From NCBI RefSeq assembly GCF_004216695.1, contig NZ_SGXC01000001.1:868001-932000 (forward strand): a stretch of DNA of 64,000 nucleotides, read 5' to 3'. A model generated the notes under the pieces. The model searched no databases, was not told the DNA's origin, and saw only the letters and a program-made list of their open reading frames with translations. This document shows, one piece after another, positions 1 to 64,000 of the stretch. The DNA is from Pigmentiphaga kullae. GTDB lineage: Bacteria > Pseudomonadota > Gammaproteobacteria > Burkholderiales > Burkholderiaceae_B. Within the stretch, counting starts at the first letter, position 1; every line of letters starts with the position of its first letter. A program made the translations under genes and the position numbers.

Positions 1-394
1 GGACGGGGATGTGGACAACTGGGAAACTCCGGCGACAGACCACGGCGCCATCGCCGTGGGAACTTAAAGTAAAACCTCTGAATCTTTGCTAACCCCGCCG
101 CTCGACAGGGAATTTTTTTGCGGGCCGGAAGCTGTGGATAACTTTGGGGACAACCGGCGCACAAATAAGGTAATAGGACGTAGACGAAAAGTGCTTGCTT
201 TGGGATCTAATGATACAGATCCCCTAAAACGTAAATAAATCAACCACTTAAAGCCTACTGCCGTGGCCCCATCGAGCTTGCAAGATACGTTCCCGGTCTA
301 TGCCCGAATGTGCATAAGTTGAATCCGTGTGCCAGGCAATACGGGTTAGCACTGCCCTCCCGCCCCCGCATGGCGCGGACGTTGTCCACACCGG
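1..394. other. Candidate chromosomal replication origin (oriC) region, non-coding
   Basis: No credible gene is seen here. Four nonamers match the DnaA box (TTATNCACA or the TTGTCCACA variant): TGTGGACAA at 10-18, TGTGGATAA at 133-141 (perfect consensus), TGTGCATAA at 309-317 (perfect consensus) and TTGTCCACA at 382-390. A weaker TGGGGACAA lies at 145-153. AT-rich stretches lie at 61-120, 160-175 and 224-250, and a GATC-containing inverted repeat at 202-223. The region sits downstream of hemE, a gene that in related Burkholderiales lies in the gidA-par-atp-hemE neighbourhood near the origin. The boxes are direct observation; calling it the origin is inference. Confidence 0.5.
202..223. repeat. 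GATC-containing inverted repeat in candidate oriC
   Basis: GGGATCT (202-208) and AGATCCC (217-223) are perfect 7-bp arms around an 8-bp AT-rich spacer, followed by an A-rich run at 226-240. Each arm contains one GATC. Position among DnaA boxes suggests a role in origin architecture, but a short stem-loop or operator cannot be excluded. Confidence 0.5.
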
Positions 395-1468
395 CTAGGA
401 ACCCGCGCGCTGCTGGCGACTGTGCTGGTGGACGGCCTCGACCAGCACCTCGACCGCCTCGGGCGGCGTGAACTGCGAGATGCCGTGGCCCAGGTTGAAG
501 ACGTGGCCCGGCCCCGCGCCATAGCTGTCCAGCGTGCGCGCCACCTCGGCCCGGATGCGGTCGGCGCCGCCGAACAAGGTCATCGGATCCAGGTTGCCCT
601 GCAAGGCGACGCGGTCCCCCACGGCGGCGCGCGCCTTGCCCAGGTTGACCGTCCAGTCCAGGCCGACGGCATCGCAGCCGGATGCGGCAATTTCTTCCAG
701 CCACAGCCCGCCGCCCTTGGTGAACACGATGGCCGGCACCTGCCGGCCATCATGCTGCCGCACCAGCCCGGCCAGGACCTGCCGGGTATAGGCCAGCGAG
801 AACTCCTGGAACAGGCCGTCGGCCAGGACGCCCCCCCAGCTGTCGAAGATCATGACCGCCTGGGCGCCCGCCTCGATCTGGGCGTTCAGGTAGACGGCGA
901 CCGCCTGGGCGTTCACGCTCAGGATGCGGTGCATGAGATCGGGCCGGCTGTACATCATGGTCTTGACGGTGCGGTAGTCGCTGGACCCGGCGCCTTCCAC
1001 CATGTAACAGGCCAGCGTCCACGGGCTGCCGGAAAAGCCGATCAGCGGCACGCGTCCGTGCAGGTCGCGCCGGATCTGCCTGACGGCGGCGAACACGTAG
1101 TCCAGTTCGGCCATGTCGGGCACGGCCAGATTGGCCACGTCGGCCTCGGTGCGCAGCGGGCGGGCGAAGCGCGGCCCCTCGCCCGCGGCGAAGTCCAGGC
1201 CCAGGCCCATGGCGTCGGGCACGGTCAGGATGTCGGAAAACAGGATGGCCGCGTCCAGCGGAAAACGCGCCAGCGGCTGCAGCGTGACTTCGGTCGCGTA
1301 GTCGGGATTCTTGGCCAGGCCCAGGAAGGAGCCGGCACGCGCCCGGGTGGCGTTGTACTCGGGCAGATAGCGGCCGGCCTGCCGCATCAGCCAGACCGGG
1401 GTGTATTCGGTTTCCTGGCGCGCGAGAGCCCGCAAAAAGACGTCATTCTGGAGTTTGGGCTCGGACAC
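395..1468 (-). CDS. hemE: Uroporphyrinogen decarboxylase
   Basis: Cytosolic enzyme that decarboxylates the four acetate side chains of uroporphyrinogen III to give coproporphyrinogen III in haem biosynthesis. The 357-residue product has the usual length. Both family signatures are intact: [15 protein letters not shown] near residues 24-38 and [16 protein letters not shown] near 144-159. The GTG start at 1468 is preferred because GAGG lies about 7 bases upstream and the protein then begins VSEPKLQND, as expected; a TTG five codons further upstream lacks a good ribosome binding site. It lies 43 bp downstream of mdtI on the same strand. Confidence 0.97.
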
Positions 1469-1511
1469 GGCGGACCTCGGCAAAGAGAAGCCTGGGATTT
1501 TACCTGGGTAG

Positions 1512-1844
1512 TCAGGCGAACTTCATCAGCAGCAGTCCGACCATCAGCAGCCCCATGCCGGCCCAGCCGGCGGGCCGGATGCGTTGGCCGAACAGGGCCC
1601 AACCGGCCAGCGCGGTGGCCAGGATGCCCAGCGCGCCCCAGGCGGCGTACGCCACCGACAACTCGATGCCCTGCACCGCCACGTACAGGCAGGCGAAGGC
1701 GCCGAACACCAGGGCGATGGACAGCGCCCCGTACAGCTTGCGGGTGAAGCCCCGCGACAGCTTCAGGAAGATGTTGGCAGCCACTTCCAGGCCCGCCGCG
1801 ACCAGCAGCATGACCCCGTGGAACCAGGTGAAGGAATCCAGCAC
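1512..1844 (-). CDS. mdtI: SMR-family transporter subunit, MdtI type
   Basis: Inner-membrane small multidrug resistance protein of 110 residues with four predicted helices. The sequence closely follows E. coli MdtI, the partner of MdtJ in spermidine export, including [15 protein letters not shown] in helix 1 with its membrane glutamate and [14 protein letters not shown] in the middle. The GTG start follows a strong AAGGAGG placed four bases upstream; that site overlaps the mdtJ stop codon, which indicates translational coupling. Substrate is inferred from the family and could be another polyamine or cation. Confidence 0.88.
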
Positions 1845-1853
1845 GGTGCCTCC

Positions 1854-2219
1854 TTACCGCGAGGCGGCAAGCGCGGGAACGATGTCCTCGTCGGCGGCGG
1901 GCGTCATGCCGCGCTTGATCAGCAGGATGCCGCCCAGCACGGCGGCGATGCCGGCCGCCTTGGCGGGGCCGATGCTTTCACCGAACCAGGCCAGGCTGAC
2001 CAGCGTGATCGCCACCAGCCCCACGCCTTCCCAGACGGCATAGGCCAGGCCCACCGGCACGCGGGTCACGGCCAGCGACAGCGCGTAGTACGACGCGCCC
2101 AGCAGGACGAACATCGCGGCCAGGCCGCCCAGGTGTCCGTGGATACTGCTCCATTTCATGAAGCTGGTGCCGGCCACCTCGGCGACGATGGCGATGGCAA
2201 GAAAAAACCAATGTCGCAT
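1854..2219 (-). CDS. mdtJ: SMR-family transporter subunit, MdtJ type
   Basis: Four-helix inner-membrane protein of 121 residues resembling E. coli MdtJ, with AEVAGTSFMKWSS in helix 1 and VGLAYAVWEGVGLVAITL in the third region. Together with mdtI, nine bases downstream, it should form a heteromeric SMR exporter for polyamines. The ATG at 2219 is chosen over upstream in-frame codons because GAGGAG lies at the right distance and the protein then begins directly at the first transmembrane helix. A short C-terminal tail after the last helix is typical of MdtJ. Confidence 0.88.
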   Translation of the reverse strand: MRHWFFLAIAIVAEVAGTSFMKWSSIHGHLGGLAAMFVLLGASYYALSLAVTRVPVGLAYAVWEGVGLVAITLVSLAWFGESIGPAKAAGIAAVLGGILLIKRGMTPAADEDIVPALAASR

Positions 2220-2257
2220 GATGCGCTCCTCGTTTTCATGGCTGTATTGCGGAATTG

Positions 2258-2413
2258 TTACCTTGCGAGCAACAATATTCCGGCCATGATGACGAAGGGC
2301 AGCAGCACCTTGGCGGCGGCCACGAGAACCTCGGCCGGGCGGAACGCGAACGCGGGGTCCGGCATGGCCGGCGGGGCCGCGGGGGTGAATCGATGGGTAA
2401 TGGGCGTATTCAT
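2258..2413 (-). CDS. Small single-span membrane protein, hypothetical
   Basis: A 51-residue ORF immediately upstream of mdtJ on the same strand. The first 30 residues are proline- and alanine-rich without recognisable motif; residues 31-51 form one hydrophobic helix (VLVAAAKVLLPFVIMAGILL) ending LLAR. AAGGAAG upstream of the ATG at 2413 is a good ribosome binding site and the gap to mdtJ is only 38 bp. It may be a small accessory subunit of the exporter or a leader ORF. No family is recognised; existence rests on the binding site, the context and the clean helix. Confidence 0.45.
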   Translation of the reverse strand: MNTPITHRFTPAAPPAMPDPAFAFRPAEVLVAAAKVLLPFVIMAGILLLAR

Positions 2414-2789
2414 GATGCGCTTCCTTGTAGTGACGAGCGCGAGCAGCCATGCGGCTGGCGCGGCGGTCGTGCGTAATGGGCGAGGTCTGGTTGCGTGCAC
2501 GGCGGCACGGGCGTCCGGACGACGCTAACGATCCGGTGCGGGCAGGATCGAGGAAGCGCGGAAGACACGGGCAGGATGGCTGCGAAGAACCGGCCGGGCG
2601 CCATGCGTGGCATGGACGGCGATTCGGGCATATCCTGTGGCGAACGTGGCAGGGCGCCTTGCGATCGGTCCGCGGAACAGCGGGCAGAACATGGGGTCGC
2701 TCCCTATGAAAAAGGATATTTGCTACGTGTTCCAGTATAGGGCGTCATTGCTTCGATGCCTTGACCACATTGTTATCTATACTTGAATA
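2414..2789. promoter_or_regulatory. Intergenic region between mdtJI unit and LysR gene
   Basis: These 376 bp separate two divergent units and contain no convincing gene. TATACT hexamers occur on both strands: on minus at 2734-2739, facing the mdtJI side, and on plus at 2778-2783, only six bases before the LysR start. Neither has a well-spaced -35; the TTGACC at 2761-2766 is too close to the plus-strand hexamer. LysR sites are common in such divergent regions and TTAT/ATAA arms lie around 2773-2790, but no site can be fixed. Confidence 0.3.
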
Positions 2790-3689
2790 ATGGACCGCCT
2801 GACCCCCATACGCGCCTTCCTGGCCGTGGCCGACGCCGGCAGCTTCACCGGCGCCGCACGCAAGCTTGGCGTTTCGCGCTCGGCCATCACCGGCCACATC
2901 CAGGAACTGGAACGGCACCTGGGCACCCAGTTGCTCAATCGCACCACCCGGCGCGTCTGGCTGACGCGCGAAGGCCGCCGCTACGCCGAACGCGCCGGCA
3001 TGCTGCTCGAAGGGCTGGCCGAGCTGGATGCGGAGATCCAGACGCGCAGCGGCCGCGCCGAAGGCCACCTGCACGTGGAAATGGCCGAATCGGTGGCCAA
3101 CGCGCGCGTCATCCCGCGCCTGCCGGAATTCGTCCAGGCGTATCCCGATATCTCGCTACGCATCTCGCTGAACGAAGGCGTGGTCGACCCCACCGTCTCG
3201 GGCGCCGACATCGGCCTGCGCGTGGGTCCGCTGCGCGATTCGCCTTTGCGCTTCAAGCTGCTGGGCCGGGGCAACTACATCATGGCCGCCAGCCCCGCCT
3301 ACCTGAAGCTGTACCACGCGCCGCGCCACCCGGACGAACTGCGCCGGCACCGGCTGATCGAATTCTGGGACCCGGACACCGGCCGCCCCTACGACTGGCA
3401 GTTGGTCAAGGGCAAGCAAACGGTAAGCGTGGCCGCCGAGGGCCGCCTGATCGTGGACAACACCCGCGCGGGCCTGACCTGCGCGCTGGCGGGGCTGGGC
3501 ATCTACGAGGACCTGGACTTCCTGCTGGCGCAGTCGCTGGCGGAAAAACGCCTGGTGCAGGTGCTGCCCGACTGGAAGCGTCCCGGCCCGCCCATCGCGG
3601 TGCTCTACACGGCACGCCGCCCGGTGCCGCCGCACATCAAGGCCTTCGTGGATTTCCTGGTGTCGGTGTTCGGGTCGGGGCGCGGCTGA
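2790..3689 (+). CDS. LysR-family transcriptional regulator
   Basis: A 299-residue DNA-binding regulator. The N-terminal winged helix-turn-helix spans roughly residues 3-60 (AFLAVADAGSFTGAARKLGV then SRSAITGHIQELERHLG), and the substrate-binding domain runs from about residue 90 to the end. The sequence type matches the CrgA/DsdC-like group common in betaproteobacteria (LNRTTRRVWLT). It is divergent from the small ORF-mdtJI unit and convergent with the following Bug gene, so the exporter genes are the likeliest target; that is inference. The ATG at 2790 gives a standard N terminus. Confidence 0.9.
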   Translation: MDRLTPIRAFLAVADAGSFTGAARKLGVSRSAITGHIQELERHLGTQLLNRTTRRVWLTREGRRYAERAGMLLEGLAELDAEIQTRSGRAEGHLHVEMAESVANARVIPRLPEFVQAYPDISLRISLNEGVVDPTVSGADIGLRVGPLRDSPLRFKLLGRGNYIMAASPAYLKLYHAPRHPDELRRHRLIEFWDPDTGRPYDWQLVKGKQTVSVAAEGRLIVDNTRAGLTCALAGLGIYEDLDFLLAQSLAEKRLVQVLPDWKRPGPPIAVLYTARRPVPPHIKAFVDFLVSVFGSGRG

Positions 3690-3708
3690 AACGCACCCGC
3701 GCCGCGGA

Positions 3709-4689
3709 TCATTCCGGCACCAGGCCGATCTTCTGGGCCACCGCCTGCCACTGGACGAGATCGCTGCGCACCGTGGCGCCGAACTCCGCTGGCCCTTCGG
3801 GCAGGATCTCGAAACCGGAGGCCACCAGGCCCGAGCGCACGCCCGGCTTGTCCAACGCGCGCCGGATCGAGGCCGCCAGTTTGTCGATCACGGCCGGCGG
3901 CGTGCCGGCGGTGGTCATGACCCCGCCCCAGATGGTGGCCGAGTAGGTGGGGAAGCCCGATTCCTGAACGGTTGGCACGCCCTTGAGCAGGGACAGGCGG
4001 CGGCCTTCGGCCGTGGCGATGACGCGCACCCGGCCGCTCTGGATGAACGGCAGCGCCGAGATGATGGACGCGAACATGACCTGCACCTGGCCCGCGATGA
4101 GATCCGTCAGCGCCTGGCTGGCGCCCTTGTAGGGCACGTGGACCATCCGGATGCCCGAGACCTGCTTGAACAGTTCGGCCGCCATGTGGTGGGGCGTGCC
4201 GCTGCCCGGGGAGGCGTAGTTGAGGCGGTCGGGATGCTCGCCCGCATAGGCCACGAGCTCGCGCATGTTCTTCACCGGCAAGGCGTTGTTGACCACGATG
4301 ACGATGGGCTGGTTGGCGATGCGCATGACAGGGGCCAGATCGCGGGCCACGTCGAAGGGGATGTTGCGCAGCACGAAGGGATTGATGGTCAGCGTGTTGG
4401 TGGCCAGCAGCAGCGTGTAGCCATCCGGCGCGGCCCGGGCCACGAGGTCGGCGCCGATGTTGCCGCCAGCCCCCGGCTTGTTGTCGACGATGATGGGCTG
4501 GCCCAGGATGTCCGCCAGCGGCTGCGCGATGTCGCGCGCCAGCACGTCGTTGCCCCCGCCCGCCGTGAACGGCACGATGAAGCGCATTTGTCGGGTGGGA
4601 TACGCGTGGCCCTGGGCCCGGGCACCGCCCGGCATCCCCCATGCCATCGCGGGCAGCGCGGCCAGGAGGGCACGCCTGTTGTGGTCCAT
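3709..4689 (-). CDS. Bug-family periplasmic solute receptor (TctC-like)
   Basis: A 326-residue extracytoplasmic receptor of the tripartite tricarboxylate transporter type. The signal peptide is RR-containing (DHNRRALLAALPAMAWGM) with a cleavage site near ARAQG. The two family ligand loops are present: FIVPFTAGGGNDVLARD and VDNKPGAGGNIGADLVAR followed by APDGYTLL. Its promoter region carries two copies of a motif also found between the extradiol dioxygenase and hydrolase genes, which ties it to uptake of that pathway's substrate. No TctA or TctB gene is nearby. The ligand is unknown; an aromatic acid is plausible. Confidence 0.93.
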   Translation of the reverse strand: MDHNRRALLAALPAMAWGMPGGARAQGHAYPTRQMRFIVPFTAGGGNDVLARDIAQPLADILGQPIIVDNKPGAGGNIGADLVARAAPDGYTLLLATNTLTINPFVLRNIPFDVARDLAPVMRIANQPIVIVVNNALPVKNMRELVAYAGEHPDRLNYASPGSGTPHHMAAELFKQVSGIRMVHVPYKGASQALTDLIAGQVQVMFASIISALPFIQSGRVRVIATAEGRRLSLLKGVPTVQESGFPTYSATIWGGVMTTAGTPPAVIDKLAASIRRALDKPGVRSGLVASGFEILPEGPAEFGATVRSDLVQWQAVAQKIGLVPE

Positions 4690-4720
4690 AGCTGTCTCCT
4701 CTTGGACGTGGGACGATTGT

Positions 4721-4740
4721 TTTTAAGTCCCAATATACGG
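4721..4740 (-). promoter_or_regulatory. Putative operator, site i of shared cluster motif
   Basis: On the minus strand this reads CCGTATATTGGGACTTAAAA and lies 32-51 bp upstream of the Bug start codon. It matches sites at 4783-4801, 6614-6638 and 6691-6711 with a core of YGTATWWTGRGA. Probable target of the IclR regulator encoded at 4858-5601. Confidence 0.5.
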
Positions 4741-4782
4741 AATATAATGACACTATATCTATATTTTTTCTATCTATTTTTT

Positions 4783-4801
4783 CGTATTTTGGGATTTTAA
4801 A
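4783..4801 (+). promoter_or_regulatory. Putative operator, site ii of shared cluster motif
   Basis: CGTATTTTGGGATTTTAAA on the plus strand, facing away from site i about 60 bp away. The interval between the two sites is very AT-rich (4741-4782) compared with the surrounding DNA and likely contains the promoter of the Bug gene. Confidence 0.5.
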
Positions 4802-4857
4802 GAAACAAGGGACGAAGAAGGGCGCCGCCCTGACGTGGACGGGCCCGGCCCGACGGG

Positions 4858-5601
4858 TCAGTCCGCCCCGGTCCGAGGGTCCGCGATCTGGCGTATGCCG
4901 GCTTTCAGGGATTGCAGCAGGCCTTCCTTGTCCAGCACCTCGTAACGCTCGGTGCGAAATACCATGACGAGGCCGGCGGGCATGTTCAGGGGATCCTGTT
5001 CGATGGGGGCGGCCACGCCCACGTTGCCCTGGTCGAGTTCGCTGAAGGAGACGGCGTGCCCCGCCCGCTTGACGGCGGCCAGCGCGGCCCGGAACGCTTC
5101 CCACGATTCGCCCATGCCGGCCTGGGCGATGGCCGGGGCGTGCGCGCCATAGAGCCGCTTCTGGCGCGCCGGCGGCAGGCAGGCCAGCAGCACCTTCGAA
5201 CCCGCCCCCCGGAACAGCGGCATCACCCTGCCCCGGCCGTAGCTCATGACGAGTTCCTGGTCGCCGCTTTCGCGGTGCGTGACCACGACCTGGTCCTCGT
5301 AGAAGACCGTCAGCAGCACGTCGCACTCGTACCGCTTGCGCAGGGCCTGCATGACCGGCAGGCTGGCCATCAGGATCGGGTCCCTTTGCCGGATGCAGTA
5401 GTCGAGCTGGATGATGCGCGGCCCCAGCGCGTACCCGCCCGCCGCGCGCGTCAGGAAACCCGCGTCGCACAGTTCCTTGACGTAGCGATACGCGGTGCCG
5501 CGGCTGTAGCCCAGGGTCGACATGATCTCCTCGGCGGTCAGGACGGCATGTTCCGACGAGAAGGCGTCGAAGACGGCGAGCATACGTTTGAGACTGGACA
5601 T
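4858..5601 (-). CDS. IclR-family transcriptional regulator
   Basis: A 247-residue regulator with an N-terminal winged helix-turn-helix (about residues 1-60, including EEIMSTLGYSRGTAYRYVKELCDAGFL) and a C-terminal IclR effector domain with the typical LFRGAGSKVLLACLPP and GNVGVAAPIEQ segments. IclR proteins bind aromatic or related small ligands and control catabolic operons. It follows the extradiol dioxygenase gene after 36 bp on the same strand, so they are probably co-transcribed, and it is the natural candidate to bind the repeated motif in the two AT-rich promoter regions of this cluster. Confidence 0.92.
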   Translation of the reverse strand: MSSLKRMLAVFDAFSSEHAVLTAEEIMSTLGYSRGTAYRYVKELCDAGFLTRAAGGYALGPRIIQLDYCIRQRDPILMASLPVMQALRKRYECDVLLTVFYEDQVVVTHRESGDQELVMSYGRGRVMPLFRGAGSKVLLACLPPARQKRLYGAHAPAIAQAGMGESWEAFRAALAAVKRAGHAVSFSELDQGNVGVAAPIEQDPLNMPAGLVMVFRTERYEVLDKEGLLQSLKAGIRQIADPRTGAD

Positions 5602-5637
5602 GTCCGCGGATCCGGTGCGGTGGGGGATTGCGGAATG

Positions 5638-6603
5638 CTACCGCATGCCATCGGCCGCCAACTGATGATGGCCGGGCAGCACCTGCACCGGGGCCCGCAG
5701 CCCATGGGCCGCCGCGGCCAGGCGCAGGTCCAGCGCCAGCGCGCGCTTGTCGGCGGGCAGCCACTGCCGCTCGTGTCCCCACAGGCTGGCCCCGTGCGTG
5801 AGTTCGCAGGCTTGCCAGTCCTTGTCCACGCTGCGCCCGCCCCAGCCGTATTCGATCATCAGCGGAGACGGCGTACGGACGTAGAACGAGGTCATGAAGT
5901 CGTTGATGTGCCGGCCGAGCGTCACCGCCACGCGGTCCTGCTCGCACGACGCGATGTCGTAGCCCTGCCCCACGTCGTCGAGCGAGCACAGTTCCACCAT
6001 CAGGTGGTGGATGCCGTCGGTATCGGCCTCGATCAGCGCCAGGCTGTGATGGCGCGAGTTCAGATGGAAGAAGAAAGCCTTGAAGGGTTCCCGCATGTAG
6101 TCGCTCAGGCGGAATCCCAGCAAGTCGCGGTAGAACGGCACCAGCGCGTCCACATGGCGCGCGTTCAACACCACGTGCCCCAGGCCCAGCGGGCCCGTGC
6201 GAAAACCCGATATCGCACGGCCGGGACGGAACGGTTCGCCGCTGTGGGCGGCGCCGTGGAAGACCTCCAGCCGGTTGCCCGCCGGATCGGCCAGGGACAG
6301 CAGCCCCGCGACCTCCCGGCGGCGCGCCAGCACGTCCGGCTCGCGGACGAAGGGTACCCGCGCGCGCTCCAGCCGGGCAGCCAGCGTGTCCAGCGCCCGC
6401 GCGTCGGCGACTTCCCAGCCGAAGAAATGCGGCTGCGCGGCGTCCGCATCGAGCAGCAGGCGCTGGCGCCGGTCGTCCATGCGCAGCGCCAGGGTGTGGC
6501 GGCTTCTGTCCCCGATCTGCATGCCCAGCAGCCGCTGGGCGAAATCTTCCCATTCCGCCAGCCGGGAAGTACCCAGGCCCACGTATCCCAGAGATTGCAG
6601 CAT
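5638..6603 (-). CDS. Extradiol ring-cleavage dioxygenase, VOC (type I) family
   Basis: A 321-residue two-domain vicinal-oxygen-chelate protein resembling 2,3-dihydroxybiphenyl dioxygenase (BphC). It should open a catechol ring at the meta position using Fe(II) and O2. Predicted metal ligands are His143 (GLGHVVLNARH), His199 or His200 (GIHHLMVELC) and Glu251 (LMIEYGWGG); the RHHSLAL segment near 185 also matches. The ATG at 6603 has GGAG eight bases upstream; an upstream TTG is less likely. It is divergent from the meta-cleavage hydrolase gene, the expected next enzyme. The aryl substrate is unknown. Confidence 0.9.
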   Translation of the reverse strand: MLQSLGYVGLGTSRLAEWEDFAQRLLGMQIGDRSRHTLALRMDDRRQRLLLDADAAQPHFFGWEVADARALDTLAARLERARVPFVREPDVLARRREVAGLLSLADPAGNRLEVFHGAAHSGEPFRPGRAISGFRTGPLGLGHVVLNARHVDALVPFYRDLLGFRLSDYMREPFKAFFFHLNSRHHSLALIEADTDGIHHLMVELCSLDDVGQGYDIASCEQDRVAVTLGRHINDFMTSFYVRTPSPLMIEYGWGGRSVDKDWQACELTHGASLWGHERQWLPADKRALALDLRLAAAAHGLRAPVQVLPGHHQLAADGMR

Positions 6604-6613
6604 TGCGCCGCTC

Positions 6614-6638
6614 CGTATTTTCAAAATCCCATAATACG
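6614..6638 (-). promoter_or_regulatory. Putative operator, site iii of shared cluster motif
   Basis: A 25-bp site 10 bp upstream of the extradiol dioxygenase start. On the minus strand it opens CGTATTATGGGATTTT and closes AAAATACG, so the outer arms CGTATT/AATACG form an inverted repeat. The first 16 bases match site ii almost exactly. Confidence 0.55.
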
Positions 6639-6690
6639 TGAAAAATACAATAAGAAATCGAGATTTTTTTGCTTAACTTCACATTAGTAC

Positions 6691-6711
6691 TGTATATTGA
6701 GAAAAAATACG
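6691..6711 (+). promoter_or_regulatory. Putative operator, site iv of shared cluster motif
   Basis: Plus-strand site opening TGTATATTGAGA and closing AATACG, 17 bp before the hydrolase start codon. With site iii it repeats the outward-facing pair arrangement seen upstream of the Bug gene (4721-4801). Confidence 0.45.
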
Positions 6712-6728
6712 ACGATCAGGAGTAGTCG

Positions 6729-7574
6729 ATGGAGACACCTTCCTCCCCGAACGCCCGGCCTCCCGAGGTCGGCAGCAGCCTGCCGACCTGCGGCTTCCGG
6801 ACCAACTACCACGACGCCGGCAAGGGCCCCGGCGTGCTGCTGATCCACGGGTCCGGCCCCGGTGTCACGGCCTGGGCCAACTGGCGCCTGACCATCCCCG
6901 TCCTGGCCCGGCAGGCGCGCGTCGTCGCCCCCGACATGGTCGGCTTCGGCTATACGGAATCGCCGCCCGGGGTCCAGTACCACTGGTCCACCTGGGTGGA
7001 CCAGCTCATCGCGCTGCTGGACGCGCTGGAGCTGGAACGGGTCTCGGTGGTGGGCAACTCGTTCGGCGGCGCCCTGGCGCTCAAGCTGGCGGCCCGGCAT
7101 CCCGGCCGGGTCGACCGCCTGGTGCTGATGGGCCCGGTGGGCCTGCGGTTTCCCATCACGGACGGACTGGAGAAGGTATGGGGGTATCGACCCTCGCCCG
7201 CCGCGATGCGGGAACTGCTGGACATCTTCGTCCATGATCCGTCCTTCATCGACGACGAACTGGTGGCCATGCGCTACCGGGCCAGCATCCGCGACGACGT
7301 ACAGGCCCGGTTCGGCAGCATGTTCCCGCCGCCCCGGCAGCGGATCCTGGACGACATGGCCACGGACGAAGCCGTCCTGCGCGCCATCCCGCACGAGACG
7401 CTCATCGTCCACGGACGCGGCGACAAGGTGATTCCGGTCGAGGCCTCGCGCCGGCTGGCCCAGACCATGCCGCGGGCGCGCCTGGCCGAGATCGACCGCT
7501 GCGGCCACTGGGTGCAGATCGAACAGCCGGCTGCGTTCACCGCGCTGGTCGGGGAATTCCTGGCGCCCCGCTGA
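6729..7574 (+). CDS. Alpha/beta hydrolase, meta-cleavage product hydrolase
   Basis: A 281-residue enzyme of the DmpD/BphD/TodF type that cleaves the C-C bond of the 2-hydroxy-6-oxo-dienoate formed by extradiol cleavage. The fold motifs are clear: HGSGPGVTAWANW (oxyanion region, from residue 40), nucleophile Ser111 in GNSFGG, Asp232 in GRGDKVIP and His260 in GHWVQIE. Length is normal for the family. It starts the plus-strand operon that continues through the lipocalin-like, oxygenase and CoA genes, and is divergent from the dioxygenase gene that produces its presumed substrate. Confidence 0.93.
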   Translation: METPSSPNARPPEVGSSLPTCGFRTNYHDAGKGPGVLLIHGSGPGVTAWANWRLTIPVLARQARVVAPDMVGFGYTESPPGVQYHWSTWVDQLIALLDALELERVSVVGNSFGGALALKLAARHPGRVDRLVLMGPVGLRFPITDGLEKVWGYRPSPAAMRELLDIFVHDPSFIDDELVAMRYRASIRDDVQARFGSMFPPPRQRILDDMATDEAVLRAIPHETLIVHGRGDKVIPVEASRRLAQTMPRARLAEIDRCGHWVQIEQPAAFTALVGEFLAPR

Positions 7575-7585
7575 AAGGAGACATC

Positions 7586-8026
7586 ATGCGCAAACAGGAT
7601 CTGCTGGGCCGCTGGGCCCTCAGGCAATGGACGCAGGCTTATGACGACGGCCGCGTGACCCACCCCATGGGGCAGGCGCCCCGGGGCTTCATCCAATATG
7701 ACGACGACCGCATGTTCTGCATGATCGAGCGGGCGGACCGCCAGGCTTTCGCCACCGGCGGGCAGTGGAACGCCAGCGCCGAGGAAAAGGCGCGGGCCTA
7801 CGAGAGCTTCATGAGCTATGCCGGTACCTACGAACTGGCCGGGGACGAAGTCCGGCAGCACGTCGACATGAGCCTGTTCCCGAACTGGGAGGGCGGCGTG
7901 CAGCGCCGCAAGGCGGCGATCGTCGACGGCCTGCTGCACCTGTCCGCGCGGCTGGAGGACGGCACGCCCGAGGCCCGCACCGCCAGCCTGGTGTGGGAAC
8001 GCGCCGGCCGCGCCATCACTTCCTGA
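7586..8026 (+). CDS. Lipocalin-like domain protein
   Basis: A 146-residue protein with the pattern of lipocalin-like domain family 5: an N-terminal LLGRWALRQW, a middle region with RGFIQYDDDRMFCMIERADRQAF, and a FMSYAGTYELAGDEVRQHVDMSLFPNWEG strand pair. No signal peptide is visible, so it is probably cytosolic. It sits 11 bp after the hydrolase and 10 bp before the oxygenase alpha subunit, which suggests a pathway role, perhaps binding or isomerising a hydrophobic intermediate. No catalytic residues can be named. Confidence 0.75.
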   Translation: MRKQDLLGRWALRQWTQAYDDGRVTHPMGQAPRGFIQYDDDRMFCMIERADRQAFATGGQWNASAEEKARAYESFMSYAGTYELAGDEVRQHVDMSLFPNWEGGVQRRKAAIVDGLLHLSARLEDGTPEARTASLVWERAGRAITS

Positions 8027-8036
8027 GGGATGCTTC

Positions 8037-9284
8037 ATGAAAGACATTGCCAGCCTGATCCGCGACGCCTCGGTCCACAGCAGCCTGTACGCCGACCCGG
8101 CCATCTTCGATCTGGAGATGGAATCCATCTTCGGCAAGGGATGGGTCTACGTCGGCCACGCCTCCGAGATTCCGCGGCGGGGCGACTACGTCCGGCGCAC
8201 CATGGGACTGGAACCCGTGCTGTTGATCCGGGGCGCCGACGGCATCCACGTCGTGGCCAACCGCTGCGCCCATCGCGGCAACCTGCTGTGCCAGCCCGAG
8301 CGCGGCAACCGCCGCACGCTGGCCTGCCAGTACCACGGCTGGATCTTCTCGCCCGACGGCGCACTGCTCGACATGCCGCTGTCCAGCATCGAGCCGGACG
8401 AATCGCTGCACCTGAAGCGCGCGCGCGTCGACAGCTACAACGGCTTCGTCTTCGCGACGTTCAACCCCTCGCCCATCCCCCTGCTGGAGCATCTCGGCCA
8501 CGCCGCGCGCGCGCTGGACCGGCAGGTGGACCTGTCGCCCGAAGGCGAGGTCGAACTGCGCGGCCCCTGGGTCAGGCACCTGTTCCGCGCCAACTGGAAG
8601 ATGCTGTCCGAGAACGAGGCCGACGGCTATCACGTGGGCTTCGTGCACGACTCTTTCACGAAAAGCGTAGGTACCCCCGGCAAGTACGGCAACATCCTGT
8701 CCGGCGAAGAGGACCGCATCACCGCGGTGGTCCGCTACCTGGGCAACGGCCACACCGAGCTCGACTACGGCCCCACCTACGACCGGCCCATGACCTGGCT
8801 GGGCGTGGACGAGACGCGCTATCCGGACTACACGCGCGACATGGTCCGCCGGCACGGCGAATCGGCCGCGCGGGAAATCATGCGGGCCGGACCGCCCCAT
8901 ACCTTCATCTTCCCCAACCTGTTCCTGGCCGAGACCTGTCTGGTCATGATCCAGCCCGTAGGCGTGGGCGAGACCGTCAACTGGCACACCCCGCTCTACC
9001 TGAAGGGCGCGCCCGAGGAACTGAACCGGCGCATCATGCGCCAGGGCGAGGTCGCCCTGGGGCCGTCGTCGTTCCTGACGGCCGACGACGCCATCATCGC
9101 CGAACGCCAGTGGCGCGCGCTGAAGGGCTCGCCGGCCTGGCTGGACCTGAGCCGCGGCCAATCCCGCGAAACGACGACCGACGGCGGCGTGGTGGTGTCC
9201 CACTACACCGACGAGACACCCAACCGGGGCTTCTGGCGATGCTACCGGGACATCATGGCGGAAACCGCCCAGCCGACGCTCTAG
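8037..9284 (+). CDS. Aromatic ring-hydroxylating dioxygenase, alpha subunit
   Basis: A 415-residue oxygenase large subunit. The Rieske [2Fe-2S] ligands are Cys77/His79 (NRCAHRGN) and Cys97/His100 (ACQYHGW). The catalytic non-haem iron site lies in NWKMLSENEADGYHVGFVHDSF, with bridging Asp196 and ligands His199 and His204; the third acidic ligand should lie in the C-terminal third. It forms the catalytic component with the beta subunit 11 bp downstream. Electron supply probably comes from the Rieske ferredoxin at 12667-13011. It should insert O2 into an aromatic acid or its CoA ester; the substrate is unassigned. Confidence 0.95.
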   Translation: MKDIASLIRDASVHSSLYADPAIFDLEMESIFGKGWVYVGHASEIPRRGDYVRRTMGLEPVLLIRGADGIHVVANRCAHRGNLLCQPERGNRRTLACQYHGWIFSPDGALLDMPLSSIEPDESLHLKRARVDSYNGFVFATFNPSPIPLLEHLGHAARALDRQVDLSPEGEVELRGPWVRHLFRANWKMLSENEADGYHVGFVHDSFTKSVGTPGKYGNILSGEEDRITAVVRYLGNGHTELDYGPTYDRPMTWLGVDETRYPDYTRDMVRRHGESAAREIMRAGPPHTFIFPNLFLAETCLVMIQPVGVGETVNWHTPLYLKGAPEELNRRIMRQGEVALGPSSFLTADDAIIAERQWRALKGSPAWLDLSRGQSRETTTDGGVVVSHYTDETPNRGFWRCYRDIMAETAQPTL

Positions 9285-9295
9285 AAGGACATGCC

Positions 9296-9802
9296 ATGCA
9301 GACCCCCTTGTTGCCGATCGACGAACACCGGATGCTGGAGCGCTTCGTCCACGAGGAAGCCCGGCTGGCGGACGAATCGCGCTTCGACGAATGGGAGGCG
9401 CTCTGGGACGAGAACATGCGCTACTGGGTGCCCGTCGTCATCGATGGCCAGGAGCCGGATCCGGACCGTGACGTCTCCATCATCAACGACAACCGCTCCC
9501 GGCTGGCGACCCGCCTGCGGCAGCTGCGCACCGGCACGCGGCACAGCCAGGCGCCACGCTCCATCCTTCGCAGGATGCTGTCCAACCTGACCGCCGATAA
9601 GGAAGAGAACGGCGAGTATCGCGTCGCCGCCAACTTCGCCATCTACGAATACCAGGTGCAGTCGGTCAACCAGTTGAACGTCTGGCCGGGCCGGGTCGAA
9701 TACGGGCTGCGGCAGGTGGACGGCCAGCTCAGGATGTTCCTGAAAAAGGTATCCCTGGTCCACGCATCGGGCCCGCTGCCCAGCCTTTCCTTTCTGATCT
9801 GA
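9296..9802 (+). CDS. Aromatic ring-hydroxylating dioxygenase, beta subunit
   Basis: A 168-residue small subunit of the ring-hydroxylating dioxygenase beta family (cystatin/NTF2-like fold), structural partner of the preceding alpha subunit. Typical features are the N-terminal EEARLADESRFDEWEALWDENMRYWVP, the SIINDNRSRLATRLRQLRTG segment and a C-terminal LRMFLKKVSLVHASGPLPSLSFLI. The ATG at 9296 is five bases downstream of a shorter ATG in another frame; GAAGGA provides the ribosome binding site. Confidence 0.93.
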   Translation: MQTPLLPIDEHRMLERFVHEEARLADESRFDEWEALWDENMRYWVPVVIDGQEPDPDRDVSIINDNRSRLATRLRQLRTGTRHSQAPRSILRRMLSNLTADKEENGEYRVAANFAIYEYQVQSVNQLNVWPGRVEYGLRQVDGQLRMFLKKVSLVHASGPLPSLSFLI

Positions 9803-9804
9803 CC

Positions 9805-10980
9805 ATGGCCCGCGCTCCGCTCTCGGCCATCATCGGCCTGGGCTTCAGCCCCCTTTCGCGCGAACCCGCCGGCTCCGTGCGCGCGCTGGCGGCCGCCGCC
9901 GTGCAGGCCGCCATGGCGGACGCCGGCGTCGGCCCGGACCAGGTGGACGGCCTGCTGCTCAACCCCAGCGCCCTGGCCGATCCCGGGGTCCTGCCGCCCA
10001 AGGTGCAGGACGACATGGGCCTGCGCACGCTGGGGATGCTGACCACGATCGAAGCCAAGGGCTCGTCGGTCCTCCAGATGGTGCAGGTCGCCACGGCCGC
10101 CATCCATGCCGGCCTGGCGTCGGTGGTCGCCTGCGTGTTCGCCGATGCGCCCATCGGCCCGACGCGCGGCGGCGGGGCCTCCTTCAGCAACGAAGGCTCG
10201 TTGACCGGCATCGCGGGATGGGACGCCTCGTACGGCCTGTTCGGCCCGGTCGGGTCCTACGCGCTGGCCGCAAGCCGGTACATGGCCCTGCATGGCGCCG
10301 GCCCCGATCACCTGGGCGCCTATGTCCTGGCCTGCCGCCAGTGGGCCGCGGGCAATCCTCTGGCCTTTCAGCGCGCGCCGCTCACGCTGGCCCAGTACCA
10401 CGCATCCCGCATGATCGTCGAACCCTTCCACGTGCTGGACTGCGCCTACCCGGTCAACGGCGCAGCGGCCGTCATCGTGGCCGGCACCGACCGCGCCGCC
10501 GACGCCGGCCGGCGGCCCGTGTACGTCCACGGCATGGGCCAGGGCCACGCCAGCGCCGACACGCCGCAGGGGCCGCACGACCTGGCCACCGCCGGACAGC
10601 TCGCCGGCCGCAAGGCCTATGCGATGGCGGGCGTCGGGCCGAAGGACGTCTCGATGTGCCAGTTCTACGATGCGTTCTCGTACTGTGCCCTGGCCGCGCT
10701 CGAGGACTACGGACTGTGCGGCCGGGGCGAGGCCGCCGGCATGGTGCAGGACGGCGCGACCGCGCCCGGCGGCGCGCTGCCGGTCAACACCGGCGGCGGC
10801 CAGTTGGCGAGCTACTACCTGCAAGGCATGACCCCGCTGAGCGAGGCCGTCATCCAGTGCCGCGGCGACGGCGGCGCGCGGCAGTGCGCGGCCAACGACG
10901 TCGTGCTGGTCAACGGCTCGGGCGGCCGACTGGAGTATCACGCCGCGCTGATCCTGAGCCCCCACCGTTCGCTTGCCTAG
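9805..10980 (+). CDS. Thiolase-like protein (SCP-x/Ltp2 type) lacking catalytic Cys
   Basis: A 391-residue thiolase-superfamily protein. The position of the nucleophilic cysteine is Ser87-Ser88 (EAKGSSVLQMV), the NxHGG loop is NTGGGQ (328-333) and the C-terminal CxG is NGSGG, so ordinary thiolysis is unlikely. QFYDAFSYCALAALEDYGLCGRGE (286-309) resembles the tyrosine-containing loop of lipid-transfer-protein type aldolases. Paired with the DUF35 protein that follows after 8 bp, it may act as a retro-aldolase or CoA-ester lyase on a beta-hydroxyacyl-CoA, as Ltp2-DUF35 pairs do in steroid degradation. That role is inferred. Confidence 0.8.
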   Translation: MARAPLSAIIGLGFSPLSREPAGSVRALAAAAVQAAMADAGVGPDQVDGLLLNPSALADPGVLPPKVQDDMGLRTLGMLTTIEAKGSSVLQMVQVATAAIHAGLASVVACVFADAPIGPTRGGGASFSNEGSLTGIAGWDASYGLFGPVGSYALAASRYMALHGAGPDHLGAYVLACRQWAAGNPLAFQRAPLTLAQYHASRMIVEPFHVLDCAYPVNGAAAVIVAGTDRAADAGRRPVYVHGMGQGHASADTPQGPHDLATAGQLAGRKAYAMAGVGPKDVSMCQFYDAFSYCALAALEDYGLCGRGEAAGMVQDGATAPGGALPVNTGGGQLASYYLQGMTPLSEAVIQCRGDGGARQCAANDVVLVNGSGGRLEYHAALILSPHRSLA

Positions 10981-10988
10981 GACTCGCC

Positions 10989-11402
10989 ATGCCGCTTGCC
11001 TCCGATCACTTCGAACAGCGTTTCCTCGATTTCATCGCGCAACGCGAACTGCGCGTGCCGCGCCTGCGCGGCAGCGGCGAGATCCTGGGCTACGCGTCGC
11101 ACGGCTACGGCGCGAACCCCGAAGACATCGAATGGATCCCCGCCTGCGGCCGCGCGACCCTGCATGCCTGCGCCATCTACCGCCAGCAGTACCACCCGGA
11201 CTTCCCGCCTCCCTACAACGTGGCGCACGTCGAACTGGCGGAAGGCCCGCGCCTGGTCAGCCGGATCGTCGCGGACGACGGCACGCCCCTCGCGATCGGC
11301 ATGCCGCTGCGCGCGCGCTTCGATCCGGCCGGACGCCTGGAGTTCGTTCCCGCCCCCACCCCGGGCGGCATGGCCGCCCCATCACGGAATCCCCGCTCAT
11401 GA
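10989..11402 (+). CDS. DUF35-type OB-fold protein, partner of thiolase-like protein
   Basis: A 137-residue protein with the OB-fold half of the DUF35/ChsH2 family: GEILGYASHGYGANPEDIEWIPACGRATLHACAIYRQQYHPDFPPPYNVAHVELAEGPRL is typical when read in pieces (the PPPYNVAHVELAEG strand is diagnostic). The N-terminal zinc-ribbon cysteines normally present are missing; only two scattered cysteines remain. Such proteins bind thiolase-like proteins and form a combined active site. Its stop codon overlaps the next ATG (ATGA at 11399-11402), showing translational coupling. Confidence 0.75.
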   Translation: MPLASDHFEQRFLDFIAQRELRVPRLRGSGEILGYASHGYGANPEDIEWIPACGRATLHACAIYRQQYHPDFPPPYNVAHVELAEGPRLVSRIVADDGTPLAIGMPLRARFDPAGRLEFVPAPTPGGMAAPSRNPRS

Positions 11403-12646
11403 CCGAGCCTTCATCCCACGCCTGTCCGCCCCCTTCCCGTACCGCCGGCGCGCTGGACGGCGTGCGCATCCTGGACCTGAGCCGCGTGCTGGGCGGCCCC
11501 TACTGCACGATGATCCTGGGCGACCACGGCGCGGAGATCATCAAGGTGGAACCGCCGCAGGGCGACGACACGCGCGGCTGGGGCCCGCCCTTCGCCGGCA
11601 CGGACGCCGAACGCGGGGACGCCAGCTATTTCATCGGCGTCAACCGCAACAAACGGTCGATGGTGCTGGACCTGTCGCGCGAATCGGGGCGGGCCGTGCT
11701 GCTGCGCCTGCTGGAGGAAGCCGACGTCCTGGTCGAGAACTTCAAGCCCGGCACCATGGAAGCATGGGGCCTGGGCTATGAACGCGATCTCGCGCCGCGC
11801 TTTCCGCGCCTGATCCATTGCAGGGTGTCCGGCTTCGGCGGCCATGGCCCCCTGGGCAACCTGCCGGGCTACGACGCGGTGCTGCAGGCCATGAGCGGAT
11901 TGATGAGCGTGAACGGCACGCCCGAGACCGGCCCGCTGCGCATAGGCACGCCCATCGTCGACCTGGCCACCGGACTCTACGCCACCATAGGTATCCTGAT
12001 GGCCCTGCACGAACGCCGCCGCTCGGGCCTGGGCCAGTACGTGGACATGGCGCTGTACGACTGCGCCATGTCGCTGCTCCATCCCCACGCGGCCAACTAT
12101 TTCCTGGACGGCAGCCGCCCGCGCCTGATGGGCAACACGCATCCGAACGTCACGCCCTGCGACAAATTCGCCACCCGCAGCGGCGAGATCTTCGTGGTCA
12201 TCGGCACCGACCGGCAATTCCGCCGCCTGGTGGAGCTGCTGGGCATACCAGACCTCGCGGCCGACCCGAGGTTCGCCACCAACAGCGACCGGTCGCGCAA
12301 TCGCGCGGCGCTCTATCCCCTGCTGGCCGAAGCATTGGCGCGGCACGACGGCGTCGCCCTGAGCCGGGCCCTGCTGGCCGAAGGCCTGCCCATCGGCCCC
12401 GTCATGGGCATGGACGAGGCACTGGAAGCGGACCACACGCACGCCCGCGCCATGGTCTACGAACGCGACGGCTACAAGGGCCTGGGCACGCCCATCAAGC
12501 TGTCGCGCACGCCCGGCGGCCTGCGCCGGACGCCTCCCACGCTGGCCGAACATGCGCGGGAGATCCTGCGCGAAGCAGGTTTCGCCGACGCCGACATGGA
12601 CGAACTCGAACGCATCGGGGCAACGGCGCCCCGGCGCGCGCGCTGA
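11399..12646 (+). CDS. CaiB/BaiF family (class III) CoA-transferase
   Basis: A 415-residue class III CoA-transferase that moves CoA between carboxylic acids. Family hallmarks are LDGVRILDLSRVLGGPYCTMILGDHGAEIIKVE at the N terminus, the NRNKRSMVLDL loop and the predicted catalytic Asp188 in TPIVDLATGLYA, where the mixed anhydride forms. In this operon it most likely activates the aromatic or side-chain acid for the thiolase-like/DUF35 step. The start overlaps the DUF35 stop. The acid partner and donor CoA (for example succinyl-CoA) cannot be read from sequence. Confidence 0.92.
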   Translation: MTEPSSHACPPPSRTAGALDGVRILDLSRVLGGPYCTMILGDHGAEIIKVEPPQGDDTRGWGPPFAGTDAERGDASYFIGVNRNKRSMVLDLSRESGRAVLLRLLEEADVLVENFKPGTMEAWGLGYERDLAPRFPRLIHCRVSGFGGHGPLGNLPGYDAVLQAMSGLMSVNGTPETGPLRIGTPIVDLATGLYATIGILMALHERRRSGLGQYVDMALYDCAMSLLHPHAANYFLDGSRPRLMGNTHPNVTPCDKFATRSGEIFVVIGTDRQFRRLVELLGIPDLAADPRFATNSDRSRNRAALYPLLAEALARHDGVALSRALLAEGLPIGPVMGMDEALEADHTHARAMVYERDGYKGLGTPIKLSRTPGGLRRTPPTLAEHAREILREAGFADADMDELERIGATAPRRAR

Positions 12647-12666
12647 GCCTTTTCCCGGAGCATCGC

Positions 12667-13011
12667 ATGACCCCACCGGACGACTGGCGCGAAGCCTGTC
12701 TTTCCAACGATCTTCCCGAAGCGGGCACGCTGGCCGTGACCCTGGACGAGCAGGTCTTCTGCCTGTACCGGGTCGAGGGCGCCACCTACGCCACCGCCGA
12801 CCGTTGCAGCCATGGCCGCGGCAGCCTGTCCGAAGGCATCCTGGAGGCGCATACCATCGAGTGTCCGTTCCACCAGGGCTGCTTCGACATCCGCACCGGC
12901 GCCCCCACGGCGCTGCCCTGCAACCGGCCCGTCAAGACCTACGCGACCCGCGAGGCCGACGGTGTCGTCTGGCTGAACACCAGCCCGCGCGACGTGGCCG
13001 GCCAGCCCTAG
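12667..13011 (+). CDS. Rieske-type [2Fe-2S] ferredoxin
   Basis: A 114-residue small Rieske protein. Cluster ligands are Cys47/His49 (DRCSHGRG) and Cys66/His69 (ECPFHQGCF), with the usual C-terminal beta sheet and no membrane anchor. It should shuttle electrons to the alpha/beta oxygenase at 8037-9802. The reductase component expected for such a three-component system is not encoded in the window. It is the last gene of the plus-strand operon, ending 8 bp before a convergent regulator gene. Confidence 0.93.
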   Translation: MTPPDDWREACLSNDLPEAGTLAVTLDEQVFCLYRVEGATYATADRCSHGRGSLSEGILEAHTIECPFHQGCFDIRTGAPTALPCNRPVKTYATREADGVVWLNTSPRDVAGQP

Positions 13012-13018
13012 CGCCGCT

Positions 13019-13750
13019 TCATCGCGTCCCCGGCCGGCACGGCGCGGCACGGTTCCTTCGGCGGTAGGGATCCGCCGCGATCTCGTGCTTGCGCATCAGT
13101 TGCCAGAACGCCCGCCGGTTCTTGTGCGCCGCGCGGGCCGCCTGCGAGATGTTGCCCTGGTAGCGTTGCAGCATGTCGTCGATGTAGTGACGTTCGAACG
13201 CGGTCACGATCCTGGCCTTGGCCGACTGGAAAGGTTCGCGCGCCCCGAGGCCGGCATCGGCGTCGCCCCATGCGGGCGCGGGTTCGTCCTCTTCTTCCGG
13301 CGGCGCATCGGCGGCCGGGCAGGCATCGGCCGCCCTGCCCGGCCCCGCCAGTTGCACCAGCCGGGTCGTGAACTCCTCCCGACACATCGGATAGCGCATG
13401 AAGTCCCCCAGCCCGAACGACAACAGGTCGCGCAGGCCGGCCGCGCTCATGTCGCACACCAGTCCCAGCACGGGAGTCTGCAAGGCCTCGCCGGCCACGG
13501 CCAGCGCGGTGCGCGTCCATCCAAGGGTAGACAGCGTGACCGGCAGCAGGCAGACGTCGTAGCGCCTGAGCGCCAGGGCCTGGCGCCGCAGCGCGTCGGC
13601 GGACGCGGACGCATCGGCCGACGGCTTGCCCAACTGCACGCCGTGCAGCCCGATGCGCTCGCGTGCCGGACTCCAATCCTCCATCAACTCGCGCATCCAC
13701 CGCGCGTGCTCGGGCACCATCAATACGCCGCAATCGATCATTCCCTTCAT
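13019..13750 (-). CDS. Fis-type HTH regulator with degenerate receiver-like domain
   Basis: A 243-residue protein. Residues 1-135 look like a response-regulator fold (YDVCLLPVTLSTLGWTRTALAV, then TPVLGLVCDMSAAGLRDLLSFGLGDFMRYPM) but lack a clear phosphoacceptor aspartate pocket. After an acidic alanine-rich linker (140-170), residues 175-222 form a Fis-like helix-turn-helix (MLQRYQGNISQAARAAHKNRRAFWQLMRKH). No AAA+ sigma54 module is present. It is convergent with the oxygenase operon, which it may control. The ATG at 13750 gives a compact N terminus; an earlier in-frame codon at 13807 has no clear binding site. Confidence 0.75.
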   Translation of the reverse strand: MKGMIDCGVLMVPEHARWMRELMEDWSPARERIGLHGVQLGKPSADASASADALRRQALALRRYDVCLLPVTLSTLGWTRTALAVAGEALQTPVLGLVCDMSAAGLRDLLSFGLGDFMRYPMCREEFTTRLVQLAGPGRAADACPAADAPPEEEDEPAPAWGDADAGLGAREPFQSAKARIVTAFERHYIDDMLQRYQGNISQAARAAHKNRRAFWQLMRKHEIAADPYRRRNRAAPCRPGTR

Positions 13751-13855
13751 CGCCCTGCCTCTGGTTGTCCCAGCCGCCAGACTAGGGCTCCACGGCCACG
13801 GCCTCAATCCGAGGAAGCAACAAGCGCGTATGTCCGTATGCAGTTGCCGGCGGCG

Positions 13856-13871
13856 CGGCCGTTAACGGCCG
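13856..13871. terminator. Palindrome downstream of acylase gene, possible terminator
   Basis: CGGCCGTTAACGGCCG is a perfect 16-bp palindrome six bases beyond the acylase stop codon. It could form a GC stem with a small loop, but no T-run follows, so intrinsic termination is uncertain. Confidence 0.3.
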
Positions 13872-13877
13872 GCCGGA

Positions 13878-16151
13878 CTACTCCGCCAGATGCAGGGTCT
13901 CGACCGCCGAAGCCGCGACCTGCGCGTCGGTGAAGGGCGCATCGACCAGTTGCTTGCGCGACAGCAGCCCCACCTGATCCTCATGATGGGGCGACGCGTC
14001 ATCGGGCGATTGGCCGTTGGCCGCCATCACCTTGGCCACGAGCTTGCCGCCCGTCCAGGTCACCGCATGCATGTAGGCCGTTCCCGCGACGATGTCGCCG
14101 TAGCCCTCTGGGCCGAGCGGCGCCCCCTCCAGCGCGTTGAGTATCCCCTGGTCTCCCGATCCGCCATGCAGCGGAACGCGTCCGTTGGCGGTGGGGCGCG
14201 CCAGCATCCGCCCCCATGCCTCGTCACCCTTCAGGCCATGGGTGCCCAGGTCGGCAACGGTGTCGGCCAGCGCCGCGCGCACGGCGGCCTGGACCGGGAC
14301 GCTGCCGGACAGGGTGCGCACGCGCAGCGGGTCGGCCGCGTCGTACGGCTGCGCGTACAGGTTCCCGATCGCGCTCAGCCGGGGCCACAGCTCGCCGAAC
14401 AGCAAGGCGCCGCGGCTGTCGGCGTTGTTGCGGCGGTCCCAGCGCGACAGCACGCCGCAGGCCGTGGCAGCGTCGCCCGTGGCGGTGGCGCATGCATCGG
14501 CGATGCCGTCCATCAAGGTTTCGGCCGCGTAGTTGCGGTTACCGAAGACCACGTCCACGGCCTGCTCCATCGTTACCTTGCCCGCGGCCAGCATCTCGGC
14601 CACCAGGCGGTGGGACATCCGGGTGCGGCCATTGGGCTCGGCATCGGGCCGCCCGAACAGGACCGAGTAGCGGTCGTGCCGCTCGCCGTGGATGGACAGG
14701 CTGTAGCTGTCGTTGGCGTTGTAGGCCACGCCCCGGGTGGCCAGCGCGGGAATCCTGTCCGCCGGTGCCAGCCGCGGGCGGCCCTGCTCGTCGCGCAGCA
14801 GGCATGCGCCGCGCGACCCGTCCAGCGCGGCCGGCACGCGGCCCGAGGGCGTGGCCTCGACAGCGCAGGCGGCGAGGCCGGCGTCGTCGATGTCCAGGAT
14901 GGGTCCCGCTTCGATGAACAACGCATTGCCCGCACTGTCGCCCGCCACGAGATGGGCGGCGATGCCGCGATGTCCGGCCACGGCGCGCTGGAAATCGGCC
15001 ATGCCGCGAGCCTTGGCGACGAGCAGCATCTGGTCCAGGCCACGCGCGTCCCCCTCGGCGGCATCGGTGATGGCGTACCATCCGGCCGGCCTGCCAGGCG
15101 CGGCGGGCAGCCGATACAACGGGCCCAGCTCGGTGTACGGCACCGCGTAGGCCTGGGTGCGCTTGGCCCCGTCGGCCTGCCGGACCGCGATCTCCACCAC
15201 GCGCCGCTCGATGGCGCGGGACACGCCATCGACCATGTAGGCGGGGCTCGCACCTGGGCGCAGATCGAGCCGAAGCGGCAGTCCGTAGGTCACCGTTGAA
15301 GGCGCCTCGATGCTCCACGCGACCGCATCGTTGAAGCCCGACAGAGGCAGCGGCACGCCCAGGAAGTCCGCGCCCATGACGTCCATCTCGCCGGGAATGG
15401 TCAGATGCATCTGGTGCATCAGCAGCCAGTGGTCCTGCCAGTACGTGTGCGGATTGGCCACCACGATGGCGGCACCCGTACCGGTGGCGTCCGCGCCATA
15501 GACCCAGGTGTTGCTGGCCATGCCCAGGCGGGGCGGCGCGGGCGCGGCAGCAGCCCGCTCCGGCTGGCCCAGATCATCCCACAGCGAGGCCGACGCGAAG
15601 GGCGCCGCCAGGAAGGTCCGATTCAAGGTGCCGATCTGCATGACGGCGCGCAGCACATCGGCGGCGACCATCGTCGGCGGCCGCAGGTCGCCGCACGCGG
15701 CCGGCGCCGCGTGGTCGCGAACGTAGCGGTTGAAGCCCGCGGCATAACCCTCGGCCAGCGCCCGGGCCTGCGGCGACAGCGCCTTCCAGGCCGTGTCCAC
15801 ATCGTCGGCCGACAACTGCATGCGGTAGAAAAGATCGCTGTCCAGGTTGGGCAGCGGCAGAAAGCCCACCAGCGCCTGGCCGTCCGCGCCGAAATGGGCC
15901 GACCGCTCGCCGCGCAGGGTGATGATGCGGTCGGCCAGCGCGCACAACTGGTCGCGCGCCACGGCATAGCCGTAGCCATAGCCCAGGCCGCCATGGTCGC
16001 TCGCCTTGACGTGCGGCACGCCGTACGTCGTCCAGCGCACCTGCGCATCGAACCGGGCCGTGGGCTGCGGAGGCGGCGGATCGTCGCCACCCCCGCAGCC
16101 CGCCACCAGAAACGCCGCAACGGCCGCCCGCCCCCACCGCGCCGGTATCAC
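13878..16151 (-). CDS. Penicillin acylase-family Ntn hydrolase, lipoprotein
   Basis: A 757-residue secreted amidohydrolase of the penicillin acylase/AHL acylase (PvdQ, QuiP) family. The N terminus has a lipobox LVAGC (Cys19), so it should be lipid-anchored outside the cytoplasm. The alpha-chain motif GLGYGYGYAVARDQLCALADRIITLRGERSAHFG is present, and autoproteolysis should expose Ser213 in GMASNTWVYGA as N-terminal nucleophile of the beta chain. Typical later motifs (NPHTYWQDHWLLMHQMHL, NANDSYSLS) follow. Substrates of the family are N-acyl amides such as AHLs, acyl amino acids or beta-lactams. It overlaps the RidA gene by four bases. Confidence 0.9.
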   Translation of the reverse strand: MIPARWGRAAVAAFLVAGCGGGDDPPPPQPTARFDAQVRWTTYGVPHVKASDHGGLGYGYGYAVARDQLCALADRIITLRGERSAHFGADGQALVGFLPLPNLDSDLFYRMQLSADDVDTAWKALSPQARALAEGYAAGFNRYVRDHAAPAACGDLRPPTMVAADVLRAVMQIGTLNRTFLAAPFASASLWDDLGQPERAAAAPAPPRLGMASNTWVYGADATGTGAAIVVANPHTYWQDHWLLMHQMHLTIPGEMDVMGADFLGVPLPLSGFNDAVAWSIEAPSTVTYGLPLRLDLRPGASPAYMVDGVSRAIERRVVEIAVRQADGAKRTQAYAVPYTELGPLYRLPAAPGRPAGWYAITDAAEGDARGLDQMLLVAKARGMADFQRAVAGHRGIAAHLVAGDSAGNALFIEAGPILDIDDAGLAACAVEATPSGRVPAALDGSRGACLLRDEQGRPRLAPADRIPALATRGVAYNANDSYSLSIHGERHDRYSVLFGRPDAEPNGRTRMSHRLVAEMLAAGKVTMEQAVDVVFGNRNYAAETLMDGIADACATATGDAATACGVLSRWDRRNNADSRGALLFGELWPRLSAIGNLYAQPYDAADPLRVRTLSGSVPVQAAVRAALADTVADLGTHGLKGDEAWGRMLARPTANGRVPLHGGSGDQGILNALEGAPLGPEGYGDIVAGTAYMHAVTWTGGKLVAKVMAANGQSPDDASPHHEDQVGLLSRKQLVDAPFTDAQVAASAVETLHLAE

Positions 16152-16528
16152 GGCCGCCTGCCCTGCTTGCGGGCGATGACCTGCATCTCGACATGCGCAC
16201 CGGGATAGGCGATACCCGCGATCATGGCCGTGCCCGTGGGCTTGCAGGGCAGGTCGTCGGCCAGCACGCCGATGACCGGCTGGACGTGGGCCATGGCATC
16301 GATGATCAGCGTGTAGTTGACGATGTCCTCGAGCCGCGCGTCCGCCGCCTCCAGGTAGGAAGCGATGTTGCGCAGCATGAGACGCGTCTGCTCCTCGACC
16401 GTCGGCGCCAGTTTCTGCGCGGTGTAGTCCATGCCTATGGTGCCCGACACGAAGACCCAGTCGTCGTCGAACATGGCGCGGCTGTAGGGCGCGCGCGGGA
16501 AAGGCAGTGGAAAGTCCGCGATCTGCAT
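16148..16528 (-). CDS. RidA family protein (YjgF/YER057c/UK114)
   Basis: A 126-residue protein of the Rid superfamily, whose founding member hydrolyses reactive enamines or imines. Recognisable pieces are PYSRAMFDDDWVFVSGTIG near the N terminus, TRLMLRNIASYLEAADARLEDIVNYTLII in the middle and VEMQVIARK at the end. The usual catalytic arginine of the RidA clade (in IPxxRxxxE) is replaced by a PGAHVEM segment, so it belongs to another Rid clade. It lies between the Bug gene and the acylase with a four-base overlap with the latter, which suggests shared processing of an amide- or amine-containing compound. Confidence 0.85.
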   Translation of the reverse strand: MQIADFPLPFPRAPYSRAMFDDDWVFVSGTIGMDYTAQKLAPTVEEQTRLMLRNIASYLEAADARLEDIVNYTLIIDAMAHVQPVIGVLADDLPCKPTGTAMIAGIAYPGAHVEMQVIARKQGRRP

Positions 16529-16559
16529 GGTGGCTTGCTCCGTGATATGCCGTGATTGC

Positions 16560-17546
16560 TCAGTCGAGCTTGAAACCCAGCTTGCGAATGATGGGACCGT
16601 AGCGGTCCAGGTCGGTGGAGATCTGCCGCCGCAGGGTCTCGGGATCGTTGCGCGGCGCCGGCTCGAAGCCGAACGCCAGCAGTTTGTCGACCACGTCCGG
16701 CTGCCGGACCGCCCACTCCACCGCCCCGGCCACGCGCTGCGCGATGCCGGCGGGCAGGCCCGACGGCCCGACGATGGCGAACCAGACCGACATATCGATG
16801 CCCTTGAACCCCAGTTCATCGAGCGTGGGCACATCGGGCAGGCCGGAGAAACGCCGTGCCGAACTGACCGCCAGGAAGCGCGCGCGCCCGGACTTCACGA
16901 ACTGCGCATAGGGCGCGATCCCGTCGAAGGCCGCATCGACGGTGCCCGCCATCAGCGCCTGCGCCACCTCCGCGCTGCCCTTGAACGGTACGCGCCGGGC
17001 CTGCGTGCCGGCCGCGTCGTTGAACGTGTCCACCAGGATCTGCGAGACGATGGCCGCGGCGCCGATGTTCAGGTCGGCATCGGCGGACTTGCCGCGCTCG
17101 ACCAGGTCCGCCACGCTGGCCGGATCCCTGGGCTGGCTGCGCGCCACCACGGCGTTGGGGCCGATCACCGCCAGGGCCACCGGCGTGAAGTCCTTCTTCG
17201 GGTCGTAGGGAAGCTTCTCGTACAGCGCGGGATTGAGCACGAAGGTCTGGTCGATGGACCACAGCAGCGTGTAGCCGTCGGGCGGCGCGCGCAGCACTTC
17301 CTGCACGCCGATCAGCGTATTGCCGCCCGCCTTGTTCTCGACGATGATGGGCTGCCCCAGCCGTTCCTGCACCTTGAGCGCGATCAGGCGCGCTGCGACG
17401 TCCGCGCCGCCGCCGGCCACGAAGGGCACCACCAGCCGCACCGGACGAACCGGCCAATCGGCCGCCGCGGCGGCCGATGCCGCCAGTGCGCACCCCAGCG
17501 CGAAGCAGGCCCGCAGCAGGCGGCTGACATGCCGGACGTTCATCAT
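16560..17546 (-). CDS. Bug-family periplasmic solute receptor (TctC-like)
   Basis: A 328-residue receptor with a signal peptide (LLRACFALGCALAASAAAAAD) and the family loops VRLVVPFVAGGGADVAARLI and VENKAGGNTLIGVQE. The second loop has NTLIG where most relatives have GAGG, so ligand specificity probably differs. Two adjacent ATGs (17546, 17543) lie downstream of GGAG; either could be used. It starts a minus-strand unit Bug-RidA-acylase and is divergent from an AraC regulator, which suggests that it captures the acylase substrate or product. Confidence 0.92.
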   Translation of the reverse strand: MMNVRHVSRLLRACFALGCALAASAAAAADWPVRPVRLVVPFVAGGGADVAARLIALKVQERLGQPIIVENKAGGNTLIGVQEVLRAPPDGYTLLWSIDQTFVLNPALYEKLPYDPKKDFTPVALAVIGPNAVVARSQPRDPASVADLVERGKSADADLNIGAAAIVSQILVDTFNDAAGTQARRVPFKGSAEVAQALMAGTVDAAFDGIAPYAQFVKSGRARFLAVSSARRFSGLPDVPTLDELGFKGIDMSVWFAIVGPSGLPAGIAQRVAGAVEWAVRQPDVVDKLLAFGFEPAPRNDPETLRRQISTDLDRYGPIIRKLGFKLD

Positions 17547-17599
17547 TACACTCCGTCGGAAAGTTGCAGTGATGCTAACGTTCCGGCCCGAGGCCATGT

Positions 17600-18634
17600 A
17601 TGCAGATCGAATCGCAAACTGTGCCGATCCCCATCCCGGGTCCGGTGATGCGGGAAGACGACCTCAACGCCATCCTGGCCCCCTCGGCGCCGGAGCCGGC
17701 CGGCCTGACCCTGTCCGATATCCTGAGCGAATCGCGCCGCAACGTCCCCTGGCCCAGCGGCGGCCACGTCACGCGGCTGCATACGCTGCCGTGGGAAGGC
17801 GCCAGCGCCCGGTATTTCGACTTCAGCCTGGACGACCGCCTGCGGGTGCGGCTGGACCCCGACCGGGAGCTGCTGCTGACCTTCTTCCTGGAAGGCCATG
17901 TCAGCGGACACGTCGGCGACGAACACGGCCCCGAACTCGACTTCCGCCTGAACCGCATGCTACTGCGCACGCCCAATCGCAACGGCGGCTACCTCATCGA
18001 TATCCCCGGGGCCCGTACCCACCGCTTCGTGCAGTTCCGGCTGCGCCGCGACCTCTTGCCGCGCTGGCTCAAGGCACTGGGCGTGCGCCTCCCCGCCGCC
18101 CAGCTCGACGAGATGGTCGACCGCGACGATGGCCGCATCCTGTGCAACGCCGCCATCACGCCGCAATTGCAGGGCTGCCTGGAACGCATACGCGGCGAAC
18201 GCAGCGACCAGCCCGCCTTCGTGCCCCTCTTCCACGCGCGCGCCACCGAGCTGCTGCTGTGCGCGCTACAAGGATTCGACGACCTGCTGCGCCCTGTCCG
18301 CTCGCCCGGCGCCGATGCCGCCGCCGTCCTGGCACGATTGCGCGAAACCATCGCCGAGGCGCCGGCCCATCCATGGACGATCACCGAACTTGCGCGCCGC
18401 GTCGGCTGCACGAGCGCGCGCCTGCAGCAGCACGTGCGCGATGCCACCGGCCTTTCGGTCTACAACCTGCTGGTCGCCCAGCGGCTGGAGCTTGCCGCCA
18501 CGCTGCTGCGCGAGACCCGCCTGGGGGTGCAGGCGATCGCGGCCGAAGCGGGCTGGCAATGCCACTCGCGCTTCGCAGCCGTGTTCCGGGCGCACTACGG
18601 CAGCACGCCGCGGGCTTACCGGCTGCGCCAATGA
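17600..18634 (+). CDS. AraC-family transcriptional regulator
   Basis: A 344-residue regulator. The C-terminal 100 residues contain the two AraC helix-turn-helix units: AHPWTITELARRVGCTSARLQQHVRDATGLSVYNLL and GVQAIAAEAGWQCHSRFAAVFRAHYGSTPRAY. The N-terminal 220 residues are a ligand-sensing region of the type seen in PchR-like regulators (SGHVGDEHGPELDFRLNRMLLRTPNRNGGYL). It is divergent from the Bug-RidA-acylase unit with only 53 bp between start codons, so it probably controls that operon. Confidence 0.9.
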   Translation: MQIESQTVPIPIPGPVMREDDLNAILAPSAPEPAGLTLSDILSESRRNVPWPSGGHVTRLHTLPWEGASARYFDFSLDDRLRVRLDPDRELLLTFFLEGHVSGHVGDEHGPELDFRLNRMLLRTPNRNGGYLIDIPGARTHRFVQFRLRRDLLPRWLKALGVRLPAAQLDEMVDRDDGRILCNAAITPQLQGCLERIRGERSDQPAFVPLFHARATELLLCALQGFDDLLRPVRSPGADAAAVLARLRETIAEAPAHPWTITELARRVGCTSARLQQHVRDATGLSVYNLLVAQRLELAATLLRETRLGVQAIAAEAGWQCHSRFAAVFRAHYGSTPRAYRLRQ

Positions 18635-18655
18635 GTTAGGCGCGTCCTGGCACGC

Positions 18656-19615
18656 CTAGCGCGGATTTGCGTCGGCGAGCCACTGCCGCGCCAGAAAATC
18701 GATCAGCTTCTGCACGGCCGGGCTGCCGCCGTTCCCGAGTTGCAGCACACCCAACGGCGGCAATGCCAATAGCGACGGATCGGGCCACGCCACATCTATC
18801 TCGACCACTCGGCCGGCGCGCTGCATCTGATGCGCCACGCTGCGCGGCATGAAGTCCAGGAGGCCGCGTCGCTCTATGAGCGCGAACGAGAGCACGATAG
18901 AACGGGTGTCGATGGGATACAGCCTCGGCCGGTCACCGGTAGCCTCCCATATCTCGCTGAAGATCTGGACGGTCTGTACATCGGACGGCGGCTGGGCCCA
19001 TGTCTGGTCCACCAACGCCTCGATACCTACCCGCCCCTTATTGGCCAAGGGGTGGCTCGGGCCCGCGACGACGATCAACCGGTCCTCCAGCACAGGTTGG
19101 AAGCGGGCATTCAAGGCCAGGTTGGCCGGTTCGCGGCAAATGGCCAGATCGATGCGGCCCTCCGACAACAGCGCCGGGAGTCGCAGTGCCTCAGCCTCCT
19201 GGACGCGCGTCACGATGTCGGGATTGGCGTCGACGAAGTCCGGCAAGGCATCGGTGATGATGGCGGACACGCCCGCGGAAATCGAACCGACACGGACAAC
19301 ACCCCCGCGGCTATTGATCGTCGAGGCAACAGTAGTGGTACCGACCTTGATGGCATCGAGCGCGGAGCGTACGAGCGGGATGAGCGCACGCCCCTCGTCG
19401 GTGGGAGCCATGCCGCGAGTCTGGCGGAAAAAGAGGCGCACTCCCAGTAACTCCTCGATTTCTGCCAGCGCGTGTGTCGTCGCAGGTTGGCTGAGCCCCA
19501 CTGCATCGGCCGCCTTCTGCAGGCTGCCCAGCTCGGCGACGGAGGTAATGATCTGCAACTGCCGCAGCCTAGCCTTGCCCATCAGGCGATTGAACATCAG
19601 GTTCGCGGATATCAT
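18656..19615 (-). CDS. LysR-family transcriptional regulator
   Basis: A 319-residue regulator with helix-turn-helix at about residues 19-65 (LGSLQKAADAVGLSQPATTHALAEIEELLGVRLFFR) and a substrate-binding domain beginning near residue 105 (VVRVGSISAGVSAIIT). The RQTRGMAPTDEGRALIP segment places it near the GbpR/PcaQ group. It is divergent from the Bug-M28 gene set with about 35 bp between start codons, so promoters and operators must overlap coding DNA or be very compact. It is the obvious candidate regulator for the genes at 19651-26175. Confidence 0.9.
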   Translation of the reverse strand: MISANLMFNRLMGKARLRQLQIITSVAELGSLQKAADAVGLSQPATTHALAEIEELLGVRLFFRQTRGMAPTDEGRALIPLVRSALDAIKVGTTTVASTINSRGGVVRVGSISAGVSAIITDALPDFVDANPDIVTRVQEAEALRLPALLSEGRIDLAICREPANLALNARFQPVLEDRLIVVAGPSHPLANKGRVGIEALVDQTWAQPPSDVQTVQIFSEIWEATGDRPRLYPIDTRSIVLSFALIERRGLLDFMPRSVAHQMQRAGRVVEIDVAWPDPSLLALPPLGVLQLGNGGSPAVQKLIDFLARQWLADANPR

Positions 19616-19650
19616 TTCAGATGCTTGACAAGAACAGGAGGGGAAAGGCC

Positions 19651-20640
19651 ATGCCCATGCGCCCCGGGGATTTTCGGCGCGTCAGCCGCACCGGCATGCG
19701 GATGATAGCGGGTGGCTTGCTGGCTCTGGCATTGTTCGCGGGCGCGGCTGCCTACTATCGTCGGGTCGCAACTCCCGTCACTCTGATTGTGCCCTACGCG
19801 GCTGGCGGGTCGATGGATCTGTCGGCACGCGTGCTGGCCAAGCAATTGTCCGAAGCCCTGCGGCGGCAAGTGGTCTTGGAGTTCATCGGTGGGGCAGGCG
19901 GCATCTTGGCGGTGCAGAAGGTGCTGCACGCCAAGCCCGACGGCAATACGTATCTGTATGGTTCGGGTAATGCCGTACTGCTATCGCCCCTGCAGATCCC
20001 GGGCGCCGGTTTCACGAGCCACGACCTGGTTCCCGTTGCCCCCGTCAGCAGTTCGCATCTGACCTTGATGGCGCGTGCGGATCTCCATGCGCAGACGATG
20101 GACGAGCTCATCGAACTCGTTCGTCGCGAGAAGCGCCCCCTGATGATAGGCACGCCGGGAGCAAGCACGCTGCACCATCTGCTGGCACTTTCCATGGCCG
20201 CGCAACTCGGCGGCAAAGCGGAAGCGATACCTTATGTAAAAACATCGACCTTGCTGCAAGACCTGGGCGGCGGTCGTCTCGATCTGGCGATTCTCGCGCT
20301 GCCGGCCGCAACCGGCGTCGATGCCGCGCGGGGCAAGATACTCGGCCTGTTCAGCACCAAGCGCTCGCCCCTGTTTCCGGGCATCCCCACCGTCAACGAG
20401 AACGCGTCTCTGCGCTTCTGGGTCGTCGACCCCTGGACGGGCATATTTGCCCAGCGCGGCACGCCGCCTCGGGAAATCGCCCACATCAAACGCGCCATGA
20501 AGCGCGTGTTGATGTCGCCGGAGCTGTCTCGCGTACAAGCCACGCTGGGCGTGGTGTCGGCCGACCCCAAGAGCATCGACGGTTTCGATGCCTTGGTTGC
20601 TGCGGAAGCTCAGCGTTTTGCTGCGATGGTGAAGCACTAG
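19651..20640 (+). CDS. Divergent Bug-family solute receptor
   Basis: A 329-residue TctC-like protein, less conserved than the other Bug proteins here. The first loop is LIVPYAAGGSMDLSARVLA, but the second is EFIGGAGGILAVQK followed by KPDGNTYLYGSGNA, unlike the usual DGYTLL. The N-terminal hydrophobic stretch (MIAGGLLALALFAGAAAYY) may be a signal peptide or an anchor. The ATG at 19651 has AGGAGGGG upstream, whereas the in-frame ATG at 19621 has none. It leads the plus-strand set Bug, M28-like, Bug, PCuAC-like, M28-like. Confidence 0.85.
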   Translation: MPMRPGDFRRVSRTGMRMIAGGLLALALFAGAAAYYRRVATPVTLIVPYAAGGSMDLSARVLAKQLSEALRRQVVLEFIGGAGGILAVQKVLHAKPDGNTYLYGSGNAVLLSPLQIPGAGFTSHDLVPVAPVSSSHLTLMARADLHAQTMDELIELVRREKRPLMIGTPGASTLHHLLALSMAAQLGGKAEAIPYVKTSTLLQDLGGGRLDLAILALPAATGVDAARGKILGLFSTKRSPLFPGIPTVNENASLRFWVVDPWTGIFAQRGTPPREIAHIKRAMKRVLMSPELSRVQATLGVVSADPKSIDGFDALVAAEAQRFAAMVKH

Positions 20641-20651
20641 TCCGCATGGCC

Positions 20652-20674
20652 ATCCATTCAAATCTTGAATGGAT
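20652..20674. repeat. Perfect 23-bp inverted repeat after Bug gene
   Basis: ATCCATTCAA (20652-20661) and TTGAATGGAT (20665-20674) are perfect 10-bp arms around ATC, starting 12 bp after the Bug stop codon. It could be a transcript-stabilising or terminating stem-loop for the Bug mRNA, or an operator for the M28-like gene. No T-run follows directly. Confidence 0.6.
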
Positions 20675-20725
20675 TCGTGGAATTTTGCATTAGACCTGCG
20701 CGTGCCCCCTCCCTAAAAATGGCGC

Positions 20726-20745
20726 CGCATCCTTTCAAGGATGCG
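20726..20745. promoter_or_regulatory. Perfect 20-bp palindrome upstream of M28-like gene
   Basis: CGCATCCTT (20726-20734) and AAGGATGCG (20737-20745) are perfect 9-bp arms with two bases between, 30 bp before the M28-like ATG. Its location between the previous hairpin and the GGTGGAGG ribosome binding site fits an operator or a 5' UTR hairpin. Confidence 0.55.
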
Positions 20746-20775
20746 TAACCAATAAAACCAAGGTGGAGGCACTCA

Positions 20776-22647
20776 ATGAAAGCGAAGCGTTTGTCGCTCG
20801 CGGCGCTCTTGAGCTTGTCCCTCGTCGCATGCGGCGGTGGAGACGGTGCAAGCTCGGACAATACGCCGACCAACCCGGGAGACTCGCCCACAACGGCATT
20901 CGACCCGCGTCTCACGAAGATCGATCCTTCGCTCGTCATCACCCCCGCCGAAGCGCAAGGCTGGTTCGAGAAGAAGAACAGCTGGGGGCCGACCTACACG
21001 GGCTCGCCCGCCTGGAAATCGTTCATGGCGTTCCTTGAAGAGCGCCTCGTGGAATACGGCGCCCAGGGCCTGCACAAGCACAAATTCCCGTACGAGCGCT
21101 GGTATACGACCGAGTATCCGGATAAATCGGGATGGTCGCTGGTCTCGGATGGCACCCCGGTCGAGGTCGCGTCCTACGCCACGCAATCCGGCTCTACGGG
21201 ACCGCTGGGCGTCACGGCCCCCATGGTGCTCTATGACATGACGCTGCCCGCCGCCCAACGGCCACCCCTGAGCGCCCTGGCCGGCAAGATCGTCGTCGTC
21301 AAGCAGGCGCCATTCACCGGCAGCGGCACGACAGGCGGATACACGGACTATGAGTTCCGTACAGATCCTGACACTTTCCTCGAGCCGGGGGTCTTCGTCG
21401 ACCCGACCTATGAGGGCGGCTATCGCAACCGCAACCAGTTCGGCGCCATGGGCAGCGTGATCACGGGCGTGCTCAAGCCCTCGGGAGCGGTAGCCCATAT
21501 CGCGGTGCTCGACATGCCGCCCGGCGCGGCGCAGGGAGGCCGCCAGCACGGGACGCCGTCCCGCTACGAGGTGCCCGGTCTGTTGCTGGACAAGAAAAAC
21601 GGCGCCAAGGTGATCGAGGACGCGCGCGCGGGCAAGACGGCAACGCTCAAGCTGGATGCCAAGGTAGAAACCAATGCAACGGCCTTCCAGCTGATCGCGA
21701 CGCTTCCCGGCCGCGACTACGGCACATCCAAGGACAAAGCGGTCTTCATGGCCACGCACACCGATGGCCCAGGCCTGATCCAGGACTCCGGCGGGCTGGG
21801 CATCCTGGGAGTGATCAAGTATTTCTCGCAGATCCCGCAGTCCCAGCGGCCGATGAGCATCTACGTCTATCTCGACTGCCGCCATTTCGTGGCCGGAGCC
21901 GAACGAGGCGTGCCCTACGACTACATCCACGACAACCTGGAGACCCTGTCCAAGTACATCGTTGGCGGCGTCGCCATGGAGCACAGCGGCGGAGCTCAGA
22001 TGCACGACGTGGGCGACCGCTATGAGCCGACCGGCCGCGCGATGACCACGTACATCAACACCTACGGCAACGACCTCCTGGTCGAGAAGGCCATCGAGGC
22101 GGTCAAGGGCGCGAACCTGCCGCGGGCCCAGGTCAACGTGAATGACCGGCCCGGCGTGCACGGCCAACAACAGAACTCGTGGTTGGGCCGCAACTTCGCG
22201 ACCTACCTCGATGAGTTCGGTGGACGTCCTGTCTGGCACGTAACGGGAGATTGGCCAAGTTCCGGTTATCAGGCCTTTTACCCGGGGATCAACCGCTTCC
22301 GTTCGGACGTCTTCATCGCACAGGTGGAAACGGCGATCCAACTGGTAGGGACGGTAATGACGAGCGATCTGGTCGCGCTGAACCCCGATTGGGGCAAGCT
22401 CGGCAGCGCGCTGATCAATCTTGAGGACGACGACTTCAAGAGCCCCGGTTCCGCAACCGCGCAGCGCCAGGCATTGCAGGGCAAGCACAAGGAAATCTTC
22501 GATCTGGTGCGGACGGGCTCCTACGAGAAGGTCCCCGTACTGCTGGATGCCCTGTCGGCGGCCGTGACGGCGCAATTGGTCGAAGCCAGCGCCAAACCCG
22601 TCGACGAGCTGATATCCAGCGCGAAGTCCCGCGTGCCGACCACCTAG
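20776..22647 (+). CDS. M28-like metallopeptidase-fold lipoprotein with PA-type insert
   Basis: A 623-residue exported lipoprotein (lipobox LVAC, Cys19, then a Gly/Asp/Ser-rich tether). Residues 120-300 resemble a protease-associated insert (LYDMTLPAAQRPPLSALAGKIVVVKQ). The C-terminal half has M28-like elements: ATHTDGPGLIQDSGGLG (His328, Asp330, Asp337), DCRHFVAGAERG (Glu376), GVAMEHSGG (Glu402) and WHVTGDWPSSGYQ (His488). These could bind zinc, but the motifs are not canonical. Expected activity is extracytoplasmic peptide or amide hydrolysis. A paralog lies at 24247-26175. Confidence 0.75.
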   Translation: MKAKRLSLAALLSLSLVACGGGDGASSDNTPTNPGDSPTTAFDPRLTKIDPSLVITPAEAQGWFEKKNSWGPTYTGSPAWKSFMAFLEERLVEYGAQGLHKHKFPYERWYTTEYPDKSGWSLVSDGTPVEVASYATQSGSTGPLGVTAPMVLYDMTLPAAQRPPLSALAGKIVVVKQAPFTGSGTTGGYTDYEFRTDPDTFLEPGVFVDPTYEGGYRNRNQFGAMGSVITGVLKPSGAVAHIAVLDMPPGAAQGGRQHGTPSRYEVPGLLLDKKNGAKVIEDARAGKTATLKLDAKVETNATAFQLIATLPGRDYGTSKDKAVFMATHTDGPGLIQDSGGLGILGVIKYFSQIPQSQRPMSIYVYLDCRHFVAGAERGVPYDYIHDNLETLSKYIVGGVAMEHSGGAQMHDVGDRYEPTGRAMTTYINTYGNDLLVEKAIEAVKGANLPRAQVNVNDRPGVHGQQQNSWLGRNFATYLDEFGGRPVWHVTGDWPSSGYQAFYPGINRFRSDVFIAQVETAIQLVGTVMTSDLVALNPDWGKLGSALINLEDDDFKSPGSATAQRQALQGKHKEIFDLVRTGSYEKVPVLLDALSAAVTAQLVEASAKPVDELISSAKSRVPTT

Positions 22648-22740
22648 CCGGCAAGGCCTCGCTCGAAGGCCGGTGCAACACGCGCCGGCCGTCTGTTTCA
22701 GCCAGCCTCGCAGTCCCGCATCCCAACCAGGAGTACCAGA

Positions 22741-23721
22741 GTGTTCAAGCAAGCAGTTCTCATCGCGGCCCTGTCGGCCGCCATCGCCGGTCCACAGAGC
22801 GCCGGGGCGGCTCAGGATTATCCCAGCCGTCCGGTCACGATGGTCGTGCCGTTCGCGGCGGGCGGACCGACGGACATCGTGGCGAGATCGTTGGCCGAAG
22901 CCATGCGCAAGCCCTTGGGACAGACGGTGGTCGTGGAGAACCTTGGCGGTGCGGGCGGCACGCTGGGCACGGGCCGTGTCGCACGCGCCGCAGGCGATGG
23001 CTACACCCTGCTGCTCATGCACATCGGCTTCTCCACCGCTCCCGCGCTGTACCGCAAACTGCAATATGACCCCATCAAGGACTTCGAACCGGTTGGCCTG
23101 GCGGTCGATGTGCCGATGACCATGATTGCCCGGCATGATTTTCCGGCATCCAGTTTCGGCGAATTCCTTTCTTATGTGCGGGCCCACAAGAAAACCTTGT
23201 CGATGGCCAACGCCGGCATCGGCTCGGCGTCGCATCTGTGCGGCCTGCTATTCCTGAGCGCCATCGACACCGACGTGCAAACCATTCCGTACAAGGGAAC
23301 CGCACCGGCCATGAATGACATGCTTGGAAAGCAGGTCGACTTCATGTGCGACCAGACAACCAACACGTCAGGCCAGATCAAGGCCGACAAGGTCAAGGCC
23401 TATGCGGTGACGGCCATGACACGCATTGCATCGCTACCCCAACTGCCGACCATGGACGAAGCCGGCCTCAAGGGCTTCGAGGTCGGAATCTGGCATGGCC
23501 TGTGGGCCCCCAAGGGTACGCCGAAGCCGGTCATCGACAAGCTCGTGAATGCGATGCAGGCAGCGCTGAACGATCCGGCGTTCAAGCAGCGCATGTCCGA
23601 TCTTGGCGCCCAGGTCGAACCCTCCGGACGGGCCACTCCCCAAGCGCTCGATGCTCACGTCAAGAGCGAAATCCAGAAGTGGGGGCCCCTGATCAGGAAG
23701 GCCGGCATCTATGCCGATTGA
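22741..23721 (+). CDS. Bug-family periplasmic solute receptor (TctC-like)
   Basis: A 326-residue receptor beginning with GTG after AGGAG. The signal peptide ends near AGAAQDY. Family loops are VTMVVPFAAGGPTDIVARS and VENLGGAGGTLGTGRVARA followed by GDGYTLLLMH, and IPYKGTAPAMNDMLGKQVDFMCD in the second lobe. It lies between the two M28-like lipoprotein genes and is overlapped by 11 bp by the PCuAC-like gene, which argues for one transcript and for a receptor that collects products of those enzymes. Confidence 0.93.
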   Translation: MFKQAVLIAALSAAIAGPQSAGAAQDYPSRPVTMVVPFAAGGPTDIVARSLAEAMRKPLGQTVVVENLGGAGGTLGTGRVARAAGDGYTLLLMHIGFSTAPALYRKLQYDPIKDFEPVGLAVDVPMTMIARHDFPASSFGEFLSYVRAHKKTLSMANAGIGSASHLCGLLFLSAIDTDVQTIPYKGTAPAMNDMLGKQVDFMCDQTTNTSGQIKADKVKAYAVTAMTRIASLPQLPTMDEAGLKGFEVGIWHGLWAPKGTPKPVIDKLVNAMQAALNDPAFKQRMSDLGAQVEPSGRATPQALDAHVKSEIQKWGPLIRKAGIYAD

Positions 23722-24217
23722 CACCATGCGGGGCGGTTTCCCGCGGCAGTGCATGCGCACATGGTGCGCCCTTGCTCTTGTCGCGTCCACAACGGCGGTT
23801 CAGGCCGCCCCCGCGCTCTCTGTCGACACCGCGAGGGTGCGCCTGGGATCGCCCCCCGATAGCGCGCTCGCCTTCATGCAGCTGCGAGCCGGGCGCAATC
23901 TCTTCGACATCCGCGTCGCCTCGCCCTTTGCCGCCTCGGTTGCGGTGAGGGAAATGGTAAGAGCCGGCGGTCAGATCACCATCGAACCAGTGCCCGACTT
24001 TTCGATGAAGACGCAAGAAACCGCCACGCTCGAACTTGCGCCAGGCCACCGTCATTTGCTGTTGCGCGGCGTAAAACCCGGCCTGCGCGACAGGCGGCAG
24101 ATCCCGCTGACGCTCACGTACGCGCTCGAGCCTGGCGGCAGGCGACACAGCATCCAGGTACCGGCACGGGTGATTGGCCCGCGCCGTGGCGCCGACGATG
24201 CGCTCGATATTCATTAG
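23711..24217 (+). CDS. Exported PCuAC-like protein with degenerate copper site
   Basis: A 168-residue protein with signal peptide (MRTWCALALVASTTAVQAAP) and a domain that follows the PCuAC copper chaperone fold: ALAFMQLRAGRNLFDIRVASPFAASVAVREMV, ITIEPVPDFSMKTQETATLELAPGHRHLLLRGVKPGL and IPLTLTYALEPG. The copper-binding H/M pattern of the family is mostly lost (VREM instead of HEM, HRHLLL instead of HxM). The start at 23711 overlaps the Bug stop and has AGGAAGG upstream; an internal ATG at 23753 is an alternative. It precedes the second M28-like gene by 29 bp. Confidence 0.65.
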   Translation: MPIDTMRGGFPRQCMRTWCALALVASTTAVQAAPALSVDTARVRLGSPPDSALAFMQLRAGRNLFDIRVASPFAASVAVREMVRAGGQITIEPVPDFSMKTQETATLELAPGHRHLLLRGVKPGLRDRRQIPLTLTYALEPGGRRHSIQVPARVIGPRRGADDALDIH

Positions 24218-24246
24218 CCATGACACCAAGAGGGTAGGAGCCCTGT

Positions 24247-26175
24247 ATGAAAAAGACACTGCTGGTTGCATTGGTGACCGCGGCCTTCCTGACCGCATGC
24301 GACGGAGGCGGAGACGGGAGTGGACAACCAGGAACCGACCGGCCTGATGGTGAAGGCCCCACCGCATCGCCCCTGACCTCCATCGACGAAAACCTCCTGA
24401 TCACCAGGGCAGAAGCCCAGGAATGGCTGACGGAGAAAGACTCGTACGATCCCACCTATGCAGGCTCGGAGACCTGGAAGCACTACTTGGCTTCGCTGGA
24501 GACCAAGCTGCGCAGCTACGGGGTGGTGGACATCATTCAGTACGCCTTCGGCTACGACCGCTGGTACACGACGGAATGGCCGGACAAGAGCGGCTGGTCT
24601 CTACTGTCGGACGGAGTGCAGGTAGACGTGGCCTCGTACGCGATCAACTCGGGAGACACCGGCGTAAGTGGCGTAACCGCTCCCATGGTGCTATACGACA
24701 TGAACCTGCCAGCAGCGCAACGTCCGACGAAGGAAAGTCTGGCCGGAAAGATCGTCGTGTTCAAGCAGCAGCTGTATTCCTCGGTGGCGAGCGGCAGCGT
24801 GGGAGGCTATAGCAGTCCGTCGCTTGGCGACTACGAGTTCCGCAGCGATGAAGAGACCTTCCCGGCGCCAGGCGAGAAAATGCCGGTCGAAAAGGACGCC
24901 GATTACCGCAACCGTCAGCAATTGAACAATGCTGCGGCGCTGGGCATCAACGTGTGTCAGGCTGGCGGCGCGGTGGCGGCCGTATGGGTGCTGGACATGT
25001 CGCCGCTGGCCGCCCAGGGTGCCCGCCAGCACAGTACGCCGCGGATCTACGACTGCCCCGGCGTCCTCGTGGACCGGGTGGCTGGCGCAAAGGTCCTGGC
25101 CGATGCCGCCGCCGGCAAGATGGCCACCGTTAAGCTCGAAGGCGAGATCGAGAAAGATTCGCGCACATATCAGTTGGTGGGGTTCTTGCCAGGCCGCGCT
25201 TATGGCACGGAAAAGGACCAGCGAGTGCTGCTGTCCACGCACACCGATGGCATGAGCAACGTCGAGGACAACGGCGGACTGGGCATCGCGGCGGTGATTC
25301 AGTACATGTCGCGGGTGCCGCAGGCGCAGCGTCCACGCACGATCATGTTCTTCCTGGACAACCGCCATTTCGTTCCAGGTGCCGAAACGGGCGTGCCGTA
25401 CGACTACTTCGACGACTTCGAGCATGCGGCCGACAAGGTCGTCGGAGGTGTAGCGCTGGAACATTTCGGCGGCATGCAATTCGCGGAGAACGGCAACGAA
25501 TACAAGGCAACCGGCCTGCCTGCGCACACCTATGCGTTCACCTATCCCAATCCGCTGGCCATCGAAAAAGCCATCCAAGCGGTCAATGACGCGGGATTAC
25601 GCCGCGGTATCGTCACCGCTCCTACCGGCAACGGCTACAGCGGCCTGTACAGCAAGCCAGGCGTGCACGGCCTGAGCCAGGGTTTCTGGTTCGGCGGCAA
25701 TTTCATGTCGCCCTTGGCTGAGAACGGCCACCTGCCTGGCTGGCACGTAAGCGGCGACTGGCCCAGCGCAGGGTATCAGCACTGGGGGCCGGCTACTGGT
25801 GTACGGGTCGATCCCGAGTACTTCCGGATCAACGTGAAGACCGCGCTGCGCCTCGTCCAGACACTCATGACCGATGACCTGACCGCTCTCGCGCCAGACT
25901 GGGGCATCGTGCGCGCCAACATCGACGCGTTCACGGATGCGGACTTCGTGGCGGCGGGGGGAGCGGCCGCGGCCAAGACTACGATGCTGCGGTCTTTCGA
26001 CGCGATCTTCGCCAACACCAAGGCCGGAAAATATGACTTGGCGGCCAAGGATCTCCCGGCGTTGCGCCAACAGTTGGCCAACTCGGTGAAAGCGGCAGCC
26101 GGCAAGAACGCGCTGGCTGCGCTGGATGCCGTAATCAAGCTCGTCGGCCAGGGCCCCAACCTCCCTCCAGCCTGA
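24247..26175 (+). CDS. M28-like metallopeptidase-fold lipoprotein, paralog
   Basis: A 642-residue lipoprotein (lipobox LTAC, Cys18) collinear with the product of 20776-22647. The same candidate metal motifs occur: STHTDGMSNVEDNGGLG, DNRHFVPGAETG, GVALEHFGG and WHVSGDWPSAGYQ. It differs by a longer insert with LYSSVASGSVGGYSSP and extra NGNGYSGLY-type sequence near the C-terminal third, which suggests a different substrate. The pair must come from duplication of an ancestral gene. Expected location is the outer membrane or periplasmic face. Confidence 0.75.
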   Translation: MKKTLLVALVTAAFLTACDGGGDGSGQPGTDRPDGEGPTASPLTSIDENLLITRAEAQEWLTEKDSYDPTYAGSETWKHYLASLETKLRSYGVVDIIQYAFGYDRWYTTEWPDKSGWSLLSDGVQVDVASYAINSGDTGVSGVTAPMVLYDMNLPAAQRPTKESLAGKIVVFKQQLYSSVASGSVGGYSSPSLGDYEFRSDEETFPAPGEKMPVEKDADYRNRQQLNNAAALGINVCQAGGAVAAVWVLDMSPLAAQGARQHSTPRIYDCPGVLVDRVAGAKVLADAAAGKMATVKLEGEIEKDSRTYQLVGFLPGRAYGTEKDQRVLLSTHTDGMSNVEDNGGLGIAAVIQYMSRVPQAQRPRTIMFFLDNRHFVPGAETGVPYDYFDDFEHAADKVVGGVALEHFGGMQFAENGNEYKATGLPAHTYAFTYPNPLAIEKAIQAVNDAGLRRGIVTAPTGNGYSGLYSKPGVHGLSQGFWFGGNFMSPLAENGHLPGWHVSGDWPSAGYQHWGPATGVRVDPEYFRINVKTALRLVQTLMTDDLTALAPDWGIVRANIDAFTDADFVAAGGAAAAKTTMLRSFDAIFANTKAGKYDLAAKDLPALRQQLANSVKAAAGKNALAALDAVIKLVGQGPNLPPA

Positions 26176-26323
26176 CCGGCAAGGCATGCGCAGCGGGGTT
26201 GGACGCCTTGCCCGACCCCGCCCGCCGGCTCATATCCTGCTACAAATTCGTTGTTACTTGGCCGGTGCTGGACACGATTCTGCGGCAAACTGCACGGCTA
26301 GCAGTCTGGAGTTGGAGTCCAGC

Positions 26324-26644
26324 ATGACCAAGCCAAGCCTACGTTCCACCGCATCGCTGATCCTCGTCACCACCGCCCTGTCCTGGGGCTTGCCGGTGCG
26401 CGCCGACGATCTGCGCGAATCCGCGGGCGGCCGCGAGAGTTCCGTCGATACTTCCCCCCGCTCCTACGGCGGCAACGGATTGCGCCTGGGCGCCCGGACG
26501 CCCGCCTCCTCGGGCCTGGGGGGCAGCGGACTGCATGCCTCGCTGGACGCCACGGCCGCGACCGGCGCGCAGGCCGGTACCGGCAAGGCCGCCGTCCAGC
26601 AGCCTGCCCTGGGCACCCGCACGAGGAAGAAGGACGGGCGCTGA
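26324..26644 (+). CDS. Small exported protein, hypothetical
   Basis: A 106-residue protein with a signal peptide (STASLILVTTALSWGLPVRADD), then a Gly/Ser/Ala/Thr-rich low-complexity region and a basic end (TRTRKKDGR). No family or catalytic motif is recognised. It stands alone between the M28-like gene and the convergent fumarylacetoacetase gene. Composition suggests an unfolded periplasmic or surface protein. The ATG at 26324 gives a clean signal peptide. Confidence 0.6.
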   Translation: MTKPSLRSTASLILVTTALSWGLPVRADDLRESAGGRESSVDTSPRSYGGNGLRLGARTPASSGLGGSGLHASLDATAATGAQAGTGKAAVQQPALGTRTRKKDGR

Positions 26645-26666
26645 GCGGCGCCCGCCCGCTGCACGG

Positions 26667-27647
26667 CTAGGCCAGCGGCGCGATGCGCTGCTCGATCGCG
26701 CCGAAAACACTGTTGCCCGAGCGGTCGAAGTGCTCGATGCGCACCGTATCGCCGAACTTCAGGAACGGGGTCCGCGCCGCCCCTTGCCGGATGGTCTCCA
26801 GGGCGCGCCGTTCTCCCAGGCAGCCCACGCCCACGGATTCGTCCTCGTTCGACACCGTGCCCAGGCCCACCAGCGTTCCCGCCTCGAACGCGCGTGTCTG
26901 CGCGACGTGGGCGATCAGGTCCCCATAGTGGAAGGCGACGTCGGTACCGGTCTCGATGCTGCCCAGCTCCTCGCCGCGCACCCAGCATTTCATGGTGCCC
27001 GACACCAGCCCATCCTTCCATAGCTCGCCCAGTTCGTCCGGGGTCACCGCGATGGGCCCCAGGCTGGAGGCCGGCTTGCCGACCAGGAAACCGAAGGTAC
27101 GCTTGAGCTCGCCCGGAATGATGGCGCGCAGCGATACGTCGTTGAGCAGCACGAACAGGCGGATGTACCCGCACGCGCCCTTCGCGTCCACGCCCAGCGG
27201 CACGTCGCCGGTGATGGCGGCGATCTCGGCCTCGAAGTCGATGCCGTCGTCTTCAGAAGGCAGGCGCACGTCGTCGTTCCAGCCCATGAAGCCGTGCGAG
27301 ATGCCCTGGTACATCAGCGGTTTCTGGAAGAAGTCGTCGGGCACCGATTCGCCGCGCGCCTGGCGGTTGCGCTGGATGTGGCTGGGATAGGCCGCGCCGT
27401 CCAGGTACTGATAGGCGCGCGGCAGCGGCGCCGCCAGCGTGCCCAGGTCCAGCGCGAAGGCGCGGGCGGCACGGCCGGCGTTCAGGTCGTCGTACAGCGC
27501 CTGCAGGCGGGGGCTGGCGCGTTCCCAGTCGTCCAGCGCCGATTGCAGCGTGGGCGCGATGGCCGCGGCGCTCACCGCCGTGGCAAGGTCGCGGCTGACC
27601 ACGAGCAATGCGCCGTCGCGCCCCGCGCGTTGCGATGCCAATTTCAT
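26667..27647 (-). CDS. Fumarylacetoacetate hydrolase family protein
   Basis: A 326-residue enzyme of the FAA hydrolase superfamily. Metal-binding acids are expected in GIDFEAEIAAITGDVP and the GLVSGTMKCWVRGEELGSIETG region; QKPLMYQGISHGFMGWNDDVRLP is typical of the bacterial fumarylacetoacetase clade. In the homogentisate pathway it would split fumarylacetoacetate into fumarate and acetoacetate. It is the third gene of Bug-hmgA-fah on the minus strand, 60 bp after hmgA. Maleylacetoacetate isomerase, the intermediate step, is not in the window. Confidence 0.9.
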   Translation of the reverse strand: MKLASQRAGRDGALLVVSRDLATAVSAAAIAPTLQSALDDWERASPRLQALYDDLNAGRAARAFALDLGTLAAPLPRAYQYLDGAAYPSHIQRNRQARGESVPDDFFQKPLMYQGISHGFMGWNDDVRLPSEDDGIDFEAEIAAITGDVPLGVDAKGACGYIRLFVLLNDVSLRAIIPGELKRTFGFLVGKPASSLGPIAVTPDELGELWKDGLVSGTMKCWVRGEELGSIETGTDVAFHYGDLIAHVAQTRAFEAGTLVGLGTVSNEDESVGVGCLGERRALETIRQGAARTPFLKFGDTVRIEHFDRSGNSVFGAIEQRIAPLA

Positions 27648-27707
27648 TCCAGCTTCTCCAAGAGTGCGGCGCGCGGCCCCTTGCCGGCGCCAGATGATGT
27701 CCAGGTC

Positions 27708-29012
27708 CTAGACAGGATTGCCGGATCGGAATCCGTCCCAGACCTCGTCGTAGTCCGGCTGCAGGTTGGGCGCGGCCAGCGCCTGCGCCGTCGGGCGGTA
27801 CACGTGGCGGCTCTCGAACATGAAGGCCATGGTGTCTTCCAGCCGGCGCGGCGCCAGCGCCTCGGTGCTGGCGCGCTCGAAGGTGGCGGCGTCGGGGCCG
27901 TGCGGCAGCATGCAGTTGTGCAGGCTGATTCCGCCCGGCACGAAGCCCTCGGCCTTGGCGTCGTAGACGCCGCGAACCAGCCCCATCAGCTCGCTCATCA
28001 CGTTGCGGTGGAACCAGGGCGGACGAAAGGTGTCTTCCATGACCAGCCAGCGCGGCGGGAAGATCACGAAGTCGCAATTGGCGGTGCCGCCGATTTCCGA
28101 CGGCGAGGTCAGCACGGTGTTGATCGACGGGTCGGGATGGTCGAAGGTGATGCTGCCGATGGCCATGAAATGCGCCAGATCGTACTTGCAAGGCGTCAGG
28201 TTGCCGTGCCAGGCCACCACGTCCAGCGGCGACGACGAACGCTCCAGTTCCCAGAAGCCGCCCAGGAACTTGCGCAGGATGCGCACCGGCCCCGTCGCCG
28301 GCTCGCAGGCGGCGACCGGCGCCAGGAAGTCGCGCGGATTGGCCAGGCCGTTGGAGCCCAGCGGCCCCAGCTCCGGCAGCCTGAAGGGCGCGCCGTAGTT
28401 CTCGCACAGGTAGCCCCGCGCCGCGCCGTCGGGCAGGTCGATGCGGACATGCACGCCGCGCGGCAGCAGCAGGATCTCGCCGGGCGCCACCCGCAGGCGG
28501 CCCATCTCGGTATGCACGTCGAGCACGCCCGACTGCGGCACCACCAGCATTTCGCCGTCCGCGTTCATCAGATAGCGGTCGCGCATGGACGCATTGGCGC
28601 GATAGACGTGGACGGCGGTGCCGCTCTGGGTCTCGGCGCTGCCGTTGCCCGCCACGGTCACGATGCCATCGACGAAGTCCGTGCCCGGCACGGGCTCCGG
28701 CCAGGCATTCCACCGCAGCCGGTTGGCGGGCGCGGCCACTGCCGTGAACGGAGCGGTCAACCAGGCCGGATGCGCAACCGCATGGGCCTTGCCGTGCGCG
28801 GCGGAAGGCCGCACCCGGTAGGTCCAGGTGCGCAGGTTCACGGCGCGGGGCGCCGTGAACGCCGTACCCGAGATCAGTTCGGCGTACAGGCCGTGCGCCA
28901 CCCGCTGCGGCGAGTTGCGGCCCACGGGCAGCACGCCCGGGCTGGCCTCGGTCGCGAACTCATTGCCGAATCCGCTCTGGTACTGCGGCTCCGCCGCGAC
29001 TGCCCTGTCCAT
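27708..29012 (-). CDS. hmgA: Homogentisate 1,2-dioxygenase
   Basis: A 434-residue Fe(II) dioxygenase that opens the ring of homogentisate to maleylacetoacetate in tyrosine and phenylalanine breakdown. The sequence is strongly conserved from [13 protein letters not shown] at the N terminus to [12 protein letters not shown] near the end. Predicted iron ligands are His335 (WFHRNVMSE), Glu341 and His371 (MLPHGPD). The ATG at 29012 gives the usual N terminus. It lies 17 bp after the Bug gene and shares its direction, so the receptor, dioxygenase and hydrolase form one operon. Confidence 0.97.
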
Positions 29013-29029
29013 CCTGGCGTGCTCCCTGT

Positions 29030-29983
29030 TCAATTCGCGACGATGTTCGCCTGCTGGACGACTTTCTTCCAACGCGTGATTTCCGACTCGATCATGCTGC
29101 GCATCTGTGCCGGGCTGCTGCCGCTGGGCTCGCTGCCTATGTCGTTGACGGCCTTGCGAAACGCCGGGTCCTGGAGCATGGCGGCCAGCGCGGCGTGCAG
29201 GCGATCGACGATGGGGCCGGGCGTTTTCGCCGGCGCCGCGATGCCCAGCCACGAATACACCTGGAACCCGGGCACGGTGTCGGCCGCGACGGGAGCGCCG
29301 GGCAGCAGCGGCCACGGCTTGGCGCTGGTGATGGCCAGCGCGCGCATCGTGCCCGCCTTGATCTGCGGCGCGGCCACCGTTGCGGTATCCACCAGCACGT
29401 CCACGTCGCCAGCCAGCACGGCCTGCACGGGCGCGGCGCCACCGCGATACGGTACGTGCAGCATCTGCACGCCGGCCGTGGCGGCCAGCAGTTCGCCGGT
29501 CAGGTGCTGGGTCGAGCCCACGCCCACCGAGGAAAAGGACACCGTGCCCGGCTTGGCCCGCGCCGTCGCCAGCAGGTCGGCCAGCGTGCGCGCCGGGTTG
29601 TCGGCCTTGACGCTGACCACGAACGGAAATGCGGTCACGGTGGAAATCGGCTGGAAATCCGCGACCGGATCGTAGGGCAGCGACTTGTTCACCGCGGCCG
29701 ATACGGTATGGCCGCCGGTCAGCATCACCAGCGTGTAGCCGTCGGGCTCGGCCTTGGTCACGTAGCTGGACGCGACCACGCCGCCGGCGCCGCTCTTGAT
29801 TTCCACCACCACCGGCTGGCCCAGCGCCGCCTGCAGGTGCCGGGCCACCAGCCGCGACACGGTGTCGGCATTGCCGCCGGCGCCGAAGCCATGGATGAGC
29901 TGTATGGGCCGCTCGGGATAGGCCGCGCCTGCCGCGCCGGCCAACGCGGTCGCGAGAACCGCGCCGATGATCCGTTCGTACAT
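29030..29983 (-). CDS. Bug-family periplasmic solute receptor (TctC-like)
   Basis: A 317-residue receptor with signal peptide [20 protein letters not shown] and loops [20 protein letters not shown] and [19 protein letters not shown] followed by EPDGYTLVM. The first loop has HGFG in place of VPF, so it is a divergent subtype. The ATG at 29983 has AAGGAGGAG upstream. It heads the hmgA operon and is divergent from an IclR gene, so a role in capture of an aromatic acid feeding homogentisate is likely. Confidence 0.92.
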
Positions 29984-30013
29984 GATGGGGTCTCCTCCTT
30001 GTTCTTGCAGTGC

Positions 30014-30030
30014 TTTCCGCTGGCCGGAAA
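30014..30030. promoter_or_regulatory. Putative IclR operator in hmgA promoter region
   Basis: TTTCCG (30014-30019) and CGGAAA (30025-30030) are inverted arms with a five-base spacer, between the divergent Bug and IclR start codons. The 17-bp layout matches other IclR-type sites in this window. Function is inferred from position. Confidence 0.35.
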
Positions 30031-30110
30031 ATCCCGGTCGCACCGTGAAGGGCAATATATGATTGGCCGCAGGGGTAGACACCCGCATTTCCACTGAATG
30101 GACACGACTT

Positions 30111-30893
30111 ATGGCAAGCGGCAGCACCACGGCGGAGCCGGGCAGCATCGAACGCGCAGTGCAGTTGTTGAAGCTGCTGGCCACGGCCGGCAAGCGGGGC
30201 CGGGCCCTCACGCAGCTGGCCGAGGCCACGGCGCTGCCGCATTCCACGGTGCACCGGCTGCTGCGCCGCCTCATGCACGAGCACCTCGTCATCCAGAAAG
30301 AGTCGGACAAGTGGTACGCGCTGGGCCCGCTCGCTTTCGAGCTGGGACTGGCGGCCATGGCCGCCTACGACCTGCGCGAGCATTGCCGTGGCAGCCTGGA
30401 CCGGCTGGCCGAGGAGGTCGGCGACACGGTCTATCTGTCGGTGCGCAGCGGCAGCGAATCGGTGTGCGAAGCGCGGCACGAGGGGCCATCGCCGATCCGG
30501 GTGAACACGCTGTCCATCGGCAGCCGCCGGCCGCTTGGGCTGGGGGCGGGCGGACTGGCCATCCTGGCCTACCTGCCCGACGCCGAACGCGAGGACATCA
30601 TCGCGGCCGATGGCCGCCGCATCTGCGAGGAAGGCAGCCTGACCGAGGCCGACCTGCGCGCCGCCATCGAGGCCTGCCGGCGCCAGGGCCACTCGCTGAT
30701 CCGCAACCGCGTCACCCTGGGCGTCACCGCGGCCGGCGTACCCATACGCGACACGCTGGGCCGGCCCATCGCCGCCATCAGCGTGGCCGCCATCGACGAC
30801 CGCATGCGCGAGGAACGCGTGGCTTCGCTGGCCCGCCGGCTGCACGAGCACGCCAGAGAGATCGAAGGCTCTCTGCGGGGCCGGCCGGCCTGA
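30111..30893 (+). CDS. IclR-family transcriptional regulator
   Basis: A 260-residue regulator with winged helix-turn-helix ([19 protein letters not shown], then [28 protein letters not shown]) and an IclR effector domain ([64 protein letters not shown]). It is divergent from Bug-hmgA-fah and is the likely local regulator responding to homogentisate or a precursor. The ATG at 30111 is preferred over an upstream non-ATG codon at 30063. Confidence 0.92.
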
Positions 30894-30902
30894 AGCTGCG
30901 CG

Positions 30903-32003
30903 TCAGACCGGCACCACGCGCGCGGGCGGCGGGTCCGGGGGTTCGCCGTCGACCTGCGCGCGCAGGCGCGGCAGGCCGTCCGCATGGTGCGCGGCGATGA
31001 AGGCAATCAGGCCTTCGCGCAGCTGGCAGCGCAGCTCGAACGCATTCCCCGAGTTGGCGGCGCTGATCAGGAATCGCACCTGCATGGCGCGCTCGCTGGT
31101 ATCGGTGACCTGCACCGCCGCCACCCGCGTATCCCATAGCGGCGAAGCCTTGCACAGCCGCTCGAACTCCTTGCGCACCGGCTCCAGCGGCACCGAGAAA
31201 TCCAGCCACAGGAACACCGTGCCCAGCAGCGACGCGGTGCGGTGCGTCCAGTTCTCGAAGGGATTTTCGATGAACCATTGCAGCGGCACGATCATGCGCC
31301 GTTCGTCCCAGATGCGCACCACGACGAAGGTGCCGGTGATCTCCTCGACCCGGCCCCATTCGCCGTTGACGATGAGCACGTCGTCGATGCGTATCGGCTG
31401 GCTGAACGCGATCTGCAGGCCGGCGATGAAATTGCCCAGCACCGGCCGCGCCGCGATACCGGCAACCAGGCCGGCCACGCCGGCCGAGGCCAGCAGGCTG
31501 GCGCCCAGCTGGCGCGCACCCGGCAGCGTCAGCAGCACGAACGAAAGCCCCAGCAGCAGCGCGATGGCATGGGCGCTGCGGGCCAGCACGCGGGTCTGCG
31601 TCAACTTGCGGCGCGCGAGCAGGTTGTCGGCGACGTCGTAGGGGTTCAGGCGGATGGCCGTGTCGCTCAGCGACTTGATGCTGCTGTTGGCCAGCCAGGT
31701 CAGGCACAGGATCAGCAGAACGGTGACGAGATAGGCCATGCCCCGGGTGTAGGGCATGTCCCCGGGGGCGCCGGTCAGCACCACGCGCAGCGCCAGCAGC
31801 GCCGCCACGAACTGGCTGGCGGTGCACGCGCCCACCACCACCGCATGGAGATAGGGGCGCGGCGCGGTGATGCGGCGAAGGATCAGGAAGCCTATCCGGT
31901 GCAGGATCAGCGCGATGACGACGCCCACGGCCATGGCGACCGCGAGCACGAACCAGGGGCGGTACGCCTCGGGCAGGAAGTCCAGGGGTAGGGAAGCCAG
32001 CAT
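30903..32003 (-). CDS. MscS-family mechanosensitive ion channel
   Basis: A 366-residue inner-membrane channel. Four hydrophobic segments occur before residue 175, followed by the pore-lining helix LGASLLASAGVAGLVAGIAARPVLGNFIAGLQIAFSQP and the MscS beta domain (IRIDDVLIVNGEWGRVEEITGTFVVVRIWDERRMIVP). Length and the WDERRMIVPLQWFIENPFENWT segment place it in the YbdG/YnaI-like branch. It should open under membrane tension in hypo-osmotic shock. It is unrelated to the catabolic genes around it; the LysR gene upstream on the same strand ends at a strong hairpin. Confidence 0.92.
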   Translation of the reverse strand: MLASLPLDFLPEAYRPWFVLAVAMAVGVVIALILHRIGFLILRRITAPRPYLHAVVVGACTASQFVAALLALRVVLTGAPGDMPYTRGMAYLVTVLLILCLTWLANSSIKSLSDTAIRLNPYDVADNLLARRKLTQTRVLARSAHAIALLLGLSFVLLTLPGARQLGASLLASAGVAGLVAGIAARPVLGNFIAGLQIAFSQPIRIDDVLIVNGEWGRVEEITGTFVVVRIWDERRMIVPLQWFIENPFENWTHRTASLLGTVFLWLDFSVPLEPVRKEFERLCKASPLWDTRVAAVQVTDTSERAMQVRFLISAANSGNAFELRCQLREGLIAFIAAHHADGLPRLRAQVDGEPPDPPPARVVPV

Positions 32004-32053
32004 GGATGCCTCGTCTTGGTCGAATCGGCGCCATGCCAGCAAATAGCGTGCCC

Positions 32054-32077
32054 CGTGTCGGCATGCATGCCGACACG
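32054..32077. terminator. Perfect 24-bp palindrome between LysR and mscS-like genes
   Basis: CGTGTCGGCATG is followed directly by its reverse complement, a perfect 24-bp palindrome abutting the LysR stop codon at 32078. In RNA it would form a strong stem. There is no T-run after it on the minus strand, so it may be a rho-assisted terminator or a protein site for control of the channel gene. Confidence 0.5.
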
Positions 32078-33013
32078 TCAAAGGCTCGCTTTCGCTTCCT
32101 GTTCCAGCAGCGCCATGAAGCGTTCGAGCAGGGGCGAAGCGGTGTCCGACCACAGCATGCCTATGGTGGTGGGAACACCCGCGAACGACAGCGGCACCCG
32201 CCGCAGCAAGCCCTGTCCGGCGAACAGCGCGATGACCTTCTCGGATGTCGCGAACAGGCAGTCCAGGTGCCGCGCGACGTGGTAGTTGGTCAACACCGAG
32301 GCCGATTCGAGCACGACGCGCGGCAGTGGAAGGTGCTCCTGCGCCAGCGTGTTTTCCAGCATGCCGCGTATGGGCGATTCGGCCGGCGGGATGATCCAGG
32401 GATAGGCGCACGCGTCGCGCCAGCCAACCGGCCTGCGGCGCCGCGCCAGCGGATGGGACGAGGGCGCGGCCACGCACAGGGTGTCCTCGTACAGCAGCCG
32501 CCGGTTCAGGGACCCGGCATAGCCGGTCGTTCCCAGGCGGCCGATGACCAGATCGAGCTTGCGTTCGCCCAGCAGCGGCAGCAGATGGTCCATGGTGCCT
32601 TCCAGGCTTTGCACTTCCAGGTCCAGGCCGGCCTGCTGCACCCGCGCGAGCGTGCCCGGCAGCAGCACCGGGCCCAGCGCCGCCAGCACGCCTATGTGCA
32701 GGCGCCCCGCCCCGCCGCTGCGCTGGGCCTCGAGCTGGCCGTGCAGCCGCGCCATGTCGGTCAACACGCGCTCGGCGTGGTGCATGACCAGCCGGCCGCT
32801 GTCGGTCAACGCCATCCGGCGCGTGGAGCGTTCGAACAGCGTGACGCCCAGCGTCGACTCCAGGTCCTTCACCCATTTGGACAGCGCCGGTTGCGACAGG
32901 CCGCACAGATCCGCCGCGCGGCCGAAGCTGCCGGTGCGGCCCAGCATGACCAGCATTTCGAGATGGCGGAATTTCAACCGCCGGATCCATTGGACCGACT
33001 TTTCCTTATTCAT
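32078..33013 (-). CDS. LysR-family transcriptional regulator (GbpR-like)
   Basis: A 311-residue regulator. The N terminus (IRRLKFRHLEMLVMLGRTGSFGRAADLCGLSQPALSKWVKDLESTLGVTLFER) is the LysR helix-turn-helix of the GbpR/PcaQ group; the effector domain starts near residue 90 (RLHIGVLAALGPVLLP). The ATG at 33013 is chosen by homology of length; an in-frame GTG at 33058 would add 15 residues and neither has a clear binding site. It is divergent from the LigB-like dioxygenase and Bug genes, its likely targets. Confidence 0.9.
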   Translation of the reverse strand: MNKEKSVQWIRRLKFRHLEMLVMLGRTGSFGRAADLCGLSQPALSKWVKDLESTLGVTLFERSTRRMALTDSGRLVMHHAERVLTDMARLHGQLEAQRSGGAGRLHIGVLAALGPVLLPGTLARVQQAGLDLEVQSLEGTMDHLLPLLGERKLDLVIGRLGTTGYAGSLNRRLLYEDTLCVAAPSSHPLARRRRPVGWRDACAYPWIIPPAESPIRGMLENTLAQEHLPLPRVVLESASVLTNYHVARHLDCLFATSEKVIALFAGQGLLRRVPLSFAGVPTTIGMLWSDTASPLLERFMALLEQEAKASL

Positions 33014-33113
33014 ATATTTTTTTGCATGAATCGAGCCCGATTTTTCACTGGTTGCCACAGGGCGTCAATCCTAAGCTAGGCGCATCGACAGACACTTTGC
33101 ACAAGGACACGCC

Positions 33114-34178
33114 ATGGCGGAAATCCTGGGCCTGGGCGCCACGCACTATCCGGGCTTCTGGATGCACGACGACGATATGTCGGTCATCCTGAAGCGGACG
33201 CTGAACGGCAAGCGCCTCGACCCCTACTTGAAAGACCCGCGCAACTGGCCCGAGGCCATGCGGGAGGAATGGGGCGACGACGACGGCGCCGCCGCGGCCG
33301 GCCGGCATCGCGCGCGCTGCTTCCGCGCCTTCGACGAACAGCGCCGCCTGCTGGATGCGTTCCACCCCGACTTCATCCTGATGTTCGGCGACGATCAGTA
33401 CGAGAATTTCACCGAGGACGTCGTGCCGCCGTTCTGCGTCTACCTGGCGGACGCCATGGCGTCGCGGCCCTACGACGTACCGGCGTCTTCGCCCTTTCCC
33501 AAGCGCAACCGATGGAACGAGCCGAAGGCCGCCACCTTCCGCCACGCCGGGCACCCCGAGGGCGGACGCTACCTGCTGAACCGGCTGAACGACGCGGGCC
33601 TGGCGCTGCCCTATGCCTACCGGCTCCGCTACGACCGGGGGCTGCCCCATGCCTTCATCAACACCCTGCTCTACCTGGACGCCGACCGCCGCGGCTTCCC
33701 GCATCCGGTCGTGCCCTTCCACGTCAACTGCTACGGGGGCGACCTGATCCGCATGCACGGGGGACTGGCCCCGCCCAGCGAGGTCGGCGCCGAACCCGAT
33801 CCCGCCTCGCCGTCCCCCCGCCAGTGCTTCGAGCTGGGCCGCGCCATCGCGCGCGCCATGGCCGCTTCGCCGTGGCGCGTGGCCATCGTGGCCTCGTCCA
33901 GCTGGTCGCACGCGTTCCTGACGCCGCGCCATGGCTGGCTGTATCCCGACCACGAGAGCGACCGGGCCCGCCTGGACGAGCTTACCCGCGGCGGCTTTCG
34001 CCAATGGGACACGCTGACCACCGCTGGCCTGGAGGCCGCCGGCCAGCACGAACTGCTGAACTGGATCGTGCTGGCCGGTGCCATGACCGAACTGGGCCAC
34101 CGCCCGCGCATCATCGACTACATCGAAACCTACGTCTTCAACGCCAACCGTTGCTTCGCGGTATTCGACCCGGCATAG
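33114..34178 (+). CDS. Extradiol ring-cleavage dioxygenase, class III (LigB) family
   Basis: A 354-residue protein of the LigB superfamily. Expected Fe(II) and catalytic residues sit in GLGATHYPGF (His11), MFGDDQYENF, RYDRGLPHAFINTLLYL, PVVPFHVNCYGG and VASSSWSHAFL, which are standard positions of class III extradiol enzymes. It fuses catalytic subunit features in one chain with a long C-terminal helical part that may replace the small LigA-type subunit. The ring substrate is unknown; gallate- or protocatechuate-like diols are possible. A Bug gene follows after 29 bp. Confidence 0.85.
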   Translation: MAEILGLGATHYPGFWMHDDDMSVILKRTLNGKRLDPYLKDPRNWPEAMREEWGDDDGAAAAGRHRARCFRAFDEQRRLLDAFHPDFILMFGDDQYENFTEDVVPPFCVYLADAMASRPYDVPASSPFPKRNRWNEPKAATFRHAGHPEGGRYLLNRLNDAGLALPYAYRLRYDRGLPHAFINTLLYLDADRRGFPHPVVPFHVNCYGGDLIRMHGGLAPPSEVGAEPDPASPSPRQCFELGRAIARAMAASPWRVAIVASSSWSHAFLTPRHGWLYPDHESDRARLDELTRGGFRQWDTLTTAGLEAAGQHELLNWIVLAGAMTELGHRPRIIDYIETYVFNANRCFAVFDPA

Positions 34179-34207
34179 CGCCGGACAAAAAAACCAGGAG
34201 ACCCGCC

Positions 34208-35194
34208 ATGCACCAGAATCCCCGACACCTGCTGCGTCTCGCGACGCTGTCCCTGCTCCTTGCGGCATCGTCTGCCCAGGCGCAGCCGCCCGCCTATCCC
34301 ACCAGGCCGATCAAGGTCGTCGTACCCTTCCTGCCCGGCGGCACGGCCGACACGCTGATGCGCCTGATCGCGGCCAAGGCCTCTCCCATGCTGGAGCAAC
34401 AGGTCGTGGTCGAGAACCGCGCGGGCGCGGGCGGCAACATCGGCGCCGACGAAGTCGCGCGCGCGGCGGCCGACGGCTACACGCTGCTGTTCACGCCGCC
34501 GGGCCCGCTGGCCATCAACCCCTACGTCTTTCCCAACATGCCCTACGATGCGCGCACGGCGTTCCGGCCGATCAGCATCGTGGGCACCATGCCCAGCGTG
34601 CTGGTGGTGGGCCCCCGGGTCGACGCCCGCAGCCTGCCGGACCTGATCAGCCAAGCCAGGGCTCATCCCGGCAAGATGACGTATGCCTCGCAGGGATACG
34701 GCACGACGACGCAGTTGCTGGGCGAACTGTTCGCGATCAAGGCCGGGGCTGAACTCGTGCACGTGCCCTACAAGGGCGCGCCCCCCATCCTGGCCGACCT
34801 GCGGGCGGGCCGCGTGGACATGGTGTTCTTCGATTCGGCCAATGCCCTGCCGCAACTGGCCCAGAACGCCTCCCTGCGGGCGCTGGCGGTCACGAGCGAA
34901 CAGCGCAGCGCGGCGCTGCCCGACGTGCCCACCCTGCGCGAAGCCGGTTTCCCCGACATGGTCACGACGGTATGGATGGGTCTGGCGGCACCGGCCGGCA
35001 CGCCCGATGCGGTCGTCCGGACCTGGCTGGACGTATTGGACCGGATCATGCGCATGCCCGAGTTGCGCAAGCGCTTCGAGGACCAGGGCGTGGAGCCGCT
35101 GGCGAGCGGCCCGGACGACATGCGCCAGACCATAGAGCGGGACGCCCGCCTATGGTCCGGCGTGATCCGCGCGACCGGCGCCTCGAACCGCTAG
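34208..35194 (+). CDS. Bug-family periplasmic solute receptor (TctC-like)
   Basis: A 328-residue receptor with signal peptide LRLATLSLLLAASSAQAQ and loops IKVVVPFLPGGTADTLMRLI and VENRAGAGGNIGADEVARA followed by ADGYTLLF, then HVPYKGAPPILADLRAGRVDM. CCAGGAG upstream of the ATG is a good binding site. It is probably co-transcribed with the LigB-type dioxygenase and brings its aromatic substrate into reach of an uptake permease encoded elsewhere. Confidence 0.94.
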   Translation: MHQNPRHLLRLATLSLLLAASSAQAQPPAYPTRPIKVVVPFLPGGTADTLMRLIAAKASPMLEQQVVVENRAGAGGNIGADEVARAAADGYTLLFTPPGPLAINPYVFPNMPYDARTAFRPISIVGTMPSVLVVGPRVDARSLPDLISQARAHPGKMTYASQGYGTTTQLLGELFAIKAGAELVHVPYKGAPPILADLRAGRVDMVFFDSANALPQLAQNASLRALAVTSEQRSAALPDVPTLREAGFPDMVTTVWMGLAAPAGTPDAVVRTWLDVLDRIMRMPELRKRFEDQGVEPLASGPDDMRQTIERDARLWSGVIRATGASNR

Positions 35195-35209
35195 GGTGGA
35201 CCGCCGGGG

Positions 35210-36472
35210 CTAGGGTTCGACGCGCGGAGCCGCCGCCTGCGCACGCGCGGCGGGCACGGTCCTGGCCGCGCCCAGCCAGGCCAGCGCCGCCAGCAGCAGC
35301 ACGCCAGCGCCGAACTCGCGCGAGGTGGAAACGATGTCGCCGCGCAGCGCCACGTCGTAGCCGGCCAGGATGGCGGGCACGCCCATGGCCAGGTACGACA
35401 CCACGAACAGCACCGACAGCACCCCCGCGCGGCCCGTGGGCGGCAGCGGGGCGATCACGTTGCGCAGCGCGCCCTGGAAACCCGTGCCGAACCCCGTGCC
35501 GGCGATCGCGGTGCCCACCATGAACAGCGCCACCGAATGCAGCGACAGCGAGGCCAGCACGAGAACCATGCCCAGCATCAGTGCCAGCGCGCCCAGGCGC
35601 GACAGGAACCGCGCGGACCGATCGCGCAGCAGCACCACCGCGACCACGCCGCCGCCGGCCATGATGAACAGGGCCAGCCCGCCCAGCAGGCTGGACCCCG
35701 ACCCCACCAGGCTGCGCAGCAGCGTGGGACCGAGCGAGGCATAGAAACCGCCCAGGCCCCACACGGCCACCACGGCGGGCGCAGCCAGCAGCAGCGGCAT
35801 CCGCACTTCCGGCGGCAGCGCGAAACTGGGCTTGAGCGAGGCCCAGGCGCCCGGCCGGCGCCGCGCGGTCTCGGCAATGAAGAAGACCCCCACCCCCTGC
35901 GCGATGAAAACCACGCCCAGGATCGCGTAGATCAGGTGCGTGGGCGCGGGCAGATATTGCACCAGCAGTCCGGCGACGATGCCGCCCGTACCCGTGCCCA
36001 GCATGGGCGCCAGCGCATTGGCCAGCGCGCCGCGGGTCTTGTCGATGTCCAGCATGCCGGCGCCCACGGCCGCGATGGCGGCCCCGGCCGACAGCCCCTG
36101 GATGATGCGCCCCGCCAACAGGTCGGACAGCCCGCCGGCGGTGGCGAAGACCACCATGGCCGCGGCCTGCGCGACCGCCGCGGCCATGAGCACCGGCCGC
36201 CGGCCGATGTGGTCCGACAGGCGGCCCGCCACCAGCAGCGCCACCAGCACGGCCAGGGCATAACTGCCGAACACCACGGTCAGCATGGTGGTCGAGAAAC
36301 CCCATTGCTGCTGATAGATCGCGTATAGCGGGGTCGGCGCCGCCGACCCCGCCAGGAACGCCAGTGTGATCGATGCCAGCAGATGGAAACTGAAGCGCGG
36401 CGACAGGCGCCCGGCTGCCTGGGGGCAGGCGGAAACGGAAGCGGGGGCGGCCTTGGGGCAAGCGCTGGTCAT
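35210..36472 (-). CDS. MFS transporter
   Basis: A 420-residue major facilitator protein with 12 predicted helices. The loop 2-3 motif is GRLSDHIGRRPVL and the family motif of drug exporters is seen as GAMLDIDK-type sequence near helix 5 (AVGAGMLDIDKTRGALANALAPMLGTGTGG). It is divergent from a TetR gene with two palindromes between them, the classic layout of a regulated efflux pump. The substrate cannot be inferred. Confidence 0.9.
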   Translation of the reverse strand: MTSACPKAAPASVSACPQAAGRLSPRFSFHLLASITLAFLAGSAAPTPLYAIYQQQWGFSTTMLTVVFGSYALAVLVALLVAGRLSDHIGRRPVLMAAAVAQAAAMVVFATAGGLSDLLAGRIIQGLSAGAAIAAVGAGMLDIDKTRGALANALAPMLGTGTGGIVAGLLVQYLPAPTHLIYAILGVVFIAQGVGVFFIAETARRRPGAWASLKPSFALPPEVRMPLLLAAPAVVAVWGLGGFYASLGPTLLRSLVGSGSSLLGGLALFIMAGGGVVAVVLLRDRSARFLSRLGALALMLGMVLVLASLSLHSVALFMVGTAIAGTGFGTGFQGALRNVIAPLPPTGRAGVLSVLFVVSYLAMGVPAILAGYDVALRGDIVSTSREFGAGVLLLAALAWLGAARTVPAARAQAAAPRVEP

Positions 36473-36494
36473 GGCGGAATCCGGGGAACATTAA

Positions 36495-36508
36495 ACAGAC
36501 AAGTCTGT
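36495..36508. promoter_or_regulatory. Putative TetR operator, copy 1
   Basis: ACAGAC-AA-GTCTGT, a perfect 14-bp inverted repeat 22 bp upstream of the MFS start codon. Together with copy 2 it lies in the 80-bp region between the divergent MFS and TetR genes, where the regulator should repress both. Confidence 0.6.
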
Positions 36509-36526
36509 CTGATTTGCTTGAAGTGT

Positions 36527-36536
36527 ACAGATCTGT
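36527..36536. promoter_or_regulatory. Putative TetR operator, copy 2
   Basis: ACAGATCTGT, a perfect 10-bp palindrome 16 bp upstream of the TetR ATG, sharing the ACAGAY/RTCTGT half-site with copy 1. It probably overlaps the TetR promoter and gives autorepression. Confidence 0.55.
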
Positions 36537-36552
36537 CTGGTAATGTCAAGGC

Positions 36553-37146
36553 ATGACCATGAATACGACAAGAAGCCCCGAAGCGCGCCGCTCCGCGCGC
36601 CAACGCCTGCTCGACGCCGCGGACGAGCTGTTCTACGAAGGGAGCATCCACACGGTCGGCATCGACCGGGTCATCGAGCGCGCCGGCGTGGCCAAGGCCT
36701 CGCTGTACGACACCTTCGGCAGCAAGGAAGCCCTGATCCAGGCCTACCTGCTGGCCCGCCACGAGGCGCGCAAGCTGCGCATCGCCGACCGCCTGGCCGA
36801 CTACCCCGGCCCGCGCGAGCGCCTGCTGGGCGTCTTCGACATCATGCGGGAAACCGCGTCGTCGCCACGCTTCCGGGGCTGTCCGTTCAGCCGCGCCGCC
36901 GCCGAGGCGGCGCCCAGCGCCGGCATCCGGGAAGCCTGCGATACGGCCCGACGCTGGCTGCGCGACCTGTTCACCAGCCTGGCACGCGAAGCCGGCGCGT
37001 CCGACCCCGAGGCCCTGGCCTGTCAGTTGATGCTGCTCTATGACGGCGCGTCGGTGTCGGCGCACGTGGACGACAACGCCAGCGCGGCCGCGGCAGCACG
37101 CGCCACGGCCGAGCAACTCGTCGAGCAGGCCTTCGCTGTGCGCTGA
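36553..37146 (+). CDS. TetR-family transcriptional regulator
   Basis: A 197-residue repressor with N-terminal helix-turn-helix (RQRLLDAADELFYEGSIHTVGIDRVIERAGVAKASLYDTFGSKEALI, about residues 16-62) and an all-helical ligand domain of the type with RFRGCPFSRAAAEA. An ATG two codons later (36559) is an alternative start. It should repress the divergent MFS gene through the paired ACAGAY palindromes until a ligand binds. Confidence 0.93.
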   Translation: MTMNTTRSPEARRSARQRLLDAADELFYEGSIHTVGIDRVIERAGVAKASLYDTFGSKEALIQAYLLARHEARKLRIADRLADYPGPRERLLGVFDIMRETASSPRFRGCPFSRAAAEAAPSAGIREACDTARRWLRDLFTSLAREAGASDPEALACQLMLLYDGASVSAHVDDNASAAAAARATAEQLVEQAFAVR

Positions 37147-37153
37147 ACCGCTC

Positions 37154-38077
37154 CTACGCCGGTTCCGCCAGCATCCTTTCCCCGGCATAGAATCGCTTCA
37201 GATTCTCCACCACCATGTTGGACATGGCCGTCCGGGTCTCGTTGGTCGCGCTGGAAACGTGCGGCAGCAGCACGGTGTTTCGCAGTTCCGTCAGCCTGGA
37301 CGACTTCAGCGGCTCGACTTCATACACGTCGAGCGCGGCGCCCCGGATGATTTCGTTCTCCAGCGCGGCAACCAACGCTTGTTCGTCGACCACGCTGCCC
37401 CGCGCAACATTGATCAGATAGCCTTGCGGGCCGAGCGCCGCGAGTACGCCGGCGTCGACCATGTGCCGGGTTTCCGCGCTGCCCGACACGGCAATGAAGA
37501 GATAGTCGCACCATGCGGCCAGCTCCTGCAAGGTGGAGACGCGTTCATGGGAGCATTCCCGGACCTCGGAGCGGGAGAAATATCGGATCTCCGCGTCGAA
37601 GCCGACAAGCCTTTTCGCGATGATCCTGCCTATCCTTCCCATGCCTGCGATGCCCATGCGCTTGCCGCTTACCCTGTCCCCCAAGTCGAACACATTGCCT
37701 GTTTCCGCCCACCGGTTCGATCTCACGTAGCCATCCGCCTGCGGAATCTTGCGACTGGCCGCGATCATCAATCCTATAGCCAGGTCGGCCACGCAATCGT
37801 TCAGGACGTCGGGCGTGTAGCCGACGCGTATTCCCCTGCGGCGCGCGGCGGCAAGATCGACCTTGTCCAGGCCGACGCCGAAAATCGACATGACTTTCAG
37901 GCCCGGCAGCCGGTCGAGCGTGGCGAGGTCCACCCCGCGTATCGCGGAAGAGACCAGGCCGGAAATCTCCGAGGCATCGCCGGGCGAGTCCAGGGTTCTC
38001 AACTCGAACTCGCTTTCCAGCGACTGCTGGAGAACGGCCGGTATCTTCGCGATGTTCAGGACCACGGGCTTGCTCAT
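37154..38077 (-). CDS. D-isomer specific 2-hydroxyacid dehydrogenase
   Basis: A 307-residue NAD(P)-dependent oxidoreductase of the glyoxylate/hydroxypyruvate reductase type. The Rossmann loop is GIAGMGRIGRIIAKRL; catalytic residues are Arg in NVARGSVVDE, Glu in DVYEVEP and His in LLPHVSSAT. It would interconvert a 2-keto acid and a D-2-hydroxy acid. The ATG at 38077 has GAAGG upstream and is preferred over one 12 codons earlier. It follows the oxygenase beta gene by 73 bp on the same strand and could be the last gene of that operon. Confidence 0.92.
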   Translation of the reverse strand: MSKPVVLNIAKIPAVLQQSLESEFELRTLDSPGDASEISGLVSSAIRGVDLATLDRLPGLKVMSIFGVGLDKVDLAAARRRGIRVGYTPDVLNDCVADLAIGLMIAASRKIPQADGYVRSNRWAETGNVFDLGDRVSGKRMGIAGMGRIGRIIAKRLVGFDAEIRYFSRSEVRECSHERVSTLQELAAWCDYLFIAVSGSAETRHMVDAGVLAALGPQGYLINVARGSVVDEQALVAALENEIIRGAALDVYEVEPLKSSRLTELRNTVLLPHVSSATNETRTAMSNMVVENLKRFYAGERMLAEPA

Positions 38078-38150
38078 GGATGGCGCCTTCGTCGTTGGGA
38101 GGGGATGCTTCATGAATCGGTCATGGCGCTCGCCGATGCGGCGAAGACCG

Positions 38151-38684
38151 CTACACGATGAAGCTGAGGTTCCCCATCAATATCGTCGATTGGTTGATGT
38201 AGATCTTTCGCTCTTTGATGCGCCACGAGTCCTCGTGCCTGGCCAGAAGGTCGATACGATGTCCATACAGGCAATGGTCGTCGGCTTCGTTGCGGTTCCG
38301 GTTCACCATGAAATTGCATCGTGTCCGGACCTGTGCGGGCTCGGAACCGGAATCGGCCTCGAGTATGCGCAGGTTGGTAAGGTAGCGCGTCGTTCGCGAA
38401 GGCGGTTCCTCCGCCCAATGTTGATGCGTGCGGATCTGCCGGACGCGCTTGGTGATCGTTTCCTTGCCTTCATCGAACCAGCTGATGTCCAGCGGACCGT
38501 CGAGATACTCGGTCGCCTGCGCCTTGCCCGACAGGTTGCGAAGCACGAACATGCGGTAGGAGATGTCCTCCGCCAAGGTATCGAGCCACTCTTCGTACTT
38601 CCTGTCCGACAGGAGTTCCGCTTCTTTGTAGAGAAACTCGGAAACCTCGTACAGCCGCAGCATGGCGTTCATGGAATCGTGCAT
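38151..38684 (-). CDS. Aromatic ring-hydroxylating dioxygenase, beta subunit
   Basis: A 177-residue small subunit of the ring-hydroxylating oxygenase beta family, with SEFLYKEAELLSDRKYEEWLDTLAEDISYRMFV, RTTRYLTNLRILEAD and a C-terminal KIYINQSTILMGNLSFIV. Its ATG overlaps the stop of the alpha gene (TGATG), so translation is coupled and the subunits should be made in equal amounts. It provides the structural half of an alpha3beta3 oxygenase. Confidence 0.93.
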   Translation of the reverse strand: MHDSMNAMLRLYEVSEFLYKEAELLSDRKYEEWLDTLAEDISYRMFVLRNLSGKAQATEYLDGPLDISWFDEGKETITKRVRQIRTHQHWAEEPPSRTTRYLTNLRILEADSGSEPAQVRTRCNFMVNRNRNEADDHCLYGHRIDLLARHEDSWRIKERKIYINQSTILMGNLSFIV

Positions 38685-40072
38685 CACTTCGCTCCCGCGG
38701 CATGCCGCTTGAGGGGAAAGGCGGCATCGTCCTCGACTTCGACACGATGCATGAGCTGGTCCCAGGACCGGCCCTCCATGAACTCCTGCCATCGCTTGAG
38801 CCAGATCAGCTGGTTCTGTTCGGTAATGGTGCGCCCGCACCAGACCGCTCCGGGCATGAGGTCGCAGGGCTCGGATTCCCCCAGGCCCTGCGCATAGTTG
38901 AACGGCAGGTCGCGGCCCATGCCTCCCAGGCTCTGCCTGGTGGCCGACTCCCAGTTCTCGATGTCGTCCTGCTCCGTCATTCCGCCGGGACCGGAGTAGG
39001 TCATGTAGTAGTGCCGGAAGATATCCTTGACCTCGTCCGGCGCGTCGGCATCGATCAGGTAGTAGCGCCACATCTCGGTTTCGGTGGCGCTGACCGGGTG
39101 GTGTACCACCAGCGTGCGGGGCTGGTCCTCGTGGAACGACATGTTCGGGAAAATGGTCCCCTTGCCCTGGTAATGGATGCCGCCCGCCCGCTTGCGCAGG
39201 TGTTCCCGCGCCATGTCCCGCAGGTAGTTGCTGGCGGCGGGAAACTGCTGGAAGGTGTCGGGACGGGGAAACTCCTCTTCGGGGCGGGGCAGGAAGCCCA
39301 GACCCCCATGCCCCAGGTCTGGCCATCCGAACGCCGCGTGGCCGGAGGCGCGTTCATCCCTGCGGCCATCCTTTCCGCTCGGATTGAGCTTGATCATGTT
39401 TGCCGAGTTGTGCGTTACCGCATGAGAGGCATCGCCCACGAAGTTGGTCGCGGGGAACTTCCAGTTGCATCGCACCCGGAATTTCTGCACCCCGACCAGC
39501 AGCGTGCTGCCGCCGCTGTCGCCGTTGCGGTGGTCGAGCGCGGAATCGAGCCACTTCAGCATGCCTCCCAGATACGCTTCGAGGCTGGGCGCATGCTCGT
39601 CCCACGTGGCCCAGATCGTTCCCTTGTAGACCCGGACGCGCGCCGCCTTGAGCCCCCATTCCGCCTTGTCGAGGCGGCCCTCGTAGTGGACGTCGAAACC
39701 CGGAACACCCGCCAGCTCGCCTGGCCGGGAGACCCGCTCTTCGTCCGTCGAGTAAGTCCAGCCGTGGTAGGGACAGGTGAAGGCGCGCGCCTTGCCTTCG
39801 TCCACCCGGCAGACCTTCATCCCGCGGTGCCGGCAGCTGTTGAGCAGGACGACGATCTTGTCCTGCCTGGTGCGCGTGACGATGACGGAGTCGGTCCCCA
39901 TCTTCGACTGGATGAAGTCTTCCGGATCCGGGACCTGGCTCTCGTGGCCCACCAGCAGCCAGGCGCGGCCGAAGATCTGCCGCACTTCCCGGGCAAACAG
40001 GTCATCGTCCACGAACATGCGACGGTCCGCGGTTCCCGCGGCAACGTCTACACATCGAACATCGGCCATCAT
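38684..40072 (-). CDS. Aromatic ring-hydroxylating dioxygenase, alpha subunit
   Basis: A 462-residue oxygenase large subunit. Rieske ligands are Cys80/His82 (NSCRHRGMKVC) and Cys100/His103 (TCPYHGWTY). The mononuclear iron site is in CNWKFPATNFVGDASHAVTH, with the bridging Asp and the two His ligands in place, although PATN replaces the usual AEN. The C-terminal domain is longer than in the 8037-9284 enzyme. The gene starts downstream of two IclR-type operators (40112-40156). No ferredoxin or reductase is adjacent. The substrate is unknown. Confidence 0.95.
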   Translation of the reverse strand: MMADVRCVDVAAGTADRRMFVDDDLFAREVRQIFGRAWLLVGHESQVPDPEDFIQSKMGTDSVIVTRTRQDKIVVLLNSCRHRGMKVCRVDEGKARAFTCPYHGWTYSTDEERVSRPGELAGVPGFDVHYEGRLDKAEWGLKAARVRVYKGTIWATWDEHAPSLEAYLGGMLKWLDSALDHRNGDSGGSTLLVGVQKFRVRCNWKFPATNFVGDASHAVTHNSANMIKLNPSGKDGRRDERASGHAAFGWPDLGHGGLGFLPRPEEEFPRPDTFQQFPAASNYLRDMAREHLRKRAGGIHYQGKGTIFPNMSFHEDQPRTLVVHHPVSATETEMWRYYLIDADAPDEVKDIFRHYYMTYSGPGGMTEQDDIENWESATRQSLGGMGRDLPFNYAQGLGESEPCDLMPGAVWCGRTITEQNQLIWLKRWQEFMEGRSWDQLMHRVEVEDDAAFPLKRHAAGAK

Positions 40073-40111
40073 GGCGCCTCCTCGATAAAGAACCAGGCCT
40101 CTTTCATTGAA

Positions 40112-40128
40112 ATTCTGCTAGACAGAAT
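40112..40128. promoter_or_regulatory. Putative IclR operator at oxygenase promoter
   Basis: ATTCTGC-TAG-ACAGAAT, a 17-bp inverted repeat 39 bp upstream of the oxygenase alpha start. It matches the site at 41044-41062 in 13 of its 14 arm positions, which links the regulator to the oxygenase genes. Confidence 0.65.
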
Positions 40129-40142
40129 CTAATACTGTCTCT

Positions 40143-40156
40143 CAGAATTCATTCTG
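40143..40156. promoter_or_regulatory. Second IclR-type half-site pair at oxygenase promoter
   Basis: CAGAAT-TC-ATTCTG uses the same half-sites in the opposite order, 14 bp beyond the 40112-40128 site. It may be a second regulator site or an auxiliary one. Confidence 0.4.
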
Positions 40157-40240
40157 CGGCCGCGGACTCTACCTGTCAACTACGCACAGGCGCACCAGCA
40201 GGAGGGTTCCAGTGATGGCGGGAAAAGCGGGAAGTGGGGG

Positions 40241-40262
40241 GGCCGGCGCGCCTGCGCCGGCC
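40241..40262. terminator. GC-rich hairpin downstream of IclR gene
   Basis: GGCCGGCG (40241-40248) and CGCCGGCC (40255-40262) are perfect 8-bp arms with a six-base loop, eight bases past the IclR stop codon. It could end the IclR transcript before the oxygenase promoter. No T-run follows. Confidence 0.4.
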
Positions 40263-40269
40263 AAGCGCC

Positions 40270-41028
40270 CTAGGAAGCGCAGAGTTTTCCCTTGGGACTG
40301 AACTCGAGGCGAATGGGATTGGAACCGAGGGCCGCTCGATGCGCTTCCGGATCCCCGCCGAACAACACGGTCAGTTCCATGGCGCTCGTAAGCAGGGATT
40401 TGGCGTATTTGGCAATCGCCGCTTCGGTGAACCGGGTCACGGTTCCGGAAACGGTCATGGCTCCCCGCAGCGAGCCGCCCGCGCCGAACACCGGCGTCCC
40501 GAGCCCCGCGATTTCCGAATCCCGGCCGCCGATGCTGACGATCACCATGGTTTCCTGCGGGCGGGCCTTCCGGATCGCCGGGTCGAACCTGAGCAGAACC
40601 TTGCCGCCGGCGCCCGTTCCGAGCGGCGCGATATCGCCCACGCGCACGTGGTCCCGGATGGATCGATTGCTGTCCACCCGCGCCACGCAAATGCGCGTTT
40701 CGTCCGATTGCCTGGCATAGAACGTCGCGCTTTCCCCGGTATCTCCGGCGAGTTTCTCGAGCAGGGGGGTGATATGGGTTTCGCTCTTGACCGACCCGAG
40801 GTACAGCCGGCCCCAGCGCGCAAGCGTCGGTCCTGGCTGGTACGTCCCGTTGTCCAGGCGAAGGACGCAGCCGTGCTCGATCAGCGTCGAAAGCAGACGC
40901 AGGATGGTGCTCTTGTAGAAACCGGTCCGCAAGGACAGGTCGTGCAGCGTCATGGGCGAACCGTCTTCCGCAAAGGCATTCAGTATGCGTATGGCGCGGT
41001 CGACGGAAGCAACGATTTCATTGTTCAT
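40270..41028 (-). CDS. IclR-family transcriptional regulator
   Basis: A 252-residue regulator with winged helix-turn-helix (VDRAIRILNAFAEDGSPMTLHDLSLRTGFYKSTILRLLSTLIEHGCV) and IclR effector domain (SATFYARQSDETRICVARVDSNRSI, PLGTGAGGKVLLRF, VSGTVTRFTEAAIAKYAKSLL). The ATG at 41028 is the most standard start. A 19-bp palindrome lies 16 bp upstream, and the same sequence is found at the oxygenase promoter, so it probably controls itself, the oxygenase and the divergent Bug gene. Confidence 0.93.
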   Translation of the reverse strand: MNNEIVASVDRAIRILNAFAEDGSPMTLHDLSLRTGFYKSTILRLLSTLIEHGCVLRLDNGTYQPGPTLARWGRLYLGSVKSETHITPLLEKLAGDTGESATFYARQSDETRICVARVDSNRSIRDHVRVGDIAPLGTGAGGKVLLRFDPAIRKARPQETMVIVSIGGRDSEIAGLGTPVFGAGGSLRGAMTVSGTVTRFTEAAIAKYAKSLLTSAMELTVLFGGDPEAHRAALGSNPIRLEFSPKGKLCAS

Positions 41029-41043
41029 GGGAGAAATGGTAAA

Positions 41044-41062
41044 GATTCTGCCAAGCAGAATC
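41044..41062. promoter_or_regulatory. Putative IclR operator between IclR and Bug genes
   Basis: GATTCTGC-CAA-GCAGAATC, a perfect 19-bp inverted repeat 16 bp before the IclR ATG and 73 bp before the Bug ATG. The core ATTCTGCNNNRCAGAAT recurs at 40112-40128. Confidence 0.7.
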
Positions 41063-41134
41063 AACTTCTATTTTTTATTGACACGCCTATTCCGCGAATT
41101 CATCATCGTTTCACCATGCCATCCAGAGGCCGCG

Positions 41135-42103
41135 ATGAAAATCCTGAAAATCTCTGCCCATGCCCTGTCTGTCTTCCTCTTCTGTACAGGCGCCCATGCG
41201 CAGGGCGAAGACTATCCGAACCATCCGATCCGCTTCATCGTGCCCTATGCGCCCGGCGCCGGATCCGACACCTTCGCCAGATTGATCGCCGACAAATTGG
41301 GCAAGCGCCTGGGCCAGACCGTCTTCGTCGACAACCGCCCCGGCAGCTCGGGCAACATCGGCGCCGACGCCGTCTTTCGCGCGGCTCCCGATGGCTATAC
41401 GCTGCTCTTCACCGCGCCCGGACCGCTGGTGACCAGCCAAGCCCTGTATTCGAAGCTCACGTTCGTGCCGGACGAATTCGTTCCGATATCGGTCATCGCC
41501 ACGAGCCCGAGCACGCTGGTGGCCAATCCGAAATCCGGCATCAAGAACCTGCAGGACTTGTTGAAGGCCGCCCGGGCAAGGCCGGACAAGCTCAACTATT
41601 CGTCCGGCGGCACCGGCTCCACCCCGCACCTGGCTGCGGAAATGTTCAAGCAGCTGGCCAAGGTCAAGATCTTCCAGATCCCTTATTCCGGCAGCGGCCC
41701 GGCGCTCGCGGCGGTGGTCTCGGGCGAAACCGACATTGCCTTCGTGGATCTCGGTTCGGTGCTGCCCTTTGTGCGCAAAGGCCAGCTGATCGCGCTCGGA
41801 GTTGGCAGCGAGTCGCGTAAAGCCGGGCTGCCGGACGTGCCCGCGATCGGCGAAGTCGTTCCGGGATTCGTGTCGATGACCTGGTTCGGCATGGCCGCCC
41901 CACCCAAGACGCCCGAGCATATCGTCAACAAGCTGTCTGCGATGGTCAACGAGATACTCAAGGAACCCGACACGATGACGCGGCTGTCCCAGATGAATGC
42001 GGACCCGATCGGCGGAACGCCGGCCGACATGGCGAAGTTCATCAGGCAGGAGCGCGAGCGCTGGAGCACCGTCATCCGGAATACCGGCACCAAGCTCGAC
42101 TGA
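41135..42103 (+). CDS. Bug-family periplasmic solute receptor (TctC-like)
   Basis: A 322-residue receptor with signal peptide MKILKISAHALSVFLFCTGAHAQ and loops IRFIVPYAPGAGSDTFARLI and VDNRPGSSGNIGADAVFRA followed by PDGYTLLF. The second loop has GSSG in place of GAGG. It shares the IclR operator region and is divergent from that regulator, so its ligand is likely the substrate of the oxygenase at 38151-40072. The hydrolase gene follows after 23 bp. Confidence 0.93.
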   Translation: MKILKISAHALSVFLFCTGAHAQGEDYPNHPIRFIVPYAPGAGSDTFARLIADKLGKRLGQTVFVDNRPGSSGNIGADAVFRAAPDGYTLLFTAPGPLVTSQALYSKLTFVPDEFVPISVIATSPSTLVANPKSGIKNLQDLLKAARARPDKLNYSSGGTGSTPHLAAEMFKQLAKVKIFQIPYSGSGPALAAVVSGETDIAFVDLGSVLPFVRKGQLIALGVGSESRKAGLPDVPAIGEVVPGFVSMTWFGMAAPPKTPEHIVNKLSAMVNEILKEPDTMTRLSQMNADPIGGTPADMAKFIRQERERWSTVIRNTGTKLD

Positions 42104-42126
42104 ACCCAGCCACGCGCAGGCCTCGC

Positions 42127-42909
42127 ATGCCATACAGCACCCGCAACGGCGTCAGTATCCACTACGAAGTCTCCGGCGAGGGCATGCCCATGGTCCTCAT
42201 CCACGCCAATCCTTTCGATCATCGGCTCTGGCTTTATCAGGCGGCGCACTTTTCCACCTGGTTCAAGGTGGTCTCGGTCGATATCCGGGGCTATGGACGA
42301 TCGGACAAACCGTCGGGCGAGTTCTCCATGCTCGACATGGCCGAAGACGTGCTGGGCGTGTGCGAAGACCTGGGGATCGATGAAGCCGTGTTGATGGGCG
42401 CGAGCGTCGGATCTGGAATCGCCCTGCTGCTCGGCCTCGAGCGGCCCGAGTTGTTCCGGGCCATCGTACTGGTTGGCGGCGGCAGCGGCGGCATGAACTT
42501 CGACCGCCGCATCGACGGCTACGGCAACCTGGGCGTGGCCCGCTATCAGCACGAGCACCTGCACGAACTGGTCGCTCCGCAGTTCGCCAGCTCCAGGCTC
42601 GGCGCCTATCTGCTGGACAGGTTTGCCGAAGTGGGCCCGTCCCTGTCCGGGGCAGCCATCGCCCGGATCTTCCAGGCGCGGGCGGCCTTGGACATGACGC
42701 CCCGCCTGCCATCGCTGGCCGTTCCCACCTTGGTGATCAATGGCGAATTCGATATTTCGCTCGACGACGGACGCAAGACCGCCAGCCTGATTCCGAATGC
42801 AGTCCATCGCATTCTGCCCGGCACCGGCCATGCCTGCTGCATCGAGGACCCTGCCGGCTTCGACGAAATCGTCGCCTCTTATCTTCGAGCCAGACAGCTG
42901 CTGGCATAG
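42127..42909 (+). CDS. Alpha/beta hydrolase
   Basis: A 260-residue hydrolase with HANPFDHRLWLYQ after the oxyanion strand, nucleophile Ser93 in MGASVGSGIA, Asp in INGEFDISLDDG and His in GTGHACCIE. The size resembles 3-oxoadipate enol-lactonase and similar small hydrolases, but the substrate is unknown. It is co-directional with the Bug gene and probably in its transcript. It could act on a ring-cleavage product or on an ester or lactone related to the oxygenase substrate. Confidence 0.9.
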   Translation: MPYSTRNGVSIHYEVSGEGMPMVLIHANPFDHRLWLYQAAHFSTWFKVVSVDIRGYGRSDKPSGEFSMLDMAEDVLGVCEDLGIDEAVLMGASVGSGIALLLGLERPELFRAIVLVGGGSGGMNFDRRIDGYGNLGVARYQHEHLHELVAPQFASSRLGAYLLDRFAEVGPSLSGAAIARIFQARAALDMTPRLPSLAVPTLVINGEFDISLDDGRKTASLIPNAVHRILPGTGHACCIEDPAGFDEIVASYLRARQLLA

Positions 42910-43062
42910 CGCCGCCGCGCCGCCAGGCGCAACGCCGCATTGAGCCCACAGAAAACACCGCGCCCCGGCCCCACCTGCACGCTCATCGCGTTGTAGTGGG
43001 AACCGGGGCGGGCGAATGATGATCCATCACCGACTGCCGCGCGCGCAGGCGCGCCAAGGCGT

Positions 43063-43491
43063 TTAACTCCTGCCGCCTCGCAGCTTGCGGATGGCGGCCA
43101 GCTGCGCCGCCAGCATCGCCAGCTCGGCCTCGACCACGGCCACTTCGGCCTTGTCCTTGGCATTGCGCAGCGCTTCTTCCGCCGCCTTGCGCGCCTGCTC
43201 GGCCTTGGCCTCGTCCAGGTCGTGGCTGCGGATGGCCGTGTCGGCCAGCACCGTCACGGTACCCGGCTGGATCTCGAGCAGACCGCCGGCCACGAAGATA
43301 TGCTCTTCCTCGCCATTGTCCGCGCGCGAGATCTTCACCGTACCCGGACGGATACGCGAAATCAGCGGCGTATGGCCAGGCAATATGCCCAGCTCGCCCG
43401 ACTCGCCAGGCAGCGCAACGAACTTCGCCTCACCAGCGAAGATCGACGCCTCAGCACTGACGACATCCACATGAATAGTTGCCATACTCAA
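43063..43491 (-). CDS. atpC: ATP synthase F1, epsilon subunit
   Basis: A 142-residue central-stalk subunit. The N-terminal beta sandwich is clear ([45 protein letters not shown]), followed by a C-terminal helical hairpin ([22 protein letters not shown]). It couples rotation to catalysis and can inhibit ATP hydrolysis. It is the last gene of the operon and is separated from atpD by a 137-bp gap containing a GC-rich repeat (43551-43627). Confidence 0.98.
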
Positions 43492-43550
43492 TTCTCCTGG
43501 ACTGCGCTTCGCGCAGCCCCAGCGCCCCTACCCAAGAAACCCCGACCAGA

Positions 43551-43627
43551 CCCAGGGTGCCGCGGATCCGGCTCCGCCGGTCCGCCAGCACCGCCCCCTG
43601 GGGGGCGCCCGTCAGGGCGTAGGGGGG
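43551..43627 (+). repeat. GC-rich intergenic repeat, copy A (atpD-atpC gap)
   Basis: The element opens CCCAGGGTGCCGCGGATCC, has an inner GGCTCCGCCGGTCCGCC segment and closes GCCCCCTGGGGGGCGCCCGT followed by CAGGGCGTAGGGGGG. Copies B (49212-49291) and D (51056-51130) read the same way and copy C (50931-51007) is inverted. Internal palindromes (GGCTCCGCCGG, GCCCCCTGGGGGGC) would fold in RNA. Confidence 0.85.
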
Positions 43628-43628
43628 G

Positions 43629-45071
<1,443 letters not shown>

Positions 45072-45089
45072 TTAAGGCGTCGCGCCGGC

Positions 45090-45968
45090 TTATACAGCCG
45101 CCGCACCGCCCACGATTTCCGAAATTTCCTTGGTGATGGCTGCCTGGCGGGTCTTGTTGTAGACCAGCTGCAGATCGCCGATCACCTTCTTGGCGTTGTC
45201 CGATGCAGCCTTCATGGCCACCATCCGGGCGGACTGCTCGGACGCCATGTTTTCGGCAACGGCTTGGTACACCAGCGCTTCGACGTAGCGCAGCAGGAGT
45301 TCATCGACGACCGACTTGGCATCGGGTTCGTAGATGTAGTCCCACGAGTAGGCCTTCTTCTCTTCCTCGGTCTGCGCGAAACGTTCGGCCGACAGCGGCA
45401 GCAGCTGCTCGATCACGGGCTCCTGCTTCATCGTGTTGATGAAGCGGTTGTACGCGAGGTACACCACGTCGACCTTGCCTTCGGCATACGCGTCCAGCTG
45501 CACCTTGATCGCGCCGATCAGGCGTTCCAGGTTGGGCGCGTCGCCCAACTGCACCGCCTGGGACACGACGTTGGCGTCGAGACGGGTCAGGAAGCCCAGG
45601 CCCTTGTTGCCGATGGCCGTGGTCTGGACCTTGATGCCCTTCGCTTCCGAGTCCTTCAGGCGATTGAGCACCGCGCGCAGGATGTTGGTGTTCAACGCGC
45701 CGCACAGGCCCTTGTCGGTCGTGACCACGATCAGGCCGGCGGCCTTGATGTCGTCGCGCTTGGCCAGGTAGGCGTGTTCGTAGTCGGGATTGGCTTGCGC
45801 CATGTGCGCGGCAATGTTGCGCACCTTGTCGGCATACGGGCGGGCCGTGCGCATCCGGTCCTGCGCCTTGCGCATCTTGGATGCGGCGACCATTTCCATC
45901 GCCTTGGTGATCTTGCGCGTGTTTTGCACGCTCTTGATCTTGGTTCGGATTTCCTTGATTCCGGGCAT
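45090..45968 (-). CDS. atpG: ATP synthase F1, gamma subunit
   Basis: A 292-residue rotor shaft subunit. The N-terminal [34 protein letters not shown] and the C-terminal [34 protein letters not shown] helices are the conserved coiled coil that turns inside alpha3beta3. It lies between atpA and atpD as in other operons. Confidence 0.99.
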
Positions 45969-46030
45969 CTATCTTCCCCTGTCAGTGTTCACAGAGAGGC
46001 GCCGAGCTGGGGCGCCCCGTGTACCCTGCT

Positions 46031-47572
<1,542 letters not shown>

Positions 47573-47625
47573 GGTTGACTCCTGGAATCCTTTCTCTCGG
47601 TGCCGATGTGTGCGCAGCGACCGAA

Positions 47626-48165
47626 CTATGCGACGAGCGCGTCGCGCATGCGATCAAGCTGCGCACGCACGGAGGTATCGAGCACCTGATCCCCGACGGC
47701 CACTCGCACGCCGCCGATCAGCGAAGCGTCGACCCGGACGGTGGGCTTGATCTTCACGCCGAATTTCTTTTCCAGCCCGGCGACCAGGTCGGCAACCTGG
47801 GCATCGGTCAACGCGAAGGCGCTGGCGATCTCGGCATCGGCGGTGCCCTCGTGGCGGTTCTTGAGCCACAGGAACTGCGATGCGATCTCGGGCAGCAGCA
47901 GCAGACGGTCGTTCTCGACCAACAGCGTCACGAAATTGCGCGCGGCGGGCGTAAGCTGCGTCTTCAGCGTGGCCGTGAACAATTCGACTCGCTGTGCGTC
48001 GTCGAGCTTGGGATCGGCGATGGCGCTGCGCACCTCGGGGTGCGCGGCTGCCTGGGCCATTTCGGCGACAAGCTCGGCCCAGGCGGCAAGGCCTGCGCTA
48101 TCTGCACGGGCGACGCCGAACAGCGCTTCAGCGTATGGCCGGGCGATGGTGGACAGTTCAGCCAT
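47626..48165 (-). CDS. atpH: ATP synthase F1, delta subunit
   Basis: A 179-residue peripheral-stalk subunit that fixes F1 to the b dimer. The N-terminal helical domain ([34 protein letters not shown]) and the C-terminal [32 protein letters not shown] motif are typical. It lies 90 bp after atpF. Confidence 0.98.
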
Positions 48166-48255
48166 GGTGGCTCTCGATGCCTGATACGGTTAGCGAGGTG
48201 ATTCGCAAACGCGTGAGCGGCACGCGTTGCTCGTGCCACCCGCGCGGGTTCTTCA

Positions 48256-48726
48256 TTACAACTGCGCCTTGAGCTGGCCGAGCAGTTCGGCATGCACCTG
48301 GGCGTTGACTTCGCGCTTGAGGATTTCCTCGGCGCCCTTCACGGCCAGTTGCGCCACGGCGTCGCGCAGGCCTTCACGGGCGCGCTGGGCTTCCTGCTGC
48401 GCTTCCTGCCGGGCTTGCTCGAGAATGCGGGCGCGTTCGGCCTCGGCGTCCTTGCGGGCCTGCTCGATCAAGGCAGCGGCCTGCTTCTCGGCCTGCGCCA
48501 GGCGGGCCTGGTTGTCAGACTTGGCGGCGGCTTCGATCTGGCCGATGCGGGCCTCGGCCTGCACCAGTTCCGCCTTGCCTTTCTCGGCCGAGGCAAGGCC
48601 TTCGGCGATCTTCAGACGGCGCTCTTCGATGGACTTCATCAGAGGCGGCCACACGAACTTCATCGTGAACCACGCCAGAATGAAGAACACGAGCATCTGG
48701 AAGACGAGTGTCGCGTTCAGATTCAC
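48256..48726 (-). CDS. atpF: ATP synthase Fo, b subunit
   Basis: A 156-residue stator subunit with one N-terminal membrane helix ([23 protein letters not shown]) and a long alanine- and glutamine-rich coiled coil (residues 35-140). The [10 protein letters not shown] start is the normal one. It forms the peripheral stalk with delta. Confidence 0.99.
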
Positions 48727-48808
48727 GGTGTTTCCTTATTCGGAAAAGAACATCATCCGTGACGAGGGCTGGGGCCGCGTCACGGAGCGGTCATGTCGAA
48801 TAGAGGTC

Positions 48809-49081
<273 letters not shown>

Positions 49082-49211
49082 CTAGTTATGTTGAAAAATC
49101 GAAACCACGGATACTGCTAACTTGCTACAAGATCGCGGCGAAACCCGCCCCGACCCGCATTTCCAAACAACTCACCGGCGAGCAACTGCTATCCGCCAGC
49201 CTCCAACTTCA

Positions 49212-49291
49212 CCCAGGGTGCCGCGGCTCCGGCTCCGCCGGTCCGCCAGCACCGCCCCCTGGGGGGGGCGCCCGCAGGGCGTACGGGGGAG
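49212..49291 (+). repeat. GC-rich intergenic repeat, copy B (atpB-atpE gap)
   Basis: Opens CCCAGGGTGCCGCGG and closes CCCTGGGGGGGGCGCCCG then CAGGGCGTACGGGGG, nearly identical to copy A. It fills part of the 247-bp gap between atpB and atpE, where no gene is seen. Confidence 0.85.
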
Positions 49292-49298
49292 CCCCCGA

Positions 49299-50165
49299 TC
49301 AGTGGCCTTCGTGGGCCTGGCCGATGTACACCAGGGTCAGCATCATGAAGATGAAGGCCTGGAGCACGACGATCAGGATGTGGAAGATGGCCCAGACCGA
49401 TCCGGCCAGGATGTGGCCGACACCCAGCGCCACGCTGCTGGCGTTCAGGCCGGCCCACGCGCCGCCCAGCATGGCGATCAGCATGAAGATCAGTTCGCCG
49501 GCGAACATGTTGCCGAACAACCGCATGCCCAGCGAAACCATCTTGGCGGCGTATTCGATGATGTTCAGCAGGAAGTTGAAGGGCGCCAGCAGCAGCGCGC
49601 CGATGCCATGGGCATGGAAGGGCGCGGTGAACAGTTCCTTGACGAAACCGCCGGGCGACTTGATCTTGATGCCGTAGTAGAACATCAGCAGCAGCACGCC
49701 CATGGACATGCCGATAGGCGCGTTCAGGTCGGCCGTGGGCACGATGCGGTGATAGTGGATGACGTCGTCCAGCCCGACCAGGCTGAACAGGTAGTGAGGC
49801 AGGTCGACCGGCAGCAGGTCGAGCGCGTTCATGAAGACGATCCACATGAACACGGTCAGCGCCAGCGGCGCGACGAACAGGCGGGACTTGGCGTTGTGGA
49901 CGATGCCCTTGGCTTCCTCGTCCACCCACTCGACCAGGATCTCGACGAAGGCCTGCATCTTGCCCGGAACGCCGGCGGTGGCGCGGCGGGCGCCCAGCCA
50001 CATCAGGAACACGACCAGCAGGCCCATGGAGATGGACCAGAAAAGCGTGTCGTAGTTGACGACCGAGAAGTCGGCGATGAGGGACTGCTTGTGTCCGGTG
50101 TTGTTCAGGTGTCCCAGGTGATGGACGATGTACTCGGACGCGGTCGGCGCTGTGGTGGAAGCCAT
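49299..50165 (-). CDS. atpB: ATP synthase Fo, a subunit
   Basis: A 288-residue membrane protein with five to six helices that forms the proton half-channels. The essential arginine is Arg215 in [17 protein letters not shown], and the late glutamine/histidine positions of the last helices are present ([18 protein letters not shown]). The ATG at 50165 is the standard start; in-frame sequence upstream is not conserved. Confidence 0.98.
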
Positions 50166-50243
50166 ATCGGGGGTTTCTATCCTACGACCTGATTTTGAAA
50201 TTCTCGCGATGTCGGCCGGGGTTGCCCGCACGCGCCGCCATCT

Positions 50244-50843
50244 TCAATCCATTTTCTTGCCGAAAGCCAGTACCAGCCACTGGCTTTTGAGCGCACACAC
50301 CAAGCCCGCCAGGAAGGCGGGCCACACGAGCCATTCACGACCGAACTTCGCCGCTGCGACGATGAACACGACAGCGACGGCGATCTTGAAGAACTCGCCG
50401 AAGAAAAACGTTGCGGGGTTTGCTCCCCCCGGCTTCTGCACACTCAGAATCAGCCTGAATGCGAACAAGGCGTTGGGAATGACGTATGCCGCGGCACCGG
50501 CCAGCGCCGAGAGCCCTGCGGCGCTCCCGGACACCGCATAGGCCAGCACGGCAACCACGATGCTGACAGCAATCTGAACAATTATCGCATGCAGCAAGTC
50601 CCGCACGGCCTGCCGACGCAACACTGTCCGTTCCGCTTCGGTAAGCCGAAGCGGTTCTACCTGTTCATTGGAACGCAGACGCTCGGCGTCGCGGGCCTCC
50701 CAACCCCATGGATCAGGTTCGCCGGTCTCCCTGTGGTCGCGCGCGCTAGATGTTTCCTGCTGCGCAGTCCCCGTGGCTCCGTTTCTATTGGCCGCTTTTC
50801 CGTATGCATCTGAAGGGCGCGGATCGTCTTCGATCGTCTTCAT
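50244..50843 (-). CDS. atpI: ATP synthase accessory protein AtpI, long form
   Basis: A 199-residue membrane protein at the head of the operon. The last 120 residues give four helices as in AtpI proteins (RDLLHAIIVQIAVSIVVAVLAYAVSGSAAGLSALAGAAAYVIPNALF), which help assemble the c ring. The first 75 residues are hydrophilic, charged and not part of the usual family length (about 125). The ATG at 50843 has the sigma70-like promoter 48 bp upstream; a later start is possible and would give a normal-sized protein. Confidence 0.88.
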   Translation of the reverse strand: MKTIEDDPRPSDAYGKAANRNGATGTAQQETSSARDHRETGEPDPWGWEARDAERLRSNEQVEPLRLTEAERTVLRRQAVRDLLHAIIVQIAVSIVVAVLAYAVSGSAAGLSALAGAAAYVIPNALFAFRLILSVQKPGGANPATFFFGEFFKIAVAVVFIVAAAKFGREWLVWPAFLAGLVCALKSQWLVLAFGKKMD

Positions 50844-50890
50844 CGGACGACTTGCACCTTTTCAAGACCTGCTTTCCGACAAACCATACG

Positions 50891-50919
50891 AGTATAGCGG
50901 GTTTACCCCAGCCGATCAA
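50891..50919 (-). promoter_or_regulatory. Sigma70-like promoter of the atp operon
   Basis: On the minus strand TTGATC (50914-50919) is followed after exactly 17 bp by TATACT (50891-50896), an almost consensus promoter. The start site would lie near 50884, giving a leader of about 40 bases before atpI. It sits just inside repeat copy C. Confidence 0.75.
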
Positions 50920-50930
50920 ATGTAGGTGAT

Positions 50931-51007
50931 CCCCCCTACGCGCTGACGCGCGCCCCCCAGGGGGCGATGCGGGTGGACCGGCGGAGCCGGATCCACCGCA
51001 TCCTGGG
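50931..51007 (-). repeat. GC-rich intergenic repeat, copy C (inverted)
   Basis: The reverse complement of copies A, B and D: it opens CCCCCCTACG, contains GCGCCCCCCAGGGGGCG and the inverted GGACCGGCGGAGCCGGATCC, and ends TCCTGGG. It lies upstream of the atp promoter, back to back with copy D. Confidence 0.8.
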
Positions 51008-51055
51008 TCTGCGTAGGGTTATCTCGGTGCGGAGCACCGCATGCTTGCTTTGATC

Positions 51056-51130
51056 CTGGGCACCGCGGATCCGGCTTTGCCGGTCCGCCAGTGCCGCCCC
51101 CTGGGGGGCGCCCGTGAGGGCGTAGGGGGG
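51056..51130 (+). repeat. GC-rich intergenic repeat, copy D
   Basis: Opens CTGGGCACCGCGGATCCGG and closes GCCCCCTGGGGGGCGCCCGT then GAGGGCGTAGGGGGG, ending four bases before the aldolase stop codon. Between copies C and D are 48 bp with an inverted GCGGTGCGGAGCACCGC-like stem near 51028-51040. Confidence 0.85.
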
Positions 51131-51134
51131 TGGT

Positions 51135-51896
51135 TCAAGACCTATAGGAATTGTCGCGGCGGTCCAACAGGCGCAGCAGGGCCGGCCATTCGAGCAGGCC
51201 GAAGGGGCGGCGGGTGGTGGGTTTGTAGAGGTGGTTGGTCAGCTCGACCACGGGCGGGGCGGGCAGGTGCAAGGGCGTGTTGCAGGCCATGGCCATCGCC
51301 TGGGCCTGGCAGGCGCGTTCCAGCCAGTACATGGCGGTGAAGGCTTCGGCGATGGACGGCCCGACCGTCAGGAGGCCGTGGTTGCGCAGGATCATCGCCT
51401 GGCTGTCGCCCAGGTCGGCGACCAGCCGCTGCTGTTCGCCCAGGTCCACCACCACGCCTTCATACTCGTGCATGGCGACCTTGCCGAAGAACATCGCCGT
51501 CTGGGACAGCGGCAGGAGGCCGCACTCGAGCGCCGAAATGGCCATGCCCGCGGGAGTATGGGTATGGATCACGCAATCGACCTGCGGCCGCGCCCGGTGC
51601 ACGGCCGAATGGATCACGAAGCCGGCGTGGTTCACGCCATAGTCCTGGCCGCCGTCGTCCACCACATTGCCGTCCAGGTCGATCTTGATCAGGCTGGACG
51701 CCGTGATCTCCTCGTAGGCCATGCCATAGGGATTGATCAGGAAATGCCCGTGCGCGCCCGGCACGCGCGCCGAGATGTGGTTGTAGATCAGGTCGTCCAT
51801 CCTGAAGTGCGCCACCAGCCGGTAGCACGCCGCCAGGTCCACCCGCGCCGCCCATTCCGCCTCGCTCATGCCGGCACGTCCCGCCGCCTTCGCCAT
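51135..51896 (-). CDS. Class II aldolase/adducin family protein
   Basis: A 253-residue zinc-dependent lyase or related enzyme. Metal ligands are expected at His111 and His113 (VIHTHTPAG) and at the later His in LRNHGLLTVG; LINPYGMAYEEITASSLIKIDLDG is the standard N-terminal core. Family members cleave phosphorylated or free hydroxy-keto acids. It lies 54 bp after the Bug gene on the same strand and closes the LysR-cupin-Bug-aldolase unit. The substrate is not known. Confidence 0.9.
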   Translation of the reverse strand: MAKAAGRAGMSEAEWAARVDLAACYRLVAHFRMDDLIYNHISARVPGAHGHFLINPYGMAYEEITASSLIKIDLDGNVVDDGGQDYGVNHAGFVIHSAVHRARPQVDCVIHTHTPAGMAISALECGLLPLSQTAMFFGKVAMHEYEGVVVDLGEQQRLVADLGDSQAMILRNHGLLTVGPSIAEAFTAMYWLERACQAQAMAMACNTPLHLPAPPVVELTNHLYKPTTRRPFGLLEWPALLRLLDRRDNSYRS

Positions 51897-51950
51897 ATCC
51901 GCTCCATCCTGGTAAAAAACCGCCTGCGGGCGCAGGCGGGTGGATCAATG

Positions 51951-52925
51951 TCAATCAATGCCGGCGCGGCGGATGACGCCGCCCCACTTGTCGATGTCGG
52001 CGGCGATGATGCGCGTCATCTCTGCCGGCGACGTGGGCCAGGCCTGGATGCCCAGCGTATCGAACCGGCCCGCGGTCTCGGGCAGCGCCAGCACCGCCGC
52101 GATCTCCTTGTTCAGCCGCTCTATCACCGCCGGCGGCGTGCCCGCCGGCGCCTCCACGCCCTGCCAGCCGTCGGCCTCGAAGCCGGGCACCACCTCGGCA
52201 ATGGCCGGCGTGTCGGGCAGCGCCGCCAGTCGCTTCTTGCCGGTCGTGCCCAGCGGAATCACGGTCCCGGCCCTGACCTGCTCGATCGCGGTGGTGGTGG
52301 GTTGGAAAATCAGCGGCACCTGCCCGCCGATCACGTCGACCAGCGCGCCGCTCTTGTAAGGCACGTGCGTCAGCCGAACGCCCGCCAGCGAGGTCATCAG
52401 TTCCATGATGACGTGGCCGGCGCCGCCCACACCCATCGAGGCGTAGTCGATGGACGCGGGCTTGGCGCGCGCCGTTGCGATCAGGTCGGCCAGCGTGCGC
52501 TGCGGGAAGTCCTTGTTGGCGATGAGCACGTAGGGCACGGCCGCGACGATGCTGACCGGCGCGAAGTCCTTGACCGGGTCGTAGGGCAGCTTCTTGTAGA
52601 TGAACTGGTTCATGGTCACGATGGAATTGACCATGAAGAAAATGGTGTGGCCGTCGGGTGCGGCCTTGGCCACAGCCTCGGCGCCCAGCATGCCGCCCGC
52701 GCCCGCTCGGTTGTCCACCACGAAGGGCTGGCCCATGCGCTCGGCCAGCTTGCCCGACAGGTAGCGCGCCACGATGTCGGGCGAACTGCCGGCCGGGAAC
52801 GGCACGATGACGCGCACCGGCTTGGACGGATAGCTTTCCGCCGCGCCGGCGGCCATCGAGGCACAGGCCAGCAGGACGGCGGCGGGCCAGGTCGCGGCCG
52901 CAACGAACAGCGCTTTCTTTTTCAT
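51951..52925 (-). CDS. Bug-family periplasmic solute receptor (TctC-like)
   Basis: A 324-residue receptor with a signal peptide (AVLLACASMAAGAAESY) and loops VRVIVPFPAGSSPDIVARYL and VDNRAGAGGMLGAEAVAKA followed by PDGHTIFFM. SSPD in the first loop replaces the usual GGxD. It starts 44 bp after the cupin gene. The unit suggests uptake and breakdown of a hydroxylated or keto acid. Confidence 0.93.
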   Translation of the reverse strand: MKKKALFVAAATWPAAVLLACASMAAGAAESYPSKPVRVIVPFPAGSSPDIVARYLSGKLAERMGQPFVVDNRAGAGGMLGAEAVAKAAPDGHTIFFMVNSIVTMNQFIYKKLPYDPVKDFAPVSIVAAVPYVLIANKDFPQRTLADLIATARAKPASIDYASMGVGGAGHVIMELMTSLAGVRLTHVPYKSGALVDVIGGQVPLIFQPTTTAIEQVRAGTVIPLGTTGKKRLAALPDTPAIAEVVPGFEADGWQGVEAPAGTPPAVIERLNKEIAAVLALPETAGRFDTLGIQAWPTSPAEMTRIIAADIDKWGGVIRRAGID

Positions 52926-52969
52926 GATCGTCTCCCCTCTCCCGCCTCGCGGCGGACATGGCGGCGATG

Positions 52970-53533
52970 TCAGAGCACGGAGCCTTCCACGTCCTCGGGC
53001 ATCTTGAAATTGGGCAGCCGCTTCAGGTTGCCTTTCTCGTCCACCGCCAGGCCCGACTCGGTCGCGGCCCGGCTCAGCACCTCGTCGTGCCAGGTGACCG
53101 ACCCGCCGCCGGTGTGCCCGCCCACCAGCGCGAGCATGGTCAGTTCGTGTTCGCCGTGGTTGCGAAAGCCACGCATCACGCCGGTCGGCACGGAAATCAC
53201 ATCCAGCGGCTGCAGCACCAGCTCTTCCTTGTCGTCGCCGATCAGCACGTGCACGGGACCGGAGATGGGGATGAAGACCTCGGCCGTCTTGTGCGCATGC
53301 AGGCCGGCGCCGCCGCCGGGCGGCACGACGATGTAGGAAATGGTGAAGCCGTGGTCCTCGGTGATGGGCGGCTGCATGTCGGCATTCTCGACCACGCCGC
53401 GGCCGATCACCTTGAGGTTTTTCTTGCGCCCTTCGGGCAGCAGCGAATCGACGAACGCCAGGCTGAACGGCTTGAGTTCGGAGAAGCGCGCGACCCGCGT
53501 GCGGGCGATGGTTTCTAGCAATGGACTGGCCAT
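52970..53533 (-). CDS. Cupin domain protein
   Basis: A 187-residue single-cupin protein. Metal ligands of motif 1 are His79, His81 and Glu85 (GAGLHAHKTAEVFIPISG) and of motif 2 a His in GFRNHGEHELTML. Such proteins may be dioxygenases, isomerases or decarboxylases with Fe or Mn. The N-terminal 30 residues and C-terminal tail are not standard. It lies directly downstream of a LysR gene and a strong hairpin (53624-53648). Confidence 0.88.
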   Translation of the reverse strand: MASPLLETIARTRVARFSELKPFSLAFVDSLLPEGRKKNLKVIGRGVVENADMQPPITEDHGFTISYIVVPPGGGAGLHAHKTAEVFIPISGPVHVLIGDDKEELVLQPLDVISVPTGVMRGFRNHGEHELTMLALVGGHTGGGSVTWHDEVLSRAATESGLAVDEKGNLKRLPNFKMPEDVEGSVL

Positions 53534-53599
53534 GGATGCTCCTTCACGGTCGTGGCCGGGAAGGCCGCGATGCGCACATCATGGCCGCGTGCGCGGCGG

Positions 53600-53612
53600 C
53601 GATAAATTATCG
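53600..53612. promoter_or_regulatory. Putative operator upstream of cupin gene
   Basis: CGATAA-A-TTATCG, a perfect 13-bp palindrome in an otherwise GC-rich region, 66 bp before the cupin start. It has the T-N11-A-like layout of LysR sites and may be the target of the adjacent LysR protein. Confidence 0.4.
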
Positions 53613-53623
53613 ATTTGCTATGC

Positions 53624-53648
53624 CCGCCATGCCGGCACGGCATGGCGG
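53624..53648 (-). terminator. Strong hairpin after LysR gene
   Basis: CCGCCATGCCG (53624-53634) and CGGCATGGCGG (53638-53648) are perfect 11-bp arms around GCA. It lies seven bases past the LysR stop codon and could end that transcript before the cupin operon starts. No long T-run follows. Confidence 0.5.
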
Positions 53649-53655
53649 TTCCGGC

Positions 53656-54603
53656 TCAGCCGCGCGGCCGCCTGCGGCCCACGGCCCGCGCGCCCTGCCA
53701 CTGCCCCTGTTCGACCTGGGCCATTATCAGCTCGCGCACCATGGGCAGCACCTCGCTGGCCACGCGCGACAGCGGGCGCGACACCGGCCAGGCCAGGCTG
53801 CGCTGCAGCCACAGCCCGGCGATGGGCACCGCCGCCAGGCCGGACTCGAGCGCGACGCTGGAGGGCAGATAGACGGTGTAGCCCATGCCCCGGCGCACCA
53901 GTTGCGCGGCCAGCGCGAAGGCGCCGACTTCGGCCTCGATGCGCAGCGGCACCCGCTGGCGCGCGGCCAGGGCCTCGATCTCGTTGCGTATGCCGGCGCG
54001 CGAGACGCCCGTCAGGATCAGCGGCAGGCCGCGCAACTGCCGCACCGGGATCTCGCTGCGCGCAAGCAGCGGGTCGCCCGCGCGCCCCACCAGGCACAGG
54101 CGGTCCTCGAACAGGGGCTCGACGGCCAGCATGTGCGCCGGCGGCGGGGCCGGCGTGGCGCCGCTCAGCAGCGCGATGTCGACCGCGTTGTCGCGCAGCA
54201 TGTCGTGCATGGCGGGGCTGAAGGCCTGCACGATGTGCGGCTGCGCATCGGGAAAGCGCTGCTTGATCGCGATCGTGAGCGCGGCGCCGATCACCGTCAC
54301 GTAGTTGGGCGTCATGCCGATGATGACCGGGCCGGACGGCGGCCCCTGCGTGTCGTGTACGTCGCTCTTGAGCTGGTCGAAGCTGCGCAGCAGGTATTGC
54401 GCGCGGTCCAGCAGGCGGCGCCCTTCCGGCGTAAGCGTCGCGCCGCGCAGATGGCGTTCGAACAGCCGCACGCCCAGTTCGTCCTCCAGCATGCGTATGC
54501 GCCGGCTCAGCGCCGGCTGGGCGATGAAGAGCTGCTGCGCCGCCTTGGAAAAATTCTCGTGCGCGGCGACGGTCACGAAGTACTTCAGTTGACGAATGTC
54601 CAT
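53656..54603 (-). CDS. LysR-family transcriptional regulator
   Basis: A 315-residue regulator with classic N terminus (MDIRQLKYFVTVAAHENFSKAAQQLFIAQPALSRRIRMLEDELGVRLFER) and effector domain beginning near residue 92 (PVIIGMTPNYVTVIG). It is upstream of and co-directional with the cupin-Bug-aldolase genes, and divergent from an esterase gene. The ATG at 54603 is the standard start. Confidence 0.92.
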   Translation of the reverse strand: MDIRQLKYFVTVAAHENFSKAAQQLFIAQPALSRRIRMLEDELGVRLFERHLRGATLTPEGRRLLDRAQYLLRSFDQLKSDVHDTQGPPSGPVIIGMTPNYVTVIGAALTIAIKQRFPDAQPHIVQAFSPAMHDMLRDNAVDIALLSGATPAPPPAHMLAVEPLFEDRLCLVGRAGDPLLARSEIPVRQLRGLPLILTGVSRAGIRNEIEALAARQRVPLRIEAEVGAFALAAQLVRRGMGYTVYLPSSVALESGLAAVPIAGLWLQRSLAWPVSRPLSRVASEVLPMVRELIMAQVEQGQWQGARAVGRRRPRG

Positions 54604-54667
54604 GACGCCTGCCAATCCCCCTGTCGTGCGCTATACCCTGGCGGCATGGCCCCTGGACCGCGGAAAT

Positions 54668-55681
54668 ATGACGCGGCCAAGCAAGACCGGCCCTATCATA
54701 GCCACGCTGCCCACCCTCGTCACCGCCGCCTTGACCATGAAGCCCGACGACGCCCTGCTTGCCCGACTGGACCCCGACATCGCGCCTCGCGTGCTGCGCC
54801 TGGTCCAGGCCGAGACCACGGCCTCGCACCTGCTGGAACCGGCCCAGGTGCGCGCCGCCTTCCTGCGCGCGCGCCAGCCGCTGCGGCGCCCGCCGGTGCC
54901 GCTGGACATCGAGGACGTCGGCATCACCGTCGACGGCGCGCCGCTGGCGCTGCGCCTGTACCGCCCGCGCCGGCCCCGCCCCCCCGCGTTGCTCTACCTG
55001 CACGGCGGCGCCTTCACCAACGGCGACCTCGACAGCCACGACGCCACCTGCTGCCTGCTGGCGATGGAAGCCGGCGCGATGGTGGCCAGCGTGGACTATC
55101 GCGTGCTGCCCGAGCACCGCTTCCCGGCCGCGTTCGACGACACCGTGGGCGCGTTGCGATGGCTGCACCAACAGGCCGCGTCGCTGGGCGCCGACCCGGC
55201 GCGCCTGGCCGTGGGCGGCGACAGCTCGGGCGCGAACCTGGCCCTGGCGGCGGCGCTGGAGACGCGCGGCAGCGTCCCGCTGCGGGCAATGTGGCTGGCC
55301 TACCCCATCATCGGCATCGATTTCGAGACCCCCTCGTACCGCGAGAACGCCAACGCCCCGCTGCTGACCCGCGCCCGCTGCCGGCGCATCCTGCGCGACT
55401 ACCTGGGGCGCGATCCCGGCCCGGACGACAGCCGGGTGGCGCCGCTGCTGGCGCCGGACTTCACCGGGCTGCCGCCGGCGGTGGCCGTGGCCGCCGAACT
55501 CGACCCGCTGCGCAGCGACGCCGAGATCCTGGCCGACCGCCTGCGGGCAGCCGGCGCGGCCTGCGAACTGGTACGCGCGGCGGGCATGCCGCACGGTTTC
55601 CTGCGCTGGGTGGCCGACAGCGACGCGAGCCGGCGCATCGCCGTTCGCAGCGCCCAGGCGCTGGCTGCCCTGCTGGACTGA
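54668..55681 (+). CDS. Alpha/beta hydrolase, hormone-sensitive-lipase (HSL) type
   Basis: A 337-residue esterase. Motifs are LYLHGGAFTNGD (oxyanion HGG at 112-114), nucleophile Ser186 in GGDSSGANLAL, an acidic residue in AAELDPLRSDAE and His in AGMPHGFLRW. The start is uncertain: ATGs at 54596, 54668 and 54737 are in frame, and the last one begins MKPDDALLARLDPDIAPRV, which resembles the typical N terminus. It is divergent from the LysR gene by about 65 bp and may be controlled by it. Confidence 0.88.
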   Translation: MTRPSKTGPIIATLPTLVTAALTMKPDDALLARLDPDIAPRVLRLVQAETTASHLLEPAQVRAAFLRARQPLRRPPVPLDIEDVGITVDGAPLALRLYRPRRPRPPALLYLHGGAFTNGDLDSHDATCCLLAMEAGAMVASVDYRVLPEHRFPAAFDDTVGALRWLHQQAASLGADPARLAVGGDSSGANLALAAALETRGSVPLRAMWLAYPIIGIDFETPSYRENANAPLLTRARCRRILRDYLGRDPGPDDSRVAPLLAPDFTGLPPAVAVAAELDPLRSDAEILADRLRAAGAACELVRAAGMPHGFLRWVADSDASRRIAVRSAQALAALLD

Positions 55682-55748
55682 AGCGGGCCGCCCTTCCAGG
55701 GCGCCGGTACCGATAAAATCGGAACTACCGCAGCCCGGGACGACCGCC

Positions 55749-56660
55749 TTGGAACTTCGCCAGATCCAGTACTTCATCTGCCTTTTCGAGGAAGGCACCG
55801 TCACGGGCGCGGCGCGCCGCGTGAACGTGGTGCAGCCCGCGCTGAGCGCGCAGATCGTCAAGCTGGAAGAGGAGCTGGGCCAGAAACTGTTCATCCGCAG
55901 CGCGCGCGGCATGGAGCCCACCGAGGCGGGGCGGCGCATGTACCAGCTCTACCTGCCCATCCTGCGGGACCTGTCGCAGGCGCGCGAGCAGATGACCCTG
56001 CGCGGCGGCGAGGTCGGCGGCGAAGTCATGGTCGGCATGATCTCGTCGCTGGCCGAAAGCGTGCTGAGCGAGGCGCTGACCGACTTCGCGCGCGCCTATC
56101 CCAAGGTGAACGTCACCGTCACCAACGGCCCGCTGCTCGACTGGGTGGCGGCCGGCAAGATCGACGCCGCGATCGTGGACAAGCCCCGCCGGCCGTTCTC
56201 GATCAGCGTCGAACCCATCATCGACGAGGAACTCGTGCTGGTCGGCCCCGACGACGACGCGCTGCCGGCATCCCTGCCGCTGTCGGCCGCCGCCGCGCTG
56301 CCGCTGCTGTTCACGCCGCGCGAACACAACCTGCGCGAAATCCTGGAAGACTACGCACGCCAGGAGAACCTGGTGTTCAAGCCCGTATTCGAGATCTATT
56401 CGATGACGGCGCTGCTGAACCTGGCCGAGGACGCGGGCTTCTACGCCATCCTGCCCCGCACCGTGGTACGCCGCCGCGCGAGCCGCTCGCCGCTGTGCGT
56501 GCGCACCATCGAGGCGCCGGCCATGACGCGGCAGATCGTCTGCGTCACGCACCCGCGCCGCCCGCTGAGCACGGCCTGCGCCCTGTTCCTGGACGTGCTG
56601 CGCACGCACATACGGGGGCTGCCGGGCGGCGCGCCGCGAGCGGGCGATACCGATCGGTGA
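55749..56660 (+). CDS. LysR-family transcriptional regulator
   Basis: A 303-residue regulator of the CynR/nitrogen-assimilation type (MELRQIQYFICLFEEGTVTGAARRVNVVQPALSAQIVKLEEELGQKLF) with effector domain from about residue 90. It begins with TTG, since no ATG fits the conserved N terminus. The C terminus is followed by a 15-bp palindrome and a 241-bp gap before a Bug gene on the same strand, which it may regulate. Confidence 0.9.
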   Translation: MELRQIQYFICLFEEGTVTGAARRVNVVQPALSAQIVKLEEELGQKLFIRSARGMEPTEAGRRMYQLYLPILRDLSQAREQMTLRGGEVGGEVMVGMISSLAESVLSEALTDFARAYPKVNVTVTNGPLLDWVAAGKIDAAIVDKPRRPFSISVEPIIDEELVLVGPDDDALPASLPLSAAAALPLLFTPREHNLREILEDYARQENLVFKPVFEIYSMTALLNLAEDAGFYAILPRTVVRRRASRSPLCVRTIEAPAMTRQIVCVTHPRRPLSTACALFLDVLRTHIRGLPGGAPRAGDTDR

Positions 56661-56672
56661 TCGCTGCGATCA
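56658..56672. promoter_or_regulatory. 15-bp palindrome at end of LysR gene
   Basis: TGATCGC-T-GCGATCA overlaps the LysR stop codon and lies 230 bp before the Bug start codon. It may be an operator for the following Bug-decarboxylase genes or a weak stem at the transcript end. Confidence 0.35.
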
Positions 56673-56901
56673 GTATTAATCATGGCCTGGAACCCGTTTC
56701 CGCCGCCCTTCCCGACTTAGAATTTCCGCAGCGCCGCAAGCCGCCCCCAGCGGGGCCGCCCGCAACACCCGGCGCCTCCAGGACGCACCGGGCGTGGTGA
56801 TCCACGCACCGGCGCGCACACTCCCCATCCCGCAAGCGACCGTGTCCGGCGTGGCATGGGGATCGGTACGAGTCACTGAAGAAGCACAGATGGAGACCTG
56901 C

Positions 56902-57876
56902 ATGAAATTCCCGGCACGCGCCCTGTTCGCCGCCCTGTCCGTGGCCGCGGCCGCCGCCTCGCCCGTGGCGATGGCGGACAGCTATCCCGCCAAACCCGTG
57001 CGCGTCATCGTGCCCGTGACCGCCGGCGGCGGCGTGGACACGGCCGCGCGCCTGATCGCCACGCACCTGCGCGCCGAACTGGGCCAGACCTTCGTGGTCG
57101 AGAACAAGCCCGGCGCCGGCGGCAACATCGGGCTGGACCTGCTGGCCAAGGCGCCGGCCGACGGCTACACGCTGGCCATCATCCCCAACACCATGACCAT
57201 CAACCACACGTTGATGAACAAGCTGCCCTTCGACACCCTCAAGAGCTTCGCGCCGGTGGTACAGATCGGCACCACGCCGGCGGTGCTGGGCGCGCGCGCC
57301 GACCTCGCCCCCAAGTCGCTCAAGGATCTGGTGGCCTACGCCAAGGGCAACCCGGGCAAACTGTCGTACGCCGGCTGCGACACGGGCTCGGCGCTGCACC
57401 TTGCGGGCGAGATGTTCAAGCAGCAGGCCAACGTGGACGTCACCCACGTACCGTACAAGGGCTGCTCGGACTCGGTGCCCAACGTGCTGGGCGGCCAGGT
57501 CGACCTGATCTTCATCACGCTGACCAACATCGCGGGCTACCTCAAGGACGGCCGCATGCGCGTCTACGCCGTCGCGGCCGACCAGCGCACGCCCTATGCG
57601 CCCGACCTGCCGACCGGCGCCGAGCAAGGCTTCCCCGGTTTCGACATCGACATCTGGTATGGCATGCTGGCCCCCGCGGGCACGCCGCGCGAGATCGTGG
57701 CCAGGCTGAACTCGGCCGTGAACGCCATCCTGAAAAAGCCCGAGGTGCAATCGACCCTGGCGACCAGCTACCTGACGCCGGTGGGCGGCACGCCCGAACA
57801 GTTCGGGCAGAAGATCCGTTCCGACATCGACCGTTACGGCGCCGTCATCCGCAAGGCCAACATCCGCATCGAATGA
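56902..57876 (+). CDS. Bug-family periplasmic solute receptor (TctC-like)
   Basis: A 324-residue receptor with signal peptide MKFPARALFAALSVAAAAASPVAMAD and loops VRVIVPVTAGGGVDTAARLI and VENKPGAGGNIGLDLLAKA followed by ADGYTLAI. Cys pairs occur in AGCDTGSALH and YKGCSDSV, unusual for the family, and could form a disulfide. The ATG at 56902 has GGAG upstream; ATGs at 56890 or 56794 are less likely. It precedes the decarboxylase-like gene by 31 bp. Confidence 0.93.
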   Translation: MKFPARALFAALSVAAAAASPVAMADSYPAKPVRVIVPVTAGGGVDTAARLIATHLRAELGQTFVVENKPGAGGNIGLDLLAKAPADGYTLAIIPNTMTINHTLMNKLPFDTLKSFAPVVQIGTTPAVLGARADLAPKSLKDLVAYAKGNPGKLSYAGCDTGSALHLAGEMFKQQANVDVTHVPYKGCSDSVPNVLGGQVDLIFITLTNIAGYLKDGRMRVYAVAADQRTPYAPDLPTGAEQGFPGFDIDIWYGMLAPAGTPREIVARLNSAVNAILKKPEVQSTLATSYLTPVGGTPEQFGQKIRSDIDRYGAVIRKANIRIE

Positions 57877-57907
57877 CCGTCCAACCTTTTTTCTATCGAG
57901 GCCGCTT

Positions 57908-58900
57908 ATGTCCAAACTGAGACTTTCCCTGGGCTGCTGGGACTATGACCGCACCCGCGCGCTGATGGACGGCACCGTCGTTCCCGACGGCATCGACCTG
58001 AACTACCTGAACATGCCGGTCGAGGAAACCTTCTTCCGCATGCTGCGGCATCGCGAGTTCGACGTGGCCGAAATGTCGCTGTCGTCGTATACGGTGTCGC
58101 TGTTCAAGCCCGAGCGGCCCTTCATCGCGATCCCGATCTTCCCCTCGCGCTTCTTCCGCCATTCCTGCATCTACGTGAACGCGGACGCGGGCATCCGCGA
58201 GCCCAAGGACCTGATCGGCAAACGCATCGGCACGCCCGAATACCAGATGACCGCGCCGGTGTGGATCCGCGGCATCCTGGACGAACACTACGGCGTGCCC
58301 GTGGACAGCGTGACCTACGTCACCGGCGGCGAAGAAGAACCCGGCCGCCCCGAGAAGCTCAAGATCGACCTGCCGCCCAACATCAAGGTCGAGCAGATCG
58401 GCCCCACGCAGACCCTGTCGCAGATGCTGCTGGACGGCGAGATCGACGCCCTGCACACCGCCCGCATGCCGTCCACCTTCCTGACCGGCAAGGGCAAAGT
58501 CACGCGCCTGTTCCCCGATTTCGAGGCGGTCGAGCGCGAGTACTTCCGCAGCACGGGGATCTTCCCCATCATGCACACGCTGGTCATCCGCCGCGAGATC
58601 TACGAAGCCAACCGCTGGGTCGCGCAATCGCTGTACAAGGCCTTCGTGCAGGCGCAGCAGGTGGCCTACCAGAACCTGCGCGAGACCGCCGCGCTCAAGA
58701 TCATGCACCCGTGGCTGCTGGGCAACATGGAAGCGGTGGTCAAAGAAATGGGCGAGGACTTCTGGGCCTACGGCTTCGAGAACAACCGCAAGACGCTGGA
58801 GACCTTCCTGCGCTACCACCACCAGGGCGGACTGTCGAAGAAGCTGCTGACGCCGGAAGACCTGTTCGCGCCGGAGACCTTCGAGGCGTTCAAGATCTGA
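57908..58900 (+). CDS. 4,5-dihydroxyphthalate decarboxylase-like protein
   Basis: A 330-residue protein with a type II periplasmic-binding fold but no signal peptide. The whole length follows the 4,5-dihydroxyphthalate decarboxylase (Pht5) family: LRLSLGCWDYDRTRALMDGTV, FDVAEMSLSSYTVSL, PIFPSRFFRHSCIYVNADAGIREPKDLIGKRIGTPEY and VWIRGILDEHYGV. In phthalate pathways the enzyme yields protocatechuate. The neighbouring Bug receptor suggests uptake of an aromatic diacid. A solute-binding role without catalysis is the alternative. Confidence 0.85.
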   Translation: MSKLRLSLGCWDYDRTRALMDGTVVPDGIDLNYLNMPVEETFFRMLRHREFDVAEMSLSSYTVSLFKPERPFIAIPIFPSRFFRHSCIYVNADAGIREPKDLIGKRIGTPEYQMTAPVWIRGILDEHYGVPVDSVTYVTGGEEEPGRPEKLKIDLPPNIKVEQIGPTQTLSQMLLDGEIDALHTARMPSTFLTGKGKVTRLFPDFEAVEREYFRSTGIFPIMHTLVIRREIYEANRWVAQSLYKAFVQAQQVAYQNLRETAALKIMHPWLLGNMEAVVKEMGEDFWAYGFENNRKTLETFLRYHHQGGLSKKLLTPEDLFAPETFEAFKI

Positions 58901-58910
58901 ATGCCATAGC

Positions 58911-58940
58911 CGGGCGGACCGCGCGCACGCGGCCCGCCCG
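58911..58940. terminator. Bidirectional hairpin between convergent genes
   Basis: CGGGCGGACCGCG (58911-58923) pairs with CGCGGCCCGCCCG (58928-58940) across a four-base loop with one mismatch. It lies between the convergent decarboxylase-like and aldo/keto reductase genes, where a terminator is expected for both strands. Confidence 0.6.
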
Positions 58941-58944
58941 CCGC

Positions 58945-59994
58945 TCAGGGGCAGGGATTGGGCTGGCCGCGGTGGATGCGCTCGATGCCTTCGAGCACCT
59001 CGGCCGGCAGCACGACCTGCGCGCTGGCGATGTTCTCCTGCAACTGCGCCATCGAGGTCGCGCCGATCAGGTTGCTGGCCACGAAGGGCCGGCTGTTCAC
59101 CCAGGCCAGCGCCATCTGCGCCGGCACGAGGCCATGGTCGCGCGCGAGTTCCACGTACTGGCGCGCGGCCGATTCGGCCTCGGGCCCGTCATAGCGGGTG
59201 AAGCGCGTGAACAGCGTCAGGCGCGCGCCCTCGGGCCGCGCGCCGCCCAGGTACTTGCCCGACAGTACGCCCATGCCCAGCGGCGAATAGGCCAGCAGGC
59301 TGACCTGTTCGAACTGCGTGAACTCGGACAGGCCGATTTCGTACACGCGGTTGAGCAGGCTGTAAGGGTTCTGGATGGACGCGATGCGCGGCAGGCCGCG
59401 TGTCTCGGACAGTTTCAGGAACTGCGACACGCCCCACGGGGTCTCGTTCGAGACGCCGATGTGCCGGACCTTGCCCTCGCGCACGAAGTCCTGCAGCACC
59501 GACAGCGTTTCCTCGATGGGCACGGTGTAGTCGTCCTTCACCCAGGGATAGGCGAGCTGGCCGAAGGTGGCCGTGGTGCGATCGGGCCAGTGCAACTGGT
59601 AGAGATCGAGATAGTCCGTCTGCAGGCGCTTGAGGCTGTCGTGCAGCGCGGCGGTCAGGTTCTTGCGGTCCAGGAAGGGCTTGCCGTCGCGGATGTGGCC
59701 GGGGCGCTTGGCGTCGCGCAGCGGGCCGGCGACCTTGCTGGTCAGCACGATGTCCCGGCGGCGGCCGGTGCGGGCCAGCCAGGTGCCGATGTAGGTCTCG
59801 GTGCGGCCCTGGGTCTCGGCCTTGGGCGGCACCGGATACATCTCGGCGGCATCCACCAGGTTCACGCCCCGCGCCAGCGCATAGTCCAGCTGCTCGTGGG
59901 CGTCGGCTTCGCTGTTCTGCTCTCCCCAGGTCATGGTTCCCAGCCCGATCACGCTGACTTCGAGATCGGTGCGTCCCAGTTTGCGGTATTCCAC
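58945..59994 (-). CDS. Aldo/keto reductase, Tas-like
   Basis: A 349-residue NADPH-dependent reductase. The barrel residues are standard: Asp and Tyr in VNLVDAAEMYPVPP, Lys in VLTSKVAG, His in LYQLHWPDR; TTATFGQLAYPWVKDD is typical of Tas. A GTG at 59994 with GGAG upstream is chosen; a TTG 11 codons upstream is less likely. It stands alone and convergent with the decarboxylase-like gene. Confidence 0.93.
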   Translation of the reverse strand: MEYRKLGRTDLEVSVIGLGTMTWGEQNSEADAHEQLDYALARGVNLVDAAEMYPVPPKAETQGRTETYIGTWLARTGRRRDIVLTSKVAGPLRDAKRPGHIRDGKPFLDRKNLTAALHDSLKRLQTDYLDLYQLHWPDRTTATFGQLAYPWVKDDYTVPIEETLSVLQDFVREGKVRHIGVSNETPWGVSQFLKLSETRGLPRIASIQNPYSLLNRVYEIGLSEFTQFEQVSLLAYSPLGMGVLSGKYLGGARPEGARLTLFTRFTRYDGPEAESAARQYVELARDHGLVPAQMALAWVNSRPFVASNLIGATSMAQLQENIASAQVVLPAEVLEGIERIHRGQPNPCP

Positions 59995-60122
59995 GTCTGT
60001 GCTCCGGTTAAGGGTTGTCCCGTCCAAGGTTACTGCATGGCCGCTGTCGCCAGCATGAAAGCCCGGCGCGAAAGCCTAAAATAGCGGGCAATTCCAAAAT
60101 GCCCCCGCAGGAGAACTCTCGC

Positions 60123-60464
60123 ATGCAAGAGGATGACGGCCGCGAACCCGACTATCGCTTCACGCTGGCCAACGAACGCACCTTCCTCGCCTGGATCCGC
60201 ACCGCCCTGGCCGTGCTGGCCGGCGCCATCCTGCTGCACCAGTTCGGCGGCGTAGTCCAGCCGCATTGGCCATTGCTGGCGCTGAGCGTGGCAATGACCG
60301 TCGCCGGCCTGATCTTCTGCTGCGGCGCCTATTTCCAATGGAAGGCCAACCAGCAGGCGATGCGGCACTCGCGCCCGCTGCCGCGCTCGGCGCTGATTCC
60401 GCTGGCCGCGGGCGTGACCATACTGGTGGCCGTGGTGGCCGGCCTGTTCGTGCTGTTCCGATGA
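60123..60464 (+). CDS. DUF202 (YidH-like) membrane protein, first of pair
   Basis: A 113-residue inner-membrane protein with three predicted helices after the family signature YRFTLANERTFLAWIRTALAVLAGAILL. AGGAG gives a good binding site. Its stop overlaps the next start (ATGA at 60461-60464). Function of the family is not firmly known. Confidence 0.92.
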   Translation: MQEDDGREPDYRFTLANERTFLAWIRTALAVLAGAILLHQFGGVVQPHWPLLALSVAMTVAGLIFCCGAYFQWKANQQAMRHSRPLPRSALIPLAAGVTILVAVVAGLFVLFR

Positions 60465-60769
60465 GTTCGCAACTCGACCCCGGGCTGCAACCCCAGCGCA
60501 CCGCGCTGTCCTGGGGCCGGACCGGCCTGTCGATGACGGCCGTGGCGCTACTGGTGCTGCGAGCGGGCATACAGGAACACCAGCCGGTCTTTCTCGTCGT
60601 CGGCGCGCTGGACATGCTGTGCGCCATCCTGTTCTTCGCGACCGCGTCATGGCGCCGGTCGGCCTTGGCCCTGGACAAGATCCACGCCGCCTCCACGGGG
60701 TGGATGGCGGGCATCACCGCGCTGGTGGCGATCACGAGCCTGGCCGGGACCTGGCTGGTGCTGAGTTAG
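60461..60769 (+). CDS. DUF202 (YidH-like) membrane protein, second of pair
   Basis: A 102-residue inner-membrane protein with LDPGLQPQRTALSWGRTGLSMTAVALLVLRAG, the divergent form of the DUF202 N-terminal motif, and three helices. The four-base overlap with the first gene and similar size suggest a hetero-oligomer, as in the E. coli YidH/YidG pair. Confidence 0.92.
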   Translation: MSSQLDPGLQPQRTALSWGRTGLSMTAVALLVLRAGIQEHQPVFLVVGALDMLCAILFFATASWRRSALALDKIHAASTGWMAGITALVAITSLAGTWLVLS

Positions 60770-60786
60770 GCCAGCCCCGCCCACGA

Positions 60787-61896
60787 TCAGCGCCAGGGAT
60801 CGATGGTCATGTGGATGGCCCCCTGCACGCCCTGCCCCGCCAGGCTGCGCAGCGCGAGGTCGGTATCCTCGAGCCCGAAGGCATGGGTGCTCATCTTCTT
60901 GACGCCATGACGATCGCCCGCGATCAGTTGCAGGGCCAGCTCGACCGACTCGTAGCTGTGGCCGCGCATGCCCTTGACGGTCAGGAAACGCGCGATGATG
61001 CGGTCGCTGTCGAACTCGGGAATGCGCCGGCGCTTCTGCCCGCCCAGGATGACGCGCCCGCGCTTGCGCGCGAGCTGGATCGCGGTGACGACCGAATCGG
61101 TACCGCCGGCCGCGCAGTCGATGACCAGATCCGCCATCAGGCCGCCGGTCAGGTCGGCGACGGTTTCGAGCAGGTCCTGGGACTCGATGTCGATGGTGTG
61201 GTGCGCGCCGAGTTCGCGCGCCAGCGCCAGGCGGCGCGTATCCGTCTCGTTCGAGAGCCCGGTGATGATGATGCGTTCGGCTCCCGCTTCGCGCGCGGCC
61301 ACGACGCATGCCAGGCCCTGCTGTCCCGGCCCTTGTATCACCACGGTCTGGCCCGGCCCCGCGCCGCCTTGCAGATAGGTCCATTCGACGCCGTTGGCCA
61401 GCGGCAGCGCCAGCGCCGCGTGGCGGGGCGAGACCCCGGCGGGCACGCGGTGGAACACCGTGTTCAGGTGCAGGAACTGGTACTGGCTGAACCCGCCCCA
61501 CAGCCCCGGTTCCACCGACAGGCCGGTGGCGCCGTAGCGCAGGCCGCCCAGCCGCCAGTCGGTGGCGTCGCACAGCCGGAATTCGCCGCTGCGGCAGAAC
61601 TCGCAGTGGCCGCAGGGCAGGTATTCCTCCAGCGCGACGAGATCGCCTTCCTTGACGCCCCATTTGGCGCGCGCCACCTCGCCCAGTTCGGCCACGTGGC
61701 CGACGGTTTCGTGGCCCAGCACGAGCGGACCGCGGCTGGCCGGCAGTTGCTGGTAGTAGGGCCAGTCGCTGCCGCACACGCCGGTGACGGCGACCTTGAG
61801 CAGGCCGCTGGTGGCCGAGGTGGTCGGCGCGGCCAGTTCGCGCAGTTCGGTCCTGCCGGCCTCGACGGCGACCGCGGCTCGTACGGTAAGCGCCAT
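60787..61896 (-). CDS. Zinc-dependent alcohol dehydrogenase
   Basis: A 369-residue MDR dehydrogenase. Catalytic zinc ligands are Cys41 (GVCGSDW) and His62/Glu63 (LGHETVGHV), structural zinc cysteines lie in CGHCEFCRSGEFRLC (95-109), and the nucleotide loop is VVIQGPGQQGLACV. It begins five bases after the oxygenase stop and should form an operon with it. It may oxidise a hydroxylated product or act as a dihydrodiol or alcohol dehydrogenase of the pathway. Confidence 0.92.
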   Translation of the reverse strand: MALTVRAAVAVEAGRTELRELAAPTTSATSGLLKVAVTGVCGSDWPYYQQLPASRGPLVLGHETVGHVAELGEVARAKWGVKEGDLVALEEYLPCGHCEFCRSGEFRLCDATDWRLGGLRYGATGLSVEPGLWGGFSQYQFLHLNTVFHRVPAGVSPRHAALALPLANGVEWTYLQGGAGPGQTVVIQGPGQQGLACVVAAREAGAERIIITGLSNETDTRRLALARELGAHHTIDIESQDLLETVADLTGGLMADLVIDCAAGGTDSVVTAIQLARKRGRVILGGQKRRRIPEFDSDRIIARFLTVKGMRGHSYESVELALQLIAGDRHGVKKMSTHAFGLEDTDLALRSLAGQGVQGAIHMTIDPWR

Positions 61897-61901
61897 GGCC
61901 G

Positions 61902-63200
61902 TTACACCGACGCGTGCGGCCGGCCGGGCTGCGCCGTGAGCGCCTCGGCGGCGGCATCCTTGAAGTGCTGGTCGCGCGGCAGGATCACCGCGGCCGAGCG
62001 GACATGGTGCGCCGAAGGATGCGTTCCCGGAGGCGCCGCGCCTTCCTCGGCCAGCGCCTTGACGGCCTTCATCAGCGCGCGGCGCATCTTGACGATGCCG
62101 TTGTCGGTGGAGGTCAGGTGCTCCTTGGTGCGATCCTGGATCGGGCCCATGCTTTCCTGCAGCGACGCATCCTGCATGCCGATGCCTTCGATGCCGCTGA
62201 AGGTCCTGCCCGACTTCTGCGCCTCGCGGTCCATGAGGTAGTCGTTCTCCTTGTTCTGCAGGGGGCGGAACGTGCCCGGCACGTAGCGCACATGGATACC
62301 CTTGCCGTCTTCCATCGCCTGGACCTCGCCTTCGGTCAGCGCACGGCCGGCGTGGTAGTCGAAGCTCCACGCCCAGCAGTTCTCGTCGTCGATGGGCACC
62401 CAGAAATGGCCGTGCACCGGGTGGTCGCCGCGCGGCGGCACCATGGTGAAGCAGGGCATCAGCCACGGCGTGATGCGCCAGTAGTAGGAATCGTCGTCGG
62501 CGTTGCGGCGCACACCCACCAGCAGTCCGGTGTCGGTGTCGACCACTTCGAACACCGGACGCAGATCCTTGAGGTTGTACTGGTTGCCGGCCGCGCCCTT
62601 GAACAGGGGATCGGACTTCAGGCTGTCGCGGTGCAGCCACGAAACGTGGCTGGAATCGATGCCCCCTTCGAGCGCCTGCAACCAGTTGTTTTCCTGGATG
62701 CGCTTGGACACGAAGCGCTGCGCGTCGGGCACCATCGCGAACTCGTACTCGGGCAGCGGCGGCTGGTGCTCGGGCGGACCCATGTAGGTCCACAGGATGC
62801 CGCCACGCTCGACCAGCGGATACGAGGTGAGCTTGATGCGGCTGCGAAAGCCGCTGTCTTCCGCCTCGGACGGCACGTCCAGGCACTGGCCGTCGGCGGC
62901 GTATTTCCAGCCGTGATAGGGGCAGCGGATGCCGCCGCCCTGGCCCTTCTCGTCGTAGCGGCCGAACCACAGCGACACGCCGCGATGCGCACAGAACTCG
63001 TCGATCAGGCCGATGTTGTCTTCCTCGTCGCGTATCGCCAGCAGCCGCTCGGACAGCAGCTTGACGCGCACCGGTTCACAGCCGGGAGCGGGCAGTTCGC
63101 GGCTCAGCATCACCGGCAGCCAGTAGCGGCGGAACAGCTCGCCCAGGGGCGTTCCCGGCCCCGTCTGGGTAAGCAGGTCGTTCTGTTCCTTCTTCAACAT
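61902..63200 (-). CDS. Rieske oxygenase, phthalate dioxygenase type
   Basis: A 432-residue single-component oxygenase subunit. Rieske ligands are Cys70/His72 (EFCAHRGVSLWFG) and Cys93/His96 (IRCPYHGWKY). The catalytic site is in NNWLQALEGGIDSSHVSWLH with bridging Asp and two His ligands. The form matches phthalate 4,5-dioxygenase and phenoxybenzoate dioxygenase, which use a separate reductase. The ATG at 63200 has GAGGGG upstream. A nested GGAAC/GTTCC palindrome lies in its promoter region; the reductase is not in the window. Confidence 0.94.
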   Translation of the reverse strand: MLKKEQNDLLTQTGPGTPLGELFRRYWLPVMLSRELPAPGCEPVRVKLLSERLLAIRDEEDNIGLIDEFCAHRGVSLWFGRYDEKGQGGGIRCPYHGWKYAADGQCLDVPSEAEDSGFRSRIKLTSYPLVERGGILWTYMGPPEHQPPLPEYEFAMVPDAQRFVSKRIQENNWLQALEGGIDSSHVSWLHRDSLKSDPLFKGAAGNQYNLKDLRPVFEVVDTDTGLLVGVRRNADDDSYYWRITPWLMPCFTMVPPRGDHPVHGHFWVPIDDENCWAWSFDYHAGRALTEGEVQAMEDGKGIHVRYVPGTFRPLQNKENDYLMDREAQKSGRTFSGIEGIGMQDASLQESMGPIQDRTKEHLTSTDNGIVKMRRALMKAVKALAEEGAAPPGTHPSAHHVRSAAVILPRDQHFKDAAAEALTAQPGRPHASV

Positions 63201-63223
63201 CTTGAGTCCCCTCGCTTGAAATC

Positions 63224-63248
63224 GTTCCGTATATAGGAACACTGTTCC
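63224..63248. promoter_or_regulatory. Nested GGAAC/GTTCC operator between oxygenase and Bug genes
   Basis: GTTCC (63224-63228), GGAACA (63236-63241) and TGTTCC (63243-63248) form a 13-bp palindrome GGAACACTGTTCC plus an outer repeat. It lies 24 bp before the oxygenase start and 95 bp before the divergent Bug start. The regulator that uses it is outside the window. Confidence 0.55.
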
Positions 63249-63343
63249 TTGATAGGAAACAAAGTTATCATTCGCTCGATCCCGATGTCAATGCGGTCCG
63301 AGCCGCGGCGGGACATCAGAACCTGAAGAAAGGAGACAAGCCG

Positions 63344-64000
63344 ATGGCCATTCAACGCCATTTCCTCGCGCGCCTGCTGTGCGCGAGCCTTGCAGCCGGC
63401 GCGCTCGCGGCGCCCGCCTGTGCGCAGGATCCGTGGCCCACCCGCCCGGTGAAGATCGTGGTGCCCTACGCGCCCGGCGGCAGCGCCGACACGCTGGGCC
63501 GGCTGATCGCGCGCCATCTTGCCGAGACGTTCAAGCAAAGCTTCGTGGTGGACAACCGCGGCGGCGCGGGCGGCGTGATCGGTTCGCAGATGGTGGCGCG
63601 CGCCGAACCCGACGGCTATACGCTGGTGGTGTCGGGCATCGGCTCGCACGTGGTCGCCCCGTTGACCAACGCGACCAGCTTCGACCCGATCAAGGACTTC
63701 ACCCACATCGCCCTGCTGGGCGGACCGCCCACCGTGCTGGCGGTCAACGTCGCGCAGCCCATCAAGGACGTGCCCGGCTTCATCAAGCAGGTCAAGTCCA
63801 TGCCCGAGGGCCTGAGCTGGGCCTCGCCCGGACAGGGCACGCACGGCGCGCTGATCGGCGAAGCCTTCCGCCAGATCACCAAGCTGAACCTGGTACACAT
63901 CAGCTATAAGGGCGCGGGTCCCGCCGTGGCCGACGTGGCCGCCAACCAGGTGCCGGCCGCCTTCATCACGCTCAGCACCGCCGCCGGCAACATCAAGGCG
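63344..64000 (+). CDS. Bug-family periplasmic solute receptor, cut by window end
   Basis: The first 219 residues of a TctC-like receptor; the rest lies beyond the window. Signal peptide is RLLCASLAAGALAAPACAQD, loops are VKIVVPYAPGGSADTLGRLI and VDNRGGAGGVIGSQMVARA followed by EPDGYTLVV, and ISYKGAGPAVADVAANQVPAAF is in the second lobe. AAAGGAG gives the binding site. It is divergent from the phthalate-type oxygenase and probably imports its substrate. Confidence 0.94.
   Translation, partial: MAIQRHFLARLLCASLAAGALAAPACAQDPWPTRPVKIVVPYAPGGSADTLGRLIARHLAETFKQSFVVDNRGGAGGVIGSQMVARAEPDGYTLVVSGIGSHVVAPLTNATSFDPIKDFTHIALLGGPPTVLAVNVAQPIKDVPGFIKQVKSMPEGLSWASPGQGTHGALIGEAFRQITKLNLVHISYKGAGPAVADVAANQVPAAFITLSTAAGNIKA

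Follow-up and report, generated by a model that had tools for sequence, protein, structure and literature searches.

An unnamed, widespread M28-derived protein family with an altered metal site, encoded in two modules of a Bug-LysR locus in Pigmentiphaga kullae

Gene layout of the locus

The window analysed here is a stretch of 64,000 nucleotides from Pigmentiphaga kullae (contig NZ_SGXC01000001.1). All the genes listed by the initial annotation are present in it and in the order given – Bug, M28-like A, Bug, PCuAC-like and M28-like B, with a divergent LysR gene – alongside the other features used below:

18656..19615, minus strand: LysR-type regulator, divergent from the putative operon; PF00126 and PF03466 above cut-off
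19621..20640, plus strand: Bug1, a divergent TctC/Bug binding protein; PF03401, 126 bits; start possibly at 19651
20776..22647, plus strand: M28-like lipoprotein A (putative), 623 aa; lipobox-like LVAC-G; matches no Pfam family
22741..23721, plus strand: Bug2, a TctC/Bug binding protein; GTG start; PF03401, 230 bits
23711..24217, plus strand: divergent PCuAC-like protein, 168 aa; PF04314, 35.5 bits; three of four copper ligands lost
24247..26175, plus strand: M28-like lipoprotein B (putative), 642 aa; lipobox-like LTAC-D; studied by AlphaFold2 model, Foldseek and alignment A4
H332, D341, H374, E405 and H406 of B: candidate site, from alignment A4
23734..26187: segment missing in the sister species G196 (PCuAC-like gene and B), from DNA matches and junction sequences
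26188..26225: GC-rich hairpin directly 3' of the PCuAC-B module; no T run

The five forward genes may be co-transcribed. A scan of the locus found no promoter-like site, and the count of terminator-like elements, 9 against 5.3 in shuffled sequences (sd 2.4), lies within noise. The hairpin at 26188..26225 is absent from the output of the terminator scan; folding of ~60 bases gave -25.0 and -33.2 kcal/mol, and the G196 sequence forms the hairpin too.

Both binding proteins belong to the Bug/TctC family, scoring 126 (Bug1) and 230 bits (Bug2) against a PF03401 cut-off of 27. The locus does not encode a complete TTT transporter: the genome has seven TctA genes, none of them inside the window. Excerpts of one study describe Bug proteins as orphan receptors near catabolic genes, some of which bind amino acids (PMC5812351), and our data support a Bug-LysR setting for A and B that is typical of orphan uptake loci. 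The description of the two lipoproteins as interleaved with Bug genes is accurate; however, Bug genes are so common – 10 of the 57 called genes in the window, five of these 10 being profile seeds, and at least 150 proteins in the genome (150 of 422 candidates scored) – that such a neighbourhood is weak evidence of function, and after this count we downgraded it as such.

The PCuAC-like protein resembles PCuAC copper chaperones in its PF04314 score (35.5 bits against a cut-off of 29.4), but differs from them in the copper motif, given as H(M)x10Mx21HxM in excerpts of PMC7558416: the motif positions hold R, I, H and L, so that one of the four ligands is kept and three are replaced. In another species of the genus, G193, the PCuAC protein keeps the middle Met and has an HxM pair shifted by one residue, with Leu for the first His; the ligand alignment left out the PCuAC protein of the genome G198. 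Following the ligand check, the window protein was downgraded as a candidate copper donor.

A and B share the M28 fold within an unnamed family

Aligned over 632 columns, A and B show 47% identity, and no third copy was found in the genome. Neither has a Pfam match at E 0.1 or reaches the gathering score of PF04389 (Peptidase M28), and NCBIfam returned low-score N-terminal matches alone, far below cut-off. Among their relatives, PF04389 matched four of 44 members at E 0.01 and two of 13 at E 0.1. The fold is nonetheless that of M28: the best Foldseek match of the AlphaFold2 model of B (pLDDT 78.9, pTM 0.83) is BSAP (E 4.4e-18), with 2ek8, 3iib, PSMA and the transferrin receptor also among the top matches, and a PDB profile match to 3iib was obtained at 5.4e-14. 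With hhalign, the family aligned to 28 M28 proteins at 99.3% probability (E 8.4e-21); this reference set was drawn from phylum-search loci with an EE-type M28 motif, and four loci of the window genome were scanned too.

BSAP, 3iib, PSMA and the transferrin receptor contain PA domains. One is also present in 2ek8, according to excerpts of PMC4000134. The PA-type insert proposed for both lipoproteins agrees with these fold matches and with Pfam PA hits in five of 44 family members, but no Pfam PA match is seen in A or B themselves.

Judging by their lipobox-like signals, A and B are probably exported as lipid-anchored, periplasmic lipoproteins. A is under strong purifying selection, its dN/dS of 0.032 against G196 being the lowest of seven neighbouring genes compared (0.090 for Bug1). 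Literature searches, which covered few subscription journals, yielded no description that we recognised as this family. A and B belong to a widespread and unnamed M28-derived family, with relatives in six phyla and no Pfam or NCBIfam model.

Conserved residues depart from the M28 active site

Thinning at 72% identity left 42 of the 74 parsed relatives, which make up alignment A4 together with A and B. The scan for relatives used HTDG and EHLG patterns and kept the best 80 of 181, and the later filter relied on HTDG and EH; since these motifs served to find and filter the relatives, their conservation is partly a matter of selection. H374 and F375 played no part in choosing the A4 relatives. 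In B numbering, H332, T333, D334, G335, H374, E405 and H406 are each present in 44 of 44 rows, position 341 is Asp or Glu in all 44, and F375 is found in 43. The rare ligand spacing that had been remarked upon in both lipoproteins, HTDG...(E/D)(N/S)G...HF...EH, recurs in A, B and distant relatives, and is not a product of chance. Alignment A2, made without the motif filter, has H328, H370, E402 and H403 (A numbering) in 13 of 13 rows. Five loci with mis-called genes that the filter missed (L070, L081, L107, L116 and L119) and three outside the length range for A4 (L067, L093 and L111) carry the motifs in the matched frame in all eight cases. D334 is not universal, as the B ortholog of G193 has HTEG instead of HTDG.

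Set against the five zinc positions of M28 (H-D-E-D/E-H), the A4 proteins keep position 1 (His) and position 2 (Asp/Glu) and probably position 4 (Glu) too, a pairing that is less certain; positions 3 and 5 are missing. The M28 catalytic Glu, the first of the EE pair, is His in 44 of 44 rows. Phe or Met replaces the site-3 Glu in all 44, three relatives on plasmids have Leu or Met there, and the conserved-position lists contain no site-5 His after H406. In 30 hhalign subsamples, each with 12 of 26 M28 proteins, H332 paired with the first His of M28 in 29 (another or an unlabelled His in one), D341 with Asp in 28 (Asn in two), while the general-base Glu was matched by H374 in 29 and the ligand Glu by F375 in 26; E405 met an acid in just 14, was unaligned in 14 and fell on something else in two. 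A manual pairing of the His with the second Glu of EE was ruled out by this subsampling, which gave the first Glu.

The M28-like label holds for the fold and fails for the metal site, where the general-base Glu and two of the five zinc positions are gone, and a PA-type M28 peptidase fold without the M28 active site is well supported for A and B. Within A4, a GEGQ-like motif has its Glu in 41 of 44 rows and lacks it in A and B, and the residue before H374 is Gly in 42 of 44 and Arg in A and B; for these reasons the activity of the pair may be altered.

Relatives lie in other gene neighbourhoods

Around the best 80 of 181 relatives from the genome collection, with flanks of up to 8 kb per side searched by home-made profiles at E 1e-4, no locus contained a Bug or PCuAC gene. 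The homologues are therefore found mostly outside such neighbourhoods, an outcome that the initial annotation had itself named as telling against its proposal. In the count of neighbour families, which took in 78 of 152 neighbours, AMP-binding (acyl-CoA ligase) accounts for six of 78 operon neighbours, with one such cluster in eight of 90 loci; further catabolic neighbours include a TonB receptor, an amidohydrolase and a carboxylesterase, and other tandem pairs stand beside uptake genes in Novosphingobium and in a gammaproteobacterial MAG. Because neighbours differ widely between phyla, no single substrate follows from them. The neighbour printout left out ten near-identical Rhizobium loci (L053-L062), and the Rhizobium protein between a tyrosinase and the M28-like gene showed no PCuAC resemblance on reading.

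The phylum search matched 29 of 398 genomes at E 1e-10, with full-length matches only in the window genome and in one Rhizobium-like genome, whose protein has ends identical to Rhizobium; most other matches covered the N-terminal part alone. One locus (L009, genome G080) was dropped as a relative, its match being a short N-terminal lipoprotein-like stretch and nothing more. The first scan of genome contigs with A1 gave zero relatives, a protein search of plasmids with A gave 32 records whose coverage of the query always stayed below 80%, and a search of phages with B gave no match.

Two modules within the genus

In the sister species G196, Bug-A-Bug is present and exactly the PCuAC-B segment is missing: the DNA matches 13031-23733 and 26188-33591 adjoin in its locus (L012), with orthologs of LysR, A and Bug2 at 93%, 97% and 93.5% identity, and no divergent PCuAC copy was found in that genome. 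The segment 23734..26187 may have been gained in the window genome or lost in G196. The reverse case is seen in G193, where B is followed by PCuAC, in the opposite order, and no A was found. Of 11 genomes in the genus, two have B, and both carry the divergent PCuAC gene next to it; it occurs in none of the nine without B.

The layout is that of two modules, Bug-A-Bug and PCuAC-B. A single hydrolysis-and-capture system of five genes, as first suggested, is rejected as a unit, because two species carry its parts separately and none of 80 distant loci (the best 80 of 181) has Bug or PCuAC.

Discussion

With Peptidase M28 of clan MH (BSAP/YwaD 6hc6, 2ek8, 3iib) the A/B family shares the fold, a PA-type insert, the first His and the bridging acid, and it departs from M28 in the His for the catalytic Glu, the Phe/Met at site 3 and the lack of a conserved site-5 His. 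Glutaminyl cyclases share the M28 fold and, as we infer for A and B, a single metal. Their one zinc lies commonly at sites 2, 3 and 5, according to excerpts of PMC7522609, whereas the A/B family keeps 1, 2 and probably 4, with 3 and 5 not found. CA_C2195 (DUF4910, PF16254) is described in excerpts of PMC4000134 as M28-derived, with a PA-like insert, a lost catalytic Glu, one zinc held by H189, D195 and H324, and catalytic positions occupied by Ser and Pro; by comparison, the A/B family mostly keeps the Asp, has His for the Glu and is missing the last His, and PF16254 matched none of 44 members at E 0.01 and one of 13 at E 0.072. GPAA1, modelled as a single-zinc M28-type synthetase with a changed ligand set (excerpts of PMC7522609), has Pro at site 1, where the A/B family keeps His. 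As for the two Bug proteins, they are like other orphan receptors in their PF03401 match, the adjoining LysR gene and the absence of TctA from the window, and unlike them in flanking an unnamed enzyme family and not a known catabolic gene.

We propose tentatively, rating the whole as slightly more liable to be wrong than right, that A and B are periplasmic enzymes which release a small acid from an amide or ester linkage by hydrolysis and feed orphan Bug proteins, that they use a single half-site metal, and that B and the PCuAC-like protein form a separable module. The M28 fold is kept with its PA-like lid, and the two-zinc site would be reduced to a half made from sites 1, 2 and 4 (H332, D341 and E405 in B). 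The invariant H374 occupies the position of the M28 catalytic Glu, and the next residue, Phe, that of the site-3 Glu. One metal would polarise the amide or ester bond, and H374 with H406 would either do the acid-base work or complete the metal sphere. The orphan Bug proteins would then capture the small acid set free, and a TctAB unit encoded elsewhere would import it, under the control of LysR; the peptide- or amide-linked substrate suggested initially is possible. B and its fast-evolving PCuAC-like partner make up the two-gene module, in which the partner may aid B in folding, metal holding or partner finding. Possible, though more doubtful, is the wider idea that the M28 two-zinc site was rebuilt as the half-site opposite to that of glutaminyl cyclase (1, 2 and 4), with a His that is catalytic or binds metal for the general-base Glu and a new reaction on metabolites with amide or ester links, and that a former copper chaperone was recruited as a dedicated partner in one genus.

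Could A and B be catalytically dead? The transferrin receptor and nicastrin are dead M28 homologues, and A and B might likewise bind a ligand or a partner protein. The missing catalytic Glu, the two absent zinc positions, the transferrin receptor among the Foldseek matches, the degenerate PCuAC-like partner and the two further near-site departures of A and B would all fit, but we consider this unlikely given that H374 is invariant in 44 rows it was not used to find, that linkage to catabolic enzymes recurs and that A is strongly constrained. It is also unlikely, in our view, that the neighbourhood is accidental and that the roles of A and B are unrelated to the surrounding Bug and PCuAC genes: about one window gene in six is Bug and most relatives have other neighbours, yet the divergent PCuAC tracks B, Bug genes lie on both sides of A and are kept in G196 (though the genomes are close), and tandem pairs elsewhere stand beside uptake genes.

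A rather poor prospect is that B is a metalloenzyme, perhaps copper-dependent, that relies on the divergent PCuAC-like protein for a metal chaperone of its own. The restriction of that protein to the two B genomes of 11, beside B in opposite orders, would suit such a role, as would the His-rich site of B and the middle Met and shifted HxM of the G193 copy; against it stand the single remaining copper ligand of four in the window copy, the Leu for the first His in G193, and the lack of a PCuAC neighbour at 80 other family loci (the best 80 of 181). Finally, that A and B are ordinary two-zinc M28 aminopeptidases or carboxypeptidases that supply Bug proteins with peptides or amino acids is improbable, for whilst the M28 and PA-type fold, the lipoprotein-type signals, the Bug neighbours and the binding of amino acids by some Bug proteins (excerpts of PMC5812351) agree with it, the replaced general-base and site-3 Glu in 44 rows, conserved lists without a His beyond 406 and the failure of A or B to match Pfam M28 do not.

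If our preferred reading of A and B as half-site hydrolases is true, many bacteria of soil, plants and the gut would use a common fold with an active-site design that has gone unrecognised, in a family that annotation overlooks or whose members it would label as peptidases. Five residues of B – H332, D341, H374, E405 and H406 – form a short list that is directly testable. Orphan Bug receptors would gain a concrete enzyme partner, and in the PCuAC-like protein a copper-chaperone fold would seemingly have been reused.

Gene set and lipoproteins

Gene calls bear out the order read from the sequence by the initial annotation: a divergent LysR gene, Bug1, the M28-like lipoprotein A (20776..22647), Bug2, a PCuAC-like gene (23711..24217) and the M28-like lipoprotein B (24247..26175). 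Pfam confirmed the LysR and both Bug binding proteins (PF03401), the PCuAC match (PF04314) being weak yet valid. Coding-strand intergenic gaps from Bug1 through B are 135, 93, -11 and 29 bases, so that Bug2, the PCuAC-like gene and B look like one putative transcript. A (623 aa) and B (642 aa) share 47% identity and are the only family copies found in their genome; no Pfam model matched either, and no NCBIfam model came near its cut-off. They begin with LVAC-G (A) and LTAC-D (B), presumably lipoprotein-type signals, with Gly directly after the Cys in A and Asp in B; in E. coli, Asp at this place leads to inner-membrane retention. A C-terminal helical extension of ~100 residues (about 545-642 in B) occurs in A, B and their orthologs, and is mostly absent from the other rows of the smaller, 13-row family alignment.

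Bug genes are abundant, with 10 Bug-type proteins in the window set against 57 called genes and no fewer than 150 genome-wide; TctA genes number 7 in the genome, none inside the window. Orphan Bug receptors are described beside catabolic genes in passages of one report (PMC5812351). Two neighbouring features concern catabolism or amide hydrolysis:

13878-16151, minus strand: penicillin-amidase family acylase, 757 aa (PF01804), 3.5 kb upstream
26667-30358, minus strand: tyrosine-type catabolic set (fumarylacetoacetate hydrolase, homogentisate 1,2-dioxygenase, another Bug gene), just downstream

The acylase counterpart in G196, a sister species with an A ortholog, begins with a lipoprotein-like signal, pointing to a second amide hydrolase nearby.

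An altered M28 site

A profile comparison (hhalign-type) of the family with 28 M28 proteins picked by their EE-type motif gave 99.3% probability (E 8.4e-21). The best PDB sequence match was the M28 peptidase 3iib (5.4e-14), and Foldseek with the AlphaFold2 model of B (pLDDT 78.9, pTM 0.83) ranked BSAP first (E 4.4e-18, TM 0.68 by target length). M28 enzymes commonly hold one zinc at sites 2, 3 and 5 and a second at 1, 2 and 4, according to sections of one account (PMC7522609).

Residues, numbered as in B, were paired with M28 in 30 subsampled alignments. H332 matched the labelled first His in 29 and still lay opposite a His in the remaining one. D341 met an Asp in 28, H374 the catalytic Glu in 29 and F375 the site-3 Glu in 26, while E405 met an acid in 14 and was unaligned in 14. 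H332, D334, H374, E405 and H406 never vary across the 44-row family alignment, in which position 341 always holds Asp or Glu, and position 375 Phe in 43 rows and Met in one; no His after 406 appears in the conserved-position lists. Outside those rows, the B ortholog of the species G193 reads HTEG, and three plasmid-borne relatives carry Leu or Met at 375. Pairing and conservation together, with sites numbered by motif order along the ligand series H-D-E-D/E-H, show that sites 1 and 2, and probably 4, are kept; sites 3 and 5 have been lost together with the general base, and two His are new. We therefore do not class A and B as M28 peptidases. DUF4910 offers a precedent, an M28-derived family that binds a single zinc and has lost the catalytic Glu, built from residues other than those of the A/B family, as portions of its description have it (PMC4000134). 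We infer mechanism and substrate.

Distribution and phylogeny

Among 268 genomes of the taxonomic family, seven matched, including the window's own, G196 with a close A ortholog (97%), G193 with a B ortholog (57%) and three with distant relatives. One match, N-terminal only, was discarded as spurious. An order-level sample of 399 genomes (E 1e-30) gave no match besides the window genome, and a class-level sample of 369 only one further. Plasmid searches found distant relatives in Rhizobium, Novosphingobium, Bradyrhizobium, Rhodococcus and Herbiconiux, and scanning genome contigs with the conserved-motif alignment turned up 194 pattern stretches; 181 were relatives, and the best 80 of these were retained. 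Tree rows span Pseudomonadota, Bacillota, Actinomycetota, Chloroflexota, Spirochaetota and Bacteroidota. Taken with the sparse order- and class-level matches, this makes the family broad but patchily distributed.

A tree of 56 proteins, four of which are M28, places A, B and both orthologs in a single clade (100/100). There the G196 protein groups with A (100/99) and the G193 protein with B (99/92); the A/B duplication therefore predates these species. The same His-Phe and Glu-His residues occur in a Herbiconiux protein (L021:2965-4404) whose annotation is M28 family peptidase and whose gene adjoins an amidase gene.

Modules within the genus

G196 DNA runs collinear with window positions 13031-23733 (89.6%) and 26188-33591 (93.4%), and lacks a 2.45-kb stretch with the PCuAC-like gene and B, the junction falling directly behind the stop codons of Bug2 and B; the difference may be either a gain or a loss of this segment. 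Purifying selection relative to G196 acts on A, Bug1, Bug2 and LysR, most strongly on A (dN/dS 0.032; 0.067-0.113 for the other six genes compared). In G193, B precedes its PCuAC gene (58.9 bits for the protein), the order opposite to the window's, and the family-genome search found no A.

A census of the own genome and ten others of the genus found a strong PCuAC in each of the 11 (133-141 bits), with H, M, H, M kept in 11/11 strong copies compared. Extra copies occur in three: beside B in the own genome (36 bits) and in G193 (59.8 bits), and as a second strong copy in another species, G195 (135 bits), where no M28-like copy was found. A divergent PCuAC is thus present in 2/2 genomes with B and 0/9 without, so the two go together. 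The two divergent proteins share merely 23% identity, on very long branches of unsure placement. The four copper positions are R, I, H and L in the window protein; in G193, Leu replaces the first His, the middle Met is kept and HxM lies one residue out of register.

Neighbourhoods of relatives

Of the genome-collection loci (the best 80 of 181 relatives), 0/80 had Bug or PCuAC genes in the flanks examined. Bug genes lie within 20 kb in 5/5 loci from the window's taxonomic family, as expected from Bug gene number. Across 90 loci, some of them close kin, acyl-CoA ligases (one cluster) lie near 8 family genes, TonB receptors near 5 and old-yellow-enzyme-type flavoproteins near 8, these last being Clostridia copies. 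Four clostridial copies (L117, L118, L127, L128) stand between an aconitase X gene (identity checked in L117) and such a flavoprotein (checked on a cluster member in L089), and in L118 two 2-hydroxyacyl-CoA dehydratase-type proteins come next.

Tandem copies accompanied by uptake genes are also present in Novosphingobium (two similar-looking records) and a gammaproteobacterial MAG; L017, L066 and L069 combine tandem M28-like genes, a TonB receptor and an acyl-CoA ligase, paralleling the window pair. The Sphingobium copy adjoins an amidohydrolase whose best NCBIfam match, Xaa-Pro dipeptidase, is below cut-off. On Rhizobium plasmids such as p42d (L010:5451-12513), the M28-like gene is flanked by tyrosinase plus a small protein and by a DUF3141 gene; DUF3141 also adjoins the Bradyrhizobium copy.

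The initial annotation was right in what it observed and half right in how it interpreted this: the five-gene layout is not the novel element, and the novelty is in the site of the enzyme family.
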